Shown: positions 1-64,000 of the stretch, one piece after another
Position numbering within the stretch: position 1 is the stretch's first letter
Layout: the number at the start of each line of letters is the position of its first letter
Assembly (NCBI RefSeq): GCF_029457495.1
Contig: NZ_CP120361.1
Location: forward strand, 3,364,001 to 3,428,000
Reading direction: 5' to 3'
From: Chelativorans sp. AA-79
GTDB taxonomy: Bacteria > Pseudomonadota > Alphaproteobacteria > Rhizobiales > Rhizobiaceae
DNA length: 64,000 bases
The notes under the pieces: model-generated
What the model was told of the DNA's origin: nothing
The model's input: the letters and a program-made list of their open reading frames with translations, nothing else
Databases searched by the model: none
Position numbers and translations under genes: made by a program

Positions 1-225
1 ATCGAGCGCAAGGGCGGCTCCTGGTCAGCCGAGGAAGAGGCCGCGTTCCGGAAACCGATCCTGGAAAAATACGAGCGCGAGGGCCACCCGCTCTATTCCT
101 CCGCCCGGCTCTGGGACGATGGCGTCGTCGACCCGGCAAAAACCCGCGAGGTCCTGGCGCTCAGCCTCTCGGCCGCCCTCAACGCGCCCGTCGAGGAAAC
201 GAAATTCGGTGTGTTCAGGATGTGA
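1..225 (+). CDS. mccB: 3-methylcrotonyl-CoA carboxylase carboxyltransferase (beta) subunit, C-terminal fragment
   Basis: Only the last 74 codons lie in the window; the frame is open at base 1 and ends with TGA at 223-225. The visible tail carries [20 protein letters not shown] and ends FGVFRM, which is the usual C-terminus of the carboxyltransferase subunit of 3-methylcrotonyl-CoA carboxylase. That subunit moves CO2 from carboxybiotin to 3-methylcrotonyl-CoA in leucine catabolism and works with the biotin carboxylase subunit (mccA), found here at 4220-6166 on the same strand. In many relatives the two genes are close together; here about 4 kb of unrelated genes lies between them. An acyl-CoA carboxylase with another substrate is possible but less likely. 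Confidence 0.85.
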
Positions 226-241
226 GGCGGCGGGCGCCGCC

Positions 242-1222
242 TCAGCTCTTCTTCGCCGGTTCCCTGGTTGCCGGGCTCGCCTGCGCGCCCTTGTCCCACG
301 AGCTTCCGGCCGGTTTCGCCGCCGCCGGGCTGCCGCTCGTGCCGGTCGAGGCGCCGGACGAGGAAGCTGACGACCCCGTCTGCTTCTGCGTCTGCCTTTC
401 GGCTTCCCGTTCGCCGGCGCGGAACGCCTCGTTGGCCACGTTCTTCGCGCTTTCGGTGCCGCGGCTCATGGCTTCCTTCGCGCTCTCCTGGGCCTTTTCG
501 GCGTAGGGGCCGACATACTCTTCCTCTACCCTGGTGCGCGGCAGCATGGCGGCGATGGCAGCACCCACGGCCAGCCCGAGCGCGCCGACGATCAGCGGCT
601 CCTGGTCGAGCGTGTCGGAGAACATGCGCTGCGCGCGGCTTCCCGCATGGCGCGCCTGCGAGGAGGCGCGGCGCGCTGCCTCGGCGGTTCTCTCGCCGGC
701 ATGGCTGGCGCTCTCGGCGGCCGAGCCGGCGGCGGAGGAGACCTTCCCGCTCGCCGATGCATAGGCCGAGCTTGCCTTGCCGGTAGCGGAGCGCATCGCC
801 CCGCCGGCGCTTTCCTGCGAGCCCGTTTCCCCGGTTCCCGAAAGCCCCGCGCCCAGCGTGGGATCGCCGAGCCCCGGCGCGCCCTTCCAGACTTCGTCGG
901 AGGCGAGATCGCCGTCTGCCTGCCCGTCGGGGCGGGTGTAGGCGCCGGCCGTGTCGGCGAGGTCCCGGCTTTTCGGCCCGCCGCCCATGAAGAGCCAGGC
1001 AAGCCCCGCGCCCATCAGGGCCAGCGGCAGCGGGTTGTCCCTCACCTGCGTCTTCAGGTTGTTGAACGCCGTCGCGCCGTCGGAGTTCTTGAAGTAGTCG
1101 TTGAGGTCATCCATCATCCGCCCCGGCGTCATCCTGCTCTGGATCGCCTCTGCGGTCTGGATGATGCCGGCGCGCGCCGCCTCGGCCTCGCGCTCCAGCT
1201 CGGCTGCTGATTTGCCTGTCAT
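242..1222 (-). CDS. DUF3618 family protein, membrane-associated
   Basis: A 326-residue protein. The N-terminus (MTGKSAAELEREAEAARAGI, then QSRMTPGRMMDDLNDYFK) is the DUF3618 signature seen in alphaproteobacterial envelope/stress operons. A short hydrophobic segment follows near residue 60 (PLALMGAGLAWLFMGGG) and a second lies around residue 215-230 (VGALGLAVGAAIAAMLP). Between them is a long Ala/Ser/Gly-rich, low-complexity stretch resembling the KASSAYASASGK repeats of LEA-like stress proteins. The ATG overlaps the stop of the preceding gene (ATGA), so translation is probably coupled. It is the last gene of a four-gene operon behind an EcfG-type promoter. Function is unknown; a role in the envelope under stress is inferred from context. 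Confidence 0.8.
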   Translation of the reverse strand: MTGKSAAELEREAEAARAGIIQTAEAIQSRMTPGRMMDDLNDYFKNSDGATAFNNLKTQVRDNPLPLALMGAGLAWLFMGGGPKSRDLADTAGAYTRPDGQADGDLASDEVWKGAPGLGDPTLGAGLSGTGETGSQESAGGAMRSATGKASSAYASASGKVSSAAGSAAESASHAGERTAEAARRASSQARHAGSRAQRMFSDTLDQEPLIVGALGLAVGAAIAAMLPRTRVEEEYVGPYAEKAQESAKEAMSRGTESAKNVANEAFRAGEREAERQTQKQTGSSASSSGASTGTSGSPAAAKPAGSSWDKGAQASPATREPAKKS

Positions 1223-1614
1223 CGCATCTGATCCTTCACGGCCCGCGCATCGTCGCCAAGCTGGTGCTGCGTGCGCTCGGGCATAAGATTGGACTCGGAC
1301 ATGTTCGACGTGCCGATGCGCACGAGGATCACGCCCACGATGGCCACCACGACGCCGACGGCCAGCGAGGCCCACCTGGTGCCGAGGCCCATTTCGGCCA
1401 GCGCCACCACCAGCGCCTGAAGCAGAACGAGAAGGGCGGCCAGAAGGCAGATCGCGCCTGCGATCATCTCCACCAGGCCGTTCTTCACCTGCCCCACTTT
1501 CTCCGACATTTCGGTGCGCAGCAGCCGGAACTCCGCCTGCACGAGGCGCGTCGCGTTGTTCGCCAGGTCGGAGAAGAGCGTCGTGATGCCGCGCGGGTCT
1601 TCTCGGGTGCTCAT
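1219..1614 (-). CDS. phage holin family protein (PF07332-like), two-helix membrane protein
   Basis: A 131-residue protein with a charged amphipathic N-terminal half (FSDLANNATRLVQAEFRLLRT) followed by two hydrophobic helices at about residues 50-72 and 78-100. This arrangement fits the Phage_holin_3_6 / putative actinobacterial holin-X family, which in Rhizobiales is chromosomal and almost always sits beside a DUF3618 gene; it is not evidence of a prophage. The start overlaps the preceding gene by 4 bases and the stop overlaps the next start by 4 bases, so three genes are translationally coupled. Probably an inner-membrane stress protein; true function unknown. Confidence 0.8.
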   Translation of the reverse strand: MSTREDPRGITTLFSDLANNATRLVQAEFRLLRTEMSEKVGQVKNGLVEMIAGAICLLAALLVLLQALVVALAEMGLGTRWASLAVGVVVAIVGVILVRIGTSNMSESNLMPERTQHQLGDDARAVKDQMR

Positions 1615-2069
1615 CGTCCACCTCCCCTTCTGTTTCCGGCGTCACCGGACGAACCGTCGCCCATGCCGGTGCGCGCGAAACGGCCGAGCGCCATGCCCAC
1701 CAGCACCGAGCCGGCGATGAAGGCGGTCGGATTGCGCCGGCCGAAGTCGCGGACATCGTTGACGATGTCCTCCAGCCGCCTCTGGCCGAGCGTGCCGGAA
1801 AGCTCTTCCAGCCCGCCGGCCGCCTCGCCGAGAAGCCGCGCGGCGGGGCCTTCGTCCTTCTTCCTCAATTCGTCGCTGGCCGAGCGGATCGCCTCGGCGA
1901 AGCTGTGCAGGCTTTCGGATGTCCGGTGCTGCACCTCTTCCGCCTTCGCGCCCGCCTCGTGCCTCGCCTCGGAGCCAAATTCGGAGGCTTTCGAGCGCAG
2001 CGTGTCGGCGGTTTGGGATGCCGCACGGCCGGTTTCCGTCTGTTTGTCGTTTCTCGGTGTCGTCGCCAT
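1611..2069 (-). CDS. stress-operon protein with C-terminal membrane anchor
   Basis: A 152-residue protein. The first two thirds are charged and predicted coiled coil/amphipathic, with many Ala, Glu and Lys residues (SKASEFGSEARHEAGAKAEE); a single hydrophobic segment follows around residues 117-133 (AFIAGSVLVGMALGRF). Proteins of this form are annotated in rhizobia as hypothetical or nutrient-deprivation-induced and precede the holin-like and DUF3618 genes. It overlaps the holin-like gene by 4 bases and lies 9 bases after the 24-residue peptide gene. No catalytic motif is visible; a membrane-associated structural role under stress is an inference. Confidence 0.7.
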   Translation of the reverse strand: MATTPRNDKQTETGRAASQTADTLRSKASEFGSEARHEAGAKAEEVQHRTSESLHSFAEAIRSASDELRKKDEGPAARLLGEAAGGLEELSGTLGQRRLEDIVNDVRDFGRRNPTAFIAGSVLVGMALGRFARTGMGDGSSGDAGNRRGGGR

Positions 2070-2078
2070 CGCGCCCTC

Positions 2079-2153
2079 CTATGCCAAGCCGAGGAAGGAA
2101 AGGATCGCCAGGACGACGACAACGAGCCCGATCAGATAGATAATGGAATTCAT
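2079..2153 (-). CDS. 24-residue hydrophobic membrane peptide
   Basis: A very short gene, MNSIIYLIGLVVVVLAILSF plus four residues (GLGLA-like end: FLGLA), made of one transmembrane helix. It is supported by a good ribosome binding site (GGGAG, eight bases before the ATG), by its position as first gene of the stress operon directly behind a consensus EcfG promoter, and by the wide occurrence of near-identical peptides of this length in rhizobial genomes. It is nine bases upstream of the 152-residue gene. Such peptides are often missed by automatic annotation. Function unknown; a small stress-induced membrane protein is likely. Confidence 0.75.
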   Translation of the reverse strand: MNSIIYLIGLVVVVLAILSFLGLA

Positions 2154-2184
2154 TCGAGCTGCTCCCGGTGTTATGTATGCGTCT

Positions 2185-2209
2185 AACGACCGGGACCGGC
2201 CGCTGTTCC
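2185..2209 (-). promoter_or_regulatory. EcfG-type general stress response promoter
   Basis: Read on the minus strand, GGAAC (2209-2205) is followed by exactly 16 bases and CGTT (2188-2185). This matches the alphaproteobacterial EcfG (sigma-EcfG/RpoE2) consensus GGAAC-N16/17-CGTT with no mismatch. The -10 element is about 32 bases before the ATG of the 24-residue peptide, giving a short leader with a GGGAG ribosome binding site. It would drive the four-gene operon 2153-242. Confidence 0.8.
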
Positions 2210-2390
2210 CATGCGGCGGGAGAGGGCGCAAAAATTTGCGCGCCCCGACCCCCTCCGCGCCATCGTGAGCGCAGGCGGGCGGGCGCCGGGACACCTTCCG
2301 CATCTGGCCGGAGCTGATGCTGAAACTCGCGCGAGAGCGGCGAGCGTGACCCGCCGGCGAAACACGGACACCCCGCGAAGGAGGACCGCC

Positions 2391-3083
2391 ATGCCCGTCA
2401 CCGGCCGCATGCTTGCTGTCACCGGCGACATCACGAAGATCGAAGCCGACGCCATCGTGAACGCCGCCAACCGCTCGCTGCTCGGCGGCGGCGTGGACGG
2501 CGCGATCCACCGCGCCGCCGGCCCCGAGCTATTGGAGGAATGCCGCAGGCTCGGGGGCTGCCAGACGGGCGACGCGAAGATCACCAAAGCCTACCGGCTG
2601 CCTGCCCGCCACGTCATCCACACGGTCGGCCCGGTCTGGCACGGCGGCGGAGAAGGCGTAGCGGAACTGCTCGCCTCCTGCTACCGTCGCTCGCTGGAGC
2701 TGGCGCGTGACCATGGCTGCAAGTCCGTCGCCTTCCCGGCCATCTCCACCGGCGTCTACGGGTACGCGAAGGACGAGGCGGCGCGGATTGCGGTGCAGAC
2801 GGTGGCGGCGTTTCTGGAGGGGAATGAATTGCCGGAGAAGGTGATTCTCGTCGGGTTCGATGAGGAGACGACGCGGCGGTATGCGGGGGGTGTCTTCCTA
2901 CAGGTACCCCATCTCACTCCCCATTCACCAACCTCAACACCAGCTGGTGCACATTCCCCCCGTCGCTCATCTCCACCTTGTCGAACTCCCGGCTTTTCCG
3001 CCGCTGCTCCTGGGACAATTCGCCGAGCTTCTGCGTCAGCGCCTCGCGGATCTTCTTGCAGTCGGGGTCGTCCGAGGTCGTGA
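2391..3083 (+). CDS. macro-domain protein (O-acetyl-ADP-ribose deacetylase-like) with antisense tail
   Basis: Residues 1-170 are a macro domain of the YmdB/O-acetyl-ADP-ribose deacetylase type: [20 protein letters not shown] with a [13 protein letters not shown] loop, the TGDAKIT segment, HVIHTVGP and [17 protein letters not shown]. Such enzymes hydrolyse ADP-ribose esters produced by sirtuins or remove ADP-ribose from proteins. The start is set by AAGGAGG at 2379-2385. The family usually ends near residue 170-180; here the frame runs on for about 55 residues that are Pro/Ser/Arg rich and lie antisense to the convergent DUF922 gene (170-base overlap), so the natural stop seems to have been lost. 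A secretion signal is absent, so the protein is cytoplasmic. Confidence 0.85.
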
Positions 3084-3498
3084 GCCCGACGGACACGGCC
3101 TCGATCTTCCTCACCATGTCGAGGATGATCTCGCCATGCACCCGCTCGTGCTTCTCGACGCCTGCGATGAAGGCCTCCCACAGCCGGCCCGTTTCGGGCG
3201 GCAGTTTTCCGGAGACTTTGGGCAGTCGGTAGGTGATGGTGAGGAAGGGCTTTGCGGAGGCGAGCACGCAGCCGCCGTTGCGGGGCTGGTAGTCGCGCGA
3301 CCATTTCAGGTCGAAATCCGTATAGGCGATCGCCCGGCCGACGCCCACCTTCGGCCCGTTTTCCCCGATCGAGCGGTAGAGCTCGATGCCGGTCTGGCCG
3401 GAGACGGGATAGGTCACGACCTTCTCGACCGGCTTCCAGTCGGCATGCGCCGCGCCCGCCAGGGCGGCAAGAAAAGCCGCGATCGTCAACACCCTCAT
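2914..3498 (-). CDS. DUF922 family predicted secreted Zn-dependent protease
   Basis: A 194-residue protein with a cleavable signal peptide ([19 protein letters not shown]). The mature part shows DUF922 features: a [17 protein letters not shown] segment and a HERVHG motif at about residue 117, reminiscent of the HExxH zinc site that gave the family its predicted secreted protease label. The HxxxH spacing (HERVH) is kept, but the glutamate follows the first histidine as in HExxH, so zinc binding is plausible. It is convergent with, and overlapped by, the macro-domain frame. The substrate and activity are not known. Confidence 0.75.
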
Positions 3499-4219
3499 CC
3501 CTGCACCTCGCCGTCACGCCATGGGAAAAGCGTTAGGAGAAACGCCGCTCGCTTGCAACGCGCCGCTGTCCGAAGGCCCCAAGGCGGGGATGGAATTTGC
3601 CCCTCAGAATCTTTTCTGCAGCACCATCCCTTTGTTCCTGCTCGCCATTCGCTGTTTCGCCATTCGCTCATTCCAATTTTTTTCTCCCCACCTCTCCGGC
3701 CTCCCTTATTCTTTCCCCATCGCTCTCGCGGGAACCGGATGCGCACCGGGTGTTCGGGAGAGCGGCGGAAACCTCCCTCCCCCGGGATCGGAACCTGAGG
3801 ATCCGAGGGCCCGCGACAGGCCGGCGGTGCCGGGGCGGTGGGTGTGAGACGCCGTTTCCGGAAAAACGGATGCTGGGTGAGAGACGGCATCGCGGAAACC
3901 ACGGAGAAGCCGCTAGGGTTCTCCTTCGGCCCGGCAGAGACCACCCCCTTCATTGGGTGCAGCCGGGAAGGAGAAGGGTCCGAGTGATCGGCCGAGGTCG
4001 GGACAGACTCCGGCGGGGCGCGTTGGAAGCGCCTTAAAAAATTAATTGAGTGGCGTGGACAACGCGCCCCGCTTCCCAGGTTCTTTGACAATGGCCAGAC
4101 GCGAAAGCGGGCGTGGCGAGGATGAAGCGTGCCCGCCTGTTCCCAGCCCATGACGCCGCCCTCCCCGCGCGCTATAGATCGTGCAAATCACCGACCGTGC
4201 TCAGTGGACAGGAGGCCGG
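3499..4219. other. 720-base intergenic region without a credible gene
   Basis: This gap between the DUF922 gene and mccA contains only open frames of low quality (Pro/Arg-rich, no ribosome binding site). It holds short direct repeats of CCATTCGC around 3645-3675, a T-rich stretch near 3676-3690, and a strong stem-loop at 3919-3975. It ends with the mccA ribosome binding site. It may be a decayed or dispersed intergenic repeat, or carry a regulatory leader; no known riboswitch consensus was recognised. Confidence 0.5.
3919..3975. repeat. bulged stem-loop in the intergenic region
   Basis: TTCTCCTT (3919-3926) and CCCGGC (3930-3935) pair exactly with GCCGGG (3962-3967) and AAGGAGAA (3968-3975), leaving a three-base bulge. 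A further CACCC/GGGTG stem lies inside. The 14 outer base pairs plus the inner helix make it far stronger than chance for an untranslated gap. It could be an RNA element in the mccA leader or part of a palindromic intergenic repeat. Confidence 0.55.
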
Positions 4220-6166
4220 ATGTTCAGAAAGATCCTGATCGCCAATCGCGGCGAGATCGCCGTCCGCGTGATGCGGACGGCAGGCCGCATGGGGATCTCC
4301 ACCGTTGCCGTCTATTCCGATGCCGACGCGCGGGCCATGCACGCGGCCCTTGCCGACGAGGCCGTGCCTATCGGCGGGGCGGCCGCCGCCGACAGCTATC
4401 TGGACGGCGCGCGCATCATCGAGGCGGCGAAGACGGCCGGTGCCGAGGCGATCCATCCGGGCTACGGCTTCCTGTCCGAGAACCCGGATTTCGTGGAGGC
4501 GGTGGAGAAGGCCGGCCTCGTCTTCATCGGCCCCTCGGCGAAGGCCATCCGCGCCATGGGCCACAAGGACGCCGCCAAGCGACTGATGGAGAAGGCCGGC
4601 GTGCCCGTGGTGCCCGGCTATCACGGCGAGGCGCAGGAACTCGTGGTGCTCGCCACCAAGGCACGCGAGATCGGCTATCCCGTGCTGATCAAGGCGCGCG
4701 CGGGCGGCGGTGGCAAGGGCATGCGTCGCGTGGACGATCCCGACCAGTTCGCCGATGCGCTCGCCGCCGCCAGGCGCGAGGCCAAGGCCGCCTTCGGCGA
4801 TTCCCACGTGCTGGTGGAAAAGCTCGTCGAGACGCCCCGCCATATCGAGGTGCAGGTCTTCGGCGACCGGCACGGCAATGTCGTCCACCTGTTCGAGCGC
4901 GACTGTTCCGCCCAACGCCGCCATCAGAAGGTGATCGAGGAGGCCCCCGCCCCCGGCATGACCGCCGCCATGCGCGCGGCCATGACCCAGGCCGCCGTGA
5001 AAGCCGCGCTGGCGATCGGCTATCGCGGTGCCGGCACCGTCGAGTTCATCGTCGATGCCTCGAAGGGCCTGAAGCCCGACCGGTTCTGGTTCATGGAGAT
5101 GAACACCCGCCTGCAGGTGGAGCATCCCGTCACCGAGATGGTGACCGGCATCGACCTCGTGGAATGGCAGATCCGCGTCGCCGCCGGCGAGGCCCTGCCG
5201 CTCGCCCAGGAGGAGATCGGCCTTTCCGGCCACGCCTTCGAGGCGCGCATCTATGCCGAGGATCCCGCGCGCGACTTCCTGCCCGCCACCGGCACGCTGC
5301 ACCACCTGCGCTTCCCGGAGGATGTACCGGACGCCGCGATCCGCGTGGAGACCGGCGTGCGCGAGGGCGACGCCGTCTCGCCCTATTACGATCCCATGAT
5401 CGCCAAGCTCGTCGTCCACGCGGAAGACCGCGCGACGGCGCTCGCCGCCCTGGCAACGGCGCTGGATGAGACGGAGGTCGCAGGCGCAACCGTCAACACG
5501 CCCTTCCTGGCGCGGCTCGCGCGCGATCCGGATTTCGCCGCCGGCCGTCTCGATACCGGGCTCATCGCCCGGAGGCAGGCGACGCTCACCGCCCTGCCCG
5601 AGCCCGCGCCCCGCACGGCCGCCCTTGCCGCGCTCGCGGCCTCAGGCGCACGGTTCACGCCGGAGGCGCCCGATCCCTTCGACGCGATATCGGCCTACGG
5701 GCATTTCCACCCGCTCACCCACCGCCGCACGCTGCATCACGGCGAGCAGGCGCTGAGCTTCGCCATCACCGGCGACGGCCAGGGCCGCTTCGCCGTGCGG
5801 CGCGAGGGAGGGGACGCGGAGACTTTCCAGCTCTCCGCCGAGGCCACGCCGCGCATCGCCGCCTGGCCGGGTCACCTCACCGTCTTCGAGGGCGCGGCGA
5901 GCCACACGTTCCGCCTCGCCGACCCGCTCCTTCTCGCCGAGCACGATGCCGCCGGCGACAGCCTGCGCGCGCCGATGCCGGGGCTGGTCAAGCTCGTGCG
6001 GGCAGCCGCGGGCGAGGCCGTGAAGAAGGGCCAGCCTCTCCTCGTGCTGGAAGCCATGAAGATGGAGCACACCATCACCGCCCCCCATGACGGCGTGATC
6101 GCCGAGATCGCTTCCGAAGGCGCTCAGGTCAATGACGGGGCCGTACTGGTGCGGTTCGAGGCGTGA
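4220..6166 (+). CDS. mccA: 3-methylcrotonyl-CoA carboxylase biotin carboxylase/biotin carrier (alpha) subunit
   Basis: A 648-residue protein beginning MFRKILIANRGEIAVRVMRT, the biotin carboxylase N-terminus. ATP-grasp features follow: the glycine-rich KARAGGGGKGMR loop near residue 165, the HRHQKVIEEAPAP region and EMNTRLQVEHPVTE near residue 295. The C-terminus holds a biotinyl domain with EAMKMEH, biotin on Lys614. It carboxylates biotin with ATP and bicarbonate for transfer to 3-methylcrotonyl-CoA. Length and the C-terminal fusion fit MccA or PccA; MccA is preferred because the mccB end lies upstream on the same strand. Start chosen at the ATG after GGAGG (4211-4215). The stop is followed by a strong hairpin. 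Confidence 0.9.
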   Translation: MFRKILIANRGEIAVRVMRTAGRMGISTVAVYSDADARAMHAALADEAVPIGGAAAADSYLDGARIIEAAKTAGAEAIHPGYGFLSENPDFVEAVEKAGLVFIGPSAKAIRAMGHKDAAKRLMEKAGVPVVPGYHGEAQELVVLATKAREIGYPVLIKARAGGGGKGMRRVDDPDQFADALAAARREAKAAFGDSHVLVEKLVETPRHIEVQVFGDRHGNVVHLFERDCSAQRRHQKVIEEAPAPGMTAAMRAAMTQAAVKAALAIGYRGAGTVEFIVDASKGLKPDRFWFMEMNTRLQVEHPVTEMVTGIDLVEWQIRVAAGEALPLAQEEIGLSGHAFEARIYAEDPARDFLPATGTLHHLRFPEDVPDAAIRVETGVREGDAVSPYYDPMIAKLVVHAEDRATALAALATALDETEVAGATVNTPFLARLARDPDFAAGRLDTGLIARRQATLTALPEPAPRTAALAALAASGARFTPEAPDPFDAISAYGHFHPLTHRRTLHHGEQALSFAITGDGQGRFAVRREGGDAETFQLSAEATPRIAAWPGHLTVFEGAASHTFRLADPLLLAEHDAAGDSLRAPMPGLVKLVRAAAGEAVKKGQPLLVLEAMKMEHTITAPHDGVIAEIASEGAQVNDGAVLVRFEA

Positions 6167-6186
6167 GCCGACGGGACGAAAAGCAA

Positions 6187-6221
6187 AACGCCGCGGCGGC
6201 CCGTCCTGCCGCCACGGCGTT
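6187..6221 (-). terminator. hairpin terminator between convergent genes
   Basis: AACGCCG-CGGCGGC pairs with GCCGCC-A-CGGCGTT across a short loop. On the minus strand the stem is followed by TTTTGCTTTT, so it is a good intrinsic terminator for the Sel1 gene; the stem may also stop plus-strand transcription from mccA. Confidence 0.6.
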
Positions 6222-6269
6222 CCTTCGGCGCCCCCACCGGTGCGCCGCGCCCCTCACTTCCCCAGGAAT

Positions 6270-6536
6270 TCAGTGCATCGTCATCCATTCCCGCGCTTCG
6301 CGCAGCGCGCGGGCGATATCCGCCTTCGTCATGGTGGCCGCGAGCTCGGCGCGCATCCTGGCCGCGCTCGCCGATCCCTTGATGGCCGCGATGTTCAGCC
6401 ATTTGTGCGCGGCGACCAGGTCCACGTCGCAGTCGCGGCCGGTCGCATACATGATGCCGAGCTGGAAAAGAATGTCGGCCTGGGCGCCCGCGCCGATGGC
6501 GCCCGATTCAGCCTCATGAATGTTGAAACGTGCCAT
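6270..6536 (-). CDS. small Sel1-repeat protein
   Basis: An 88-residue cytoplasmic protein, MARFNIHEAESGAIGAGAQA at the start, containing one to two Sel1-like (TPR-related) helical repeats: ADILFQLGIMYATGRDCDVD then LVAAHKWLNIAAIKGSASAA. The pattern LG..Y..GR...DL..AHKWLN.AA..G matches the SLR consensus well. Such single-domain Sel1 proteins are common in Rhizobiales and have no assigned role; Sel1 repeats generally mediate protein contacts. It is monocistronic, transcribed away from DUF2147, and followed by a terminator hairpin. Confidence 0.8.
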   Translation of the reverse strand: MARFNIHEAESGAIGAGAQADILFQLGIMYATGRDCDVDLVAAHKWLNIAAIKGSASAARMRAELAATMTKADIARALREAREWMTMH

Positions 6537-6950
6537 AGTTCAAATGTCCCTGTTTCTCTTCCTGAGAGCAGCCCGCCATTTGTTCTTTTCGCGGTGCCTT
6601 CGATGGTTCGCAGAATGCCAGAGAGCCTTGAAACGGCCGTTAAGCGGCTTGATTAACGTGCGGAAAATAAAGCGAAAACAATCGGTAAACGGCCGGATTC
6701 CGTTAAGGATGGAATTGCCCGCAACGCTGCAGTTTCTTCTCCTTCGCGGAGCTAAAATGGTAAATTCCGAAGCAACCCTTTCCTAACCACGCCGGCAGCC
6801 GGCGATGAAGGACTGCCCCGCCCGCCCCGGTCTCCGGCGGCCTTCCCGCGGGGCAGGTCCCTGTCTTCCAAGCGGGCCAAAGTCGGTTTACTCTTACGTG
6901 CGCGTCATAGGCGGAGAACCGTCCGCCTGGCGGTCACAGGGAGGAGAACG
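6537..6950. other. divergent intergenic region, 414 bases
   Basis: This gap separates the divergent Sel1 and DUF2147 genes and should hold both promoters. It is more AT-rich than its surroundings (6620-6790), with several TTAA motifs (for example near 6640 and 6652) at spacings that do not fit the CtrA consensus, and one GATTC (GANTC) near 6697. No gene or RNA was recognised. Confidence 0.5.
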
Positions 6951-7292
6951 ATGCTGAAACCGATGCTTGCGGCGAGCCTTCTGCTCGCCGCCACCGGGGC
7001 GGCCTTTGCCGATCCGATCGAAGGGCAATGGAGAACCCGCTCCGGCAGCACGGCGGAGATCGCCGATTGCGGCGGCGCCTATTGCATCACCATGAAGACG
7101 GGGCCGCATGCGGGAAAAGAGATCGGCCGTTTCAGCGCCGCGGGCGGCGGGAGCTATACGGGTACGGTGACGGATCCCGCCAGCGACAAGACCTACAAGG
7201 GCAAAGGCAGCCTCGACGGCAATTCCTTCAGGATGGGCGGCTGCGTGCTCGGCGGCCTGATCTGCCGCAACGAGACCTGGACGCGCATGTAG
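6951..7292 (+). CDS. DUF2147 family secreted protein
   Basis: A 113-residue protein with a signal peptide cleaved after about residue 20 (SLLLAATGAAFA then DPIEG). The mature part follows the DUF2147 pattern: GQWRTRSGSTAEIADCGGAY, then small beta-strand segments and the C-terminal GCVLGGLICRNETWTRM. The family is expected to form a small lipocalin-like beta barrel in the periplasm; four cysteines here could form two disulfides. The start is fixed by GGGAGGAG (6939-6946) five bases before ATG. It ends against a strong hairpin shared with the convergent glutathione transferase gene. Molecular role unknown. Confidence 0.85.
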   Translation: MLKPMLAASLLLAATGAAFADPIEGQWRTRSGSTAEIADCGGAYCITMKTGPHAGKEIGRFSAAGGGSYTGTVTDPASDKTYKGKGSLDGNSFRMGGCVLGGLICRNETWTRM

Positions 7293-7301
7293 CCGCAAGG
7301 G

Positions 7302-7330
7302 CGAAGGGCGGGCCCGCGCCCGCCCCTTCG
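7302..7330. terminator. GC-rich hairpin between convergent genes
   Basis: GAAGGGCGGGC pairs with GCCCGCCCCTTC (one extra C) across a CCGC loop, lying between the stops of DUF2147 and the glutathione transferase gene. No T-run follows, so it is a probable bidirectional stopper rather than a classical intrinsic terminator. Confidence 0.5.
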
Positions 7331-7342
7331 TCGGATGCGCGT

Positions 7343-8044
7343 TCAGCGCGCTCTCTGGCCGAAGAGCACCTTCTTGGCTTCCTCGTCATTGGCGATGTTG
7401 CGGCGGTGCTCCTGGCCGACCTCGATCCCGCGCTGCACGGCAGGCCGCGCCATCATGGTCTCGAACCAGCGCTTCAGGTTGGGGAACTCGTTCAGGTCCT
7501 GCCCTTGGTTCTCGTAGGATCGCGTCCAGCCGATGGAGGCCATGTCGGCGATGGAATAGTCGCCGGCCAGGAACTCGCGAACGGCAAGCCGCTTGTTCAT
7601 CACGCCATAGAGGCGATTGCATTCGTTGGTGTAGCGCTCGATCGCATATTGGAGCTTCTCGGGCGCGTAGTTGCGGAAATGGTGCGCCTGCCCGGCCATC
7701 GGGCCGAGCCCTCCCATCTGCCAGAACAGCCACTGCTCGACTTCGACCCGCTGCCGCTCGTCGGCCGGATAGAAGCGGCCGAATTTCCGCCCGAGATATT
7801 GCAGGATCGCACCGGACTCGAAAATTGAGATCGGCTCGCCGCCGGGCCCTTCCGGGTCGACGATGGCCGGCATTCGGTTGTTCGGCGAGATCTTCAGGAA
7901 CTCTGGCTTGAACTGGTCGCCCTTGCCGATATTCACGTAGCGGACCTCGTAGGGAACCCCGAGCTCCTCCAGCATGATGGTGATCTTGTATCCGTTGGGC
8001 GTGGGCCAATAGTGCAGCTCGATGGGTTTGGTCTGTGTCGTCAT
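7343..8044 (-). CDS. glutathione S-transferase family protein (YfcG/YghU type)
   Basis: A 233-residue cytoplasmic protein. The N-terminal thioredoxin-like domain has HYWPTPNGYKITIMLEELGV, the NRMPAIVDPEG cis-proline motif and SIFESGAILQYLGRKFGRFY, all typical of Ure2p/YfcG-like glutathione transferases that often act as disulfide-bond reductases. The alpha-helical C-terminal domain includes EFLAGDYSIADMASIGW. The start at 8044 follows AGGAGA; an in-frame upstream extension lacks a ribosome binding site. It stands alone with convergent DUF2147 downstream. Substrate unknown. Confidence 0.9.
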   Translation of the reverse strand: MTTQTKPIELHYWPTPNGYKITIMLEELGVPYEVRYVNIGKGDQFKPEFLKISPNNRMPAIVDPEGPGGEPISIFESGAILQYLGRKFGRFYPADERQRVEVEQWLFWQMGGLGPMAGQAHHFRNYAPEKLQYAIERYTNECNRLYGVMNKRLAVREFLAGDYSIADMASIGWTRSYENQGQDLNEFPNLKRWFETMMARPAVQRGIEVGQEHRRNIANDEEAKKVLFGQRAR

Positions 8045-8271
8045 GAGCCTTTTCTCCTGGATTGGACACGAAAGAACTACGGACAACGGACGGTTTCGTT
8101 CAATACTCATCGAACTAAAAACCGATCAATAATCTTGAACCGCGGATGAATGGTGATCTCAGCACCGGTTCAGCGCCGCCGCGGCAGTATGCCCTCACGG
8201 TCCCAGGCGGACGGCACTCCCATCAATGGACGGCGACATCGGCAACGGAATACGGGCGGCAGGGCAGAACC
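8045..8271. other. intergenic region upstream of the glutathione transferase gene
   Basis: A 227-base divergent gap. The part nearest the transferase gene (8060-8150) is AT-rich and should contain its promoter. An in-frame plus-strand extension of the small 8272 frame covers part of it but has no convincing start. Nothing else was recognised. Confidence 0.4.
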
Positions 8272-8457
8272 ATGACAAATAACCTCAATCTCGCGGAACT
8301 GTTTCATCTGATGGCGAGAGCGGCCATGGTTCTTTCCGTACTCGCGCTTCCCTTGATGTTGATGGGCGGGGCAGATGGAGCCGGCGGCGGGCTCTACGAA
8401 AAGAAGACGGCCGGCGCCGGATTCGTTCTGCTGGTCAGCCTGCAGCGGTCGCGGTGA
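8272..8457 (+). CDS. putative small membrane protein
   Basis: A 61-residue frame, MTNNLNLAELFHLMARAAMV followed by a hydrophobic stretch (LSVLALPLMLMGGADGAGGG) and a second weaker one near the end (AGFVLLVSL). It could be a one- or two-helix membrane protein. AGGGCAGAACC lies just before the ATG. No family was recognised and the gene is isolated, so it is a weak call; it may be non-coding. Its stop lies 43 bases before amn. Confidence 0.35.
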   Translation: MTNNLNLAELFHLMARAAMVLSVLALPLMLMGGADGAGGGLYEKKTAGAGFVLLVSLQRSR

Positions 8458-8500
8458 TTCCCGACCTCGAAAACGCCCTCCAGAATCCCTATAATGGGAC

Positions 8501-10000
8501 ATGGAAAAGCGAATCTACCCTCAACCCATCGAAACCATCTCCAGCCCCGAACCGGTGGCGCGCCGGTCCTTCAGCGACGCGCGCGAGGCCGTCGAGGCCC
8601 TGAAGGAGATCTATGAACGCAACACCGCCTTCCTGCGCGAGGCGTTCATCCGCATCGGCCAAAGCGGCGAAAGCGACCGCCGCTACCGCGCCTTCTATCC
8701 CGAGGTGAGTCTCTCGACCGCGTCCTTCGCCCAGATCGACACGCGGCTGGCCTATGGGCACGTACCGGCACCCGGCACCTATGCGACCACGGTCACCCGG
8801 CCCGACCTGTTCGAGAGCTACTTCGTCGATCAGCTCGGGCTCCTCATGCGCAATCACGGCGTGGAGGTGACGGTCTCCGAATCGGAGACGCCCATCCCGC
8901 TGCATTTCGCCTTCCTGAAGGACACCTATGTGGAAGGCGCCGTCGCGAACCATCTCAAGCGCCCCCTGCGCGACCTCTTCGACGTGCCGGACCTGAACTC
9001 CATGGACGACGACATCGTCAACGGCACCTTCGAGCCGGGGCCGGGCGACCCGATGCCGCTTGCCCCCTTCACCGCGCAGCGCATCGACTATTCGCTCCAC
9101 CGCCTCTCGCACTACACCGCGACCTTGCCGGAGCATTTCCAGAACTTCGTCCTCTTCACGAACTACCAGTTTTATATCGACGAGTTCTGCGCCCTCGCAC
9201 GCGAGCTGATGGCGCAGGGCGGCGGAGGCTACGAGTGCTTCGTGGAGCCCGGCAACATCGTGACCATGGCCGGCGAGAGCTCGCCGCCGGACGTGATGTT
9301 GTCGCGCCTGCCGCAGATGCCCGCCTATCACCTCAGAAAGGCCGATCACGGCGGCATCACAATGGTCAATATCGGCGTCGGCCCCTCCAACGCGAAGACG
9401 ATCACCGATCACATCGCCGTCCTGCGTCCCCATGCATGGCTGATGCTCGGCCACTGCGCCGGGCTGCGCCACACCCAGGCGCTGGGCGACTATGTGCTCG
9501 CGCACGCCTATGTGCGCGAGGACCACGTGCTCGACGACGACCTGCCGGTGTGGGTGCCGCTGCCGGCGCTGGCCGAGGTGCAGGTGGCGCTGCAGGAGGC
9601 GGTGGCAGAGGTCACGGGGCTTTCCGGATACGAGCTGAAGCGCATCATGCGCACCGGCACCGTCGCGACCATCGACAACCGCAACTGGGAGCTGCGCGAG
9701 CAGCGCGGCCCGGTGCAGCGGCTGTCCCAATCGCGCGCCATCGCGCTCGACATGGAATCGGCCACGATCGCGGCCAACGGGTTCCGCTTCCGCGTGCCCT
9801 ACGGAACGCTGCTCTGCGTCTCCGACAAGCCGCTGCACGGCGAATTGAAGCTGCCCGGCATGGCCACGGATTTCTACAAGCGGCAGGTGGCGCAGCATCT
9901 GAAGATCGGCATGCGCGCGGTGGAGAAGCTGGCGGAGATGCCGCCGGAGCGCCTCCATTCGCGCAAGCTGCGCAGCTTCTCCGAGACGGCGTTCCAGTAG
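8501..10000 (+). CDS. amn: AMP nucleosidase
   Basis: A 499-residue protein matching AMP nucleosidase, which splits AMP into adenine and ribose 5-phosphate and helps set adenylate pools. The N-terminal domain (DAREAVEALKEIYERNTAFL, FYPEVSLSTASFAQIDTRLA, then RPDLFESYFVDQLGLLMRNH) and the C-terminal phosphorylase-like domain (GNIVTMAGESSPPDVMLS, MLGHCAGLRHTQALGDYVLA, LDMESATIAANGFRFRVPYG, CVSDKPLHGELKLPGMA) are both present and of usual length. The MESATIAANG stretch corresponds to the ribose-binding region of the PNP/UDP family. No clear Shine-Dalgarno precedes the ATG. The stop is five bases from that of the convergent methyltransferase. Confidence 0.95.
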   Translation: MEKRIYPQPIETISSPEPVARRSFSDAREAVEALKEIYERNTAFLREAFIRIGQSGESDRRYRAFYPEVSLSTASFAQIDTRLAYGHVPAPGTYATTVTRPDLFESYFVDQLGLLMRNHGVEVTVSESETPIPLHFAFLKDTYVEGAVANHLKRPLRDLFDVPDLNSMDDDIVNGTFEPGPGDPMPLAPFTAQRIDYSLHRLSHYTATLPEHFQNFVLFTNYQFYIDEFCALARELMAQGGGGYECFVEPGNIVTMAGESSPPDVMLSRLPQMPAYHLRKADHGGITMVNIGVGPSNAKTITDHIAVLRPHAWLMLGHCAGLRHTQALGDYVLAHAYVREDHVLDDDLPVWVPLPALAEVQVALQEAVAEVTGLSGYELKRIMRTGTVATIDNRNWELREQRGPVQRLSQSRAIALDMESATIAANGFRFRVPYGTLLCVSDKPLHGELKLPGMATDFYKRQVAQHLKIGMRAVEKLAEMPPERLHSRKLRSFSETAFQ

Positions 10001-10004
10001 GCCG

Positions 10005-10625
10005 TCAAGCCGCGCCTGGGCCGTGCAGCGGACTGCGGCGCGTGATGCGGTAGACGGAAGCGGGCGGCACGTTCAGCATCGTCCGGCCGATGCGTACCGC
10101 CTTCAGGCCCAGCCGGTCCAGAATGGGACGCGGAACCGGGCAGCGCGGACCATAGGTGAACTGGTAGAGGGAGCCGCCGGGACGCATGTAGAAGAATGCG
10201 CCGGCGACGATCGCCATGATCTTGCGCGGGCTCATGGAAAGAAGCGGGAGTCCGCTTACGACCGCACCGACCGGAGCCCCCTCGTAGAGGCCGGCCTGGG
10301 CAAGGCGCGCGGCATCCACCGGCAGGATGCGGGCATTGGGGAAGCGCTGGCGCAGCAAGGTCACGAAATCCGGGCCGAGTTCGATGATCGTGAGGTCCTC
10401 CTGCGCCAGCCCGCGCTTGAGAAGCGCGCGCGTGAAAACACCGGTTCCGGCGCCGAGCTCCAGGACAGGCGCCGATTTGGGGCCGATCTCGCTGGTGATG
10501 AGGTCCGCGAGCGCGGAGCTCGAAGGCGCTATGGCCGAGACGCGCCACGGATTCGAGAGCCATGCCCGCAGGAAGGGCAGCACGTCGGACGGCGTAGCGG
10601 ATCTTTCGGGGTTGCAGCGTGCCAT
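10005..10625 (-). CDS. PmtA-like phospholipid N-methyltransferase family protein
   Basis: A 206-residue class I SAM-dependent methyltransferase. It has the LRAWLSNPWRVSAIAPSSSA segment typical of the phospholipid N-methyltransferase group (COG3963), motif I VLELGAGTGVFTRALL, then TIIELGPDFVTLLRQRF and PVGAVVSGLPLLSMSP. Enzymes of this group methylate phosphatidylethanolamine towards phosphatidylcholine at the inner membrane; rRNA-methylase-like names are also used for it. The ATG at 10625 follows GAGAGG. Family assignment is firm, but whether it is the main PmtA or a paralogue cannot be decided from sequence alone. Confidence 0.8.
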   Translation of the reverse strand: MARCNPERSATPSDVLPFLRAWLSNPWRVSAIAPSSSALADLITSEIGPKSAPVLELGAGTGVFTRALLKRGLAQEDLTIIELGPDFVTLLRQRFPNARILPVDAARLAQAGLYEGAPVGAVVSGLPLLSMSPRKIMAIVAGAFFYMRPGGSLYQFTYGPRCPVPRPILDRLGLKAVRIGRTMLNVPPASVYRITRRSPLHGPGAA

Positions 10626-10797
10626 TGAAGAGCCTCTCGGGAAGCTGGGGGACGCTACAGCCATTCTTCTTCTCCGGCAACTCGCCTTCGCGTGTGAATC
10701 ACGAAGCGGAGCTCGCAAACGGCAACCGATACCTGCGGGCTCGGGGGGAGGCATTTTGCCCTTGCCCCCGCCATATTTGCACCGTTAGAGCATCGGC

Positions 10798-11826
10798 ATG
10801 AGCAGCCAGCGCCGCACCTCCCGCCTTGCCGCCATCGCCATGGCAGCGGCCTTCTGCGTCTCGGTGCCGCTGGTGCTTGGCTTCCTAAAGCACCTGCACC
10901 CCGCCTTCGACAGCTTCGCCCATCTCCGTGCACATCTGGCGGTGTTGCTCGCCGTGCTGTCCCTGCCATTGCTGTTCTTCGCCTCCTGGCGCGCGCACGG
11001 CCTGCTCGCCCTCGCGCTGGCCGTGGCCGCTTTCACCAGCGTCCTCGATGTCCCGCTTCTCCAGCGGCTTTCCGGCGGCCCCGCAGAGGCTTCCCCGCCG
11101 GATGTCGCCCGTTACCGGCTGCTTCAGCTCAACCTGCGCTATGACAACAGCAGCCCGAAAGAGGTGTTGTCGCTGATCGGCCGCAGCCAGCCGGACGTGA
11201 TCACGCTGGAGGAGGTGTCGGCCATGTGGCGGCGCGAACTGGCCTTGATCGAGAAGGCATATCCGCACAGCCTCTTCTGTTCGCGGCCGGGCGTCGGCGG
11301 TGTCGCCATCCTCTCGCGCCGGCCGTTCCTGCATCCATCCCGGGCGGAGTGCTTCAACAAGGGGGCTCTGGCCATCGCCACGGTCAGTTTCGGCGGCACG
11401 GCGGTGGACATCGCGGCCATCCATCTGGGCTGGCCGTGGCCCTTCGAGCAGTCCAGGCAGCTCACCCATGTGACGCCGACGCTGAAGAGGAAAATGGGAG
11501 CAACCGCCATCCTGGCCGGGGACCTCAATGCGGTCTCCTGGAGCGCCGCCGCCGAGCAGCTTGCCGCGGCGGGTGGTCTCACCCGCCTGCGCCATATCGG
11601 GCCGACCTGGCTCGCGCAGCCGCTGCCAAACCGGCTGCGGCGCGTGGCCGGCCTGCCGATCGACAACATCTTCGTGAAGGGCCGCATCGCAGTGGTCGCG
11701 ACGCGCAGGCTGGACGATGCCGGCTCGGACCACCTGCCGGTGCTCCTGGAGTTCGACGTGCTTCCACAGCTCAAAGGCAGCCAGACCCTGCAGGCCTCCG
11801 TTGCAGCGCTGCAAGCGGTACGCTGA
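10798..11826 (+). CDS. endonuclease/exonuclease/phosphatase (EEP) family protein with membrane anchor
   Basis: A 342-residue protein. Three hydrophobic helices occupy residues about 10-85, followed by an EEP domain from about residue 100: LLQLNLRYDNSSPKEVLSLI, the metal-binding glutamate in ITLEEVSAMW, GGVAILSRRPF, IHLGWPWP, AGDLNAVSW and the final SDHLPVLLEF. These are the Asn, Glu, Asp/Asn and Asp/His positions of the family, so it is probably active on phosphodiester or phosphoester bonds, facing the periplasm. The substrate is unknown (nucleic acid, lipid or phosphate ester). It precedes an acyltransferase gene on the same strand after 103 bases. Confidence 0.85.
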   Translation: MSSQRRTSRLAAIAMAAAFCVSVPLVLGFLKHLHPAFDSFAHLRAHLAVLLAVLSLPLLFFASWRAHGLLALALAVAAFTSVLDVPLLQRLSGGPAEASPPDVARYRLLQLNLRYDNSSPKEVLSLIGRSQPDVITLEEVSAMWRRELALIEKAYPHSLFCSRPGVGGVAILSRRPFLHPSRAECFNKGALAIATVSFGGTAVDIAAIHLGWPWPFEQSRQLTHVTPTLKRKMGATAILAGDLNAVSWSAAAEQLAAAGGLTRLRHIGPTWLAQPLPNRLRRVAGLPIDNIFVKGRIAVVATRRLDDAGSDHLPVLLEFDVLPQLKGSQTLQASVAALQAVR

Positions 11827-11861
11827 AGCCACACGCGGTCACGTGCCCGCATTCTTTTTTG

Positions 11862-11894
11862 CCGCACCGCAACATTATTTTGGTTGCGGCGCGG
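11862..11894 (+). promoter_or_regulatory. leader hairpin before the acyltransferase gene
   Basis: CCGCACCGCAAC (11862-11873) pairs with GTTGCGGCGCGG (11883-11894) with one mismatch and a nine-base AT-rich loop, just after a run of six T. It could terminate the EEP transcript or structure the acyltransferase leader, 36 bases before the proposed start. Confidence 0.4.
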
Positions 11895-11929
11895 TGAATG
11901 CCGGGCCAAGCTGCCTGCCGGGGATTCGA

Positions 11930-12940
11930 ATGGGCGAGGTGATGTCAGCGAGGACGTCATCCATGGTGCAGCTGCGTTCGATTCAGGTCTTGCGTGCGAT
12001 CGCGGCCCTGGCGGTCGTGTTCTTCCACCTGTCGCCCTCGGAATGGACCCTGGGCGCAGCCGGCGTGGACCTTTTCTTCGTCATCTCCGGCTTCATCATG
12101 GGCACTGTCGGGCTCGGCGACGGTCCGGGCCGCTTCATGACCAAGCGCATCATCCGCATCGTGCCGCTCTACTGGGCGGTCACTTTTGCCATGTGCGCCG
12201 CGTCGCTGGTGCCGGGGCTCTTCTCCACCTTCACCTTCGACCTGCCAAGGCTGTTCACGTCGCTCTTCTTCATCCCCTCCGAGGATCCGGAGGGAAAGGT
12301 CTGGCCGCTGGTGGTCGTCGGCTGGACGCTGAATTACGAGATGTTCTTCTACGCGCTCTTTGCACTGGGGCTTTGGCTCGGCCGCCCCATCCTGGCGTCG
12401 GCCGTCATCATCATGGGGCTGGCCGTCGCCGGCTGGGCGCTCCAGCCGCAGCCGACCATCCCGCACTTCTACATGAACCAGTTGCTGGTCGAGTTCGTCT
12501 TCGGTCTCCTGCTCTCGCGCGCGGTCTTCTTCAAAAGCGCCCCGCTCGGATCGGGGCTCGCGATCGCAGGCTTTGCCGGCCTGCTTTCACTGGGCGTCGG
12601 CAGCGACACGCCTGAGTGGCGCATCCTCTATTGGGGGCTGCCCGCTCTGGCGATCGTCGCAGGCTTCGTCGCGATCGAGCGCGCCGGCGCATTTCCGGCG
12701 CATGCGCTGCGCCCGCTGGAAAAGCTGGGTGATGCGTCCTACTCGCTGTACCTGACGCACGGGATCGTGCTCGGCATCGTCGGCAAGGTCTTGGGGCACG
12801 GAAGCGCCTCGGCGATCCTCACGGCACTCGTCGCCTGCATCGTGGTGGCGATGCTGTCCTACCACATCTTCGAACGCCCGGTGGGACAAGTCCTGCGCGG
12901 GCTCCTGACTGGTCCGGCGACGGCGAAGGCCTCCGCGTAG
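11930..12940 (+). CDS. acyltransferase 3 family membrane protein
   Basis: A 336-residue integral membrane protein with about ten hydrophobic helices. Acyltransferase-3 signatures are clear: IQVLRAIAALAVVFFHLSPS with the catalytic-type histidine, GVDLFFVISGFIM, then KRIIRIVPLYW and a late LGDASYSLYLTHGIVLG. The family O-acetylates or succinylates surface polysaccharides; ExoZ of Sinorhizobium is a member with the same length. The start is uncertain: ATG at 11930, 11942 and 11963 are all in frame; GGGGA five bases before 11930 favours the first. No other polysaccharide gene is nearby. Confidence 0.85.
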   Translation: MGEVMSARTSSMVQLRSIQVLRAIAALAVVFFHLSPSEWTLGAAGVDLFFVISGFIMGTVGLGDGPGRFMTKRIIRIVPLYWAVTFAMCAASLVPGLFSTFTFDLPRLFTSLFFIPSEDPEGKVWPLVVVGWTLNYEMFFYALFALGLWLGRPILASAVIIMGLAVAGWALQPQPTIPHFYMNQLLVEFVFGLLLSRAVFFKSAPLGSGLAIAGFAGLLSLGVGSDTPEWRILYWGLPALAIVAGFVAIERAGAFPAHALRPLEKLGDASYSLYLTHGIVLGIVGKVLGHGSASAILTALVACIVVAMLSYHIFERPVGQVLRGLLTGPATAKASA

Positions 12941-12981
12941 AAGCGAGGGCGGCCGGGCTGCAAACCGGCGCCCCCTGGCCC

Positions 12982-14688
12982 TCACATATTCTGGTAGACG
13001 GGACCCTCGCCGCCCTGCGGCGGCACCCAGTTGATGTTCTGGTTGGGGTCCTTGATGTCGCAGGTCTTGCAGTGCACGCAGTTCTGCGCGTTGATGACGA
13101 AGCGGGCCTCGGTGCTTTTCGGTGCGGCTCCGCCCTTCTCGGCGGCGCCGGGCCCGCCGGCCAGCGAATTGCCTTCCGCATCGACCCACTCGTAGACGCC
13201 GGCCGGGCAGTAGCGGGTGGAAGGCCCGGCATAGACGCCGTATTCGGACGCCTTCTGGAGATCCATGTCCTTCACCTGCAGATGCACCGGCTGGTCCTCC
13301 TCGTGGTTGGTGTTGGACAGGAACACCGAGGAGAGGCGGTCGAAGGTGAGCACGCCGTCGGGCTTGGGGTAGTCGATCGGCTCGTGCTTCTCGGCGGCGT
13401 CCAGCGTCTCGTGGTCGGCCTTGCGGTGGCCGAGCGTGCCCAGCGGCGAGAAGCCAAAGAGGGAGTTGCACCACATGTCGATGCCGCCGATCCCCACGCC
13501 CACGATGGTCCCGAAGCGCGACCAGAGCGGCTTGACGTTGCGCACCTTCTTGAGATCGCTGCCGATATCGGAGCCGCGCCAGGCGTCCTCGTAGGCGGAG
13601 AGCTCGTCATTGGCGCGCCCTGCCGCGAGCGCCTCCGCCACGTGCTCGGCGGCGAGCATTCCCGACAGCACCGCGTTGTGCGAGCCCTTGATGCGGGGAA
13701 CATTGACCAGGCCGGCGGAGCAGCCCATCAGCAGCCCGCCCGGAAAGCTCATCTTCGGGACCGACTGCCAGCCGCCCTCGGTGATGGCGCGCGCGCCGTA
13801 GGAGATGCGCTTGCCACCCTCGAACGTGCCGCGCATGGCGGGATGGGTCTTGAAGCGCTGGAACTCCTCGAAAGGCGCGAGATAGGGGTTCTTGTAGTTC
13901 AAATGGACGACGAAGCCGACGGCCACCAGGTTCTCGTCGAAATGATAGAGGAAGGAGCCGCCGCCGGTCTGCCGGTCGAGCGGCCAGCCGAAGGAGTGCT
14001 GCACCAGGCCGGGCTTGTGCTTCTCCGGCCTCACCTCCCACAGCTCCTTGAGGCCGATGCCGTATTTTTGCGGCTCGCGGTCCTCCGCAAGCGCATAGCG
14101 GGCGATGAGCTGCTTGGCGAGCGAGCCGCGCGCGCCCTCCCCGATCAGCACATATTTGCCCAGAAGCGCCATGCCGGGCTGGTAGGCAGGACCGTGCGAG
14201 CCGTCGCGCTCCACGCCCATGTCGCCGGTGACGACGCCGATGACGGCGTTCTCCTCATTGTAGAGGACGTCGACGGCGGCGAAGCCCGGATAGATCTCCA
14301 CCCCCAGCGCCTCGGCGTGCCCGGCCAGCCATTTGCAGACATTGCCGAGCGAGACGATGTAGTTGCCGTGATTGCTCATCAGCGGCGGCATCAGGAGATT
14401 GGGCAGCCGCATGGAGCCTGCCGGCCCCAGCACCAGGAACCGGTCGTCGGTGACCGGGGTCTTGAACGGGTGATCCTTCTCGGTGCGCCAATCGCGCAGG
14501 AGCCGGTCGATACCGATCGGATCCACCACCGCGCCCGAGAGGATGTGCGCCCCAACTTCGCCGCCCTTCTCGAGCACGACAACGGAAAGCTCCGGATCGA
14601 GCTGCTTCAGCCTGATCGATGCCGCAAGCCCCGCCGGCCCTGCACCGACGATCACCACATCGAATTCCATGCTTTCGCGTTCGCTCAT
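12982..14688 (-). CDS. electron transfer flavoprotein-ubiquinone oxidoreductase
   Basis: A 568-residue protein. It starts with an FAD-binding VVIVGAGPAGLAASIRLKQL, has LSGAVVDPIGIDRLL, GGLLMGCSAGLVNVPRIKGS and ends with a [4Fe-4S] site: CPAGVYEW and CVHCKTCDIKDPNQNINWVP. It passes electrons from reduced ETF, supplied by fatty-acid and amino-acid dehydrogenases (including the isovaleryl-CoA step upstream of MccAB), to ubiquinone at the inner membrane. The start is set by TTGGAGGAATGG before ATG at 14688; an in-frame upstream extension is not supported. It is convergent with the acyltransferase gene. Confidence 0.95.
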   Translation of the reverse strand: MSERESMEFDVVIVGAGPAGLAASIRLKQLDPELSVVVLEKGGEVGAHILSGAVVDPIGIDRLLRDWRTEKDHPFKTPVTDDRFLVLGPAGSMRLPNLLMPPLMSNHGNYIVSLGNVCKWLAGHAEALGVEIYPGFAAVDVLYNEENAVIGVVTGDMGVERDGSHGPAYQPGMALLGKYVLIGEGARGSLAKQLIARYALAEDREPQKYGIGLKELWEVRPEKHKPGLVQHSFGWPLDRQTGGGSFLYHFDENLVAVGFVVHLNYKNPYLAPFEEFQRFKTHPAMRGTFEGGKRISYGARAITEGGWQSVPKMSFPGGLLMGCSAGLVNVPRIKGSHNAVLSGMLAAEHVAEALAAGRANDELSAYEDAWRGSDIGSDLKKVRNVKPLWSRFGTIVGVGIGGIDMWCNSLFGFSPLGTLGHRKADHETLDAAEKHEPIDYPKPDGVLTFDRLSSVFLSNTNHEEDQPVHLQVKDMDLQKASEYGVYAGPSTRYCPAGVYEWVDAEGNSLAGGPGAAEKGGAAPKSTEARFVINAQNCVHCKTCDIKDPNQNINWVPPQGGEGPVYQNM

Positions 14689-14956
14689 CCATTCCTCCAA
14701 GGCTTGCGACGGCTTGCCGGTCTCAAGCCGGCTATAGCGCATAGCCAAAGACGGCGAAACCACCCATGGCCCCGCAATGAGCACCAGCGCCGGGATCACG
14801 GTTTTGTTCAAACGTAAACGCAATTCAACTTGCGCTGGCATGCATAGACTTGGATACAATTGCGCCTCGCGCGGGAGGATCGCCGTCTGCGCGAAGACTG
14901 GTTTGTGCACACGTCCTACGCCAATTTTGTCTATCTGCCGCGGAGAGAACTTCGTC

Positions 14957-15715
14957 ATGCAGAATGAGAGGGAATCCGTCGTCAATCGAGAAAGAGAATT
15001 TCACAATATCCGGTTCGGCCAGGAGGAAGACCCAAGAAAATACCTTGACAAGTGGTATCGAACGATACGCCACGGCGCAGAACGCCAGGACGAGGAAATA
15101 ATACGCCGTTCGAAAGACGCGGATGTTCTTGAATACGGTTGTTCCGATGGCGGATGGTCCCTGTACTCCTTGCGGCTCCCCGACATCTGCCGCTCTCTGA
15201 CAGGAATCGACATTTCGGATGTTGCCGTGGCCAAGGCGAACGAACGGGCGCGCGAGCTTGGGAACGCCAACGCCGCGTTCTTCGCGATGAATGCGGAAGA
15301 CATGTCCTTCGAGGACAACAGGTTCGACCTGGTGTATGGACGCGGGATCATCCATCATCTCGATCTGGACCGGTGCTTTTCCGACGTGGCGCGGGTGTTG
15401 AAGCCGAACGGGGTGGCGAGCTTTTACGAGCCGATGGGACACAATCCCCTCCTGAACGCCTACCGGAGGCGTACACCGGACATCCGCACCGTTGATGAAC
15501 ATCCCCTGCTGGTGTCGGATTTCGCGCTGGCCCGCCGCTATTTCAGCGGCGTCCGGGTGGATTATTTCGGCCTGTGCTCCGTCGGAAGCGCGCTGGCGCC
15601 GCCGGGCATGTCGGAGGTCGTCTATTCGGCCGGCAAGGCGGTCGATTCCGTGGTTCTGGCAATACCCTTCGTGAAACGGTTCGCCTGGTATGCGCTCCTG
15701 ACGCTCAGGGTCTGA
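14957..15715 (+). CDS. class I SAM-dependent methyltransferase, more AT-rich than neighbours
   Basis: A 252-residue cytoplasmic protein with the Methyltransf_11 pattern: motif I VLEYGCSDGGWSLYSLRL, motif II ITGIDISDVAVAKANERAR-like acidic strand, MNAEDMSFEDNRFDLVYGRG and HHLDLDRCFSDVARVLKPNG. The first 110 codons are noticeably richer in A/T (many AAA, AAT, ATA) than flanking genes, a mild sign of lateral transfer. Start chosen at ATG after GGAGAG; an upstream in-frame extension lacks support. Substrate unknown; small molecules or glycan sugars are common targets of this family. Confidence 0.75.
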   Translation: MQNERESVVNREREFHNIRFGQEEDPRKYLDKWYRTIRHGAERQDEEIIRRSKDADVLEYGCSDGGWSLYSLRLPDICRSLTGIDISDVAVAKANERARELGNANAAFFAMNAEDMSFEDNRFDLVYGRGIIHHLDLDRCFSDVARVLKPNGVASFYEPMGHNPLLNAYRRRTPDIRTVDEHPLLVSDFALARRYFSGVRVDYFGLCSVGSALAPPGMSEVVYSAGKAVDSVVLAIPFVKRFAWYALLTLRV

Positions 15716-15830
15716 CAAAGGGTGCTCTTTCGGCCGGACGAGGCACTACCAAGTCCGGCCTTGCCGGCCTACAATCACCTGCGCTCGCCGGCGCGGAGCC
15801 TGTACGCCCGACGCGCGGGAGACCCAGGCC

Positions 15831-16418
15831 ATGCCAAGCATCGCGCGATTTGCCGCCCTCGTCTCCGCAGCCCTCCTGTTGGGCGCGGGGCCGGCTGACG
15901 ATGGGCGCTGGCTTGCCGGCGGCTACTCCTTCTCAGACGAGCTCGGCGGCTTTCGTATCCTTGCCGTCCGCGGCAGCGGCACACGCGCCGACCCGGTTGT
16001 GCTCATCCAGGAGCTCTATTCCGCCAGCGCCGTGGTCGTCGTCATCCGCCAGGACGGACCCGGGGCGCCGCAGGCGGAGTCCCGGCGGCCCGGCATGGCG
16101 CTCTACCTGCGGATCGAGACGGTGAATGCGAGCGGGCTCGCCTGGGTCGAATTCTCGTACGAGCTGCAGGTTCACCTGGGCAAACCCAGCGTCTATGGCG
16201 ACGGCCTCTCCTTCGACCAGGCGCAGGCGGAGGCAGGCACGGTGTCCGCAGACGCCTTCGCCTCCTACAGCCGCGACTTCGAGCCCCATGACCGCCTGCT
16301 CTTCCGCGACGGCAAGGTGGATCCCAAGGAGACGGCCACATTCTCCATGCTCATCACCGACCTTACACCCACCTACCAGTTCCATCTGGTGCAGGATCCG
16401 CGCATCCCCTTCTCTTGA
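15831..16418 (+). CDS. hypothetical secreted protein
   Basis: A 195-residue protein with a probable signal peptide (SIARFAALVSAALLLGAGPA). The mature part is mixed alpha/beta with no catalytic motif that I recognise: DDGRWLAGGYSFSDELGGFR, then RPGMALYLRIETVNASGLAW and a C-terminal FSMLITDLTPTYQFHLVQDP. It lies 44 bases upstream of the uracil-DNA glycosylase start on the same strand and may share a transcript. No family assignment is offered. Confidence 0.65.
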   Translation: MPSIARFAALVSAALLLGAGPADDGRWLAGGYSFSDELGGFRILAVRGSGTRADPVVLIQELYSASAVVVVIRQDGPGAPQAESRRPGMALYLRIETVNASGLAWVEFSYELQVHLGKPSVYGDGLSFDQAQAEAGTVSADAFASYSRDFEPHDRLLFRDGKVDPKETATFSMLITDLTPTYQFHLVQDPRIPFS

Positions 16419-16462
16419 GGCACAGGCTTGCATTGCACGCTCCGGCGAGCGAAAACCGGGAC

Positions 16463-17329
16463 ATGATCCCGACCACGCCTCTCGACCCTGCGGGCCTTCG
16501 CGAGCTGCTCTCCTTCTACGCCGACGCCGGTGTGGACGAGCCGCTCACCGAAGAGCCGTCGAACCGTTTCGAGGAGCGAAGCTCCCGCGCGGCCGCTCCC
16601 GAGGCGACGCGGCCTGCCGATCTCGCAGCGGCTGGCAATGCGCCTGCCCCCGCCAGGGCACCAGCGGCGCCGGCCCAGCCGGTGCCCAGGCCCGCGCAGC
16701 CCGCCGCCATTCCCGACGAAGCCCAGGCCGCCCGCGCGCGCGAACTGGCGCGGCAAGCGAGGACGCTCGACGAGTTGAAGGCGATACTGGCCGACTTCGA
16801 CGGCTGCAACCTGCGCCATACGGCGAAGAACCTGGTCTTCGCCGACGGCAACCCCGAAGCGGATTTCATGCTGGTGGGCGAGGCGCCGGGCCGGGACGAG
16901 GACCTGCAGGGCCTGCCCTTCGTCGGGCGATCCGGGCAGTTGCTCGACCGCATGCTCGCGGCGATCGGGCGCGACCGGACATCGGCCTATATCAGCAATG
17001 TGATTCCGTGGCGCCCCCCCGGCAACCGCGACCCCTCGCCCCTCGAAACGGAGATCTGCCGGCCCTTCATCGAGCGGCACGTCGAGCTGGTCGCGCCGAA
17101 AGTGCTGGTCACCTTGGGCAATCCTTCGACCAAGCTCCTGCTCGGCACGCAGACCGGCATCATGAGGATGCGCGGCACATGGTCGGTCCACAGGACCCAA
17201 AGCGGGATGGAGATCGCAACCATGCCGACGCTCCACCCGGCCTATCTCCTGCGCAATCCCGCACACAAGAAACTCACCTGGCGCGATTTCCTGGCCATCA
17301 AGATGAGGCTGAGGGAGTTGGAGGGGTGA
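16463..17329 (+). CDS. family 4/5-like uracil-DNA glycosylase with altered Fe-S cysteines
   Basis: A 288-residue protein. Residues 1-95 are a Pro/Ala-rich linker; the glycosylase domain follows with the catalytic GEAPGRDEDLQGLPFVGRSG motif (residues 139-158), RPPGNRD and the C-terminal MPTLHPAYLLRNP. It should remove uracil from DNA in base excision repair. In canonical family 4 enzymes four cysteines hold a [4Fe-4S] cluster. Here Cys115 and Cys199 remain, but the second site reads Arg118 and the third Trp183 (IPWRPPG), so the cluster is probably absent. The ATG at 16463 is preferred over a TTG at 16415. Confidence 0.85.
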   Translation: MIPTTPLDPAGLRELLSFYADAGVDEPLTEEPSNRFEERSSRAAAPEATRPADLAAAGNAPAPARAPAAPAQPVPRPAQPAAIPDEAQAARARELARQARTLDELKAILADFDGCNLRHTAKNLVFADGNPEADFMLVGEAPGRDEDLQGLPFVGRSGQLLDRMLAAIGRDRTSAYISNVIPWRPPGNRDPSPLETEICRPFIERHVELVAPKVLVTLGNPSTKLLLGTQTGIMRMRGTWSVHRTQSGMEIATMPTLHPAYLLRNPAHKKLTWRDFLAIKMRLRELEG

Positions 17330-17391
17330 GCTCCGACCAATGGGGCGGTAGGGCGAAAGAAACATGCTGCCCCATCCCTGCTCCCCGTCCC

Positions 17392-18351
17392 TTATGGACT
17401 GGGCGGCACAAAACGCCGCGCCGCCACGCGCTTCAGCCCGAGCCGGCGCTCGCGCCAGATGATGAACAGCCCCGCCCCCACCACGATCAGGCCGCCGACC
17501 AGCGTGTAGACGGTCGGTATGTCGCCGAATGCGAAATAGCCGACGGCGATGGCGAGGATCATCGAGGTATATTCGAAGGGCGCGATGGTGGAGAGCTCGG
17601 CGTGGCGGTAGCACTGCGTCATCAGGATCTGAGCCACGCCGCCACAGATGCCGGCGCCCGCGAGCGCCAGGAACTGCCAATGCGTCAGCCACACCCAGCC
17701 GAAGGGAATGGTGGCGAGCGAGACGATCGTCGCCGTCACGGAGAACCACATGACGATGGTGGGCGTCTTCTCCGTCAGCACGAGCCTGCGCACCAGCAGC
17801 ATGGCGACGGCGGAACATGCCGCGCCGAGCAGGATGGCGATCACGCCGACCGCCTGGTCGGCCTCGAGGCCGGGGCCGCTGCCGGTCAGCAGAGTGAGAT
17901 TGGGCCAGGCGATGATGACCACGCCCGCAAAGCCGATGACGACCGCGCTCCAACGGTAGATCCGCACCGCCTCGCCGAGGAAAATGGCGGAGAACACCAC
18001 GACGAGCAGCGGTTGGGCGTAGTTGAGCGTGATGGCGTCGGGCAGCGGCAGCCGCGTCAGCCCGAAGAAGCCGAGCCCCATCGAAGCCACACCGACGAGC
18101 CCGCGCATCACATGCCCCGCCGGATGCTTCGTCCGGAAGGCCGTCGCAAGCTCACGCTGCCAGGAGAGCATGAGGATGATGGGAAGGATGGCGAAGAAGG
18201 AGCGGAAGAAGACGATCTGCCCCGCCGGTACGGGGCCGGCCGACTTGATGAGCGACGACATCGCCACGAAGATCGAGACCGATATGATCTTGAGGGCGAT
18301 CCCGACCAGAGGCCTGCGCTCCGTGTCGAGTTCGCTTACGGCGACCGCCAT
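17392..18351 (-). CDS. DMT (EamA) family transporter
   Basis: A 319-residue protein with ten hydrophobic helices in two EamA repeats, for example VGIALKIISVSIFVAMSSLI, VFFRSFFAILPIILML, AITLNYAQPLLVVVFSAIFL in the first half and QAVGVIAILLGAACSAVAML, TSMILAIAVGYFAFGDIPT in the second. The family exports metabolites such as amino acids or purines at the inner membrane; the substrate here cannot be predicted. Start at ATG 18351 after GGGGAGG. It follows the molybdopterin subunit gene on the same strand (70 bases), but there is no sign of a functional link. Confidence 0.9.
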   Translation of the reverse strand: MAVAVSELDTERRPLVGIALKIISVSIFVAMSSLIKSAGPVPAGQIVFFRSFFAILPIILMLSWQRELATAFRTKHPAGHVMRGLVGVASMGLGFFGLTRLPLPDAITLNYAQPLLVVVFSAIFLGEAVRIYRWSAVVIGFAGVVIIAWPNLTLLTGSGPGLEADQAVGVIAILLGAACSAVAMLLVRRLVLTEKTPTIVMWFSVTATIVSLATIPFGWVWLTHWQFLALAGAGICGGVAQILMTQCYRHAELSTIAPFEYTSMILAIAVGYFAFGDIPTVYTLVGGLIVVGAGLFIIWRERRLGLKRVAARRFVPPSP

Positions 18352-18421
18352 CACCTATCCTCCCCTTCGCGGGGAAGGAAAAGCCGGCCGCAATGCGCAG
18401 CCGGCTCGACCGATCCGGGTT

Positions 18422-20731
18422 TCATCGCGCGGCCTGCGCCTCCGCGATGGCCTGCCACACGCGCGCGGGCGTGGTGGGCATCTCGATATGCGAGATGCCA
18501 TAGGCGCGGTAGAGCGCATCCGTCACGGCGTTGAGCACGGCGGGGGTGGAGCCGACGGTGCCGGCTTCGCCCGCGCCTTTCATGCCCAGCGCGTTGGTGG
18601 TGGAGGGGACGTTGCGCGTCTCGAAATGGATGAGCGGCAGAAGGTCTGCCCGCGGCATGGAGTAGTCCATGAAGGTGGCCGTCACGAGTTGGCCGTCCTG
18701 CGAATAGATGGTCTCTTCCGTCAGCGCCTGCCCCACTCCCTGGGCAATGCCCCCATGGATCTGGCCCGCGAGCAGGATCGGGTTCGCCGTCGCGCCGAAG
18801 TCGTCCACCACCGTGTAGGCCACGATCTCGGTCTTGCCGGTGCCGGGATCGATCTCCACCTCGCAGATATGGGTGCCGTTCGGATAAGTGGGCTCCGGCT
18901 GCTCGAAATCCCCGAAACCCTTCAGGTCCTCCGGGTCCTTCGCAGCCTTGGCGATGGAGGCGAAGTCCATCTGCCGGTCGGTGCCGACGATGCGCGCCAC
19001 ACCGTCGACCAGCTCGATATCGGCGGGCGAGGCCTCCATCTCGTCGGCGGCGATCTTCCTGATCTTCTCGGCAAGGTTCTCGCCCGCGCGGGAGGCTGAA
19101 ATGCCGCCGATCGGGATGGAGCGCGAGCCGCCGGTGCCGCCGCCCGCCTTCAGCACATCCGTATCGCCCTGATGGACATGGATCCTGGAGATGTCGAGGT
19201 CGAGCTTCTCGGCCACGAACTGCGCATAGGCGGTCGCATGGCCCTGGCCGTTCGACTGCGTGCCGATGGCGAGCGTCACCGAGCCGTCGCCGTTGAGCGT
19301 GAGATAGGCGGGCTCGGAGCCCGGAAAGGCGCAGGCCTCGATGTAGGTGGACATGCCGATGCCGCGGATCCGGCCGCGCGTCTTCGCCTCCTCGAGCCGC
19401 TCCCCGAACGTCGCCCAGCCGGCGCGCTCCATGGCGAGCGTCATGTGCCCGTCCAGCTCGCAACGGTCGTAAAGCCTGCCGGTGGGCGTGCGGTAGGGAA
19501 ACTGCTCCGGCTTGATGAAGTTCAGCCGGCGGATCTCCTCGCGCGGCATGTTCATCCGGCGGGCGCATTCCTCCACCAGCTTCTCGATCAGGAAAGCGGC
19601 CTCCGGCCGCCCCGCCCCGCGATAGGCATCGACCGGCGCGGTGTTGGTGTAGACACCCTTCACCGTCACGTCGATCGCCTGGATATCGTAGACGCCGGTG
19701 GCCATGGAGGCGCCGCCGGTCGGGATATAGGGCCCGAACTGGTGGATATAGGCGCCCATATTGGCCAGTAGTTCGATGCGCAGGCCGAGGAAACGCCCGC
19801 CCTCGTCGAGCGCCATCTCGGCGGTCACGGCGTTGTCGCGCGCCTGGCTGTCGGTCAGGAAATGCTCGTTGCGGTCGGAGGTCCATTTGACCGGGCGGCC
19901 GAGCCGCTTCGCCGCCTCCAGCACCAGCGCATATTCACGGTAGACGAATGCCTTGGTGCCGAAGCCGCCGCCGACGTCCGGCGTGATGACCCGGAGTTGC
20001 TCGACCGGAATGCCCAGCGTGCCCGCCAGGATCGCCTGCATGGAATGCACACCCTGGGAGCCGGTGGTCAGCACGAACCGGTTTTCGTCGTCGCGCCACT
20101 CGGCAAGGGCCGAGCGCGTTTCCATATAGTTCGCCACCAGGCGGTTGTTGACGAAGGCGATCTTCACCACGCTGTCGGCCTCGGCGAAGGCGGCTTCGGT
20201 CTTGTCCTTGTCCCCGACGTGATACAGAAAGGCCTCGTTGGTGCCGAGCTCCGGCCAGACCAGCGGCGCCCCGTCCAGAAGCGCCTCGGCCGTGCCGACC
20301 GTCGGCTCCTCGTCCTCGTAATCGACCTCGATCAGTTCCGCCGCATCCTGCGCCTGCTGGCGGGTCTCCGCCACGATGAAGGCGACGGCGTCACCCACAT
20401 ACTGAACGCGATCGCGGCAAAGGATCGGGATGTCCCGGCTCGGCGCCTTGCCTCCATCCGGCTGCTCGGGCATTCCCGCCGCCTTGAGGTCCTGCAGATG
20501 CTCCGTATCGGCTCCCGTCAGCACGAGGCGAACACCCGGCGCGGAGCGGACGGCCTCGACCGAAGCGATGAAAAATTTCGCCTTGGCGACGGGCGAGCGA
20601 AGGACATAGGCGTGAAGAGCGCCTGACGGCGAGATGTCGTCGGTGTAGCGCCCCTTGCCGGTGATGAAGCTCTCATCTTCCTTGCGCAGCACGGAAGCGC
20701 CCATGCCGAATTTCGGTGTGAGAACCGTCAT
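18422..20731 (-). CDS. xanthine dehydrogenase/CO dehydrogenase family molybdopterin-binding large subunit
   Basis: A 769-residue protein of the molybdenum hydroxylase large-subunit family. It shows GKGRYTDDI at the N-terminus, TPDVGGGFGTKAFVYREYAL, the active-site loop AYRGAGRPEAAFLIE and the catalytic Glu in MKGAGEAGTVG. The AYRGAGR loop is that of CoxL form II (form I CO dehydrogenase has AYRCSFR), so CO oxidation is unlikely; aldehydes or N-heterocycles are more probable substrates. The enzyme normally needs an FAD subunit and a 2Fe-2S subunit, yet neither is next to this gene. Partners must be encoded elsewhere, or this subunit acts alone. Confidence 0.85.
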   Translation of the reverse strand: MTVLTPKFGMGASVLRKEDESFITGKGRYTDDISPSGALHAYVLRSPVAKAKFFIASVEAVRSAPGVRLVLTGADTEHLQDLKAAGMPEQPDGGKAPSRDIPILCRDRVQYVGDAVAFIVAETRQQAQDAAELIEVDYEDEEPTVGTAEALLDGAPLVWPELGTNEAFLYHVGDKDKTEAAFAEADSVVKIAFVNNRLVANYMETRSALAEWRDDENRFVLTTGSQGVHSMQAILAGTLGIPVEQLRVITPDVGGGFGTKAFVYREYALVLEAAKRLGRPVKWTSDRNEHFLTDSQARDNAVTAEMALDEGGRFLGLRIELLANMGAYIHQFGPYIPTGGASMATGVYDIQAIDVTVKGVYTNTAPVDAYRGAGRPEAAFLIEKLVEECARRMNMPREEIRRLNFIKPEQFPYRTPTGRLYDRCELDGHMTLAMERAGWATFGERLEEAKTRGRIRGIGMSTYIEACAFPGSEPAYLTLNGDGSVTLAIGTQSNGQGHATAYAQFVAEKLDLDISRIHVHQGDTDVLKAGGGTGGSRSIPIGGISASRAGENLAEKIRKIAADEMEASPADIELVDGVARIVGTDRQMDFASIAKAAKDPEDLKGFGDFEQPEPTYPNGTHICEVEIDPGTGKTEIVAYTVVDDFGATANPILLAGQIHGGIAQGVGQALTEETIYSQDGQLVTATFMDYSMPRADLLPLIHFETRNVPSTTNALGMKGAGEAGTVGSTPAVLNAVTDALYRAYGISHIEMPTTPARVWQAIAEAQAAR

Positions 20732-20869
20732 AGCGAATTCCTTGCGAGTGACGTGGAAATTGGAGACTTAGCAGTGGCGGCAGTTTTGTCCACGGTCCGC
20801 ATCGTGTAAAGAGCCACGGTCGAAAATCTTGGGCCAATCGCGCTCCGGGACGGCCATAGGGAGAAACGC

Positions 20870-23515
20870 ATGCGCACCGACACAGGCCAGGTCTTCCGCC
20901 TCGAGGACTACCGCCCCAGCGATTACGCCATCGTCGAGACGGATCTCACTTTCCGCCTCGACCCCGAGCGCACACGGGTGACGGCAACGCTCACGGTGGA
21001 ACGGCGCGAAGGCGCGGCGAAGGACGCACCGCTTGTTCTCGACGGCGACGGCCTCGCGCTCGACGAGCTTCTCGTCGGCGGAAAGCCCGCCGTGAAAGGC
21101 TCCCACGAGGCGACGCCCGACAGCCTGACGATCAGGAGGCTGCCGAAGGCGGACCGGTTCGAGATCACGATCGTCACGATCATCGCGCCGGCGGCCAACA
21201 AGGCGCTGATGGGCCTCTATCTCTCGAACGGCGTCTACTGCACCCAGTGCGAGGCGGAGGGCTTCCGCCGCATCACCTATTATCTCGACCGGCCGGACGT
21301 GCTGTCCACCTATCGCGTGCGCATCGAGGCGAAGGAGAAGGAAGCCCCGCTGCTTCTTTCGAACGGCAACCCGGTCGAGAACGGCAGACTCGGCGATGGC
21401 TGGCACTATGCCGTCTGGCACGATCCCTTCCCGAAACCCTCCTACCTCTTCGCGCTGGTCGCAGGCGACCTCGGCGGCATCCATGACGCGTTCGTCACAG
21501 CCTCCGGGCGCAAGGTGAAGCTCGGCATCTATGTCGAGCACGGCAAGGAGCCGCTCGCGGCCTATGCAATGGACGCGCTGAAGCGCTCGATGCGCTGGGA
21601 CGAGGAGCGTTTCGGCAGGGAATACGACCTCGACGTCTTCAACATCGTCGCCGTGTCGGACTTCAATATGGGTGCAATGGAGAACAAGGGCCTCAACGTC
21701 TTCAACGACAAATACGTGCTGGCGGACCCCGAGACGGCGACGGACATGGACTATGCCAATATCGAGGCCATCATCGCCCACGAATATTTCCACAATTGGA
21801 CAGGCAACAGAATCACTTGCCGCGATTGGTTCCAGCTCTGCCTGAAGGAAGGACTGACCGTTTACCGCGACCACGAATTCTCCGCCGACCAGCGCTCGCG
21901 CGCGGTGAAGCGCATCGCCGAGGTGCGCACGCTGAAGGCGCACCAGTTCCCCGAGGACCAGGGACCGCTCGCCCATCCCGTGCGCCCGCGCCGCTACCGC
22001 GAGATCAACAATTTCTACACGGCGACGGTCTACGAGAAGGGGTCGGAGGTCGTCCGCATGATCCACACACTGCTCGGCGCGAAAGATTTCCGCGCCGGGA
22101 TGGATCTCTATTTCGAGCGGCACGACGGGCAGGCGGTCACGATCGAGGACTTCCTCGCCTGCTTCGAGGAGGCATCGGGCAAGGACCTCTCCCAGTTCGC
22201 GCTCTGGTACCACCAGGCGGGCACGCCGAATGTCACGGTTTCCACGAGCTACGACGCGCGGGCGAAGGAATACACGCTGGAGATCGAGCAGTCCGTGCCG
22301 CCGACGCCCTCCGAATCCCGCAAGCGCCTGATGCATATCCCGCTCGCCTTCGGCCTGGTGGGGCCGAACGGGCAGGACATGGAGTATGACAGCGCGGAAG
22401 GCGCCGCGGTGGAGAACGGTGTGATACACCTGCGCAAGCGGCGGCACACGGTGCTGTTCAAAGGTGTCAGCGCCCGGCCTGTGATCTCGCTCAACCGCGG
22501 CTTCTCCGCGCCCATCACGCTCGCTCTGGAAATGCGGCCGAAGGACCGTCTCTTCCTCGCCCGGCACGACAGCGATCTCTTCTCGCGCTGGCAGGCGCTC
22601 AACACCCTGTTCACCGAAGCGCTGATCGAGGCTTCAACGCGCATCCGCGGCGGAAAGACACCGAATTTCGAGGCGGCGCTGCTCGGCTATCCGGCCGAGA
22701 TCGCGGCCGACGAGAACCTGGAAGCGGCCTATCGCGCGCTCGCGCTCACCCTGCCCGCGGAAGCCGACATCGCCCGCGAGATCGGCAACAATATCGACCC
22801 GGACGCGATCGGCGCCGCACGCGAAGCCTTGCGCGAGGCGATCGCGGGCGAAGCGCAGGCGGTTTTCGCGAAGGTGTATGACGCGTTGCAGGATGATGGG
22901 CCGTTCAGCCCGGATGCGGCAAGCGCCGGCCGGCGTGCGCTGCGCAACGTGCTGCTCGAATATCTCTCGGCAGCCGCCCAAGATCCGGCCCTTGCCGCGC
23001 GCCAGTTCGAGGAGGCGAAGAGCATGACCGAGCGCGCCGCCGCGCTCAACGTCCTTGCCCACCAGTTCCCCGGAAGCGGGGCGGCGGAGAAAGCGCTCGC
23101 GGCCTTCGAGCAGCGCTATCACGACAACCCGCTCGTGCTCGACAAGTGGTTCATCGTGCAGGCAACGATCCCCGGCGACAGGACCGTGGATCTGGTGCGC
23201 AGGCTGATGGCCCACCCCGCCTTCTCCATTACGAACCCGAACCGCGTCCGCTCGCTCGTCGGCGGCTTCGCTTCGAGTAACCAGACCGGCTTCCACCGGG
23301 CCGACGGGGAAGGTTACCGCCTGCTCGCCGAGACGATCCTGCGCGTCGAGGCACACAATCCGCAGGTCGCGGCAAGGCTCGCCATCGCCTTCCGCTCCTG
23401 GCGGTCGTTGGAGAAGAACCGGCAGGAACAGGCCCGCGCCGCGCTCTCCGAAATCGCGCGGCAGCCCGAGCTCTCGCGCGACCTGCGCGACATCGTGGAG
23501 CGGACGCTGGCGTAG
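20870..23515 (+). CDS. pepN: aminopeptidase N (M1 family)
   Basis: An 881-residue cytoplasmic zinc aminopeptidase, the usual length for bacterial PepN. The substrate-anchoring GAMEN is at residues 268-272 and the zinc site HEYFHNWTGNRITCRDWF begins at His304 (His304, His308, with Glu327 in LKEGLTV as third ligand and Glu305 as base). It removes N-terminal residues from peptides during protein turnover. Domain order (N-terminal beta, catalytic, small beta, helical C-terminal) is complete. Start at ATG after AGGGAGAAACGC. It is divergent from the molybdopterin gene. Confidence 0.95.
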   Translation: MRTDTGQVFRLEDYRPSDYAIVETDLTFRLDPERTRVTATLTVERREGAAKDAPLVLDGDGLALDELLVGGKPAVKGSHEATPDSLTIRRLPKADRFEITIVTIIAPAANKALMGLYLSNGVYCTQCEAEGFRRITYYLDRPDVLSTYRVRIEAKEKEAPLLLSNGNPVENGRLGDGWHYAVWHDPFPKPSYLFALVAGDLGGIHDAFVTASGRKVKLGIYVEHGKEPLAAYAMDALKRSMRWDEERFGREYDLDVFNIVAVSDFNMGAMENKGLNVFNDKYVLADPETATDMDYANIEAIIAHEYFHNWTGNRITCRDWFQLCLKEGLTVYRDHEFSADQRSRAVKRIAEVRTLKAHQFPEDQGPLAHPVRPRRYREINNFYTATVYEKGSEVVRMIHTLLGAKDFRAGMDLYFERHDGQAVTIEDFLACFEEASGKDLSQFALWYHQAGTPNVTVSTSYDARAKEYTLEIEQSVPPTPSESRKRLMHIPLAFGLVGPNGQDMEYDSAEGAAVENGVIHLRKRRHTVLFKGVSARPVISLNRGFSAPITLALEMRPKDRLFLARHDSDLFSRWQALNTLFTEALIEASTRIRGGKTPNFEAALLGYPAEIAADENLEAAYRALALTLPAEADIAREIGNNIDPDAIGAAREALREAIAGEAQAVFAKVYDALQDDGPFSPDAASAGRRALRNVLLEYLSAAAQDPALAARQFEEAKSMTERAAALNVLAHQFPGSGAAEKALAAFEQRYHDNPLVLDKWFIVQATIPGDRTVDLVRRLMAHPAFSITNPNRVRSLVGGFASSNQTGFHRADGEGYRLLAETILRVEAHNPQVAARLAIAFRSWRSLEKNRQEQARAALSEIARQPELSRDLRDIVERTLA

Positions 23516-23528
23516 CTTGTTCTCGACC

Positions 23529-23588
23529 GAATCAATTTTCGCCCCCACTGGACAAGGCGAATCACCTCTGATTCCTTATGGATGATTC
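23529..23588 (+). promoter_or_regulatory. cluster of four GANTC (CcrM) sites before the PdhS-type kinase gene
   Basis: GAATC at 23529-23533 and 23559-23563 and GATTC at 23570-23574 and 23584-23588 fall within 60 bases in the 133-base gap before the kinase gene. GANTC is the target of the cell-cycle methylase CcrM and is read by GcrA in alphaproteobacteria. This density suggests methylation-dependent expression of the kinase. Confidence 0.55.
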
Positions 23589-23648
23589 GCAGGTACGCGT
23601 TCGCGGATCGGTCAAGGGGTAAGAAAGCAGAAACGAGGGCCCGTCGGG

Positions 23649-25976
23649 ATGGCGAGCGCGTATGCGTGGGCATTGCCTACCGCCCTGTTCTCCAGGCGCG
23701 GGAGGTCCAAGCAGGAAACGGAAGTCGCCGGCAATGCGAAGATCATCGCCGCGCCGGCCTATGAACGCCTGCTTGCCGTCGAGCCCTATCTGCGTCGGGC
23801 GATCCCCTTCCTGATCGTGATCTTTCTTTTCGTGGTGGCGGCAGCGAGACTGCTTTCACTGATGAACTGGCACGACGACATCGAACGCGAAACCAGGCGG
23901 CATCTGGGTCTCGCCGCACAGAACCTTGCGCAGTCGCTGCAGATCGCCGGCGCGGAAGGCCTCGCCCGGCCGGGCGCCGCCGAGACTTTGATCGATGAGG
24001 CCGTGCTGCGTGCCGGCGCTGACGGCGGCTGGGTGCTGGCGCTCACCGACCCGCAATTCATGGTGACCGCCACCTCGCCGGGCGGCCGGGAGATGAAGGG
24101 CCGCTCGCTCGACAGCCTTGTCTCGGGCGGGCAGCCGCTCTTCATGTTCGGAGAGAGGGCCGGCGTGCTCGAAGTGCAGATCGGCGCGGCGACGTGGTTC
24201 GCCGCAGTGAGCCTGCTGCCGGACGGAAGCGGCTCCGCGGTGGCGCTCGCCCCGCGCGACGCCGTCTTCGCCGAATGGCGCAGCACGGTCTCGCTCAATG
24301 TCACGCTCTTCGCGCTCACCGCCGGCGTGTTGATGGCGATCCTCTATGCCTATTTCAGCCAGGCCGCGCGAGCGCAGGCCGCCGACCGCATCTATCTCGA
24401 GGCGCACCAGCGCATCGATCTGGCGCTGGTGCGCGGCAAGTGCGGGCTGTGGGACTGGGACATGGCGCGCGGCAAGATGTACTGGTCGGCCTCCATGTAC
24501 GAGATGCTGGGCTACGAGGCCGCCGACATCATGCTTTCCTTCGGCGACGTGGCGAGCCTCATCCACCCCGACGACGGCGACCTCTTCGGGGCGGCCAACC
24601 GCATCGTCGCGCGCGAGATCGAGCAGGTCGACCAGATCTTCCGCATGCGCCATGCGAACGGACAGTGGATCTGGGTGCGCGCACGGGCGCAGGTGGTGGA
24701 CCCGGACGCGCCGGAGATCCATCTCATCGGCATCGCCGTCGATGTCACGGAACAGCGCACGCTGGTGCAGCAATCCGAAGCTGCCGACCAGCGGCTGCGC
24801 ACGGCGATCGAGAACATCACCGAATCCTTCGTGCTGTGGGACGCGGCCGAGCGGCTGGTGATGTGCAACTCGCGTTACCTGAAGAGCACCGGGCTCGATG
24901 CGGCGGAGGTGCTTCCCGGCCTTCATCGCGGGGAGATCGAGGCGCGCATGAACGCCGTGCGCTACGAGCGGCGGCTGACCGGATCCGCCAGCCAGCAGGA
25001 CGGGGTGACCTATGAGCGCCAGCTCGCCGACGGACGCTGGCTGCAGGTGACGGAGCTCAAGACCCGCGACGGCGGCACCGTCTCGGTGGGCACCGACATC
25101 ACCCAGCTCAAGCAGCATCAGGAGAAACTCGTCGAAAGCGAGCGCCGGCTGATGGCGACGATCCAGGATCTCTCCATCGCCCGCCGGGCCGAGCAGGAGC
25201 GTAGCCAGGAGCTCGTGGAGCTCAACCGCAAATATATGCGCGAGACGGAACGTGCCGAGGCCGCCAACCGGGCGAAATCGGAATTCCTCGCCAATATGTC
25301 GCACGAGCTCAGGACACCACTCAACGCCATCATCGGCTTCTCGGAACTGATGCAACAGGGGCTGTTCGGACCGCTTGGCTCGGAGCGCTACCAGGAATAT
25401 GTGAGCGACATCTATTCGAGCGGCAGCTATCTCCTGGGCGTGATCAACGACATCCTCGACATGTCCAAGATCGAAGCCGGGCAGTTCTCCATCCACCGGG
25501 AGAATATCGACCTTTCACCCCTCATCCGCGAGACGATGAGGGTGGTCACCTTGCAAGCCGACAAGAAGAACATCGAGCTGACGACCGACATCCCGGATTC
25601 GCTGTCGCTCTATGCGGACCGGCGCGCGGTCAAGCAGGTCCTCATCAACCTGCTCTTCAATGCGGTGAAGTTCACGGGCCAGGGCGGCAAGGTCACACTC
25701 AAGGCGCGCAAGGTCTCGCGCTCGCTCATGTTCACCATCCAGGACACGGGCTGCGGCATCCCGCGCGAAGCGCTCAAGAAGCTCGGCCGACCGTTCGAAC
25801 AGGTGGAGAACCAGTATTCGCGCAGCCACAACGGCTCGGGCCTGGGGCTAGCGATTTCCCGCTCGCTCACCGAGCTTCATGGCGGCGCGTTGCGCATCCG
25901 CTCCGCCGAAGGCGTGGGCACCATCGTCTGCGTGCGCCTGCCGGTGCAGCCGGCCCAATCGAGGGCGGCAGCGTAG
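23649..25976 (+). CDS. PdhS-family PAS sensor histidine kinase (CbrA/PleC-like)
   Basis: A 775-residue inner-membrane kinase. Transmembrane helices lie at about residues 51-70 and 216-236 with a periplasmic domain between them. Two PAS domains follow (about 255-370 with LWDWDMARGKMYWSASMYEM, and 382-490), then a coiled coil and HisKA with His552 in ANMSHELRTPLNAIIGFSEL. The HATPase region has LINLLFNAVKFTGQGGKV and SHNGSGLGLAISRSL. The HisKA sequence is that of the PleC/DivJ/PdhS kinases that act on DivK, controlling CtrA and the cell cycle; Sinorhizobium CbrA has a similar layout. GANTC sites upstream agree with this. Exact orthology is not settled. Confidence 0.85.
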   Translation: MASAYAWALPTALFSRRGRSKQETEVAGNAKIIAAPAYERLLAVEPYLRRAIPFLIVIFLFVVAAARLLSLMNWHDDIERETRRHLGLAAQNLAQSLQIAGAEGLARPGAAETLIDEAVLRAGADGGWVLALTDPQFMVTATSPGGREMKGRSLDSLVSGGQPLFMFGERAGVLEVQIGAATWFAAVSLLPDGSGSAVALAPRDAVFAEWRSTVSLNVTLFALTAGVLMAILYAYFSQAARAQAADRIYLEAHQRIDLALVRGKCGLWDWDMARGKMYWSASMYEMLGYEAADIMLSFGDVASLIHPDDGDLFGAANRIVAREIEQVDQIFRMRHANGQWIWVRARAQVVDPDAPEIHLIGIAVDVTEQRTLVQQSEAADQRLRTAIENITESFVLWDAAERLVMCNSRYLKSTGLDAAEVLPGLHRGEIEARMNAVRYERRLTGSASQQDGVTYERQLADGRWLQVTELKTRDGGTVSVGTDITQLKQHQEKLVESERRLMATIQDLSIARRAEQERSQELVELNRKYMRETERAEAANRAKSEFLANMSHELRTPLNAIIGFSELMQQGLFGPLGSERYQEYVSDIYSSGSYLLGVINDILDMSKIEAGQFSIHRENIDLSPLIRETMRVVTLQADKKNIELTTDIPDSLSLYADRRAVKQVLINLLFNAVKFTGQGGKVTLKARKVSRSLMFTIQDTGCGIPREALKKLGRPFEQVENQYSRSHNGSGLGLAISRSLTELHGGALRIRSAEGVGTIVCVRLPVQPAQSRAAA

Positions 25977-26170
25977 CGGAACATTCCGCTCTCGTGGCCG
26001 GTTCCGCTTCCTTTATCGAAAAGCAGGTCCGATGGCTCGCAAGCATCCGATCCTGAGGACGCTCGGGCCCGAGGAGCGGTAAATACCAGCGGCTCCTTCA
26101 TTCGACCGTTTTGCCGATTTGCGCCGTTCACCTGCAAGGCGGTCACGTCAAAAGGGGCCGCGGGTGTCCA

Positions 26171-29100
26171 TCAGCCCTTCCCCAGCAGCCGCTCGAAATG
26201 GCCCCTCACCCGCTTCGCCGTCTCCTTGATATCCGCCTCCAGCACGGCGAAATCCGGCAGGTCGACGCTGCGCAGGAGGATGTCAGCCAGGCCGGGCGGC
26301 ACGTCATCGGGGTCGAGCGGGCCGGTGAGGCACAGGCGCACGATCTGGGTGAGCGTCATATAGAGCCGGTAGGCTTCGACCAGTTCGCCACGAGTCTGGC
26401 CTTCGGCGAAATCCGGTGAGAGCGCGGCCAGCACCTCGCCCGTATTAGGAGGCCGCGGCTCGGCTGTGCAATGGCCTGAGAGTGCCGCCACCTGGGCGAT
26501 GAACTCCAGATCGATGATGCCACCTGGGATAAGCTTCAGGTCCCAGATATTCCTGGCCGGCTTTTCCTTTTCGATGAGGGCGCGCATCTCGGCAGCATCG
26601 CGCTTCAACTTAGCAGGACCGCGCGGCATGGCGACGATCGCCTGCACCTCCTTCTGAACCTCGGCGCAGAGCGAGGCGTCGCCGGCCACGGCGCGCGCCC
26701 GTGTCAGCGCCATGTGCTCCCAGGTCCAGGCATCGGTGCGCTGGTATTTGCGGAAGGCCTCGATATGCGTCGCCACGGGCCCCTTGTTGCCGGACGGGCG
26801 CAATCTCAAATCGAGCTCGTAGAGCACGCCTTCGGCCGTCGGCGCCGAGACGGCTGCGATCAGCCTTTGGGTGAGCCGGGCGTAGTAGTGCGAGGGAGCG
26901 AGCGCCTTCCTGCCGTCCGACTCCTCGGCTTCGGGTGCATGATCGTAGAGCAGGATCAGATCGACGTCCGAGCCCGCCGTCAGCTCCCGGCTGCCGAGCT
27001 TGCCCATGCCCAGGATCGCCGCGCGCCCGTCCTTCACCCGCCCGTGCGTCAGCGCGAACTCGTCCTCTACCGCCTCGAAGGCGGCGCCGATGGTGAGATC
27101 GGCGAGATCGGAGAAGGCCTTGCCCGCGCGCGTGGCGTCGATGCTGCCGGTGAGGAGCCGCATGCCGATCAGGAATTTCTGCTCCGCGGCGAAGATGCGC
27201 AGGCGATCAAGCTGCTCCTCGAAAGCGCGCGCGCCGGAGAGGAAGGTCTCGAGCCGCTCGGCCAGATAGGCGCGGTTCGGCAGTTCCGACAGCAGCGCGG
27301 GATCGAGAAGCCCGTCGAAGACATGCGGCCTGCGCGTGATGACGGCCGCAAGCCTGGGCGCCGCGCCCATGATCGTGGCCAGCAGTTGCAGGAGCCGCGG
27401 ATTCGACTGCAGCAGGGAGAAGAGCTGTATGCCGGCCGGCAGTCCGGCGAGGAACTCGTTGAAGCGCAGCAGCGCCTCGTCGGCGCGCCGGGTGCGGCCA
27501 AAGGCTTCCAGCAGTGCAGGTGTCAGTTCGGTCAGGCGCTCCCGCGCCTCGGCCGACTGGGTGACGCGGTAGCGCCCAAAATGCCATCCGCGGATCACCC
27601 GGCAGATGTCGCTCGCGCGCTCGAAGCCCAGTTCGGAAAGCGTTTCCAGCGTGCCCGGATCGTCCCCGTCGCCGGTGAAGACCAGATTGCCCACCCCGCG
27701 CGAAAGCTGCGGCGCGGTCTCGAACAAGGCCGCGTAGTGGCGTTCGACCGTGTGCAGCGCCGCGCTGAAGGTTTTTGCAAAGTCTTCGCCGCCGGGGAAG
27801 CCGAGCAGACGGCCGATGCGCTCCAGACCCTCCTCGGTGTCCGGCAGGAGATGGGTCTGCTCGTCGGCCACCATCTGCAACGCATTCTCGACATCGCGCA
27901 GGAACCAGTACTGGGCGACCAGACCTTCCCTCGCATCGGCCGTGATCCATCCGCGCTCGGCAAGCTCCTCCAGCATCCCCACCGTCTCGCGGCCCCGCAG
28001 TTCGGGAAAGCGCCCGCCCGCGATCAACTGCTGGGTCTGCACGAAGAACTCGATCTCGCGGATGCCGCCGCGCCCAAGCTTCACGTTGTGGCCGGCGACG
28101 GCGATCTCGCCATGGCCCTTGTGCGCATGGATCTGACGCTTGATCGAATGCACGTCGGCAATCGCGGCATAGTCCAGATATTTGCGCCAGACATAGGGCT
28201 GCAGTTCGGCAAGGAAGCGCTCGCCCGCCTTCACGTCGCCGGCGACCGCGCGCGCCTTGATCATCGCCGCGCGTTCCCAATTCTGGCCGCGGCTTTCATA
28301 GTAGTTGAGCGCGGCTTCAACCGGCAGGGCCAGCGGCGTGGACCCCGGATCGGGCCTCAGTCTCAGATCCGTGCGGAAGACGTAGCCGTCCTCGGTGCGG
28401 TCCTGCAGGATGCGCACCAGACGGCGGGTGAGCCGGACGAAGAGCTCCGTCGCCTCCAGCGGATCGGTGATGGCGGGTGCGGTGAGATCGACCAGGACGA
28501 TGACATCGATATCGGAAGAATAGTTGAGCTCGCGCGCGCCGAGCTTGCCCATGGCCAGCAGGATCCAGCCGCTGTCCTTCGAAGGATGGCCGGAATCGGG
28601 AAGACGAAGCTTTTCCTGACGGTGCGCATCGCGCAGCAGGAAGTCGGTTGCCGCGCGCACGCAGGCTTCCGCCAGCAGGCTCAGCCGCAGGACCGTCCGG
28701 GAGGCATCCGCCTCGCCTGCCAGATTTCCGAGCGCAATGAGAAGATGCGCCTCCTGCTTCAACCGGCGCAGCGTCTTCATCAGAGCCGCCTCGCTCGCGC
28801 CCTCCGCCAGGCCCGCAGCCCCGATCTCCTCGTTCAGGCGCGAAAGGCGCGCCTCCACCCCTTGGTCGAAGAGCGCCTCCAGGCTCCCGGGCAGACGCCG
28901 CGCGCAATCGCGCAGATAGGGCGAGAGATCGAAGACGGCGCCGAGGAAGTCCCTCAGCGGGCCGCCGGCGGCGAGCAGCGCCGCCAGACGCGGGCAGTCC
29001 TGCGCCGCCGCGGCCTCGGCAAGCGACTGCACTTCCTCCTCCGCATGCGCGGCATCGAGGGGGAGGAGCTTGCGCGCGGGCACGCCGAACCAGGCTGAGC

Positions 29101-29173
29101 CGTCATCTCTTCTGCGCGACGGATCAACAGGCATGGAGGCCGACCGCTTACCTTCCATGGTCTTCTTTGCCAT
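26171..29173 (-). CDS. glnE: bifunctional glutamine synthetase adenylyltransferase/deadenylase
   Basis: A 1000-residue protein with two nucleotidyltransferase halves. The N-terminal (deadenylase) half has GKLGARELNYSSDIDVIVLV, the C-terminal (adenylyltransferase) half has GKLGSRELTAGSDVDLILLY; both keep the GSxxDxD-type metal motif. Each is followed by a GlnD-PII-uridylyltransferase-like helical domain (ALTRARAVAGD repeated in both halves). GlnE modifies glutamine synthetase according to PII state and so controls ammonia assimilation. The ATG at 29173 is used. It lies 18 bases downstream of the histidine kinase stop, so the three genes 31307-26171 may form one operon, a conserved rhizobial order. 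Confidence 0.95.
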   Translation of the reverse strand: MAKKTMEGKRSASMPVDPSRRRDDGSAWFGVPARKLLPLDAAHAEEEVQSLAEAAAAQDCPRLAALLAAGGPLRDFLGAVFDLSPYLRDCARRLPGSLEALFDQGVEARLSRLNEEIGAAGLAEGASEAALMKTLRRLKQEAHLLIALGNLAGEADASRTVLRLSLLAEACVRAATDFLLRDAHRQEKLRLPDSGHPSKDSGWILLAMGKLGARELNYSSDIDVIVLVDLTAPAITDPLEATELFVRLTRRLVRILQDRTEDGYVFRTDLRLRPDPGSTPLALPVEAALNYYESRGQNWERAAMIKARAVAGDVKAGERFLAELQPYVWRKYLDYAAIADVHSIKRQIHAHKGHGEIAVAGHNVKLGRGGIREIEFFVQTQQLIAGGRFPELRGRETVGMLEELAERGWITADAREGLVAQYWFLRDVENALQMVADEQTHLLPDTEEGLERIGRLLGFPGGEDFAKTFSAALHTVERHYAALFETAPQLSRGVGNLVFTGDGDDPGTLETLSELGFERASDICRVIRGWHFGRYRVTQSAEARERLTELTPALLEAFGRTRRADEALLRFNEFLAGLPAGIQLFSLLQSNPRLLQLLATIMGAAPRLAAVITRRPHVFDGLLDPALLSELPNRAYLAERLETFLSGARAFEEQLDRLRIFAAEQKFLIGMRLLTGSIDATRAGKAFSDLADLTIGAAFEAVEDEFALTHGRVKDGRAAILGMGKLGSRELTAGSDVDLILLYDHAPEAEESDGRKALAPSHYYARLTQRLIAAVSAPTAEGVLYELDLRLRPSGNKGPVATHIEAFRKYQRTDAWTWEHMALTRARAVAGDASLCAEVQKEVQAIVAMPRGPAKLKRDAAEMRALIEKEKPARNIWDLKLIPGGIIDLEFIAQVAALSGHCTAEPRPPNTGEVLAALSPDFAEGQTRGELVEAYRLYMTLTQIVRLCLTGPLDPDDVPPGLADILLRSVDLPDFAVLEADIKETAKRVRGHFERLLGKG

Positions 29174-29191
29174 CAATCACTTTCGTTGCGT

Positions 29192-30598
29192 TCATCCATT
29201 CTTGCCCGTCGGGAAGATCATCGCAACAGTGAGCCCACCGCCCTCCCCGGAAAGTTCCAGCCGGCCGCCGTGGAAGGTCATCACCGCCTTGGCGAGGCTC
29301 AAGCCCAGGCCCGAGCCCGGCTGGCTGCGGCTCGCCTCCAGCCGCACGAAGCGCTCGGTGGCCCGTTCACGGTCCTCCTCCGGAATGCCCGGCCCGTTGT
29401 CGGCGACCGTCAGCCGCACGGTCTCCCCCTCCTCGCGCAGGGATACCGAGACGGTCGGGTGCTCGCCGAAGCCGGCTGAATATTTGATAGCGTTGTCGAC
29501 CACGTTCGAGAGCGACTGGCCGATGAGCTCGCGATTGCCGTCGATCTGTATGCTTTCTGCCGTCTCTGCCCTCAGTTCCACCCCCATCTCCTCGGCCACG
29601 GGTTCATAGAGTTCCACCACATCGGACAGGATCGCGCCGAGATCGACCCCGGCCGTGCTCTCGGCGGAATAGCCCGCCTCCAGGCGGGAGATCATCAGGA
29701 TGGCGTTGAAGGTGCGGATGAGCTGGTCGGATTCGGCGATCGTCTGTTCCAGAGCCTCCTTCGTCGCGGCCACGCCCGCGTCGCTGCTGAGCGCCGCCTC
29801 GGCACGATTGCGCAGACGCGTGAGCGGCGTCTTCAGATCATGCGCGATATTCGCCGAGACCTGCTTCAGGCCTTCGTTGAGGCCGGCGATGCGGTCGAGC
29901 ATCGCGTTGAGGTTCTCCGAGAGCCGATCGAATTCGTCCCCGGCACCGGTCACGGGCAAGCGCCGGGAAAGATCGCCGCCCATGATCTGCCGACTCGCCT
30001 CCGAGACGTTGTCGATGCGCCTGAGCGCGCGACGCCCGACAAAATACCAGATGAGGAACGCACCCAGCCCCATCATCGCGAGCGCCACGGCGAGCGCGCG
30101 GCGCACGACCCGACCAAACTGCTCCCCTTCACTGAGGTCGCGCCCGACGAGCAGAATCATCCGGTTGGGCAGGCGGATCACCTGCGCCACCGCCTTGTGA
30201 TCCTCCTCGGCGAGCTGCTGATTGCGCTCCCCGAAGCGGCGATAGAAGAACGGGGTCTCGATCCAGCCGGGCGAATCGAGGACGCCGGGCTGGATGCTCT
30301 CGACATTGCCGGACAGGATGAAGCCGCTGGGGTCGGCGATGAGGTAGAGATTGGCACCGGGCTGGCGGGCGCGGATCTCCACCAGCCGCACGAGTCCCGG
30401 CAGCCCGCCGCGTTGATAGGCACGTCCAAGGCCGGCCACTTCCTCGCCGATCGCATCCTGCGTCTGCGCCACCAGCATGCGGGTGGACAGGGAGCTGACA
30501 TAGATGACCAGCATCACCGCACAGGCGGCGAACAGCACGAGGTAGAGTGCCGAAAGCCGTGCGGCGGTCGTCTTCATGATGGCCGAAAGGGTGGCCAT
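29192..30598 (-). CDS. two-component sensor histidine kinase partner of the adjacent OmpR-type regulator
   Basis: A 468-residue inner-membrane kinase: TM1 around residues 12-32 (LSALYLVLFAACAVMLVIYV), a periplasmic domain of about 130 residues, TM2 (AVALAMMGLGAFLIWYFVG), HAMP with LRRIDNVSEASRQIMGGDLS, HisKA with NIAHDLKTPLTRLRNRAEA, and HATPase boxes DNAIKYSAGF, VADNGPGIPEEDRE and GSGLGLSLAKAV. It begins four bases after the regulator stop. In rhizobia the same pair lies between degP and glnE; the DegP neighbour suggests envelope-stress sensing, but the signal is not known. Confidence 0.9.
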   Translation of the reverse strand: MATLSAIMKTTAARLSALYLVLFAACAVMLVIYVSSLSTRMLVAQTQDAIGEEVAGLGRAYQRGGLPGLVRLVEIRARQPGANLYLIADPSGFILSGNVESIQPGVLDSPGWIETPFFYRRFGERNQQLAEEDHKAVAQVIRLPNRMILLVGRDLSEGEQFGRVVRRALAVALAMMGLGAFLIWYFVGRRALRRIDNVSEASRQIMGGDLSRRLPVTGAGDEFDRLSENLNAMLDRIAGLNEGLKQVSANIAHDLKTPLTRLRNRAEAALSSDAGVAATKEALEQTIAESDQLIRTFNAILMISRLEAGYSAESTAGVDLGAILSDVVELYEPVAEEMGVELRAETAESIQIDGNRELIGQSLSNVVDNAIKYSAGFGEHPTVSVSLREEGETVRLTVADNGPGIPEEDRERATERFVRLEASRSQPGSGLGLSLAKAVMTFHGGRLELSGEGGGLTVAMIFPTGKNG

Positions 30599-30602
30599 GG
30601 CG

Positions 30603-31307
30603 CTAGAGGCTGTCGGGGACGTGGGATGGAGACTGGTCGGCTCGAAGCATATAGCCGGCACCGCGGATCGTATGGAGGAGAGGCTTCTCGAACCCCTTCT
30701 CGATTTTGCCGCGCAGACGGGAAATATGCACGTCGATCACGTTTGTCTGGGGATCGAAGTGATAATCCCAGACGTTTTCCAGCAGCATGGTGCGCGTCAC
30801 CACCTGGCCGGCATGGCGCATGAGATATTCGAGCAGGCGGAATTCTCGCGGCTGCAGCGTGATCTCCTGGCCGCCACGGCGCACCGTGTGAGACAGGCGA
30901 TCGAGTTCCAGGTCGCCAACGCGATAGACGGTCTCCACGTCGCGGGCGCCCGCACGTCGCTTCAGCACTTCGACGCGGGCCAAAAGCTCGGAGAACGCAT
31001 AGGGTTTGGTCAGATAGTCGTCGCCACCCGCACGCAGGCCCGTCACGCGGTCGTCGACCTCGCCCAGGGCCGATAGGATGAGCGCCGGCGTGGCGTTCCC
31101 TTTCGCCCTGAGCCCGGCGATCACGGACAGGCCGTCGCGCCGCGGCAACATGCGGTCGATCACGAAGACATCGTAATTGCCGCCGTCGGCCAGGACGAAG
31201 CCCGCCTCGCCGTCTGCGGCCACATCGGCCGTGTGTCCGGCCTCGGAGAAGGCCTTCTTCAGGAAGCCCGCGGCTTCCCGGTCGTCTTCGATGATCAGAA
31301 TCTTCAT
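30603..31307 (-). CDS. OmpR/PhoB-family response regulator
   Basis: A 234-residue regulator. The receiver domain starts MKILIIEDDREAAGFLKKAF with phosphorylation site Asp51 (VIDRMLPRRDG) and Lys in TKPYAFSELLARV; the C-terminal winged helix has LQPREFRLLEYLMRHAGQVV and VIDVHISRLRGKIEKGF. It would bind direct-repeat promoters after phosphorylation by the kinase immediately downstream. Likely targets include degP, which lies 114 bases upstream on the same strand, although a terminator separates them. Confidence 0.93.
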   Translation of the reverse strand: MKILIIEDDREAAGFLKKAFSEAGHTADVAADGEAGFVLADGGNYDVFVIDRMLPRRDGLSVIAGLRAKGNATPALILSALGEVDDRVTGLRAGGDDYLTKPYAFSELLARVEVLKRRAGARDVETVYRVGDLELDRLSHTVRRGGQEITLQPREFRLLEYLMRHAGQVVTRTMLLENVWDYHFDPQTNVIDVHISRLRGKIEKGFEKPLLHTIRGAGYMLRADQSPSHVPDSL

Positions 31308-31354
31308 GGTGCGATCTTACACGTTCCGGGCCGCACCGCTCCAGCAGCGCCACG

Positions 31355-31387
31355 CAAAAGCGGCGGCGGGCTTTCCCGCCACCGCCG
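31355..31387 (-). terminator. intrinsic terminator after degP
   Basis: On the minus strand GGCGGTGGCGGG-AAAG-CCCGCCGCCGC is followed by TTTTGCG. The stem lies 35-67 bases after the degP stop and before the regulator gene, so it should end the degP transcript. Confidence 0.65.
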
Positions 31388-31421
31388 AAGGCGACTATGC
31401 GTTTGCCGCCGAGGCGGCCGA

Positions 31422-32933
31422 TCAGCCGATCGGCAGTGCCACGAAGCGGTTGGCATCATCGCGCACCACCTGCAGGAGCACGGCGCCCCGGCCGGCGCTG
31501 GAAGCGGCATCGACGGCCTTCTTCATGTCCCCGGCCGAATTCACCGCCTGCGAATTGACGGCGCGGATGACGTCGCCCGGCTGGATGCCGTTGTCTTCTG
31601 CCACGCTGCCCGGCTCGACATCGGTGACGACGAGGCCCTCGCCTTCCTCGGCCGGTGAAACCGTCAGGCCGAAGCTCGCCGGTTCACCGCTCTCGTCCGA
31701 CGGCGCGCCGGGTGCCGCGGAGGCCATCTGATCGGGTGCGGGCATTTCAGTGAGCGCCACCTCGAAGTCCTGGGACTTGCCGTTCCGCCAGACGGTGATG
31801 GCTGCGTCCTTGCCCGGATCCATGGAGGCGATGGTGCGTGCCAGCTCACGCGGGGACGCAATGGGCTTGCCGTCGACGGCGATCACCACGTCGCCGGCCT
31901 TGATGCCGGCCTTGGCCGCGGGGTCACCATCGTTCACGCTGTTGACCAGCGCGCCCTTGGCCTCCTCGAGCCCGAGCGAATCGGCGATCTGCGGCGTCAC
32001 GTCCTGGATGCTCACGCCCATATAGCCGCGTTCCACCGCGCCGTCGTCGATCAGGTCCTGGACGACGGTCTTGGCGAGAGAGGCGGGAATGGCGAAGGCG
32101 ATGCCCACATTGCCGCCGGACGGCGAGAAGATCGCGGTGTTGACGCCAACCACCTGCCCCGAAAGGTTGAAGGTCGGACCGCCGGAATTGCCCTGGTTCA
32201 CCGCCGCGTCGATCTGCAGGAAGTCGTCATAGTTGCCGGCGCCGATCTCGCGGCCGCGCGCCGAGACGATGCCCGCCGTGACCGTGCCTCCGAGACCGAA
32301 GGGGTTGCCGACCGCCACGACCCAGTCGCCCACGCGCACAGCGTCGTCATCGGCAAAGCTCACATAGGTGAATTCGCGGTCGCCCTTCACCTTCAGCACG
32401 GCGAGATCCGTGCGCGGATCGGTGCCGATGAGGTCCGCCTGAAGCTCGGTACCGTCATCCATCACGACCGTATACTGGTTGCCGCCCTCGACAACGTGGT
32501 TGTTGGTCACGAGATAGCCGTCATCGGAAATGAAGAAGCCGGATCCCTGCGCGATGGGCCGGACGCGGTGGCGCTGCGGGCCGCGCCGCTCTTCGCCGCG
32601 GGGCCTCTGGAGATCATCGAAGAAGCGACGCAGCGGATGGTTCGGCGGCAGGTTGTCGAAACCCGGCATGTCGAAGAAGGGGGTGGCCACATTGCCCGGC
32701 TCCGGCGTGTCGCCCGACACGCGCACGCTCACCACCGCCGGCGAGACCACATCGACGACATCCGCGAAGCTGGGCGCCTGGACGGGCCTTTCCAGCTTGA
32801 CGGGATCGGCAAAGACGGGAACCGTCCCCGTGCTGACGGCGCCAAGTCCGACTGCTCCGGCGATCGCCAGAGAGGCCACGGCCGCGACGAGACGGCTGCG
32901 TGTCTTCGAAGTTACTTTGTTGTCTGCACTCAT
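31422..32933 (-). CDS. degP: Do/DegP-family periplasmic serine endoprotease
   Basis: A 503-residue protein with an N-terminal export signal (VAAVASLAIAGAVGLGAVST). The trypsin-like domain has the triad His146 (TNNHVV), Asp176 (RTDLAVLK) and Ser250 (NQGNSGGPTF). Two PDZ domains follow, at about residues 285-385 (GYMGVSIQDVTPQIADSLGL) and 400-495 (VEPGSVAEDNGIQPGDVIRA). It degrades or refolds misfolded envelope proteins. ATG at 32933 is chosen because AGGAG lies ten bases upstream; two more upstream ATGs are in frame. It lies between the ccm genes and a two-component system, as in Sinorhizobium. Confidence 0.95.
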   Translation of the reverse strand: MSADNKVTSKTRSRLVAAVASLAIAGAVGLGAVSTGTVPVFADPVKLERPVQAPSFADVVDVVSPAVVSVRVSGDTPEPGNVATPFFDMPGFDNLPPNHPLRRFFDDLQRPRGEERRGPQRHRVRPIAQGSGFFISDDGYLVTNNHVVEGGNQYTVVMDDGTELQADLIGTDPRTDLAVLKVKGDREFTYVSFADDDAVRVGDWVVAVGNPFGLGGTVTAGIVSARGREIGAGNYDDFLQIDAAVNQGNSGGPTFNLSGQVVGVNTAIFSPSGGNVGIAFAIPASLAKTVVQDLIDDGAVERGYMGVSIQDVTPQIADSLGLEEAKGALVNSVNDGDPAAKAGIKAGDVVIAVDGKPIASPRELARTIASMDPGKDAAITVWRNGKSQDFEVALTEMPAPDQMASAAPGAPSDESGEPASFGLTVSPAEEGEGLVVTDVEPGSVAEDNGIQPGDVIRAVNSQAVNSAGDMKKAVDAASSAGRGAVLLQVVRDDANRFVALPIG

Positions 32934-33145
32934 GACGAACCAGCTCCTCATGCCTTTGGAATCTTGTTTCAAGGACGTTTTACATCCCGTTCGTCACCTG
33001 AAATAGGCGGAAGCACCTTACGATGCCATTTCCGAGGCATGAAACTTTCGTAATGTTTGGCTGAATTCGGCAGATTTCGCAGGAAAGACGCGGATTTTCA
33101 TCGGCCCGCGGCGATCGTGACGGCATGTTTGCGCCTTGCGCGGTG

Positions 33146-33610
33146 TCAGTCCCGCTCCTTCAGGACGTCCCGGAGCGCCGCCTCCTCTTCGGCCGAAAGT
33201 CTCGCCGGCCGCGCCCCGGCCCGCCGACGCAGCGTCACGACGGCCAGAACACCTCCGCCGAGCAGGAAAAGAACCGGTGTCGCCCACAATGCAGCGTTCC
33301 GGGCGCTGAAACGCGGCTTCAGAAGCACGAACTCGCCATAGCGCGAGACGACATAGTCCAGCACCTCCTCGTTGCTGTCGCCCGCCTCTATGCGGTCGCG
33401 GACGAGGATACGCAGGTCGCGCGCAAGCTCTGCCTCCGAATCGTCGATGGACTGGTTCTGGCAGACCATGCAGCGCAGCTCGGCGGAGAGATTGCGCGCA
33501 CGCGCCTCCAGTGCCGGGTCCGCAAGCATCTCGTCCGGCTGCACCGCGGCCGCCATGCCCGAAAGCCCGAGCATCAGCGCCAGGGCAAGCGGCTCCGCCC
33601 GCATCTTCAT
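33146..33610 (-). CDS. ccmH: cytochrome c-type biogenesis protein CcmH/CycL
   Basis: A 154-residue protein with a signal peptide, the thiol motif LRCMVCQNQSI (Cys47, Cys50) and a C-terminal transmembrane helix (ALWATPVLFLLGGGVLAVVT). CcmH reduces the apocytochrome CxxCH cysteines before heme attachment. Its ATG overlaps the ccmF stop by four bases (ATGA). It is the last gene of the ccmI-E-F-H (cycHJKL) operon. Confidence 0.95.
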   Translation of the reverse strand: MKMRAEPLALALMLGLSGMAAAVQPDEMLADPALEARARNLSAELRCMVCQNQSIDDSEAELARDLRILVRDRIEAGDSNEEVLDYVVSRYGEFVLLKPRFSARNAALWATPVLFLLGGGVLAVVTLRRRAGARPARLSAEEEAALRDVLKERD

Positions 33611-35592
33611 GCGGCCTCCTCGCCCGCCGTGACGGGCTTCCTGCGCCTTGCCGGCACGCCGACGCGCAGCCTGCGGTCCATGAGCGAGACAAGGCCGCCG
33701 GCCATCATCACCAGCGCGCCGCCCCAGATCAGCGTGACGAGCGGCTTCCACCAGATGCGAACCACAAGACCGTTCGCGCCACGATCGCCGATCGAGACAT
33801 AAAGCTGACTCAGGCCCATGGTCCTGATGCCCGCTTCCGTCGTGGGCATGCCGCGTGCGGTGTAGAAGCGCTTGGAGGAGACGATCTGCCCGAATGACCC
33901 GCCGCGATTGTTGCCAAGCGCGAAGACCGCCTGTTCCTCCGTATAGTTCGGTCCCGTGTAGGGGCGCAGGCTTTCGAAACGCAGCGTATAGCCGCTGATC
34001 TGCGTGGTCTGGCCGGGCTGCATAACCAGGATGTGCTCGGCCTCGAGGGTCGTTACCGAAACGATGCCGAGCACCGTCACGCCGAGGCCGGCATGGGCGA
34101 GCGCCGTGCCGAAAATCGAGAGCGGCAGGCCGGCCACCCTGCGCAGTGCGGCCGCGGAACCGGCCTTGCCCACACCGGCCTTGAGCGCGAGGTCCGTCAC
34201 CGCACCGAAGACGAGCCACAAGCCGAGCGCGATACCGAGCGCCGCCAGGCCTGAGGCGCGGTCGACCAGCACATAGCTTGCAAGCGCGCAGGCGCCGGCC
34301 GCCCAGAATGCGAATTGAAGGCGCTGCGCCGCCGCCAGGACATCCCCCCGCTTCCACGCGAGCAGCGGCCCGAAGGGAGCCGCGATCAGCAGCGGCAGGA
34401 AAAGGGGCACGAAAGTCAGGTTGAAGAAAGGCGCTCCGACGGAGATCTTCTCGCCCGTCACCGCCTCGATCACGAGCGGATAGAGGGTGCCCACGAGCAC
34501 TGTCGCCGCCGCGGTGGTCAGCAGGAGGTTGTTGAGGACAAGCGCGCCTTCGCGGGAGATCGGGTGGAACAGCCCTCCGGGGGCGAGCGCGGCCGCGCGG
34601 ATCGCGAAGAGCGCGAGCGCGCCGCCGATGAAGAACATCAGGATCGCCAGGATGAAGACGCCGCGCGTCGGATCGGTGGCGAAGGAATGCACGGAGGTGA
34701 GCACGCCCGAGCGGACGAGGAAGGTGCCGAGCAGGGACAGCGAGAAGGTCAGGATCGCCAGGAGCACCGTCCAGATTTTCAGCGCCGAGCGCTTTTCCAT
34801 CACGATGGCCGAATGCAGAAGCGCGGTTCCCGAAAGCCAGGGAAGGAAAGAAGCGTTCTCGACCGGGTCCCAGAACCAGAATCCGCCCCAGCCGAGCTCG
34901 TAATAGGCCCAGTAGGATCCCATGGCGATGCCGCCCGTGAGGAAGGCCCAGGCGACGAGGGTCCATGGCCGCACCCAGCGGGCCCACGCCGCATCGATGC
35001 GGCCGTCGATCAGTGCCGCGACGGCGAAGGAGAAGGCGATGGAGAAGCCGACATAGCCGAGATAGAGCAGGGGCGGATGGATGGCGAGCCCCACATCCTG
35101 CAGGATGGGATTGAGGTCGCGCCCCTCGATCGGCGCGGGTTCGAGACGGATGAACGGATTGGAGGTGAAAAGGATAAACAGGAGAAAAGCGCCGGCGATG
35201 AGCCCCTGGACGGCCAGCACATTGGCCCGCAGCGTCGGTGGAAGATTCCGGCCGAAGGCTGCCACGAACGCGCCGAAGAGCGAAAGGATCAGCACCCACA
35301 GGAGCATGGAACCTTCATGATTGCCCCAGGTGCCGGTGATCTTGAAGAGGAGCGGCTTGGCCGAGTGGGAGTTCTCCCACACATTGACGACGGAAAAATC
35401 CGACTGGACATAGGCCAGGACGAGCGCGGCGAAGGCCATGGCGATCAGCGCGAAGCCGGTGATCGCCACCGGCTCCCCGATCCGCATGAGCGGGGAACTG
35501 CCGATCCGCGCGCCGATCATGGGAACGCAGGCCTGCACCAGCGCGAGCGCAAGCGCCAGCACCAGGGCGAAATGGCCGAGTTCGACGCTCAT
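33607..35592 (-). CDS. ccmF: heme lyase subunit CcmF/CycK
   Basis: A 661-residue protein with about 14 transmembrane helices. The conserved WGNHEGSMLLWVLILSLFGA and the tryptophan-rich WGGFWFWDPVENASFLPWL heme-handling motif are present, as is the large C-terminal periplasmic loop (LRFESLRPYTGPNYTEEQAV). CcmF takes heme from CcmE and joins it to apocytochrome c in the inner membrane. It is eleven bases after ccmE and overlaps ccmH. Confidence 0.97.
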   Translation of the reverse strand: MSVELGHFALVLALALALVQACVPMIGARIGSSPLMRIGEPVAITGFALIAMAFAALVLAYVQSDFSVVNVWENSHSAKPLLFKITGTWGNHEGSMLLWVLILSLFGAFVAAFGRNLPPTLRANVLAVQGLIAGAFLLFILFTSNPFIRLEPAPIEGRDLNPILQDVGLAIHPPLLYLGYVGFSIAFSFAVAALIDGRIDAAWARWVRPWTLVAWAFLTGGIAMGSYWAYYELGWGGFWFWDPVENASFLPWLSGTALLHSAIVMEKRSALKIWTVLLAILTFSLSLLGTFLVRSGVLTSVHSFATDPTRGVFILAILMFFIGGALALFAIRAAALAPGGLFHPISREGALVLNNLLLTTAAATVLVGTLYPLVIEAVTGEKISVGAPFFNLTFVPLFLPLLIAAPFGPLLAWKRGDVLAAAQRLQFAFWAAGACALASYVLVDRASGLAALGIALGLWLVFGAVTDLALKAGVGKAGSAAALRRVAGLPLSIFGTALAHAGLGVTVLGIVSVTTLEAEHILVMQPGQTTQISGYTLRFESLRPYTGPNYTEEQAVFALGNNRGGSFGQIVSSKRFYTARGMPTTEAGIRTMGLSQLYVSIGDRGANGLVVRIWWKPLVTLIWGGALVMMAGGLVSLMDRRLRVGVPARRRKPVTAGEEAA

Positions 35593-35602
35593 CGCCTCGT
35601 CC

Positions 35603-36037
35603 TCACTGCTCCTGCCACAGGCCGTCCTCCTTCAGCCGGTCGGCGACCTCCCGCGGCATATAGGTCTCGTCGTGCTTGGCGAGTACCGTGTCGGCGACGA
35701 AAACGCCGTCCGAGCCCATCACGCCCTCGGTCACGACCCCCTGCTCCTCGCGGAAAAGATCGGGCAGGATGCCGTCATAGACGACCGGTACCTCGTTCTC
35801 GCTGTCGGTCACGACGAAGCGGACATGGGTCGCCTCGCCGCGCTCGATGGACCCTTTCTGGACGAGACCGCCGAGACGGATGCGCTCGCCCGCCGCCGCA
35901 GACTGCGACAGGAGGTCGGCTGGCATGTAGAAATAGGATGTCTGCTGTCCCAGCGCATAGAAGGTCAGGCCCGCCGCCAGGGCGAGAAACCCCATGCCTG
36001 AGCCGATGATCGCCAGCCGCTTCTGCTTGCGCGTCAC
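35603..36037 (-). CDS. ccmE: heme chaperone CcmE/CycJ
   Basis: A 144-residue protein: short cytoplasmic tail ([14 protein letters not shown]), one membrane anchor, then an OB-fold periplasmic domain with the covalent heme ligand His122 in [13 protein letters not shown]. It carries heme from CcmC to CcmF. It starts with GTG, which overlaps the ccmI stop by four bases (GTGA), so translation is coupled; an upstream in-frame extension is antisense-like and not used. Confidence 0.95.
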
Positions 36038-37182
36038 TTCTTCACCTGCTTGCCCTCGATGCCGAGCGTCTCGGCGAGTTGCGCCACCGATCTTCCCTCC
36101 GGCGTTTCCGGCCCCAGGGCGGCGAGAGCCCGGTCCAGCGCATCCGCGGCCTCGCTTTGCCTTCCCAGCACCGCGTAGGAGCGCACCAGCCGGCGCCATC
36201 CCTCCGGATCATCCGGATTCTCGCGCAGCTTGGCATCCAGGCTCGCCACCATGCCTTCTATCATATCCTGCCGCGCTTCCGGCGCCATCTCCTGCGCGGC
36301 GGCCACCTGCTCCTCGGACGGGCCATCGGGGGGAGAGACCTGCGCCGGTGCCGACGAAAGCCCGGCAAGGGCCTGCCCTGCCGCGGCCTTCCACGGCGAT
36401 TCCTCCGGCAACCCGCTCGCCATATCCTGCCAGATGGCGCGCGCCTCGTCGGCGTTCCCTTCCTGCGCCCTTGCCATCGCGATGAAGAACCGGGCCCGGG
36501 GGTTACCCTCTTCCAGCGTCAGGGCGCGGTTGAAGGCAGCCTCCGCGTCGGCGGTGATGACCCCGCCGCTCTCGCCGACCATCGCCTCGCCCAGCCCCGC
36601 TTCGCGATCGGCGGTGGCGCCCGCAAGTTCCATGGTCCGACGGTAGGCGGCGACTGCATCGGCATAGCGCCCGATCCGCGCATAAACAGGCGCAAGGGTC
36701 TCCCAGCCACGCGCGTCCTGCGGATGTTCGGCCAGATAGGCCTCGGCGCGCGCGATCAGTTCCTCCAGCGAAGCCTGGGCCGGATCCTGCTCGAGACGCG
36801 CCTGCAGCGGCATGGCCGGCATCCCCGGAGAGCCCAGCAGGGAATAGAGTCCCCAGCTCAACACCGGCACGGCAAGCACCGCCCCCATAGCGACGGCGCG
36901 CACCAGTTTCCCGCGTGCTTGCCCTTCCTTTCCATCATCGTCGGAAGACGATTGGGTGAGCTTCAGAATGCGCCGTCCGATCTCCGTGCGCGCCTCCGCG
37001 GCGTCGCTTTCGGAAATCAGCCCGCGCTTCACCTCCTGCTCGAGTTCAGAAAGCTGATCGCGATAGACGGCAAGATCATGCTTGCTGCCCGCGGCTGGCT
37101 CGGTGCCACCACGCAGGAACGGCCGCATCACCGCCAGCGCGGCGGCGAGGGTCAGGAATGCGGCGAAAACCCAAAACAGCAT
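36034..37182 (-). CDS. ccmI: cytochrome c biogenesis protein CcmI/CycH
   Basis: A 382-residue protein: two transmembrane helices (residues about 2-22 and 85-107), a cytoplasmic loop with [20 protein letters not shown] between them, and a periplasmic TPR region ([60 protein letters not shown]). CcmI chaperones apocytochrome c to the heme lyase. The ATG at 37182 is chosen because [10 protein letters not shown] is the family N-terminus. First gene of the cyc operon. Confidence 0.93.
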
Positions 37183-37347
37183 GATGGTTCCAATATCCGT
37201 CTTGCCCGCCGGTGCCAACCGCCGCCGGATGCGGCTTTTTTGCCGCCGCTCTATCCGCAGAGACCGATGCCCGCCTTGATCCGCATCAGAATGAGGAACT
37301 GCTTCAGGCAGACGGGAACTGAAACCCCTCCGCTGCGACCGCTTGCT

Positions 37348-37770
37348 CTAGTCGAGCAACGTCCAGCTTCCATCCGGGTTGCGGCAAGCGGTCGCGCGTG
37401 CCCTTCGCTTTCCGCCGTCCACCGTCACGGAATGGGAATAAGGCCGGCAATCCTGCGACCCGACACGATATGGCTGCGCAGCGGTCACGGCGCCGCTGTG
37501 CCTCGTGCGCTCGTCGCTCCAGTTGACGGGCTGCCCGGCGGGCGCCGATTCCAGCGCCCGATATTCGGCGTCGATTGCCGCAAGGCGCTCGCGCCGGTTC
37601 AGGCCAGCGCCCAGTTGCCCCATCACGAGGCCACCGCCAACGATGCCGCCAATGGCGCGCACGGAGCCCTGCTCCGAGGATGCGGTGACGTCCACCGATC
37701 GCGAAAAGCCGCCCACCGCGCAACCGGAAAGCAGGAACGCCGTCACGATGGCAATAGCCGATACCCTCAT
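37348..37770 (-). CDS. outer-membrane lipoprotein, 17-kDa surface antigen-like
   Basis: A 140-residue protein with a lipoprotein signal (IAIVTAFLLSGC, acylated Cys17). A glycine-rich segment (AIGGIVGGGLVMGQLGAGLN) and a C-terminal domain with VNWSDERTRHSGAVTAAQPY and CRPYSHSVTVDGG resemble the RT0821/Lpp0805 17-kDa surface antigen group common in rhizobia. It is 94 bases downstream of feuQ on the same strand but probably independent. Likely an envelope structural protein; function unproven. Confidence 0.8.
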   Translation of the reverse strand: MRVSAIAIVTAFLLSGCAVGGFSRSVDVTASSEQGSVRAIGGIVGGGLVMGQLGAGLNRRERLAAIDAEYRALESAPAGQPVNWSDERTRHSGAVTAAQPYRVGSQDCRPYSHSVTVDGGKRRARATACRNPDGSWTLLD

Positions 37771-37864
37771 GCCGTTTTCACCCTCCGCCGCAAAGCCGCG
37801 TCGCGACTACAGACCATGTTTGACCGAATTTTGTCCATCCGGGAATCCCTTCCCTATTCGCCTC

Positions 37865-39295
37865 TCATGCCGCCGGCAGCGACACCTCCGCCTTCAGCCC
37901 TCCCAGCTTCGACCTCTCCAGTGAGAGCGTGCCTCCGTATTCTTCCACCAGATCGGCGACGATCGACAGGCCGAGGCCGGTTCCCGGCTTGCTCTCGTCG
38001 AGCCGTCTTCCGCGTTTCAGCGCCTGGCGCGCCTGGTCCTCCGGAATCCCCGGGCCGTCATCCTCGATCACGACGCGGAAGCTTCGCGGCCCCGCTTCGT
38101 CCGCCTGGACAAGGCCGAGCGACAGCACCACCTTCCCGCTCGCCCATTTCATCGCGTTCTCCAGAAGGTTGCCGGTGATCTCCTCCAGATCCTCGCGCTC
38201 GCCGGCGAACACGATTTCGCTTTCCGGCATCTTCACGGCCAGCCGCTTGTCCGGATTGAGCTTCTCCGCCACCCTGGCCATCCGCGCCAGTGTCTGGTTC
38301 ACCGGGCTGCGCGAGGCAAGCGTGTTGCGCTGGGCGGCGGCGCGGGCGCGCTGGAGATAGTGGTCGATCTGCTTCTGCATGCCCTCGGCGTGATTCGTGA
38401 TCAGCCCCCCCTTGTCGCCGCCGAGCGTCCTGCCTTCGTTCATCAGCACCGCAAGCGGCGTCTTGAGCGAATGCGCCAGGTTGCCCACCTGCGTGCGCGC
38501 CCGCTCGATGATGCGCCGGTTGTTCTCGATGAGCGCGTTGGTCTCCTCCGCAAGCGGGGCGATCTCCACGGGAAACGGGCCGGAAAGCCGCTCGGCCGTT
38601 CCCGCGCGTATGCTGGCGAGCGCCTGCCTGATACTGCCGAGAGGCTTGAGCGCCACCAAGATGGCGAAGACGTTGATGGCGATCATGCCGAGGCCGAAAA
38701 TGGCGAGATAGGCGTAAAGCCGGCCGGCGAAGTCGGAAATCTCCTGCTCCAGTTCGCTCCGGTTTCCCATCACGCGAAAGCGGGCGACACGGTCCAGCTG
38801 GTCGAGCACGATCTCCGCCTCCAGCACCTCGATCTGCTCCCCGCCGGGCCCTTCCTCGAGATATCTGCGCCGGAACTCGCGGTCGAACGGCACCTCGTCC
38901 GTGGAAGGCGAATTGACCGGCATCACGAGCGAGGGGGAGTGAAGCCGGTTGCGCAGCGCCTCCGATACCGGCTCGACGGCCCAGTACCAGCCCGACAGAG
39001 GTTCGGAAAACCGGAGGTCCCCCAGATTGGGGCTGCCCACCAGCCGGCCGTCGTCCGTGGCGCTCACGGAGGCGATCAGGTTGAAGAGATGGGCGGAAAG
39101 CACATTGTCGAAGCCCCGCTCGCTCACCTGCCGGAAAAGCGTCGAGATCACGGTCGCGATCACCACGAGCGCGATGATCGCCCAGATGGACGAGAACGCG
39201 ACGACGCGGAACGTCAGCATGCGCGGCAGGGCTTTGAGCCGCGCCCCGAAGGTTGACGGCGGACGCCCCTGCCCGCCACGCGCCCTGTCAGCCAT
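37865..39295 (-). CDS. feuQ: sensor histidine kinase FeuQ
   Basis: A 476-residue kinase with TM1 at about residues 30-50, a periplasmic domain of some 120 residues, TM2 near 195-215, HAMP, a HisKA with NLAHSLKTPLAVLMNEGRT and a HATPase with NLLENAMKWA, EDDGPGIPEDQAR and GTGLGLSIVADLV. Order and motifs match FeuQ of Sinorhizobium, which with FeuP controls periplasmic cyclic glucan export (ndvA) and symbiosis. The ATG overlaps the feuP stop by eight bases. The signal is likely osmotic/envelope related; this is inferred from the family. Confidence 0.85.
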   Translation of the reverse strand: MADRARGGQGRPPSTFGARLKALPRMLTFRVVAFSSIWAIIALVVIATVISTLFRQVSERGFDNVLSAHLFNLIASVSATDDGRLVGSPNLGDLRFSEPLSGWYWAVEPVSEALRNRLHSPSLVMPVNSPSTDEVPFDREFRRRYLEEGPGGEQIEVLEAEIVLDQLDRVARFRVMGNRSELEQEISDFAGRLYAYLAIFGLGMIAINVFAILVALKPLGSIRQALASIRAGTAERLSGPFPVEIAPLAEETNALIENNRRIIERARTQVGNLAHSLKTPLAVLMNEGRTLGGDKGGLITNHAEGMQKQIDHYLQRARAAAQRNTLASRSPVNQTLARMARVAEKLNPDKRLAVKMPESEIVFAGEREDLEEITGNLLENAMKWASGKVVLSLGLVQADEAGPRSFRVVIEDDGPGIPEDQARQALKRGRRLDESKPGTGLGLSIVADLVEEYGGTLSLERSKLGGLKAEVSLPAA

Positions 39296-39953
39296 TCGGC
39301 TCGCGCATGCGGTACCCCATCCCCCGCACGGTTTCGATCAGGTCGATGCCGAGCTTCTTGCGCAGACGCCCGACAAAGACCTCGATGGTGTTCGAATCCC
39401 GGTCGAAGTCCTGGTCATAGAGATGCTCGACCAGCTCCGTGCGCGAGACGACGGAGCCCTTGTGGTGCATCAGATAGGCAAGCATCCGGTATTCGTGCGA
39501 GGTGAGCTTGAGCGGCACCCCGTCGACATCCGCCTTCGACGCCTTGGTGTCCAGCCGCAAAGGCCCGCAGAAAAGTTCCGGCGAGGCATGCCCCGCCGCC
39601 CTGCGGATCAACGCCCGCAAGCGCGCCAGGATTTCCTCCATGTGGAAGGGCTTGGTGACGTAGTCGTCCGCGCCTGCATCGATGCCCGAGACCTTGTCGC
39701 TCCAGCGGTCCCGCGCGGTCAGGATCAACACCGGCATCGTCCGTCCGTCGCGGCGCCAGCGCTCCAGCACGCTGATGCCGTCCATCTGCGGAAGGCCGAT
39801 ATCCAGCACCACCGCGTCGTAGGGCTCCGTATCGCCCAGGAAATGCCCCTCCTCGCCGTCGAAGGCGCGGTCCACCACATACCCCGCGTCCTCCAATGCG
39901 GCGCTGATCTGCCGGTTCAGGTCCTTGTCGTCCTCGACAACCAGAATGCGCAT
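39288..39953 (-). CDS. feuP: OmpR-family response regulator FeuP
   Basis: A 221-residue regulator with receiver start MRILVVEDDKDLNRQISAAL, phosphorylation site Asp51 (VVLDIGLPQMDG), KPFHMEEILARL and a winged helix with LTSHEYRMLAYLMHHKGSVV and NTIEVFVGRLRKKLGIDLIE. It is directly followed by feuQ with overlapping ends and preceded by the feuN-like gene, giving the order feuN-feuP-feuQ. Confidence 0.87.
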   Translation of the reverse strand: MRILVVEDDKDLNRQISAALEDAGYVVDRAFDGEEGHFLGDTEPYDAVVLDIGLPQMDGISVLERWRRDGRTMPVLILTARDRWSDKVSGIDAGADDYVTKPFHMEEILARLRALIRRAAGHASPELFCGPLRLDTKASKADVDGVPLKLTSHEYRMLAYLMHHKGSVVSRTELVEHLYDQDFDRDSNTIEVFVGRLRKKLGIDLIETVRGMGYRMREPNG

Positions 39954-40000
39954 GGATTCAACCGCCTAAAAATCCTGAAAAGCCTTGAAACATCGATCGG

Positions 40001-40282
40001 CTATCGCGCCGGAACGGTCACTTCCACCCGCCTGGGCCGCTCGCCGTCCTTGGCCGGAACCAGGATGACGATCCGGCAGACGGTGCTCCCGCCCTGCGTT
40101 TCCGCCGAGGCGCCGGCCAGCGTGCCGCCCTGCTCGGCCGCGATCTGCTGGCCGATCGCATAGCAGTCCGGTGCGCCCTGCGCGAGAAGCAGGGGCGGCC
40201 GGGCGAAGGCGCTGGTGGCGAAAAGCCCCAGCGCGACACCCGCATTCGTCAGCCACAGGATTTTGGAACGGATCTTTTTCAT
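40001..40282 (-). CDS. feuN: small secreted protein, candidate FeuN modulator
   Basis: A 93-residue protein: signal peptide (MKKIRSKILWLTNAGVALGL then FATSAFA), mature part of about 63 residues with two cysteines (APDCYAIGQQIAAEQGG and STVCRIVILVP) that may form a disulfide. It sits 47 bases before feuP on the same strand. In Sinorhizobium a small secreted protein, FeuN, encoded directly upstream of feuP restrains FeuPQ signalling. Position, size and export signal fit; sequence identity could not be tested, so the symbol is tentative. AGGGGA before the ATG supports the start. Confidence 0.65.
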   Translation of the reverse strand: MKKIRSKILWLTNAGVALGLFATSAFARPPLLLAQGAPDCYAIGQQIAAEQGGTLAGASAETQGGSTVCRIVILVPAKDGERPRRVEVTVPAR

Positions 40283-40353
40283 GGTCCCCTGTCTAACCCA
40301 ACGGGGCTGAATGGGGAATGAACAATTGGCGAATTTCAACCATACTGGCGACG

Positions 40354-40388
40354 GAAAGCCCCGCACGGGGTCTCCCGCGCGGGGCCTT
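40354..40388 (-). terminator. probable terminator of the GTA operon
   Basis: GCCCCGC (40358-40364) pairs with GCGGGGC (40379-40385), directly after the stop of the last minus-strand gene of the cluster; CTTTCC follows on the minus strand. It separates the GTA genes from feuN. Confidence 0.55.
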
Positions 40389-40391
40389 GTT

Positions 40392-40598
40392 TCAGCCGAT
40401 CCGGGTCTCGGCGGAAAGTCGTCCGAAAATGGCCACGAGGCCCGATATGGCCGTGATCGCCTGCAGAAGCGTTTCCGTGAGCGTCTGGCCGTCGATCTCC
40501 GCCACGGGCAAGCCGAACAGGCCGCCCACCGCCGTGGCCACGGTCACGGCCGACGCCCATATGGTGCGCGAAAGATACCAGGGTTTCGTCTCTGTCAT
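40392..40598 (-). CDS. holin-like small membrane protein at the end of the GTA operon
   Basis: A 68-residue protein, MTETKPWYLSRTIWASAVTV at the N-terminus, with two hydrophobic helices (TIWASAVTVATAVGGLFGL and LLQAITAISGLVAIFGRL) and a short basic end (SAETRIG). The KPWYLSRTIW start and GR.SA..RIG end resemble small proteins annotated as holins in phages. The ATG at 40598 is preferred to 40604 because AGGAG is then nine bases upstream. It is 29 bases after g15, so it is probably transcribed with the GTA. Holins release endolysin through the inner membrane; a role in particle release is an inference. Confidence 0.6.
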   Translation of the reverse strand: MTETKPWYLSRTIWASAVTVATAVGGLFGLPVAEIDGQTLTETLLQAITAISGLVAIFGRLSAETRIG

Positions 40599-40627
40599 TC
40601 CCATGCTCCTTTTCGGTTGGAAATTCA

Positions 40628-43600
40628 TCAGGCGAGCGGAACCGTCCGCCTGACGGGCAGGCCCGCCCCCACGAGCGCGCTCGACTGGGCGACGGACACC
40701 TCGATCGCCGCCGGCGGTTCGGAAAAGTCGGCCGCCATCATCGCAGCCGTGTAGACCCAGGCCGGCGCGGCGGCGGTCGCGGTTCTCACGCTCGCCCCAC
40801 CGGGCAGCCCGATCCCGATCCGGTAGAGCTCCCGCTCCTCGCCGAGCGGGATGTCCTCTCCCATCCAGCTATCTGCATCCACGCGGCCGCGCCTGATCCA
40901 GGACAGATGCAGGTCGCCAGCGTGCATCCGTGCCCGCAGATGCACCGGCGAGAGTGGCAGCAGCGCCTGCCTTCCGCCCTCGGCCGGGACGCGGAGGAAA
41001 TACTCGTCCGAGATGTCGTAGCCCGCCGGTCCGATGCGCCAGTTGAGCTCGAGCCCGATCTCCTCGGGCTTCAGCCCCGCGGGCGCCACCGCCTCGTCGA
41101 GGAAGACGAACGGCGCGCCCGCCTCCGCCCCCGCCGCCATCGCATCGCTGGTGCCGAGCTGTCCGCGCAGAAGCCCCTTCAACCGCCACACCGAAGGCTC
41201 GATCTCCTCCGCCTCCTCGAACTGGAGGATCTCCCACGCGCCCGCCATCGACCGCACGGCGGCGGCGTTCCCGCCGTTCAGCATGTGCAGGCGCGAAATG
41301 CTCTGGAGCTCTCCGTCCAGCAGCCGCACGTCGAGCGTGATGGAGCGGTCGAACCGCCCTTCCGCCGCCCCGGCGGGCAGGGCCTGCCGCAGCAGGCCGA
41401 TCACCGCCCTGCTCGCCGTCGTCCCGCGCAGGTCAAATCCGGTCTCCTCCGGCGAAGCGAGCACGGCCTGCGTCCGCCAGGGTGCCGCCCGCACGGCAAG
41501 CCGGAACTGGTCCTGCGGCGCGTCCTGCGACGAGCGCGACGGCAGATCGAGGAACAGCGCATAAGGCTTGCTCGGAACATACACGCCGCCGGAACCACCG
41601 CCGGGACCCGGCACATTCTTCGCGGGCGGAGCCGCAACGCGCACGATCCGCCGCGCCTTCACGAGCCGGGCGAGCCCGTCCTCCACCTCCTCCACCAGGT
41701 AGTCGGGTCCCTCCGCCTCCCCCGGCAAGCGCAGGACATTTCCCGCGTCGATGCGCCTTTCGGCTCCAGGCACGGCGAAAGTCACGCGCTCCCGCCCGTC
41801 CCAGCTTCGCCGCAGGAGATTGCGTGCGAGGCTCTCGGCCTCGCCCACGGCAAGCGCTCCCGGAAAGGAGAAGAAGCTCGTGCCGCTCCCCTTCGCGCCC
41901 ACATAGTCGGCCGCCGCCGTCGCCGACTGGTGCTCGTTCATCGGATCGGTGAAATCGATCTGCACCAGCGCCGGCAGATCATGATCCGGCTGGCGCACGC
42001 GCTCCACCGTCTCGCGTCCGTCCTCCAGCATCAGTTCCTCCAGCGCCACCGCCTTTCCGGCACCCGCGCCTTCCGTGGCGAAGACGAGCCCTTGGTCGCC
42101 ATCCATCGCGGCGATGCCGAAGAGCGTGGCGATCGGCTCGATGGCCGCGCGCGCGGTGGTGGGATTTGTCACCACGTAGCCCGCCACCATGCCGTCCGCC
42201 CGCGACGTGTCGGCGGGCGGCAGCCCGTGATCGGCCAGGATGGCCTCGATAAGCGCTTCGACCGGAACGCCGCTCAGCCGGCCGTTCAGCCAATGCCCGC
42301 TCCACCAGTTGTCGCCATCTCCCCAGACATTCCCCTGCAGCGGGAAAGCCGGGAAAGGCCGGGCGTCCCAAGCCCAGATGCCGATGCCGCCCACGTCCAC
42401 CATCGGCCCGCCATAGACGGGCGAGACGGGGTTGGCCGCCGGTCCCCCGTCCTCCCAATGGCGATAATGCGCCATCAGGAAGCGGTGCTGCGCGAGATCC
42501 GAGCGTCCGCCGTTGGAAAAATAGGGCACCGCGCTCTCGGCTGACTTCGGATCGCCGAAGACGTTCGGTTGGTTCGGCCCCTTGTCGATCGCCGCGCAGC
42601 CGAGCTCGGTGAAATGGATCGGCTTCGACATCGGCACCCAGGCGGTCGGCGTGGCCTGCTCCACGCCGCCGACGCGGTTATGGTGGCGGTTCGACCACCA
42701 GCCGGCGAGGTCCTTGTAGCGGTACACCCAGTGCTTGCCATGGGCACCGTCGATGATCGGCGTCCGCCGCCGCGCCGCCCGGTCCGCGGCACTCGCATAG
42801 TACCAGTCGAACCCCTCGCCCGCGGCGATCGCGGTCCGCAGGCCATCCGGATCGTAGGGCCCGGTGAAACCGTCGGGATTGCTGCCGTCCACGTCCTGGT
42901 CGCGCCAGTCGGAGAGCGGCATGTAGTTGTCGATGCCGACGGCATCGATCGCCGGATGCGCCCACAGGCTGTCGAGATGAAAGAAGACGTCGCCCGAGCC
43001 GTCCGCCGGCTGGTGGCCGAAATACTCGCTCCAGTCGGCCGCATAGGTGATCGCCGTCGCATCGCCCAGGATGCCCTGCGCCTCCGCCGCCAGTTCCACC
43101 AGCAGTTCCACGAAGGGAAAGCGGTTCGCCCCGTCCCTGAGCGTCGTGAGTCCGCGCAGTTCCGAACCGATGAGGAAGGCGTCCACCCCGCCCGCCGCCT
43201 CCGCGAGATGGGCGTAATGCAGGAGAAACCGGCGATAGCTCCATTCGCCGGAATTGCCGTCGAACCGGATCGTTTCGCCGCTGCGCCGGAACTGCGCCGG
43301 CATGGCCGTCCCGGCAAACGCGACGATTTCGTTCCGCACCGCTGCCGTCTTGTCCGGCGTCCCGGCCCTCCCCGGCGCCGGATGGCAGGTGATGCGGCCG
43401 CGCCATGGATAGGCCGGCTGCGCGCCCCCGCCATAGGGGTTCGGCAGTGCGTTGTCCGCCGGCACGTCCATCATGATGAAGGGGTAGAGCGCCACCTTCA
43501 GACCCCTTTCGCGGATCGCCCCGATCGCCTCCATCACCGAGCGGTCCGTGGGCGTTCCGCCATAGGCGGCCTTGCCGTCGTTGCGCGAAACGGTCTCCGC

Positions 43601-44527
43601 CTCTTCCCGGCTCACGCCGGAGACCTGCCAGTCCGCGGACAGCCCGTCCGGGTCGTCCTGCGTCACCATCGGCTTGATCCTGCATTCGCCGGCGCGCAGG
43701 TCCGTGCCGAACCAGGAGACCACGAGCGACACGGTCTCGAGGTTGGGGCAGAGCATCTGCAATTCGTCCAGCGAGGCCTCGAAATCGGTCGCCGCGGTCA
43801 GCACGTGGCGGTTCACCGCTTCCGTCTCGCCGAGACCCCTTTGCAGCCGTACCAGCTTCGGCGAGAGCCCGTATTCCGTCGATCCGGGAATGAGCGCCAC
43901 CGATCTGATGCGGCGGTTGAGCTCGCCCACGGGACGGATCACCTCGAACTGAAACTGCGGGATGCGCCTCCCGTAATCGTCGATCGGAAAGCGCTCGATC
44001 ACCACATAGGCCGTGCCGCGATAGGCAGACGCGTTGCCCTCTCCCTGCTTCGCCTCGATCAGCGGGTCCACCGGCTGGTGCTCCGAGCCCGGATAGACGC
44101 GGATCTCCACCTCGCCCCGGTCCACCTCCTTGCCGTCGGCCCAGATCCGGCGCACGCCGGCGATCTCGCCTTCGCAAAGCGCGAAGGCCGCGTTGGCGAA
44201 ATAGGAATAGTCGGTGACCTTCGGCCCGCCTCCCTTGCCGCCCTGCCGGCTCGTCGTGCTCTTCTCCTCGAACCGCGTCGCCCAGATCAGCGTGCCGCTC
44301 GTGCGCACCGTGCCGTAGAGACGCGGCAGGGGCGCGCCGTCCTCGGCTGTGAACGGCCTCGCCGACGTCAGCCGCGGTCCCTCGTAACGCTGTGTGCCCG
44401 TGATCAGCGCCCGGTCGACCATATAGCCGGCTATCGCGCCCGCGGCCGAGCCGATGGCCGTGCCGACCGGGCCGAACACGCCGCCCAGGAACGCACCGGC
44501 CGCCTGCAGAAGGATGGTCGCCATCAT
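40628..44527 (-). CDS. GTA tail-tip protein with TIM-barrel domain (RcGTA g15-like)
   Basis: A 1299-residue protein, the length of RcGTA g15. A hydrophobic Gly/Ala-rich N-terminus (GAFLGGVFGPVGTAIGSAAG) leads to a baseplate/hub domain; residues about 250-720 hold the GTA TIM-barrel-like region (VDAFLIGSELRGLTTL, AADWSEYFGHQP, IDAVGIDNYMPLSDW, FTELGCAAIDKGPNQPNVFG), which resembles glycoside hydrolases. A phage tail-3 domain follows (VERVRQPDHDLPALVQIDFT), then beta-rich receptor-side domains. It forms the tail tip that meets the recipient cell surface. It is preceded by repeat copy 1 rather than overlapping g14. Confidence 0.93.
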   Translation of the reverse strand: MMATILLQAAGAFLGGVFGPVGTAIGSAAGAIAGYMVDRALITGTQRYEGPRLTSARPFTAEDGAPLPRLYGTVRTSGTLIWATRFEEKSTTSRQGGKGGGPKVTDYSYFANAAFALCEGEIAGVRRIWADGKEVDRGEVEIRVYPGSEHQPVDPLIEAKQGEGNASAYRGTAYVVIERFPIDDYGRRIPQFQFEVIRPVGELNRRIRSVALIPGSTEYGLSPKLVRLQRGLGETEAVNRHVLTAATDFEASLDELQMLCPNLETVSLVVSWFGTDLRAGECRIKPMVTQDDPDGLSADWQVSGVSREEAETVSRNDGKAAYGGTPTDRSVMEAIGAIRERGLKVALYPFIMMDVPADNALPNPYGGGAQPAYPWRGRITCHPAPGRAGTPDKTAAVRNEIVAFAGTAMPAQFRRSGETIRFDGNSGEWSYRRFLLHYAHLAEAAGGVDAFLIGSELRGLTTLRDGANRFPFVELLVELAAEAQGILGDATAITYAADWSEYFGHQPADGSGDVFFHLDSLWAHPAIDAVGIDNYMPLSDWRDQDVDGSNPDGFTGPYDPDGLRTAIAAGEGFDWYYASAADRAARRRTPIIDGAHGKHWVYRYKDLAGWWSNRHHNRVGGVEQATPTAWVPMSKPIHFTELGCAAIDKGPNQPNVFGDPKSAESAVPYFSNGGRSDLAQHRFLMAHYRHWEDGGPAANPVSPVYGGPMVDVGGIGIWAWDARPFPAFPLQGNVWGDGDNWWSGHWLNGRLSGVPVEALIEAILADHGLPPADTSRADGMVAGYVVTNPTTARAAIEPIATLFGIAAMDGDQGLVFATEGAGAGKAVALEELMLEDGRETVERVRQPDHDLPALVQIDFTDPMNEHQSATAAADYVGAKGSGTSFFSFPGALAVGEAESLARNLLRRSWDGRERVTFAVPGAERRIDAGNVLRLPGEAEGPDYLVEEVEDGLARLVKARRIVRVAAPPAKNVPGPGGGSGGVYVPSKPYALFLDLPSRSSQDAPQDQFRLAVRAAPWRTQAVLASPEETGFDLRGTTASRAVIGLLRQALPAGAAEGRFDRSITLDVRLLDGELQSISRLHMLNGGNAAAVRSMAGAWEILQFEEAEEIEPSVWRLKGLLRGQLGTSDAMAAGAEAGAPFVFLDEAVAPAGLKPEEIGLELNWRIGPAGYDISDEYFLRVPAEGGRQALLPLSPVHLRARMHAGDLHLSWIRRGRVDADSWMGEDIPLGEERELYRIGIGLPGGASVRTATAAAPAWVYTAAMMAADFSEPPAAIEVSVAQSSALVGAGLPVRRTVPLA

Positions 44528-44556
44528 TCACTCCGTTGCTAGGGGCTGCCGGGGGT

Positions 44557-44782
44557 TCCCCCTCTCTCGCAAATTCCAAGGACTTGGCTCCGCCAGGCCC
44601 GGGAATTTGCTTTCTCTCCCGCAAGGGGAGAGACAACGCCGGCATCAACTTTCCTGCCAATCGCCAGCGCCGGTGATTTTGCCGAGGCGATGGCGCAGGA
44701 CGCCTATCTCTCCCCTTGCGGGAGAGAAAGCGATCTCAACATCTTAGCCGCAGGCTAAGTGTTGGAAATCGCAAGAGAGAGG
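44557..44782. repeat. composite palindromic repeat, copy 1 (between g14 and g15)
   Basis: About 226 bases, flanked by CCCCCTCTCTCGC and GCAAGAGAGAGG as inverted ends. It contains a left stem (AAATTCCAAGGACTTGGC with GCCAGGCCCGGGAATTT), central inverted CTCTCCCGCAAGGGGAGAG and CTCTCCCCTTGCGGGAGAG, and a right stem GCGATCTCAACATCTTAGCC/GGCTAAGTGTTGGAAATCGC. Copies 2 and 3 lie at 50084 and 53920 in the same operon. Confidence 0.85.
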
Positions 44783-44800
44783 TAACTCCATTGGCCAAAT

Positions 44801-45235
44801 CTACGGAAAAGCGAAAACCCCGGCGATGCGCCGACGCCACTGCGGCACGAGCGCCGAGGTCACGACGCCCCGGCCCTCATAGGCGTGGATGAACGCATCC
44901 CCGCTCACCAGAATGCCCGCATGCTTGGCCGGCAAGTGCTGGCGCCAGCGGAAGAGCACGAGCCTGCCCGGTACGAGATCGGCCCTCCCGCATTCGATGA
45001 AGTGCCGCCTGGCCGCGTCGAGCAGCCGTTCCTCGCCGCTCGCCTCGGCCCAATCCATGCTGTAGGGGCCGGGCGGCTCCGGCTCGCCGCCATAGAGCTC
45101 CATCCAGACACCGCGGACGAGGCCCAGGCAATCGCAGCCCACGCCCCTGCGGCTCGCCTGGTGCCGGTAAGGGGTTCCGAGCCAGGAAAGCGCTGCCGCG
45201 ATCACCGCTGCCGGCGCAGCCATGTCCTCGGTCAT
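44801..45235 (-). CDS. GTA NlpC/P60 cell-wall peptidase (RcGTA g14-like)
   Basis: A 144-residue NlpC/P60 protein. The catalytic cysteine lies in GVGCDCLGLVRGVW and the histidine in KHAGILVSGD, with LSWLGTPYRHQ and RLVLFRW as usual surrounding motifs. In RcGTA the corresponding protein sits in the tail and cuts recipient peptidoglycan during DNA entry. Its ATG overlaps the g13 stop by four bases. Confidence 0.92.
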   Translation of the reverse strand: MTEDMAAPAAVIAAALSWLGTPYRHQASRRGVGCDCLGLVRGVWMELYGGEPEPPGPYSMDWAEASGEERLLDAARRHFIECGRADLVPGRLVLFRWRQHLPAKHAGILVSGDAFIHAYEGRGVVTSALVPQWRRRIAGVFAFP

Positions 45236-46119
45236 TCCACGACAGGGCCGCCGTCGAAGACCTGCCCCTCCACCACATAAGAATAGCCGACGTCGTTCCC
45301 CGGCAGATGCGGGAAGCCGCGGAAATTGGCGCTGTTGGCAAATTTCGCCCTGCAGGTTGAAAACTGCTTGTCGCAGCCGGCGGTCACGGTGAAGGCATCG
45401 CCCGGCGCGACGGCCGCCGCCGTGTCCCGCCAGAGGTCGAGCACGGTCCCTTCGATGTCCTTCCGATGCGCAGAGACCCGTTCCCGCCGTCCGGCGCTCG
45501 CGCCCGAAGTCCAGGTCAGGATCCCGTTCGCGAACCAGCCGCTCTCGAACGCCTCGAGCCCGGAGACGGCAATGCTGTTGCCCTGCGTCGACACCAGCGT
45601 GCCCGCCCCCTTCCACCGGCCGTCCTCCAGGTTCACGCGGCAGCGCCCGTCGCCAAGCTCCGCATCGCAGAGCCTGCGCACCGTGCGGCCGTTTGTCTGG
45701 TCGAGCGCCCGTTCCGGGCTTTCCAGTTCCGCCACGAAGCGCCCGTCGCGTCGCGCGATCTGCCCGATCACCGCGCGCCTCAGCCGCGCGAACTCCTCCG
45801 GCCGCTGCCAGTTGACGAGCAGCGTCTCCACCGTCGCCCCGTCATAGAGACCCGCGACGACATCGCCTTCGCCGATGTCGAGCGAGGAGAGCGCCCCCTC
45901 GACATCCACGGTGTCGACGGCAAGCCCCAGCGAGCGCCGCGCTTCGGTCGCCGAAAGCCCGGTCTCCGGCATGAACACCGTGCCGTCGCAGGCGATCTGC
46001 CGGTCATGGTCGGTGAAGCCCATCACCTGGCCATCGCCGCGCGTCAGCCGCCAGCAATGGCAGAGCGTGGTGACCTCCTTTCCCAGATGCGCCGCAAGCG
46101 CGGCCGGAATCTTCGCCAT
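45232..46119 (-). CDS. GTA tail hub protein, DUF2163/BR0599 (RcGTA g13-like)
   Basis: A 295-residue protein. The N-terminal DUF2163 region has LCHCWRLTRGDGQVMGFTDH and SSLDIGEGDVVAGLYDGA; the C-terminal BR0599 region has CDKQFSTCRAKFANSANFRG and FPHLPGND. Cysteines in RRLCDAELGDGRCRVN and AGCDKQFSTCRAKF could hold the Fe-S cluster reported for the RcGTA hub; this is from family knowledge, not shown here. The start and the g12 stop share one base (TGATG). Confidence 0.92.
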   Translation of the reverse strand: MAKIPAALAAHLGKEVTTLCHCWRLTRGDGQVMGFTDHDRQIACDGTVFMPETGLSATEARRSLGLAVDTVDVEGALSSLDIGEGDVVAGLYDGATVETLLVNWQRPEEFARLRRAVIGQIARRDGRFVAELESPERALDQTNGRTVRRLCDAELGDGRCRVNLEDGRWKGAGTLVSTQGNSIAVSGLEAFESGWFANGILTWTSGASAGRRERVSAHRKDIEGTVLDLWRDTAAAVAPGDAFTVTAGCDKQFSTCRAKFANSANFRGFPHLPGNDVGYSYVVEGQVFDGGPVVE

Positions 46120-46757
46120 CACAGCACCTCCACCAGCGGGATCGAGGGGATCTGACCGGCCCGGAACGCCGTCACGCACGCCGAAAGCCGTTCCGTGTCG
46201 AAGCGCACGGGCACGTCGAACTCGAAGCCGGCGGTGATCTTCTCTCCCGCCGCCGGTATGGCGCCGGCGGAGAAGACCAGTTCACCCGTCTCCGGATCGG
46301 TCGAATAGTCGGCCGAGATCTGTTTCGGCACGCCGGCCACCGCAACCAGCACGGTCTCGGCCACGGGCCGCGTGATTTCGCGCCGATAGGCATCCTCTCC
46401 CACGCCGTAAGTCTTCATGAGCACAAATCGGCTCGTTGCTCCATCGCCCATGCCGATCTCCTGGTCGAAGGCGGTCGGCGCCCGGTGCGGCGCGGAGGAT
46501 TTCATGTCGAACGGATCGCGGAAGCGGAACGCATGCAGCGAGCCGCGCCGCGCCTCGAAGAAGGCCATCACCTCGTAGAGGTCTTCGAGCGAGCGCACAC
46601 CGGTCCCCGCGTCGTAATGCCTGCGCGAATGCGCCATGCGCGCGTTGCGCTTTTCCCGGCCCGAGGTGAGCTGCACGATCTCGTTGCGCCGCTCCGGCCC
46701 ACCCGTCGCGCCGAAGGAGACGCCGAGCGGAAAGCGCACGTCGTGAAAACTGTTCAT
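46119..46757 (-). CDS. GTA distal tail protein, DUF2460 (RcGTA g12-like)
   Basis: A 212-residue DUF2460 protein beginning MNSFHDVRFPLGVSFGATGG, with HYDAGTGVRSLEDLYEVMAF, RRGSLHAFRFRDPFDMKSSA and a C-terminal TAGFEFDVPVRFDTERL, matching the distal tail protein that connects tail tube and hub. It is the only tail gene with a 225-base untranslated gap upstream (an inverted repeat), so its translation starts independently of g11. Confidence 0.93.
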   Translation of the reverse strand: MNSFHDVRFPLGVSFGATGGPERRNEIVQLTSGREKRNARMAHSRRHYDAGTGVRSLEDLYEVMAFFEARRGSLHAFRFRDPFDMKSSAPHRAPTAFDQEIGMGDGATSRFVLMKTYGVGEDAYRREITRPVAETVLVAVAGVPKQISADYSTDPETGELVFSAGAIPAAGEKITAGFEFDVPVRFDTERLSACVTAFRAGQIPSIPLVEVL

Positions 46758-46808
46758 GAGAGTTCCTGAATTTGTTTGACATACCGCGACCGTCGCGGAG
46801 TTGGGACC

Positions 46809-46945
46809 GTTCAGGCATGGATCTCGGTCGAACCCGAGGATGACGAACGCATGGAGCGCTTCCGCTGCTCGCCAGCATCGGAGGTTTGCGGAAACCTCTC
46901 CTCCTCGTCATCCTTCGGGCTCGACCCGAGGATCCATGCCTGAAC
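46809..46945. repeat. long inverted repeat between g11 and g12, unlike the other repeats
   Basis: The arms GTTCAGGCATGGATC...CGAGGATGACGA (46809-46846) and TCGTCATCC...GGATCCATGCCTGAAC (46905-46945) are about 38-41 bases long and nearly complementary. An inner AGGTTT/AAACCT stem lies between them. The GGATGACG and TCGACCCGAGGATCC words are typical of dispersed intergenic palindromes of Rhizobiales. Confidence 0.8.
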
Positions 46946-46982
46946 GTCGCCGCCTCGCCTGCGCTGGTAGACGGTCACCGAT

Positions 46983-47537
46983 CTACAGCGTCCGCGTCCC
47001 GCGCGAGACGGCACGCGCCAGCATGCCCGAGATCTGCGCCTCGGACTTGCGGAAGGAAGCGGCATCCGGCGTCGTCACGTTGAAGACGATCTGCGCTCCG
47101 CCACCTCCCCCACCCGCAGCGACGCCCAACCGTCCATCGGAAGTCCTTTGCAGCGGCAGGATCGCCTCCGCGCCCGCCTCGCCCATCAGGCCGATGTTCC
47201 TTCCAGCGGGAAAATAGGTGGGGGCCGAGACGATACCGCCGCTCGCGAACGGCACGACTCCACCCTTCGCGAAAGGCAGGATGCTTCCGAGCAGCCCCGA
47301 AAACAGCGAGCCCGCAATTCCCTGCAGCGGTTTCAGCCCCTGCTCCAGCGCCATGCCCGCCAGGTTGAGCCCGATCCTGCGCAGCACGTCGTCAAGCGAT
47401 TTCCCGCTTGTCGCCGCGCTCTTCAGCGCGCCCGTAAGCTGCGTCCCGAATGTTTCCGAAAGCGTCGCCAGGTTCTCCAGCGCAGCCTCGAACGGTGCCG
47501 TGTCGGCGACGATCGGCACCCTCACCTCATCTGCCAT
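46983..47537 (-). CDS. GTA tape measure protein (RcGTA g11-like)
   Basis: A 184-residue protein: N-terminal ADEVRVPIVADTAPFEAALE, a helical middle (TLSETFGTQLTGALKSAATS, SLDDVLRRIGLNLAGMALEQ) and a Gly-rich C-terminus (LPFAKGGVVPFASGGIVSAP, GLMGEAGAEAILPLQR) as in minor tail proteins. It is short for a tape measure, in keeping with the short tail of GTA particles. It overlaps g10.1 by eleven bases. Confidence 0.9.
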   Translation of the reverse strand: MADEVRVPIVADTAPFEAALENLATLSETFGTQLTGALKSAATSGKSLDDVLRRIGLNLAGMALEQGLKPLQGIAGSLFSGLLGSILPFAKGGVVPFASGGIVSAPTYFPAGRNIGLMGEAGAEAILPLQRTSDGRLGVAAGGGGGGAQIVFNVTTPDAASFRKSEAQISGMLARAVSRGTRTL

Positions 47538-47709
47538 CGGTTTTCTCCGGATTGTCGGGGAAAAGGCGCATGAGCCGGTGAAGCTCGTCGCGCCCCGGCG
47601 CACTCCCGCGCCTCAGCCCCAGCGCCTGAAGCGCTGCATTGAACTCGATGGGCGTCATGGCCCAGAACGCAGCGGGGGCGAGCCGCAGCAGGCCGAAGGC
47701 GGCGCCCAT
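47527..47709 (-). CDS. GTA tail assembly chaperone-like protein (RcGTA g10.1-like, PF09550)
   Basis: A 60-residue protein with GLLRLAPAAFWAMTPIEFNA, the hallmark of the small DUF2376/Phage_TAC_6 family located between g10 and g11 in GTA clusters. GGGAGGAGG lies just before the ATG; a GTG one codon upstream is an alternative start. It is 44 bases after g10 and overlaps g11. Probably assists tape measure folding. Confidence 0.85.
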   Translation of the reverse strand: MGAAFGLLRLAPAAFWAMTPIEFNAALQALGLRRGSAPGRDELHRLMRLFPDNPEKTDGR

Positions 47710-47753
47710 CACCTCCTCCCAAGGGAAAGGCGCCCTCGGCCCCGCTGCGGCTT

Positions 47754-48095
47754 CTAAGGGCGCGTCGCCGTCTCCCCTCCCGCCTCGGCCCCGAAGGTCA
47801 CGGCCAGAAGCTCGGCCACGAGCCGGGCGAAGCCTGCCGCCCCACCCTCGCAATGCATGTCGCGCACCTCGTTCTCGCTCACTTCGTGCCCGCCGCCCCT
47901 CAGGCCGGCGGCGATAATGGCGCTCATGTCGCGGGCGGAGAGCCTGCCCGTTCCAAATCTTTCGACAAGCTGGTTCAGGTTTTCCGCCGCAAAGGCCGCC
48001 TCCAGCTCGGCCAGCGCACCCAGCGTCAGGCAGAGCCGGTAATCGCGCCCGTCCAGCCTAGCGGCCATCTCGCCGCGCCGGCGGTTCACGCTCAT
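47754..48095 (-). CDS. GTA tail assembly chaperone (RcGTA g10-like)
   Basis: A 113-residue protein: SVNRRRGEMAARLDGRDYRL, LTLGALAELEAAFAAENLNQ, RFGTGRLSARDMSAIIAAGL, the pattern of the gene transfer agent family protein (Phage_TAC_11). It is coupled to the tail tube gene by an ATGA overlap. Likely chaperones the tape measure with g10.1. No programmed frameshift site was identified. Confidence 0.9.
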   Translation of the reverse strand: MSVNRRRGEMAARLDGRDYRLCLTLGALAELEAAFAAENLNQLVERFGTGRLSARDMSAIIAAGLRGGGHEVSENEVRDMHCEGGAAGFARLVAELLAVTFGAEAGGETATRP

Positions 48096-48508
48096 GGCGC
48101 CACCTCGAAGCTCACCGGACCCGCCGATTCCAGCGCGATCTCGAACGTCACCTCCCCGTCGTGATTGCCCGCATATTCGAGCGAGGTGACCTGGAACGGC
48201 CCCGCCACCACGCCGAAATCGGGAATCGCGAACTGCCACGCCGCGATCTCGCCGGCAAAGAAGCGGGCGCGCACCGCCATGTCAGACTGCGCATCCTTGA
48301 AGATGCCGGAACCACCGATGGAAGCCCGCTGCACGCCGCTGCCGGCAAGCAGCTCGCGCCAGCGCCCGGCCGAATCCGCATCCGTCACGTCTACCGTCTC
48401 GCTGTTGAAGGCGAGGCGCTTGGTCCGCAGCCCCGCCACCGTGATGAAACTCCCAAGCCCGTCCTCGTCGAGCTTCAGGAGCAGGTCCTTGCCCTTCTTC
48501 GCGACCAT
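48092..48508 (-). CDS. GTA major tail (tube) protein (RcGTA g9-like)
   Basis: A 138-residue beta-rich protein, MVAKKGKDLLLKLDEDGLGS at the start, with SETVDVTDADSAGRWRELLA and FAGEIAAWQFAIPDFGVVAG, matching phage major tail protein TP901-1/GTA g9. It forms hexameric rings of the tail tube. GGGAGACC precedes the ATG; the gap to g8 is 48 bases, so it has its own initiation site, as expected for an abundant protein. Confidence 0.92.
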   Translation of the reverse strand: MVAKKGKDLLLKLDEDGLGSFITVAGLRTKRLAFNSETVDVTDADSAGRWRELLAGSGVQRASIGGSGIFKDAQSDMAVRARFFAGEIAAWQFAIPDFGVVAGPFQVTSLEYAGNHDGEVTFEIALESAGPVSFEVAP

Positions 48509-48556
48509 GATGGTCTCCCTTTGGTGTGAATTGTGTTCGCACGGGAAGCACGGGCG

Positions 48557-48964
48557 CTACGGCAGTTCCACCACAGCCCTGAACCGCATGCTGCCGTCGA
48601 ACACCGCGAGATCCTCGTCGAATCGGATGTCGGAAAACTCCAGCCGCAGGTTGACGAGATCGTGCCCCGAAAGCGCCAGATCCTTCTCGTGCAGCGCCGC
48701 GCGCACGCGCTCCATCAGCGCCAGCGCCTCCCGCCGCCCCTTCTGCTTCGACCAGACATGCAGCGTGAACAGATGCTCGCTGCCTTCCTCCGTCCCCGTG
48801 CTCCAGTCATAGGTGCTGGTGCGGCCGAAGGTGATGTAAGGAAAATTCAGATTGGCGGGCGTCACATCATGGAACTTCGCACCGCCAAGGGCCGTCACAA
48901 GCGCGCTGTCCGCCTTCAGCGCGGCGAACACCGCCTCCTGCAGGTCAAGTGTCGCCGCCGTCAT
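48557..48964 (-). CDS. GTA tail terminator, DUF3168 (RcGTA g8-like)
   Basis: A 135-residue DUF3168 protein: DLQEAVFAALKADSALVTAL, FPYITFGRTSTYDWSTG, HVWSKQKGRREALALMERV. It caps the tail tube and joins it to the head. AGGAGACGAGG precedes the ATG, which lies within the end of the upstream 58-residue frame (20-base overlap). Confidence 0.93.
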   Translation of the reverse strand: MTAATLDLQEAVFAALKADSALVTALGGAKFHDVTPANLNFPYITFGRTSTYDWSTGTEEGSEHLFTLHVWSKQKGRREALALMERVRAALHEKDLALSGHDLVNLRLEFSDIRFDEDLAVFDGSMRFRAVVELP

Positions 48965-49121
48965 CCTCGTCTCCTCTGCGCATCCCGGCGCGGCGTTCGG
49001 GCCGTCTGCCTGCTTCGTCCCGCGGGTGCCCGCCGCTCTCCACCGCATCCGCGAGCTCGTGCGCCTTCACGCGCATGGCCCGCACCAGCCCGTCGAGCGT
49101 CAACTGCATGCTGAGCTTCAT
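48945..49121 (-). CDS. 58-residue coupled small protein inside the GTA cluster
   Basis: A short frame, MKLSMQLTLDGLVRAMRVKA then HELADAVESGGHPRDEAGRR and an Arg/Asp-rich end. Its ATG overlaps the g7 stop by four bases (ATGA) and its end overlaps the g8 start by 20 bases, the same coupling as the known GTA genes. The N-terminal 27 residues look like one amphipathic helix. RcGTA has no named gene here. It could be a small assembly factor or merely a bridge that delivers ribosomes to g8. Confidence 0.6.
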   Translation of the reverse strand: MKLSMQLTLDGLVRAMRVKAHELADAVESGGHPRDEAGRRPERRAGMRRGDEDDGGDT

Positions 49122-49453
49122 CGCCCCTCCTCGCGCACGAGGCAGGCGAGATACCGGCCCGTCCCGTCCGCGTCCTCGACCGTCACGATCTCCAAAGCCC
49201 GCCCTTCCTTCAGGAATCGCATGCCGCTTCGCACATCCGCCCGGTGCCGGAGCATCACGCGGTGCGTCGCAGTCTCCAGGAACTGCGCCACGCCGAAGCG
49301 GCTTTCCGCCCGCAGAGGCACGACCTCGGCGAAGACACGCGCCACCTCGCCCCAATTTTCGGTATGCCCGCCGGCGCCGTCTTCCACCACTGCCGCCGCT
49401 TGAAGCACGAGCTCCGTCCGCAGGCGGCCGGGATCGATCACGAGCCTCTTCAT
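49118..49453 (-). CDS. GTA head-tail connector/stopper (RcGTA g7-like)
   Basis: A 111-residue protein of the phage head-tail joining family: MKRLVIDPGRLRTELVLQAA, WGEVARVFAEVVPLRAESRF, THRVMLRHRADVRSGMRF, ending in GRYLACLVREEGR. It closes the head portal until tail docking. Start and the g6 stop share one base (TGATG). Confidence 0.92.
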   Translation of the reverse strand: MKRLVIDPGRLRTELVLQAAAVVEDGAGGHTENWGEVARVFAEVVPLRAESRFGVAQFLETATHRVMLRHRADVRSGMRFLKEGRALEIVTVEDADGTGRYLACLVREEGR

Positions 49454-50022
49454 CAGAGCCTCGGCGTCTGCCAGGCGGCAATCAGCCGGCGGTATTCGTC
49501 GGGAAAGGAAACGGGCTGGCTCTCGGTGCCGTAGACGCCGCGGAACTCGTACCAGTGGGTGACCAGCATCAGCATCGCCCGTTTGAGCAGGTCCGGCACG
49601 TCCGTCCCCGCCTCGCCGAAGCCGGCGGAAAAATCGATCTCGATGCCGTTGAGTTTCAGCCCCGGCATAGGCTTCCTCGCCAGGAACAGCCGCGCCGGCG
49701 CCGAGATCCCGTCGAGCTGGTAGTGCTCGGGAGAAAGCACCGAGCCGGCCCCCTCCGCGTCGAAAACCGTGATCGAAAGGATCTCGCGCACCGGCGTGCG
49801 CCGCAGATGCACCACGTCGTCGCATGGCCAGCCGTCGAGCAGAAGCCGCCAGGACTGGTTGATCAGGGCCGTGCCGGTCGCCCGTTCCACCTCCTGGCGC
49901 GCGGCGGCGATCAGTCCGCGGATCAACGCGTCCTCGCTGTCATGGCCGACGCGCATATGCTCTTTCGCCTCGCCGAGCGAGATCGGGTCGACCGCGGGAT
50001 CGGCCGTTCGGAACAGCGTCAT
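49453..50022 (-). CDS. GTA head-tail adaptor (RcGTA g6-like)
   Basis: A 189-residue protein: DPISLGEAKEHMRVGHDSED, LIRGLIAAARQEVERATG, QSWRLLLDGWPCDDVVHLRR, and DLLKRAMLMLVTHWYEFRG, the gp6-like connector pattern. It forms the ring below the portal. It follows repeat copy 2, so it is not coupled to the capsid gene. Confidence 0.93.
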   Translation of the reverse strand: MTLFRTADPAVDPISLGEAKEHMRVGHDSEDALIRGLIAAARQEVERATGTALINQSWRLLLDGWPCDDVVHLRRTPVREILSITVFDAEGAGSVLSPEHYQLDGISAPARLFLARKPMPGLKLNGIEIDFSAGFGEAGTDVPDLLKRAMLMLVTHWYEFRGVYGTESQPVSFPDEYRRLIAAWQTPRL

Positions 50023-50083
50023 GAACGCCTCTCTTCATGTGTTGATTCAAGGGAAAGGATCGGGGGCGAGGCATGCGGCCGCG

Positions 50084-50309
50084 CCCCCTCTCATGCAAAT
50101 TCCAAGGACTTAGCCTTCGCCTAAGCCCAGGAATTTGCTTTCTCCCCCGCAAAGGGGGAGATAGACGCTTGCGCCGCCGTCTCCGCTAATCGCCAACGCG
50201 GAAGATGCGCAGCAAGGCCGATGCCGGCGATATCTCCCCCCTTGCGGGGGAGAAAGCGATTTCAACATCTTAGCCGAAGGCCAAGTGTTGGAAATCGCAA
50301 GAGAGGGGG
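50084..50309. repeat. composite palindromic repeat, copy 2 (between capsid gene and g6)
   Basis: About 226 bases with inverted ends. Left stem: 50095-50113 with 50121-50138 (GCAAATTCC...CTTAG / CTAAG...GGAATTTGC). Second stem CTCCCCC/GGGGGAG at 50142-50160. A variable centre follows. Right stem: 50256-50275 with 50279-50298 (GCGATTTCAACATCTTAGCC / GGCCAAGTGTTGGAAATCGC). Same order of parts as copies 1 and 3. Confidence 0.88.
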
Positions 50310-50319
50310 TTTGCCTCCC

Positions 50320-51576
50320 CTACCCCGCCGAGAACTTCAAAAGCTTGATCGCCTCGAAGTTCTGGATGCCGCCGCCCACGCGCTTGGTCGTGTAGAACAG
50401 CACGTAGGGTTTGGCCGAATACGGGTCGCGCAACACGCGAACGCCCGTGCGGTCCACCACCAGGTATCCGCGCGCGAAGTCGCCGAAGGCGATCGGGATC
50501 GTGCCCGAGCCGATATCCGGCATGTCCTCGGCCTCGACCACGGGGAAGCCCATCAGCATGGCGCGGCTGCCGGGTGCTGCCGGCGGCTGCCACAGATAAT
50601 TGCCGTCGCCGTCCTTGAGCTTGCGCAGTGCCGCCTGCGTCTTGCGGTTCATCACCCAGTCGGCGTTCTGGCGGTAGCCCGCCTTCAGCATGTAGACGAG
50701 GTCCACCAGCACGTCGGCGGGGGCTTCCACCGGCAGGGCGCCGTCCGTGCCGGTCGCCACATAGCCGACATTGCCCCAGCTCCAGGTGAGGTCGTTCACC
50801 TGCGGATAGTCGAGGAAGCCGCGCGGCTTGTTCACGCCGTCGCCGCCAACGAAGGCCGCACCCTCCTGCTCGGCGAAGGCAGTCTCGATCTCGCCGGCGA
50901 TCCAGGCGTCGAGATCGACGACGCTGTCCTCCAGAAGCGCCTGTGTCGCCGCCGGCATGGCGTAGAGCTCCGCCGTCGGGAAGGAAAGCTCGTCGAGCAT
51001 GCTCGACGCCGTCTCCGGCCGCGCCGCCGTCTCGCCCACCCAGCCCGTCGCCGGGCCGCTCACCGCGAAGGGCTTCTTCAAGACCGCGGTCGAGACCTGG
51101 CGCACCGAGGCGATGGAGCGGATCGGCGAAATCGCTGCCAGCCGCTTGCCGATCTCGGCCTCCGTCTCCTCCGGCACGAGATAGCCGCCGTCCTGGCTTG
51201 AGCCGTAGGACATCGCCTTCTCCTCCAGCGCCCGAAGCTGCCGGTCGTCGCCACTGCGAATATAGCCCTCGAAGGCCTGCTTGTGCTCCAGATGCGCGAG
51301 CGAGCCCATTCCCTCACGTCCCAGGGCAGGACGCCCCTTCTTCAGCACCAGCCGGTCGAGCGCCTTTTTCTGCTCGTCGAGCGCGGCCGAGATGCGCTCC
51401 ACCTTTTCCGTCGTCAGCGGATCGGCCGAGCGGCGCTCGATCTTCTTCAGCCGTTCGTCATTCGCCTCCTTGAAGGCCTCGAAGGAAGTCATGAACTCCG
51501 CGAATGCGCCGGCGAGTTCGTCACCTGCCCCGGCCGATTTCACTTCCAGGACGCCTCTGTTCCTTGCGTCGGTCAT
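50320..51576 (-). CDS. GTA major capsid protein, HK97 fold (RcGTA g5-like)
   Basis: A 418-residue HK97-type capsid protein. Residues 1-100 are a charged coiled-coil delta domain (FEAFKEANDERLKKIERR, TEKVERISAALDEQKKALDR) removed by the prohead protease; the mature part includes YLVPEETEAEIGKRLAAISP, AAFVGGDGVNKPRGFLDY, MNRKTQAALRKLKDGDGNYL and YLVVDRTGVRVLRDPYSAKP. It is three bases after g4 and is followed by repeat copy 2. Confidence 0.96.
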   Translation of the reverse strand: MTDARNRGVLEVKSAGAGDELAGAFAEFMTSFEAFKEANDERLKKIERRSADPLTTEKVERISAALDEQKKALDRLVLKKGRPALGREGMGSLAHLEHKQAFEGYIRSGDDRQLRALEEKAMSYGSSQDGGYLVPEETEAEIGKRLAAISPIRSIASVRQVSTAVLKKPFAVSGPATGWVGETAARPETASSMLDELSFPTAELYAMPAATQALLEDSVVDLDAWIAGEIETAFAEQEGAAFVGGDGVNKPRGFLDYPQVNDLTWSWGNVGYVATGTDGALPVEAPADVLVDLVYMLKAGYRQNADWVMNRKTQAALRKLKDGDGNYLWQPPAAPGSRAMLMGFPVVEAEDMPDIGSGTIPIAFGDFARGYLVVDRTGVRVLRDPYSAKPYVLFYTTKRVGGGIQNFEAIKLLKFSAG

Positions 51577-51579
51577 CGT

Positions 51580-52260
51580 TCAATCCCGTTGTTGCAGAAG
51601 TTTCGTTGCCCGGCGGATCGTCGCCGCCAGGCGTTCCGGTGTTCCCGGCGCGGCGTCCCGCTCGCGCAGGAGGTGAGCGAAGCCTCGTGCAATCACCGTC
51701 TTGGCCTCGCTTCGCGTCAGCCCCGCATCCCGCGTGAGCCAGCGCTCGAATTCCCTTGGGCTCGGCAGGTCGCCCCGCCCCTTCACCGTCTCCACGCGCG
51801 CCTCCGGCAGCATGGGGAAGGTCACGACCGAGATCTCCCAGAGATCGGCCTTCTTGATGCGGCGGATGCCCGTGCGCGGCTCGCTCACCGCTTGCTGACT
51901 GCGGAAGCCGATGGAGAGCCCGTCGAGCGCGCCGTCCCGCATCAATTCCAACACCTCGCGCGCCCGGCCCACGCCGGTGGCCAGCTTGCCGCGCACGAAG
52001 AGCCCGCGCTCGTCCTCGCGGATCTCCCGCCAGGCGCCGATCGGCTGGTTCGGATCGTGCTGGAACAGCATGCGGATCCCGCCCGCCCCCCGTTTGGTGA
52101 TCGACTCGGAGAAGGCGCCCCGCTCCACCAGGTCACGGCCGAGATCCACCCGGCCGAACAGGCTCGCATAGCCGGAGAAGGTCCCGTCCGCCTCCACCTG
52201 CTCCACGTCGAGGCTCGAATATTTCCGCTCGTCCGGTCCGCCGGCGATCTTCATCCTCAT
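51580..52260 (-). CDS. GTA prohead protease, HK97 family (RcGTA g4-like)
   Basis: A 226-residue HK97 prohead protease: GTFSGYASLFGRVDLGRDLV, MLFQHDPNQPIGAWREIRED with the catalytic histidine, and LDGLSIGFRSQQA with the catalytic serine. It trims the capsid delta domain before packaging. ATG at 52260 and 52254 are both possible; the first starts four bases after the g3.5 stop. It is followed by the capsid gene. Confidence 0.93.
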   Translation of the reverse strand: MRMKIAGGPDERKYSSLDVEQVEADGTFSGYASLFGRVDLGRDLVERGAFSESITKRGAGGIRMLFQHDPNQPIGAWREIREDERGLFVRGKLATGVGRAREVLELMRDGALDGLSIGFRSQQAVSEPRTGIRRIKKADLWEISVVTFPMLPEARVETVKGRGDLPSPREFERWLTRDAGLTRSEAKTVIARGFAHLLRERDAAPGTPERLAATIRRATKLLQQRD

Positions 52261-52264
52261 CCGT

Positions 52265-52597
52265 TCAATCCCTCGCTGCTTCCTGCTGACCGCGCCCCGC
52301 ATTGCCGAGCAGGCGCATGACGAAGCCGATCGCGCTCCAGGCGCACAGGCTCGCGGCGGCCGAACCCATGAGCACGAGTTCGCCCGGCGCCAGCCTCCCG
52401 GCGATGCCGAGCTCCGTCGCGATCTTCAGCCCCGCCGTGCCGCCGAAGACGAGGCCGCACACCACGCCCACCGCGAAGCGGATCGCCGCTTCGCGCCGCC
52501 CCGGCGGCAGGATGTAAGCAAGGGAGATCGCGGAACCCGCGACCGCGCCGATCATCTTGACGGCCCACAGCCAGGCCGCTTCGCCCAGTCCGGTCAT
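52265..52597 (-). CDS. small membrane protein between portal and protease (RcGTA g3.5-like)
   Basis: A 110-residue protein with hydrophobic segments WLWAVKMIGAVAGSAISLAY, FAVGVVCGLVFGGTAGLKI and LVLMGSAAASLCAWSAIGFV. A small gene of this type (DUF6127) holds the same place in RcGTA (g3.5) and its function is not settled. An in-frame ATG at 52618 gives seven extra residues; GAAGGATCC before 52597 favours the shorter form. Four bases separate it from g4. Confidence 0.75.
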   Translation of the reverse strand: MTGLGEAAWLWAVKMIGAVAGSAISLAYILPPGRREAAIRFAVGVVCGLVFGGTAGLKIATELGIAGRLAPGELVLMGSAAASLCAWSAIGFVMRLLGNAGRGQQEAARD

Positions 52598-52695
52598 TGG
52601 TGGATCCTTCCTGTTCATCTCTCCACTGACCCCGCCATCGATCTTTTCTTTCCGGCGCCGTACCCGCGCCTTGTTCTCCCGCCCGACATGCGCTC

Positions 52696-53868
52696 TCACC
52701 CGCCATGGGAGCCGTACCCCACGGCCTCGCGCTTCTCGTCGTCGGTGAGGAAGCTGGCGTCGTTCACCCGCGCCCACAGCGCTTCGCGCTCTGCCGCGAG
52801 CCCCTCCACCTGGTCGGCGTCGAGCCACAGCCGCACGTCCCCGCCGAAGCGCGGGGCCAGGAACCCTCCGAGTTCCTTGGCGATGCGGCCGACCAGCGGC
52901 AGCACCGTCAGCCGGTAGAATGCCCGGTTCGCCTCCTGGTAGTTGGCATAGGTGTTGTCGCCGGGGATGCCGAGCAGCATGGGCGGCACGCCGAGCGCCA
53001 GCGCGATATCGCGCGCCGCCCCGTTCCGCGCCTCCATGAAATCCATATCCCTCGGGCTGAGGCTCATCACCTTCCAGTCGAGCCCGCCTTCGAGAAGCAG
53101 CGGCCGTCCGGCCTTCGCCGCGCCCGCATAGCCCTGCTCCAGTTCCGCCTTCAGCCGGTCGAACTGCTCGTCGGAAAGGTTCCCGCCCTCCTTCGGCGCA
53201 TAAACCAGCGCGCCGGATGGCCGCGCCGAATTGTCGAGCAGCGCCTTGGTCCAGCGCGCCGCCGCGTTGTGGATGTCCAGCGCCATGAGTGCTGCGGCAA
53301 GCGGCGCGAAGCCGTAATGGTCGTCGAGCGGGTGGAAGAGGGTCAGATGCACCCCTGTCCCGTCCTCCTCCAGCGAGACGCGCCGCTTCACGCTGCCCGC
53401 CCGGTGCTCCAGCGCCACGGGCCATCCATTCGCATCCGGCACCACCGTCACGCGATCGGGCCTCAAGAGGTGCATCTCGCGCGCCCCCGCCCCCGCCTCC
53501 ACCAGCTCGACATAAGCGTTGCCGGACAGCAGGAGATGCCCGTAGAGCACCTCCATGAAGCCCGGCCCCGCCTGCCGGTGGTTGGGCCGCGCCAGGAGGT
53601 CGAGCAGCGGATGCTCGGAAAGCTCCTCTTCTCCCGCATAAAGGAGCCAGGGCACGGAACCCGCCGCCTCGGCGATCATGCGCACCGCGCGATGCGCAAC
53701 CGGATTGCGCATGAAGCCTTCGCGGGAAAGCGAGACATAGTCGCGCCGCGTCCAGAGCGGCTCGCCCTGCGCATGCAGCGCCACGAAACCGTATCCGCCC
53801 GCCTGCTTCCGTTCGACAGACGCGTTCCCGCCTCCCGGACGCCGTGCCCAGGGCCATGTCCAAGCCAT
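52696..53868 (-). CDS. GTA portal protein (RcGTA g3-like)
   Basis: A 390-residue HK97-type portal protein (RcGTA portal is about 395): FMRNPVAHRAVRMIAEAAGS, HPLLDLLARPNHRQAGPGF, YGHLLLSGNAYVELVEAG, FHPLDDHYGFAPLAAALMAL and LGVPPMLLGIPGDNTYANYQ, then LAPRFGGDVRLWLDADQVEG. It forms the dodecameric DNA gate. ATG at 53868 after AGGAAACT. Repeat copy 3 lies between it and terL. Confidence 0.95.
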   Translation of the reverse strand: MAWTWPWARRPGGGNASVERKQAGGYGFVALHAQGEPLWTRRDYVSLSREGFMRNPVAHRAVRMIAEAAGSVPWLLYAGEEELSEHPLLDLLARPNHRQAGPGFMEVLYGHLLLSGNAYVELVEAGAGAREMHLLRPDRVTVVPDANGWPVALEHRAGSVKRRVSLEEDGTGVHLTLFHPLDDHYGFAPLAAALMALDIHNAAARWTKALLDNSARPSGALVYAPKEGGNLSDEQFDRLKAELEQGYAGAAKAGRPLLLEGGLDWKVMSLSPRDMDFMEARNGAARDIALALGVPPMLLGIPGDNTYANYQEANRAFYRLTVLPLVGRIAKELGGFLAPRFGGDVRLWLDADQVEGLAAEREALWARVNDASFLTDDEKREAVGYGSHGG

Positions 53869-53919
53869 ATGGAGTTTCCTGATTGTTGGGAAAAATCTGA
53901 GGGCATTCAGCGCTCGAAG

Positions 53920-54141
53920 CCCCCCTCTCTTGCAAATTCCAAGGACTTGGCTTGGCCAAGCCCAGGAATTTTCTTTCTCCCCCGCCAAGGGGAGATAGAC
54001 GCCGGCACCAGCCTTGCCGCCAATCGCCAACGTCAAGGAATGCGGAGGCGCTTGTACGCGCCTATCTCCCCCTCACTTGCGATTTCAACATCTTAGCCGG
54101 AGCGAAGCGGAGGCTAAGTGTTAGAAATCGCAAGTGAGGGG
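53920..54141. repeat. composite palindromic repeat, copy 3 (between terL and portal gene)
   Basis: About 222 bases. Left stem AAATTCCAAGGACTTGGC/GCCAAGCCCAGGAATTT, a CTCCCCCGCCAAGGGGAG stem, a variable centre and the right stem GCGATTTCAACATCTTAGCC/GGCTAAGTGTTAGAAATCGC with a longer loop (GGAGCGAAGCGGA). It lacks the CCTTGCGGGGGAGAAA block found before the right stem in copy 2. Confidence 0.87.
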
Positions 54142-54159
54142 TTCGCCGCCTGCAGCCCA

Positions 54160-55476
54160 TCAGGCGAAATCCCGTATCCGCGGCTCCGCCGCCCGCCCCA
54201 GCATCAGTTCGGTCACCGCCCACACCAGCGCGTCCACCCGGTCCGGCGATCTCCCGCCCGACAGCCCGTCCGTGCCGAAGTCGCACATCTCGTCCTCCAA
54301 ATCCGGGAAGCGCTGCGCGTGGCGCACCCGGCCCTGCGCATAGAGTGCGGCCACCGGTTCGGCCCGCACCCATTTGCCGCGGCTCGCCCGCACCGGCTTC
54401 ACCGGTGCCATGGCGTCCACCGCGCCGAGCACGCTGCCCACCATGTCGCCGCCCTGGTTCACCTCGGCCACGATCGCATCGGCCTCGAAGCGGCGGTAGA
54501 GCGCCACCGCCCGCGCGGCCCATTCCTGCGGCTTCGCTGCCCGCATCGTGCCATCGTGCAGCACCCAGCCGATGCCGTTCTCGTCGAGCCCTGCCACCAC
54601 CATGCCGCAGGCATCCGAGGTCCGGCGGCTCGTCGCCGGCGGGTCCACCGCCACGACGGTGCGCCGCATCGCCCTCGCCTCGCCCCAGCCGCGCGCGGCC
54701 TCCAGCTCGGCCCGGTTCCACAGCGCGTCCTCGCGGTCCTCGATCAGTTCGCCGTCGAGTTCCTGCCGGCCGAGCCTCGTGCCCGCATAATTGCGCTCCA
54801 CAGCGCGCAGGAAAGCGGCTGCGAGATGCGCGGTGTTTTCCACGGTGCGCATCCGCGTCACCGTCACGTCCGGGCTCGCCACCAGCCGCCGGATCAGCGG
54901 CACCGGCTTCGGTGTGGTGGTGAGGAGCTGCATCGGCCGCTGCCCGAGCCTCAGCCCGAACTGCAGCATGTCGAAGCAGGCTTCCGCGTTCTTCCACTTC
55001 GCCACCTCGTCGCACCAGGCGGCCTCGAACTGCGGCCCGCGCAGGCTGTCGGGGTCCTCCGAGGAGAACACCTGCGCAACCGCGCCGTTGTCCCAGACGA
55101 GCCTCCGCCGGCTCGGCTCGTAGCGCGGCGGGCCGTCGCGCGAGATGGAAAGGATCCCGGACGACCCCTCGATCATCACCTCGCGCACGTCGCCCAGCGT
55201 CTCGCCCACGAGCGCGATGCGCCCGTAGCGGTGCTCGGCGAACGGCGGAAGCTTCCGCACCAGCGCATTCACCCATTCCGCGCCGAGCCGCGTCTTGCCG
55301 GAGCCGCGCCCGCCCATCACCAGCCAGGCGTCCCTCAGCCGCGCCCCGACCGGATATTGCGGCAGGCGCGCGGAGCCCACCCACTCAGAAAGAATCCGCT
55401 GCGCCGCCTCCCCCGTCAGCTTCCCCGCCGCCCATGCTTGCTGCGAGCGCACAAGCGAGCTCCACGATGCGGGCAT
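54160..55476 (-). CDS. GTA large terminase subunit (RcGTA g2-like)
   Basis: A 438-residue packaging motor. The ATPase has Walker A LVMGGRGSGKTRLGAEW (Lys61) and Walker B/DE box FEAAWCDEVAKW; the nuclease domain has VAVDPPATS, DGTMRAAKPQEW, VAEVNQGGDMVGSVL and DRVDALVWAVTEL. In RcGTA this enzyme packages host DNA by headful filling, giving about 4 kb per particle. The start overlaps the small terminase gene by about 92 bases; a GTG at 55452 is an alternative. Confidence 0.94.
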   Translation of the reverse strand: MPASWSSLVRSQQAWAAGKLTGEAAQRILSEWVGSARLPQYPVGARLRDAWLVMGGRGSGKTRLGAEWVNALVRKLPPFAEHRYGRIALVGETLGDVREVMIEGSSGILSISRDGPPRYEPSRRRLVWDNGAVAQVFSSEDPDSLRGPQFEAAWCDEVAKWKNAEACFDMLQFGLRLGQRPMQLLTTTPKPVPLIRRLVASPDVTVTRMRTVENTAHLAAAFLRAVERNYAGTRLGRQELDGELIEDREDALWNRAELEAARGWGEARAMRRTVVAVDPPATSRRTSDACGMVVAGLDENGIGWVLHDGTMRAAKPQEWAARAVALYRRFEADAIVAEVNQGGDMVGSVLGAVDAMAPVKPVRASRGKWVRAEPVAALYAQGRVRHAQRFPDLEDEMCDFGTDGLSGGRSPDRVDALVWAVTELMLGRAAEPRIRDFA

Positions 55477-55876
55477 CGATGAGGGAGAGTGCGGCGGCCA
55501 GGTCTGCATCGCTTCTGTTCTGCCTTTCTGCGGCGCGTTCGGGCAGGCGGGTCATCTCGCCCAGTTTCTCGACCATCTTCAGCATGGCCGCGAGCGCATC
55601 GATGCGGTGCTTGTCGTAGCTGCCTGCGGCGCGGCCCTCCGCGCTCGCGGCCTCCAGGTCGCCCACCAGCCGGTCCGAAAGCGTGACCAGCCGTTTCTCA
55701 AGCGCCTCCGGGTCCACGTCGAAGGCGGGTTCCTTCCACCCCTCCTCGCGGGCGACCCGCACCAGAAAGGCCTCCGTGCGCCCGCCGGCGCGCGCCAGCA
55801 AGTCGAGTGTCGCCGGCGCACCTTCGAAAAGCGCGCGCATCGCCGTCCGCTGGGCGGCTGCCGAACCGTATCGCAT
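55385..55876 (-). CDS. GTA small terminase subunit (RcGTA g1-like)
   Basis: A 163-residue, largely helical protein in the g1 position: MRYGSAAAQRTAMRALFEGA, KEPAFDVDPEALEKRLVTLS, YDKHRIDALAAMLKMVEKLG and an acidic/Gly-rich end. RcGTA g1 has been identified as a small terminase that loads non-specific DNA; the low conservation of TerS makes this a positional call. GGAGG ten bases before ATG 55876 fixes the start (an upstream ATG at 55918 is weaker). It is the first gene of the operon. Confidence 0.75.
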   Translation of the reverse strand: MRYGSAAAQRTAMRALFEGAPATLDLLARAGGRTEAFLVRVAREEGWKEPAFDVDPEALEKRLVTLSDRLVGDLEAASAEGRAAGSYDKHRIDALAAMLKMVEKLGEMTRLPERAAERQNRSDADLAAALSLIDARIVELACALAASMGGGEADGGGGAADSF

Positions 55877-56190
55877 GGTGTCCTCCAGGAAATCGGCACA
55901 AAAAAAGCGCCGGGCCATGCGGCGCGACGCTCGTCGATTGCGATGCCGGGGCGGGTCCGCCTCCCAGGCTCCTTCCCTTCAAGCCCGGCCGCCAGACCCA
56001 CTTTTCCGACGATGCCTGAACCCTACCAAACCACCGTCACGGTGTCAAGGACTAAATTCCTATACCCGACACGGAAAGTTCATGCTTCGTGATTTAACCT
56101 GAATCAACCCTTCCGCGACGGAATGTGTTAAGTTGAGGCGGGGTAGGCTCGCGCATACCTTGCCGTTGCGCCGTTGTGCGGCAAATAAAA
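55877..56190. promoter_or_regulatory. divergent promoter region of the GTA operon and the penicillin-binding protein gene
   Basis: A 314-base untranslated gap that must hold the GTA promoter (minus) and the PBP promoter (plus). It carries an A-run at 55907-55913, an AT-rich part at 56045-56110, a GAATC (GANTC) site at 56101-56105 and TTAA words at 56095 and 56128. No perfect CtrA box (TTAA-N7-TTAAC) or EcfG promoter was found. Confidence 0.5.
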
Positions 56191-58365
56191 ATGATGGGAA
56201 AGACGCCGGGCGGCCTCGTCATGGAAGAGAAGCGTAAACCGAGTAAAGGGAAGGCGCCGAGGGCCACGATATTCCTCGACATCGACGCGTGGATCGATTC
56301 CACCCTCTATGAGGCACGTTTCAAGGCGTCCGAGCTCTGGGAAGATCTCACGATCTTCTTCCGCCGCTTCCGGGTCTACGGCGGCAAGCGCGCGGCCGCC
56401 GAATTCTTCAGCGAAGGCCTCACCATGCTTGCCGCCGGCGCGGTGGTGATGCTGGCGCTCGCCACCCCCTCCTTTCAGGAGACGGCGGGCGACTGGCGCG
56501 CGCAGGACGATTACGCCGTCACCTTCCTCGACCGATACGGCAACGAGATCGGCCAGCGCGGCATCCGGCAGCGCGATTCGGTGCCGGTGGACGAGATGCC
56601 CGATCATGTCATCAAGGCCGTTCTGGCCACGGAGGACCGGCGCTTTTTCGAGCATTTCGGCATCGATTTCGTCGGCCTCTTCCGGGCGCTCGCCGAAAAC
56701 ATGCGCGCCAACTCGGTCGTCCAGGGCGGCTCCACGATCACGCAGCAGCTCGCCAAGAACCTGTTCCTCTCCAACGAGCGGACCGTCGAGCGCAAGATCA
56801 AGGAGGCCTTTCTCGCCCTCTGGCTCGAGACGAACCTTTCGAAGAAGGAGATCCTTCAGCTCTATCTCGATCGCGCCTATCTCGGCGGCGGCTCGTTCGG
56901 CATCGCGGCGGCGGCGGATTTCTACTTCAACAAGCAGGTGAAGGACCTCACGCTGGCGGAAGCGGCCATGATCGCCGGCCTTTTCAAGGCACCGTCGCGC
57001 TATGCGCCGCATATCAACCTGCCGGCGGCGCGCGCCCGCGCCAACGAGGTGCTCACCAATCTCATCCAGTCGGGCTTCCTGACGGAAGGCCAGGTCCTGT
57101 CCGCCCGCCTCAATCCCGCCAGCGCCGTCGACCGGGGCGAGCGCGAGGCGCCTGATTATTTCCTCGACTGGGCCTTCGAGGAGGTGAAGAAGATCGTGCC
57201 CAAGGGCGCCACACACTCGCTCGTCGCGCGCACCACCCTCGATCTCGACCTGCAGAAGGCGGTCGAGGAATCGCTCGAGTTCCACCTGCGCCAATACGGC
57301 AAGGACTACGACGTCGAGGAAGGCGCGATCGTGCTCATGGGTACGGACGGCGCCGTACGCGCGCTCGTCGGCGGGCGCGACTACGGCCAGAGCCAGTTCA
57401 ACCGCGCCACGCGGGCGGCCCGCCAGCCCGGCTCCTCCTTCAAGCCCTATGTCTATGCCGCCGCCATGGAGGCCGGGCTGACGCCGCAAACCGTCGTTTC
57501 CGATGCCCCGATCTCCTGGGGCAACTGGTCGCCGCAGAACTACGGCCGCAGCTTCGCGGGCCGCGTCGACCTCGCCACCGCGCTCGCCCGCTCCTACAAT
57601 ACCGTTCCCGTGCGGCTTGCGCGCGATTATCTCGGCATCGACGTCATCCAGAAGCTGGTGAAGGACATGGGTGTGGAAACCCCGCTCAACGGCCACAAGA
57701 CCATGGTGCTCGGCACCTCGGGCATGACCGTCATGGACCAGGTGACGGGCTACAGCGTCTTCGCCAATGGCGGCTATGTCGGAACACGGCACGGCATCCT
57801 GCAATTGCGCAGCCATTCCGGCAAGGTGATCTACGATTTCCGCAGCGATGCGCCGCCGCCCCGCCGCGTGCTCTCCGAACAGGCCGTGTCCTCCATGAAC
57901 AGCATGCTCGTCCAGGTGCCCGAGCGCGGCACCGGGCGCCGCGCGGCGCTTCCCAATATCCGCTCCGCCGGAAAAACGGGCACCACCCAGTCCTATCGCG
58001 ATGCCTGGTATGTGGGCTTCACCGGCGACTACGTCGCCGCCGTCTGGCTGGGCAATGACGACTACCGCCCCACCCACGACATGACCGGCGGCACCCTGCC
58101 CGCCATGGTCTGGCAGCGCTTCATGGCCTATGCGCATCAGAATATCGAGCTCAAGCCCATTCCCGGCATCGAGAACCCGCTGCCGGCCGAAGACGGTGAA
58201 GCCGTCGCCGCGGCCCAGCCGGAGGCCGGTGAAGGCGGCCTGCGCCTGCCGGCACCGAGCATGCCGCTCGCCACGCGCAACCTGCTCTATGGCATGCTCG
58301 GGCTTTTCCGGGAGGCGCCGGCGCTCGAGCCGGCCAGGGATCCCGAAACCCTATCCGCCCTTTGA
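56191..58365 (+). CDS. class A penicillin-binding protein (PBP1A family)
   Basis: A 724-residue bifunctional peptidoglycan synthase. After a cytoplasmic segment and one membrane helix (about residues 75-93) come the glycosyltransferase motifs ATEDRRFFEHFGIDFVG, QGGSTITQQLAKNLFLS and KEILQLYLDRAYLGGGSFGI, then the transpeptidase triad: SxxK in RQPGSSFKPYVY, SxN in ARSYNTVP and KTG in AGKTGTTQ. It polymerises and cross-links glycan at the inner membrane. The start is uncertain: ATG at 56191, 56194 and 56221 are in frame, none with a strong ribosome binding site. Divergent from the GTA operon. Confidence 0.93.
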   Translation: MMGKTPGGLVMEEKRKPSKGKAPRATIFLDIDAWIDSTLYEARFKASELWEDLTIFFRRFRVYGGKRAAAEFFSEGLTMLAAGAVVMLALATPSFQETAGDWRAQDDYAVTFLDRYGNEIGQRGIRQRDSVPVDEMPDHVIKAVLATEDRRFFEHFGIDFVGLFRALAENMRANSVVQGGSTITQQLAKNLFLSNERTVERKIKEAFLALWLETNLSKKEILQLYLDRAYLGGGSFGIAAAADFYFNKQVKDLTLAEAAMIAGLFKAPSRYAPHINLPAARARANEVLTNLIQSGFLTEGQVLSARLNPASAVDRGEREAPDYFLDWAFEEVKKIVPKGATHSLVARTTLDLDLQKAVEESLEFHLRQYGKDYDVEEGAIVLMGTDGAVRALVGGRDYGQSQFNRATRAARQPGSSFKPYVYAAAMEAGLTPQTVVSDAPISWGNWSPQNYGRSFAGRVDLATALARSYNTVPVRLARDYLGIDVIQKLVKDMGVETPLNGHKTMVLGTSGMTVMDQVTGYSVFANGGYVGTRHGILQLRSHSGKVIYDFRSDAPPPRRVLSEQAVSSMNSMLVQVPERGTGRRAALPNIRSAGKTGTTQSYRDAWYVGFTGDYVAAVWLGNDDYRPTHDMTGGTLPAMVWQRFMAYAHQNIELKPIPGIENPLPAEDGEAVAAAQPEAGEGGLRLPAPSMPLATRNLLYGMLGLFREAPALEPARDPETLSAL

Positions 58366-58450
58366 GCGCACCGCATGCCGGTTTGTCCCGCAAAGTTGCG
58401 TCTGCCGTTATCTTTGCCTATTCGATAGAGCCTTTCCGAAACGGATTTCG

Positions 58451-59035
58451 ATGCTGAAGACGCCTTTGCTCACCCTGCTCGTGCTCGTGATTGCGATCGG
58501 TGGCGGCGCGGGCAGCCTCTCCGCGTTCCTCGAAACCGCCTCGCCCGTGGGGGCGGTCGGCGCCGGTCCATGGACGGCCTTCCCGGACGCCGGAACGCCA
58601 CAGGCGGACCCCTATTCGCGCGCGCGCTTCGCCCGCGAAGGCGGCATTCCGCTCGGACGCTCGGAGGGCATCGTCTTCACCGCCGTGCGGGATTCGGCGG
58701 GCCAGGCGCTGAGCCGCGATTGCACCTACCGCGTCCAGGGGCCGGTGCCCGGCGCGCGCCTGTGGACGCTTCATGCAACCGACGCCACAGGCAAGCCCCT
58801 CCCGCCTCTCGGGCGCCGGATCTCCGCGCTCCATTCACAGATGATCCTGCGGCGGCCGGATCAGCCCCTCACCATCACCGTCTCCCCTCACCCGGAGCCG
58901 GACAACTGGCTCGCCGTCACCGGAGCGGGCGCGATGCATCTGGTCCTCACCCTGCTCGACACCCCCGTGTCGGCCGGCCTGCAGCTTACCGAACTCGCGC
59001 TTCCTCAGATCGTCCGGGTGGGCTGCGATGCTTAA
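58451..59035 (+). CDS. DUF1214 domain protein
   Basis: A 194-residue exported or membrane-anchored protein (LKTPLLTLLVLVIAIGGGAG at the N-terminus). DUF1214 features are ARFAREGGIPLGRSEGIVFT, RDCTYRVQGPVPGARLWTLH and the hydrophobic C-terminal sheet. It overlaps the following DUF1254 gene by eight bases, and the two families usually occur together, either fused or as neighbours. Function unknown. Confidence 0.85.
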   Translation: MLKTPLLTLLVLVIAIGGGAGSLSAFLETASPVGAVGAGPWTAFPDAGTPQADPYSRARFAREGGIPLGRSEGIVFTAVRDSAGQALSRDCTYRVQGPVPGARLWTLHATDATGKPLPPLGRRISALHSQMILRRPDQPLTITVSPHPEPDNWLAVTGAGAMHLVLTLLDTPVSAGLQLTELALPQIVRVGCDA

Positions 59036-59585
59036 GCTCGTCTATGCCGTCCTGCTCGGCCTCGTCGGTGCCGCGATCGTGCATCTGGTGGTGTTGTTCA
59101 TGCTGCCGGCCTATTCGGAGCGGGATATCTGGTCGCGCCTTTCGGCCGTTGCCGCACCCTATGCCGTCGTGCAGCTTGACTCCGACGCGCTGGGGGAACC
59201 CGCGGCGACGCAGAACCCGTTCCTCGTCGCAACGGCCTGCCGCTTCGACCTCGGTGACGGCCCCGTCCATGTCCGGTCGTCCGGGGCTGTGCCCTTCTGG
59301 TCGCTTTCGATCTACGACGACAACGGCCTCAACGTCTTCAGCGTCAGCGACCGGGCGGGGAGCGGCAGCGCGCTCGATTTCGTCGCGCTCAACTCCGCGC
59401 AGATGCAACAGGTGCGCAGCGGCGTTCCCGACGAGCTTGGCCGGTCCGTCTTCGTCGAAACCAGCGCGGAGAAAGGGATCGTGCTCGTGCGGGTCTTCCT
59501 GCCCGACGACACCTGGCGGGGCGTCGTCGATGCCTTCCTCGGCGATCTCAGCTGCCGGCCCGTCGCTCTGGATGAGAGCCTTTAG
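59028..59585 (+). CDS. DUF1254 domain protein, partner of the DUF1214 protein
   Basis: A 185-residue protein with one N-terminal membrane helix (VYAVLLGLVGAAIVHLVVLF). The rest matches the short form of DUF1254: ATQNPFLVATACRFDLGDG, VHVRSSGAVPFWSLSIYDDN and LVRVFLPDDTW. The start lies within the DUF1214 gene (eight-base overlap), so synthesis is coupled. Both probably face the periplasm as a complex; no activity is known. Confidence 0.82.
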   Translation: MLKLVYAVLLGLVGAAIVHLVVLFMLPAYSERDIWSRLSAVAAPYAVVQLDSDALGEPAATQNPFLVATACRFDLGDGPVHVRSSGAVPFWSLSIYDDNGLNVFSVSDRAGSGSALDFVALNSAQMQQVRSGVPDELGRSVFVETSAEKGIVLVRVFLPDDTWRGVVDAFLGDLSCRPVALDESL

Positions 59586-59765
59586 CTCGAACTGTTCTGC
59601 CGGAGGTCCTGCGGCGATGCGGTTGCGGGGGCCCGTCCGTCCTCGCCGTCGCGTCTTTCGTATCGCACACCGGTGAACATGATGATCACCGCACTGTCGG
59701 CCGGAGGCCGATCGCCGGTCCTCCGCACCGCGCGCTGCGGGAAGGGTAGGATAGTCGCCATCTCT

Positions 59766-59901
59766 CGGATTCCTGCTTAATGCCGGACTCGATACGCGGA
59801 CGCCCCAGCCGGGATCAACGCAGGTTATGGTTAACAGTTCCTTAGCGCCACGCGCCTGTGGTGAACATTATCCTTAATTTTGCGGTTAATGGCTCGCTAA
59901 C
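59766..59901 (+). promoter_or_regulatory. GANTC and CtrA-like motifs before the DUF2336 gene
   Basis: Within the 375-base gap 59586-59960: GATTC (59766-59770) and GACTC (59784-59788) are CcrM sites; TTAA-N7-TTAG (59831-59845) and TTAA-N7-CTAAC (59886-59901) are each close to the CtrA consensus TTAA-N7-TTAAC. A further TTAA-N8-TTAA overlaps the second. The region is AT-rich from 59775 to 59905. It may place the gene under cell-cycle control. Confidence 0.45.
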
Positions 59902-59960
59902 GCATTGCAGCTACCCTGCACTGGATGGGGGTTCGCCGCGGGGGATGCGGCGGCTTCGCT

Positions 59961-60893
59961 ATGACTTCCAGATCCCGGGCGTGTAGTTGCGTGTCAGTCG
60001 CGGATTTCAGGCATATTGCGTTGGAACGGGGGCCGCGTCCTAGCGAGCACGTCTTCCGTGCCGCCGTTTCCGCGTTCTCGTCCCTGTCACACCCGACGCG
60101 CCAGGAGGCCGCGCAGCTCGACGACCTCGCTCTCGGCCTGCTCGAGTCCGTTCCGCCCGAAACGCGCCGCTTCGCCGCCGCCGCGCTGCGCGACTGCGAT
60201 CCCGCGCCCCGCCTCCTCGTCCGCCGCCTCGCCGAGGAGCCGGTGGAGATCGCGGCCCCCCTCCTCGTCCACTCGCGGGCATTCAACGATGTCGACCTCA
60301 TCGCCCTGATCGCCCATCACGGCGTTCCGCATGCGCGCGCCATCGCCCGGCGCAACGGCCTCAACCCGGTCGTGGCCGCCCTGATCCGCGCCTTGCTGGC
60401 CCGTGCCGAGCCGGAGGGGCCTGCGCCCATAACCGACGCTTCCCCGACAGAAGAGCCGAGCGCGCTCGAGGCCGTACGCGACCAGCTCCGCACGCTCATG
60501 GGCGACGGGCCCGGCAAGGGCGCCGGGACGCCGGTGCCCGCTTCTCCCTACCTTCCGCTGCGGGATGCCGCACTGTCGGGGGATACACGGCGCTTCACCG
60601 AGGAGCTCGCCAGCGCCCTCGGGCTTCGCACCTCTCGCGCCCGCGGCCTCGTCGACGGTGCCACCTATTCCGACCTGCTTCTGGCGCTGAGGGCGCTCGC
60701 GCTTTCCCCCGAACAGGCGCTGCTGCTGACGCTGGCGGCCTATCCGGCCCAGGTCACGAGTCCTGCCGCGATCCGCCTGTTCTGCGTGCGGTATGATGCG
60801 CTGGCGATCGAAGTCGCCCGCGAGAAGATCCTCGACTGGCAGGAGGAGGACGGCGAGGACGAGGTCCGCCGCTCGACAGTGCCTACGGGCTGA
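59961..60893 (+). CDS. DUF2336 domain protein
   Basis: A 310-residue mostly helical protein: FRAAVSAFSSLSHPTRQEAA, DDLALGLLESVPPETRRFAA, LRDCDPAPRLLVRRLAEEPV and LIALIAHHGVPHARAIARR follow the HEAT-like repeat pattern of DUF2336, an alphaproteobacterial family of unknown role. No export signal. The start is uncertain; ATG 59961 is in frame, GTG at 59991 would begin closer to the conserved ADFRHIALERG. The stop overlaps the convergent DUF1491 gene by eleven bases. Confidence 0.75.
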   Translation: MTSRSRACSCVSVADFRHIALERGPRPSEHVFRAAVSAFSSLSHPTRQEAAQLDDLALGLLESVPPETRRFAAAALRDCDPAPRLLVRRLAEEPVEIAAPLLVHSRAFNDVDLIALIAHHGVPHARAIARRNGLNPVVAALIRALLARAEPEGPAPITDASPTEEPSALEAVRDQLRTLMGDGPGKGAGTPVPASPYLPLRDAALSGDTRRFTEELASALGLRTSRARGLVDGATYSDLLLALRALALSPEQALLLTLAAYPAQVTSPAAIRLFCVRYDALAIEVAREKILDWQEEDGEDEVRRSTVPTG

Positions 60894-61227
60894 TCAGTTC
60901 CAGGTAGCCGGAAAGATCCGCCGCGGTTTCGATCTCCACCACCCAGACGTCGGGATCGAAGCGCATCTCGCGCCCAAGCCGCGTCTCGACCTCGTCTTCG
61001 TCCGTGGTGGCCAGGACCAGCTGAAACTGACGGTCGCTCGGCTTGGCCTCGTCATAGCTCGTCTGCGGTGCCGGAGCATAGAGCTCCAGTTCACCCAGCC
61101 TCGTGCGCCGGATGATGAAGACGGCTCCCGCTCCGCCGGCACCGCGCCTTCGGACGGCCGCAAAACCTCCATCCGAAAAAATGCGCTTGACCAGCGCGGA
61201 AACCCAGAAGTCGCTGGTGAGGCGCAT
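60883..61227 (-). CDS. DUF1491 family protein
   Basis: A 114-residue cytoplasmic protein: MRLTSDFWVSALVKRIFSDG, GGAGAVFIIRRTRLGELELY, DPDVWVVEIETAADLSGYL. This is the DUF1491 pattern, widespread in alphaproteobacteria, sometimes near cell-wall genes. It lies 43 bases after the peptidoglycan-binding protein gene on the same strand, so the three minus-strand genes from 63920 may be one transcript. Role unknown. Confidence 0.88.
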   Translation of the reverse strand: MRLTSDFWVSALVKRIFSDGGFAAVRRRGAGGAGAVFIIRRTRLGELELYAPAPQTSYDEAKPSDRQFQLVLATTDEDEVETRLGREMRFDPDVWVVEIETAADLSGYLELISP

Positions 61228-61270
61228 TTTCCGACTCCTGCAGGCGACCCGCGCCCGGAACGGGCGGCGG

Positions 61271-62089
61271 TCAGTTGATCAGTCCGATTTCCTTCATCTT
61301 GGTGACCAGCACGGCGTCCGGCTCCCCGGTGACGGGAAGCCCGAACAGCGACTGGAACTCGCGGATGGCCTGCTCTGTCCGCGCGCCCATCATGCCGTCG
61401 ATCTCGATGCCATCATTGCCGAACGCCTTCAAGCCCGCCTGGATCCTGCGGATCGTCGCATCGCCCGCCTCGGCGGAAGCGGTCTGCACGCCATGATCAG
61501 TGCCCGGCTCGGCCGGCGCCGGGGCCGACTGCCCGCCGCTGCCCAATCCGAGCTGGTTAAGAAGGGCGGCATCGATCTGATGACCCTCATCGAGGCCGAC
61601 GACGCGGCGGTAGGTTTCGATCGCCGCATTGGTCTGCGGCCCCGCCATTCCGTCGATCGGTCCGCGGTAGAGGCCCAGGTCGCTCAGCACGTCCTGCACC
61701 GAGCGGACGGTCTCGTCGCCATCGGCCTGGACGGGCACGGAGCCGGTCGAACCGGGGTCGGCTTCCTCGCCCGCGCCTGCATCGGGCAACGGATCGACCT
61801 GACGGACGTCCCGCGGCGCCGCGCGGGGATGCGGATGTTCCGGCGCGGCATCGGGCAATGCCCTGGGACCGAGCTCCCGGGTCGACAGGAAAGCGTTCGG
61901 ATGCACCTGCGGCTGATAGAACACCGCGTTGGCCGAAACGAATGCGAGGGAAACCAGGAACGCCGTCGTGCCGCCGACGGCGACAGGATTGCGGGCGGTC
62001 GCGCTTGCAACGCCGGATATCCCGGCCCGCAGCCAGCCCGCCCGCTTGTTTTGCCGCTTTGCGTCAGGCCGTTTTGCGTAACGTGTCAT
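61271..62089 (-). CDS. membrane-anchored peptidoglycan-binding protein
   Basis: A 272-residue protein: basic cytoplasmic tail (RYAKRPDAKRQNKRAGWLRA), one membrane helix (VGGTTAFLVSLAFVSANAVF), a Pro/Asp-rich linker and two PG_binding_1 domains, about residues 125-180 (VQDVLSDLGLYRGPIDGMAG) and 205-270 (IRRIQAGLKAFGNDGIEIDG). It should bind the cell wall from the inner membrane. The start lies inside the end of the histidine kinase gene (26-base overlap), linking wall binding and signalling. Confidence 0.85.
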   Translation of the reverse strand: MTRYAKRPDAKRQNKRAGWLRAGISGVASATARNPVAVGGTTAFLVSLAFVSANAVFYQPQVHPNAFLSTRELGPRALPDAAPEHPHPRAAPRDVRQVDPLPDAGAGEEADPGSTGSVPVQADGDETVRSVQDVLSDLGLYRGPIDGMAGPQTNAAIETYRRVVGLDEGHQIDAALLNQLGLGSGGQSAPAPAEPGTDHGVQTASAEAGDATIRRIQAGLKAFGNDGIEIDGMMGARTEQAIREFQSLFGLPVTGEPDAVLVTKMKEIGLIN

Positions 62090-63920
62090 CGTACCACCCG
62101 CCGTTCCAGTTCGCTCCACCGTGCACGATGCCGGTCTCTTCCGTCCCGTGCTCCGCGTCAACCGGCCCCGCCGGCAAAGAGATATGGACCTGCGTGCCCG
62201 TGCCGGGAGCGCTTTCGATGCTCATGCCGCCCCCCTGCAATCTGACCAGCCCTTTCACCAGGGCGAGGCCCAGCCCCGTCCCCTGGCATTTGCGCGTGTA
62301 ATCGTTCCGGACCTGCATGAAGGGCGTGCCCACATGTTCCAGATCCTCGGCGGAGATGCCGATACCCGTATCGCTGACCGTGAATTCGAGTCGGTCGCCG
62401 CTGCGCCTGGCCGTCAGCTTCACCTCGCCCGCCGGCGTGAACTTCACGGCGTTGGAGAGCAGGTTGATGAGAACCTGCTGGACCGCCCTGCGGTCGCCGT
62501 GCACCGCTCCGATATCCTTGGCGATCTCGGCCTTCAGGCGTAGCGGCTTCGCCTCGGCCTGCTGTGCGGCCATCGCCACGCAGAAGCGGGCGGCATCCTC
62601 GAATGAGAAGCTCTCGGCCTGCAGCCCGTAGGCGCCGGATTCGACCTTCGAGACGTCCAGGATGGCGTTCACCACCGAGAGGAGATGATTGCCGGCCTCG
62701 CGGATCATCTCCACATATTCGCGCTGCCGGTCATTGGCGAACTTGCCGAACATCTCGTTGGCCAGGATATCCGAGAAGCCGACGATCGCGTTGAGCGGCG
62801 TGCGCAGCTCATGGCTGACGGAGGCGAGGATCTGGTCTTTCGAATGCATGGCGAGTTCCGCCATGCGCCGCGTCTCGGCCAGGGTCTGCTCGAGCGCGGC
62901 CGTGTCGGCATCCTGGCGCAGGAGAGCGATCACGCGTCCTTCGCCCGCCTCGCCCATGAGGTCGCAGGTGAAATTCCGGTAGAGGGCCTGGGCCGGCAGG
63001 CCGGGCTTCTTCGCCGGCACGCGCACCCGCATGCCCACCAGGCGCGCGCCCGCGCCTTCCCTGATATCGGTGAGCGCGGAAAGCCAGGCGATCCGATCGG
63101 CCACATGGATACGGTCGAAAAGCCCCGTGCCCATCAGCATTTCCGGGGCGACCCCCAACAGAGCCTCCACCTTGGACGAAGCATAGGTCACGTCGCCGGA
63201 AGCCTGCAGGCGCAGGACCGCCGTGCCGACCATCTCCTCCAGGGCGGGGCTTGGCGGTTCGCTGGCCACTTCCTGCGAAGCGGGAGCGGCAAAATGCAAA
63301 CGCGCCAGAAGGGTCGTCGCATAGACGAGCGGGACCAGCCATTGCCAGGCCGAGGGCGCAACCGTGCCCGCGGCAAAGGCGGCGGGAATGCCGGCGCCGA
63401 TGGCCACCGCACCGGCGGCGGCAGCGAGACCGAAGGCGACCGCGCGCCGCGTCCGGCCGATCCAGCCGGCTTCGATCGCAATCGCCGCGGAGAGAACGGC
63501 CAATGGGGAGGCAGGGCCGCCCGCGGCGGCCAGAAGCGCTCCCAGCGCCAGCGGTGCCAGCAGCAGTGCCAACGGCTCCATGAGCTGCCGCTTTGCCGTG
63601 GCGATCAATGCAAGGGGCACCAGGAGGCCGAGCCCGAAGACCAGTGCGACGGCGACCAGCGACCCGGCCATCCCGACCTGCCGCACGGCGATTTCGGCCG
63701 TCGCCAGTGCCGCCAGCACCGGCGCGGCCAGCAGCACCTGAACGAGCCGCAGCTGCCTCTCCCGCTCCTCGCCGGCGGCGACGGAGGGATGCAGCAGGCG
63801 CTCGCAGGCGTCCTTCAACCGAAGGGGCAGGTCTGCTTTCTGGGACGCTCTCGTGTTCAACTCGACGCGCTCTATTCTTGTCCGCTTGTCGGGGCTCTCG
63901 TTCTTGGCCGACCCTCGCAC
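62064..63920 (-). CDS. PAS sensor histidine kinase, DivJ/PdhS-like
   Basis: A 618-residue inner-membrane kinase. About six hydrophobic helices fill residues 60-210, without a large periplasmic domain. One PAS domain follows (about 228-340: TAVLRLQASGDVTYASSKVE), then HisKA with His370 in ASVSHELRTPLNAIVGFSDI and a HATPase with LINLLSNAVKFTPAGEV, VSDTGIGISAEDLEH and CQGTGLGLALVKGL. The multi-helix N-terminus and HisKA type recall DivJ, which phosphorylates DivK; the identification is not certain. It overlaps the peptidoglycan-binding gene. Confidence 0.82.
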   Translation of the reverse strand: MRGSAKNESPDKRTRIERVELNTRASQKADLPLRLKDACERLLHPSVAAGEERERQLRLVQVLLAAPVLAALATAEIAVRQVGMAGSLVAVALVFGLGLLVPLALIATAKRQLMEPLALLLAPLALGALLAAAGGPASPLAVLSAAIAIEAGWIGRTRRAVAFGLAAAAGAVAIGAGIPAAFAAGTVAPSAWQWLVPLVYATTLLARLHFAAPASQEVASEPPSPALEEMVGTAVLRLQASGDVTYASSKVEALLGVAPEMLMGTGLFDRIHVADRIAWLSALTDIREGAGARLVGMRVRVPAKKPGLPAQALYRNFTCDLMGEAGEGRVIALLRQDADTAALEQTLAETRRMAELAMHSKDQILASVSHELRTPLNAIVGFSDILANEMFGKFANDRQREYVEMIREAGNHLLSVVNAILDVSKVESGAYGLQAESFSFEDAARFCVAMAAQQAEAKPLRLKAEIAKDIGAVHGDRRAVQQVLINLLSNAVKFTPAGEVKLTARRSGDRLEFTVSDTGIGISAEDLEHVGTPFMQVRNDYTRKCQGTGLGLALVKGLVRLQGGGMSIESAPGTGTQVHISLPAGPVDAEHGTEETGIVHGGANWNGGWYDDTLRKTA

Positions 63921-64000
63921 CCACCGTTTAAGGAATGGATAAACGCCTGCCCGGCAGGGGGCTCATCGGCGCCTGTATGCGGGTTTTCCGCAGCCTCGAT

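Follow-up and report, generated by a model that had tools for sequence, protein, structure and literature searches.

The stretch analyzed here (the window) comprises 64,000 nucleotides of Chelativorans sp. AA-79 and carries a gene transfer agent (GTA) operon on its minus strand. According to Pfam, the genes follow the order terL, portal, protease, capsid, connector and, further downstream, hub, NlpC/P60, and tip. They include the large terminase gene terL (54160 to 55509; PF03237 and PF17289), the portal (52696 to 53871; PF04860; start set by alignment to relatives), the major capsid (50320 to 51576; PF05065), the head-tail connector (49453 to 50022; PF05135), an NlpC/P60 family gene (44801 to 45616), and the tip or host-specificity protein (40628 to 44527; GTA_TIM, Phage-tail_3, and Rcc01698_C). 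This order from terL to tip, together with GTA_TIM, Rcc01698_C, and Phage_TAC_11, identifies an RcGTA-type system. Three composite palindromes of 222 to 226 bp lie in the operon: copy C at the terL/portal junction (53920 to 54141), copy B at the capsid/connector junction (50084 to 50309), and copy A at the junction between the NlpC/P60 and tip genes (44557 to 44782). The first-pass annotation had placed one after terL, one after the capsid gene, and one before the tip gene, and the Pfam order bears this out; the coordinates and the order of the parts also proved correct. By our gene calls, the stop codon of the preceding gene is 18 bp from copies C and A and 10 bp from copy B. The operon had been described as otherwise tight, but it is not uniformly so: these calls leave a 225-bp gap (46758 to 46982) and further gaps of 44 to 69 bp. 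The 225-bp gap contains a fourth palindrome (GGCATGGATC...GATCCATGCC; 46811 to 46950), from an unrelated family with more copies in the genome.

The element is built from a CCCCTC end box, a variable hairpin, a CTCCCC stem, a center, a CTCCCC stem, a variable hairpin, and a GAGGGG end box; by eye, copy C has a truncated version of the second of these stems. The left hairpins are at 44569 to 44610 in copy A (GCAAATTCC...GGAATTTGC), 50095 to 50138 in copy B, and 53932 to 53973 in copy C. The right ones are at 44730 to 44771, 50256 to 50298 (L001 in the covariation set), and 54079 to 54131, respectively. With up to three mismatches allowed, the window contains three occurrences each of the right stem GCGATTTCAACATCTTAGCC and the left motif GCAAATTCCAAGGACTTNGC, and no more, when shuffled sequences lead one to expect none. 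In BLAST alignments, copy B shares 78% identity with copy A and 73% with copy C. Like MITEs, the element has terminal inverted repeats and no coding capacity. We also analyzed covariation in the right stem among 21 copies picked from this genome and related ones: 94.4% of the cells are paired and 5 of the 18 pairs changed on both sides. The covariation score was reached by none of 500 shuffles, although this control leaves the kinship of the copies in. The earlier observation that this stem keeps pairing is upheld, and it is the sequence of the stem that varies. Either strand of the copies is predicted to fold strongly (-106 to -148 kcal/mol), and a search of the window against Rfam gave no matches.

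The palindromes are dispersed well beyond the operon. Using copy B as a BLAST query, we obtained 47 matches in the same genome and condensed them into 18 copies, of which 11 span 221 to 238 bp. We count at least 18 copies on the chromosome, 11 at full length, and exclude two further diverged pieces that turned up when 708 kb of the genome was searched with a profile. The full and two-ended copies measure 133 to 238 bp and have CCCCTC/GAGGGG ends. All 18 copies are intergenic and none occupies a divergent gap. Their distance to a stop codon is 10 to 79 bp, with a median of 23.5 (n = 18), and 16 of the 18 lie within 40 bp. The 15 copies in codirectional gaps have mixed orientations relative to the genes (6 the same, 9 opposite). 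They are also clustered, with 9 of the 18 within 125 kb, an arrangement reached in none of 20,000 uniform simulations; three copies within 9.4 kb were reached in 0.7% of the simulations. As regards orientation relative to replication, neither skew nor gene-strand bias clearly placed the origin or the terminus. The copies have diverged (median pairwise identity of 70%), so the family may be inactive at present, and no target-site duplication is visible at them by eye. The first-pass annotation had named hundreds of copies genome-wide as a sign of chance insertion; we found at least 18 of this family and 25 both-strand matches of a second palindrome type. Its suggestion of a mobile family of palindromes, tolerated where the genes leave gaps, fits this dispersal and the exclusively intergenic placement, as well as the comparison with relatives.

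Is the element a conserved component of GTAs? It is absent from the GTA loci of all 12 near relatives (with the terL-portal junction readable in 8 of the 12), a result that had been named beforehand as a sign against a role tied to these junctions. No whole element was found in 80 named loci either, of which some are incomplete and 3 are identical to loci among the 12 relatives; inner stem fragments alone match, in L102. The junction between the NlpC/P60 and tip genes spans 15 to 28 bp in the 12 relatives, without visible structure, and in other genomes it has a median of 21 bp, and 3 of 76 contain a GC hairpin. These absences, the unstructured gap, and the mixed orientations speak against the proposed conserved GTA RNA device. 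The three copies were instead inserted in this lineage, at the few gaps that the tight operon offers. The junction between the capsid and connector genes has a GC-rich hairpin in 66 of 88 GTA loci and a T-run after the hairpin in 35 of the 88 (up to 3 loci being counted twice). The corresponding gap in our genome lacks such a hairpin and copy B sits in its place, at the site of the relatives' terminator-like structure, which suggests that copy B may have assumed the role of attenuator. Unrelated palindromes occur at the same junction in other lineages, and one locus (L101) has other kinds at all three junctions.

The distribution of the element outside the GTA reveals a close association with a gene family. 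A gene encoding a DUF559 endonuclease of ~120 amino acids (PF04480, Vsr-like PD-(D/E)XK) has the element next to it or on either side in 12 related genomes. Among 11 loci that are neighbors in the DUF559 protein tree, it lies on both sides of the gene in 9 and on one side in 2; copies surround the gene in G035. The element is present in 12 of 12 genomes with this gene and in 6 of 49 others (p = 1e-8), a contrast that is not independent of adjacency because the flanking copies were themselves counted as matches. In the clade of the element, 23 copies have the same orientation as the DUF559 gene and 11 the opposite one. An element-DUF559-element arrangement lies beside tatC in 1 of 17 genomes, with a 13-bp direct repeat preceding each element.

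Related palindromes accompany DUF559 genes much more widely. A CTCCC...GGGAG stem lies within 300 bp of the gene at 91 of 100 alphaproteobacterial loci, compared with none of 60 windows beside cold-shock genes. Such stems occur in 138 of 197 near windows versus 6/195, 2/194, and 1/192 farther away (9/581 together), and long hairpins in 54/197 versus 3/195, 0/194, and 1/192. When loci were compared within the same set of 61 genomes, 21 of 30 DUF559 loci had long hairpins, as did 1 of 30 control loci (p = 6e-8). Outside Alphaproteobacteria, the CTCCC association holds at 12 of 15 loci from other classes of Pseudomonadota and at both Deinococcus loci checked. Over all 133 loci, a pattern search left 11 without a CTCCC stem within 350 bp and found stems on both sides in 68. 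The flanks are similar (at least 35 bits) in 97% of the 36 locus pairs at a protein distance below 0.5 and in 4% of the 1,855 pairs at a distance of 2 to 3. This partly reflects shared descent, since some of the 11 loci have common outer flanks. The flanks of DUF559 paralogs within a genome are sometimes similar too. The two flank palindromes tested both recur elsewhere in their genomes. The one from G018 has 81 both-strand matches there, and of 11 other genomes searched with it, 8 have none. The one from G029 has 53 matches in G029, 29 in G018, and 126 in G003; the genes of the latter two genomes were classed in part. Palindrome types are thus not confined to one nuclease lineage. In G029, the copies of the window element, among those listed, do not border the DUF559 gene.

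Some genomes have the palindromes without the gene: the one studied here, G026, and G006 (one copy); in G007, they occur with no more than a partial DUF559 match. Our genome yielded no DUF559 gene, and a tblastn search for relics over 841 kb of its loci (overlaps counted) gave two weak matches only. The better one was rejected, as it is antisense to another ORF, which presumably resembles SufE; the other is in L200 (E value of 0.003). The proteins at the loci used match the DUF559 profile (PF04480) above the curated cutoff, and 33 relatives share the invariant residues E25, D54, E65, D67, Q70, and H71. The structural model is nearest to 3HRL, a putative endonuclease, and 3R3P, the homing endonuclease I-Bth0305I, and has weak similarity to Vsr itself in Foldseek (E value of 0.4). 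A PADLOC match to DpdF (15.7 bits) was too weak to use.

How could these palindromes have spread? We regard the three copies as probably non-autonomous members of a dispersed family whose autonomous partner is the DUF559 nuclease gene, a putative mobilizer. The repeat family and the adjoining gene point to an undescribed kind of mobile DNA, which would resemble a REP-RAYT system built on a homing-type nuclease. The nuclease would recognize the folded palindrome and then nick or cut the DNA, and repair or strand transfer would copy the palindrome to new places. New copies would land mostly just past stop codons, where hairpins may be tolerated, and those of the GTA operon would have landed in the few gaps left by its tight gene order. 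The autonomous partner, absent here, could have been lost from the strain or never have been present. The chances seem about even that DUF559 and the CTCCC composite palindromes constitute a wider class of bacterial selfish elements, a second solution unrelated to REP-RAYT, where a homing-type PD-(D/E)XK nuclease copies palindromes and these fill GTA gaps. The nuclease would then recognize the lineage-specific hairpin between the constant CCCCTC and CTCCCC boxes and copy into sites after stop codons; the palindromes of the GTA operon would fill gaps and could replace the hairpin after the capsid gene.

The DUF559 gene could instead be a passenger, carried and duplicated by homologous recombination between abundant palindromes that arose in some other way, such as by replication slippage or through an unrelated transposase since lost, without acting on them. 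The tandem units beside the gene in G002 (element plus a spacer of ~24 bp) do look like products of recombination or slippage, the gene is missing from two genomes with palindromes (this one and G026), and the gene-bearing sites vary among genomes. Still, we consider this unlikely given how frequent and specific the association is relative to the cold-shock windows, how far it reaches, up to two Deinococcus loci, and how flank similarity tracks nuclease similarity. A search with one transposase profile, Y1 (PF01797), also weighs against it, with no match in our genome and one partial match in 16 genomes of the same genus.

The same result rules out REP-RAYT as the engine in this genome and weighs on the view that these are ordinary rhizobial REP/RIME-like repeats, spread by a known but absent transposase, with DUF559 merely favoring their vicinity. 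In size, palindromic build, and intergenic placement, they do resemble the known rhizobial mosaic repeats by description. However, a merely local preference would not produce a link with DUF559 as tight and as widespread as this one. Furthermore, the end boxes are CCCCTC/GAGGGG and not the GTAG or CGTC tags named in a study of REPs (PMC3733652), and we find this view very improbable. Somewhat less so, but still improbable, is that the copies are selected folded RNA elements that separate or stabilize segments of the GTA mRNA so that the capsid is made in excess. The strong predicted folds, the frequent hairpin after the capsid gene, in whose place copy B stands here, and the other palindromes found at the same junctions elsewhere would fit such a role. 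Yet the element is missing from the GTA junctions of the 12 relatives, 15 of the 18 copies are found outside the operon and are oriented either way relative to genes, and the gap before the tip gene is short and rarely has a hairpin in other genomes.

The origin of bacterial palindromic repeats has long been debated, and an answer exists so far mainly for REPs, with their RAYT genes. Were DUF559 a second engine, repeats across several classes would gain a candidate mobilizer, and a domain still named as of unknown function would gain a testable role. Many intergenic CTCCC-type palindromes of Pseudomonadota and Deinococcus would then be offspring of a DUF559 nuclease. Our results also call for caution with hairpins between the genes of an operon, such as this GTA, because they may have inserted as mobile DNA instead of being conserved as regulators; copy B is a case where such an insertion may have taken the place of a regulator.

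How does this compare with known systems? MITEs and the rhizobial RIME/ABC mosaic repeats are short, non-coding, intergenic, multicopy sequences with terminal inverted repeats, a description that applies equally to the window element. As to target-site duplications, none is visible by eye at the copies in this genome, and a 13-bp direct repeat appears at one gene-bearing locus. In the position expected for a parent transposase of a MITE, between copies, lies the DUF559 gene, at most a candidate for that role. The Vsr-like homing endonucleases of the EDxHD type, such as I-Bth0305I, are nucleases tied to mobility, and their catalytic domain (3R3P) is among the two best matches of our model. Unlike these, the putative DUF559 nuclease is free-standing beside palindromes and is not a homing gene of an intron or intein. 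The Caulobacter VsrA protein has the same DUF559 domain as the genes studied here; it is reported to be behind the SOS response seen in some of the cells that lack a cytosine methyltransferase, in a paper whose text does not contain "palindrom" (PMC12907096). A function in mismatch repair alone, as in Vsr endonucleases, would leave the palindromes unexplained. The closest parallel is with REP-RAYT (REPtron) systems and REPINs. There, too, a small nuclease gene lies between palindromes of its own, and palindromes are dispersed elsewhere, often clustered, and kept by compensating changes (PMC2817692); enzyme and palindrome coevolve (PMC8266576). REPs are short palindromes of 20 to 40 bp, many with a GTAG/CGTC tag (PMC3733652). 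The repeats described here are composites of ~110 to 240 bp with other ends and no such tag. The enzyme is a PD-(D/E)XK DUF559 protein and not an HUH tyrosine transposase, the palindromes flank DUF559 genes and not a cognate Y1 (HUH) transposase, and the DUF559-palindrome association ranges over Alphaproteobacteria, other Pseudomonadota, and Deinococcus. With its nuclease gene between repeats that also occur dispersed through the genome, the system works like REP-RAYT without being a member of it.

The three composite palindromes described by the first-pass annotation, at window positions 44557-44782 (copy A), 50084-50309 (copy B) and 53920-54141 (copy C), were all found where it had placed them, in an operon that Pfam matches identify as a gene transfer agent (GTA) cluster. 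Their two signature stems have no other occurrence within the window, and chance would give none. The set of three stood but was incomplete: a fourth palindrome, of another family (GGCATGGATC...GATCCATGCC), had been overlooked at 46811-46950, where it fills a gap of the operon. That family recurs elsewhere in this genome (loci L164, L166/L191, which are overlapping stretches, and L167/L014, which are the same place), with partial copies in L192 and L167.

Copies A to C belong to a larger family, hereafter the element. The window spans 3364001-3428000 of the 5.31-Mb chromosome, and copy B used as a query gave 47 matches in the genome, counting both strands, all on the chromosome contig. Merging left 18 copies, of which 11 measure 221-238 bp, two keep both ends but are shortened (173 and 133 bp) and five are partial. 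The copy number is at least 18, because searching 708 kb of this genome with a profile, in stretches picked partly around known copies, added two diverged pieces (3342757-3342892 and 2554693-2554755); our counts rest on the 18, without these two. Most full copies look old, judging from their sequences, since they are only about 70% identical to each other (median of pairwise identities among the 11; maximum 86%). With gene boundaries from a simple purpose-made gene caller, all 18 are intergenic and lie 10-79 bp (median 23.5) beyond a stop codon. None lies in a divergent gap, an outcome with a probability of 0.03 if gaps are counted or 0.01 if they are weighted by length. Orientation relative to the genes is mixed, and no target-site duplication was seen at these copies. 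Half of them (9/18) fall inside 125 kb around the GTA locus (3408558-3533706).

How did the element come to occupy the GTA operon? It is present in 18 of 61 relatives, this genome included, and in 13 of the 16 of the same genus. Across the GTA loci of 12 relatives (11 of the same genus and a sister genome), 8 of which have a readable terL-portal junction, it had no match. A second set, of 80 named GTA loci, some of them incomplete, yielded only stem fragments, in L102 (Brucella endophytica); three loci are in both sets. These element-free loci indicate that copies A to C are insertions of this lineage. The gap between the NlpC/P60 and tip genes, which holds copy A, is plain and only 15-28 bp long in the 12 relatives. 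Different CTCCC palindromes occur at the terL-portal junction of L161, at three GTA junctions of L102 and at four of L101 (Phyllobacterium phragmitis), including the three used by copies A to C; L101 and L102 are separate colonisations of the same gaps. Junctions with overlapping or touching genes have almost no palindromes, and the space available for insertion suffices to account for where the copies sit in the operon. A record titled Bacillus subtilis SK6B4 (L112) contains a rhizobial GTA locus with a match identity equal to that of a Pseudochrobactrum locus (L113), and is probably contamination or mislabelling.

The gap after the capsid gene stands apart. A GC-rich hairpin lies between capsid and connector genes in 66 of 88 loci, followed by a T-run in 35 (up to three loci being counted twice), against 3/76 and 0/76 in the NlpC-tip gap. 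Terminator-like hairpins of this kind are found, among others, in L152, L156, L159 and L160. In the window the relatives' hairpin is missing and copy B is in its place; other palindromes occupy this junction in L153 and, judged by eye, in L154 and L157. Copy B may have taken over a capsid attenuator.

A partner for the element was found in other genomes. In nine relatives it clusters around a core of ~390 bp that is a single gene matching DUF559 (PF04480), a family of small Vsr-like PD-(D/E)XK endonucleases. A search of the 61 relatives found the family in 34, and gave no match in this genome. Among the 30 loci returned, 11 are protein-tree neighbours flanked by the element, on both sides (9) or one side (2), in several genomic contexts, some with common outer flanks; their 34 element pieces run in the direction of the gene (23) or opposite to it (11). 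By eye, most of the rest have palindromes that follow the element's plan but are of other types, with just a remnant in L237. In one relative, G002, element plus ~24-bp spacer forms tandem units, two of them 93% identical. At its locus L180 (contig C2, 7115-8880), an array of element copies flanks the DUF559 gene on either side, with spacing mostly of 22-24 bp and almost identical spacers between some neighbouring copies.

DUF559 genes are associated with palindromes well beyond this lineage. We assembled 100 loci (30 from the 61 relatives, 30 from a class-wide search that covered 240 genomes and 40 chosen from both lists, mostly on long contigs), dropping none and leaving out further listed matches. 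In 91 of them, a CTCCC...GGGAG stem is present no more than 300 bp from the gene. Stems occur in 138/197 windows of 280 bp starting 20 bp off the match and, farther out, in 6/195, 2/194 and 1/192, compared with 0/60 windows flanking 30 cold-shock genes of the same 61 genomes; long hairpins follow the same pattern. A phylum-wide search returned 30 loci, three already in the set; the 27 new ones have stems in 11/12 cases in Alphaproteobacteria and 12/15 in other classes (far windows, 0/24 and 1/30). Six named plasmid loci, hand-picked among 15 listed of 44 records, all have them, two being from Deinococcus. Across all 133 loci, stems lie within 350 bp on both sides in 68, on one side in 54 and on neither in 11; in the most frequent layout, seen at 37 loci, it is the end boxes of both flanks that are closest to the gene. 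One 3.4-Mb single-contig genome (G072) has 10 DUF559 matches; the seven examined are scattered in the tree, with mostly unlike flanks.

Nuclease type and palindrome type are also related. Flank similarity tracks protein similarity and fades with distance. The element is present in 12/12 genomes with a matching DUF559 gene versus 6/49 others (p=1e-8), a test that is partly circular because its hits include the copies flanking the gene. DNA similarity was the basis for classing the twelfth gene (G035:C36), and some DUF559 genes among the 49 are unclassed. Palindrome types are common to several genomes, some lacking a DUF559 gene, since those beside the genes of G018 and G029 match in several. 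The former, counting both strands, has 81 matches in G018, 27 in G026, 24 in G029, two in G010 and no match in the remaining 8 of the 12 genomes searched; the latter has 53 in G029, 126 in G003, 68 in G035, 48 in G011, 29 in G018, 25 in this genome, 12 in G028, four in G026 and none in four.

Could the nuclease act on the palindromes? The AlphaFold2 model of the DUF559 protein (mean pLDDT 79) resembles a putative endonuclease (3HRL, E 1e-6) and the catalytic domain of the homing endonuclease I-Bth0305I (3R3P, E 5e-4), with a far weaker match to Vsr (E 0.4). Residues E25, D54, E65, D67, Q70 and H71, invariant in 33 relatives, form a putative active site. One sign of mobility comes from a site beside a gene that we take to be tatC, viewed by eye in 17 genomes: one has element-DUF559-element, with a 13-bp repeat ahead of each element; in G003, whose sequence is 95% identical at this site, a different palindrome takes its place; and 15 have neither arrangement within the ~660 bp viewed. 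Our literature search, with subscription journals mostly outside it, found no work that connects such repeats with DUF559 or Vsr. We infer that the nuclease may spread the palindromes because of the analogy with REP-RAYT, a known system of repeat and transposase (PMC2817692, PMC8266576).
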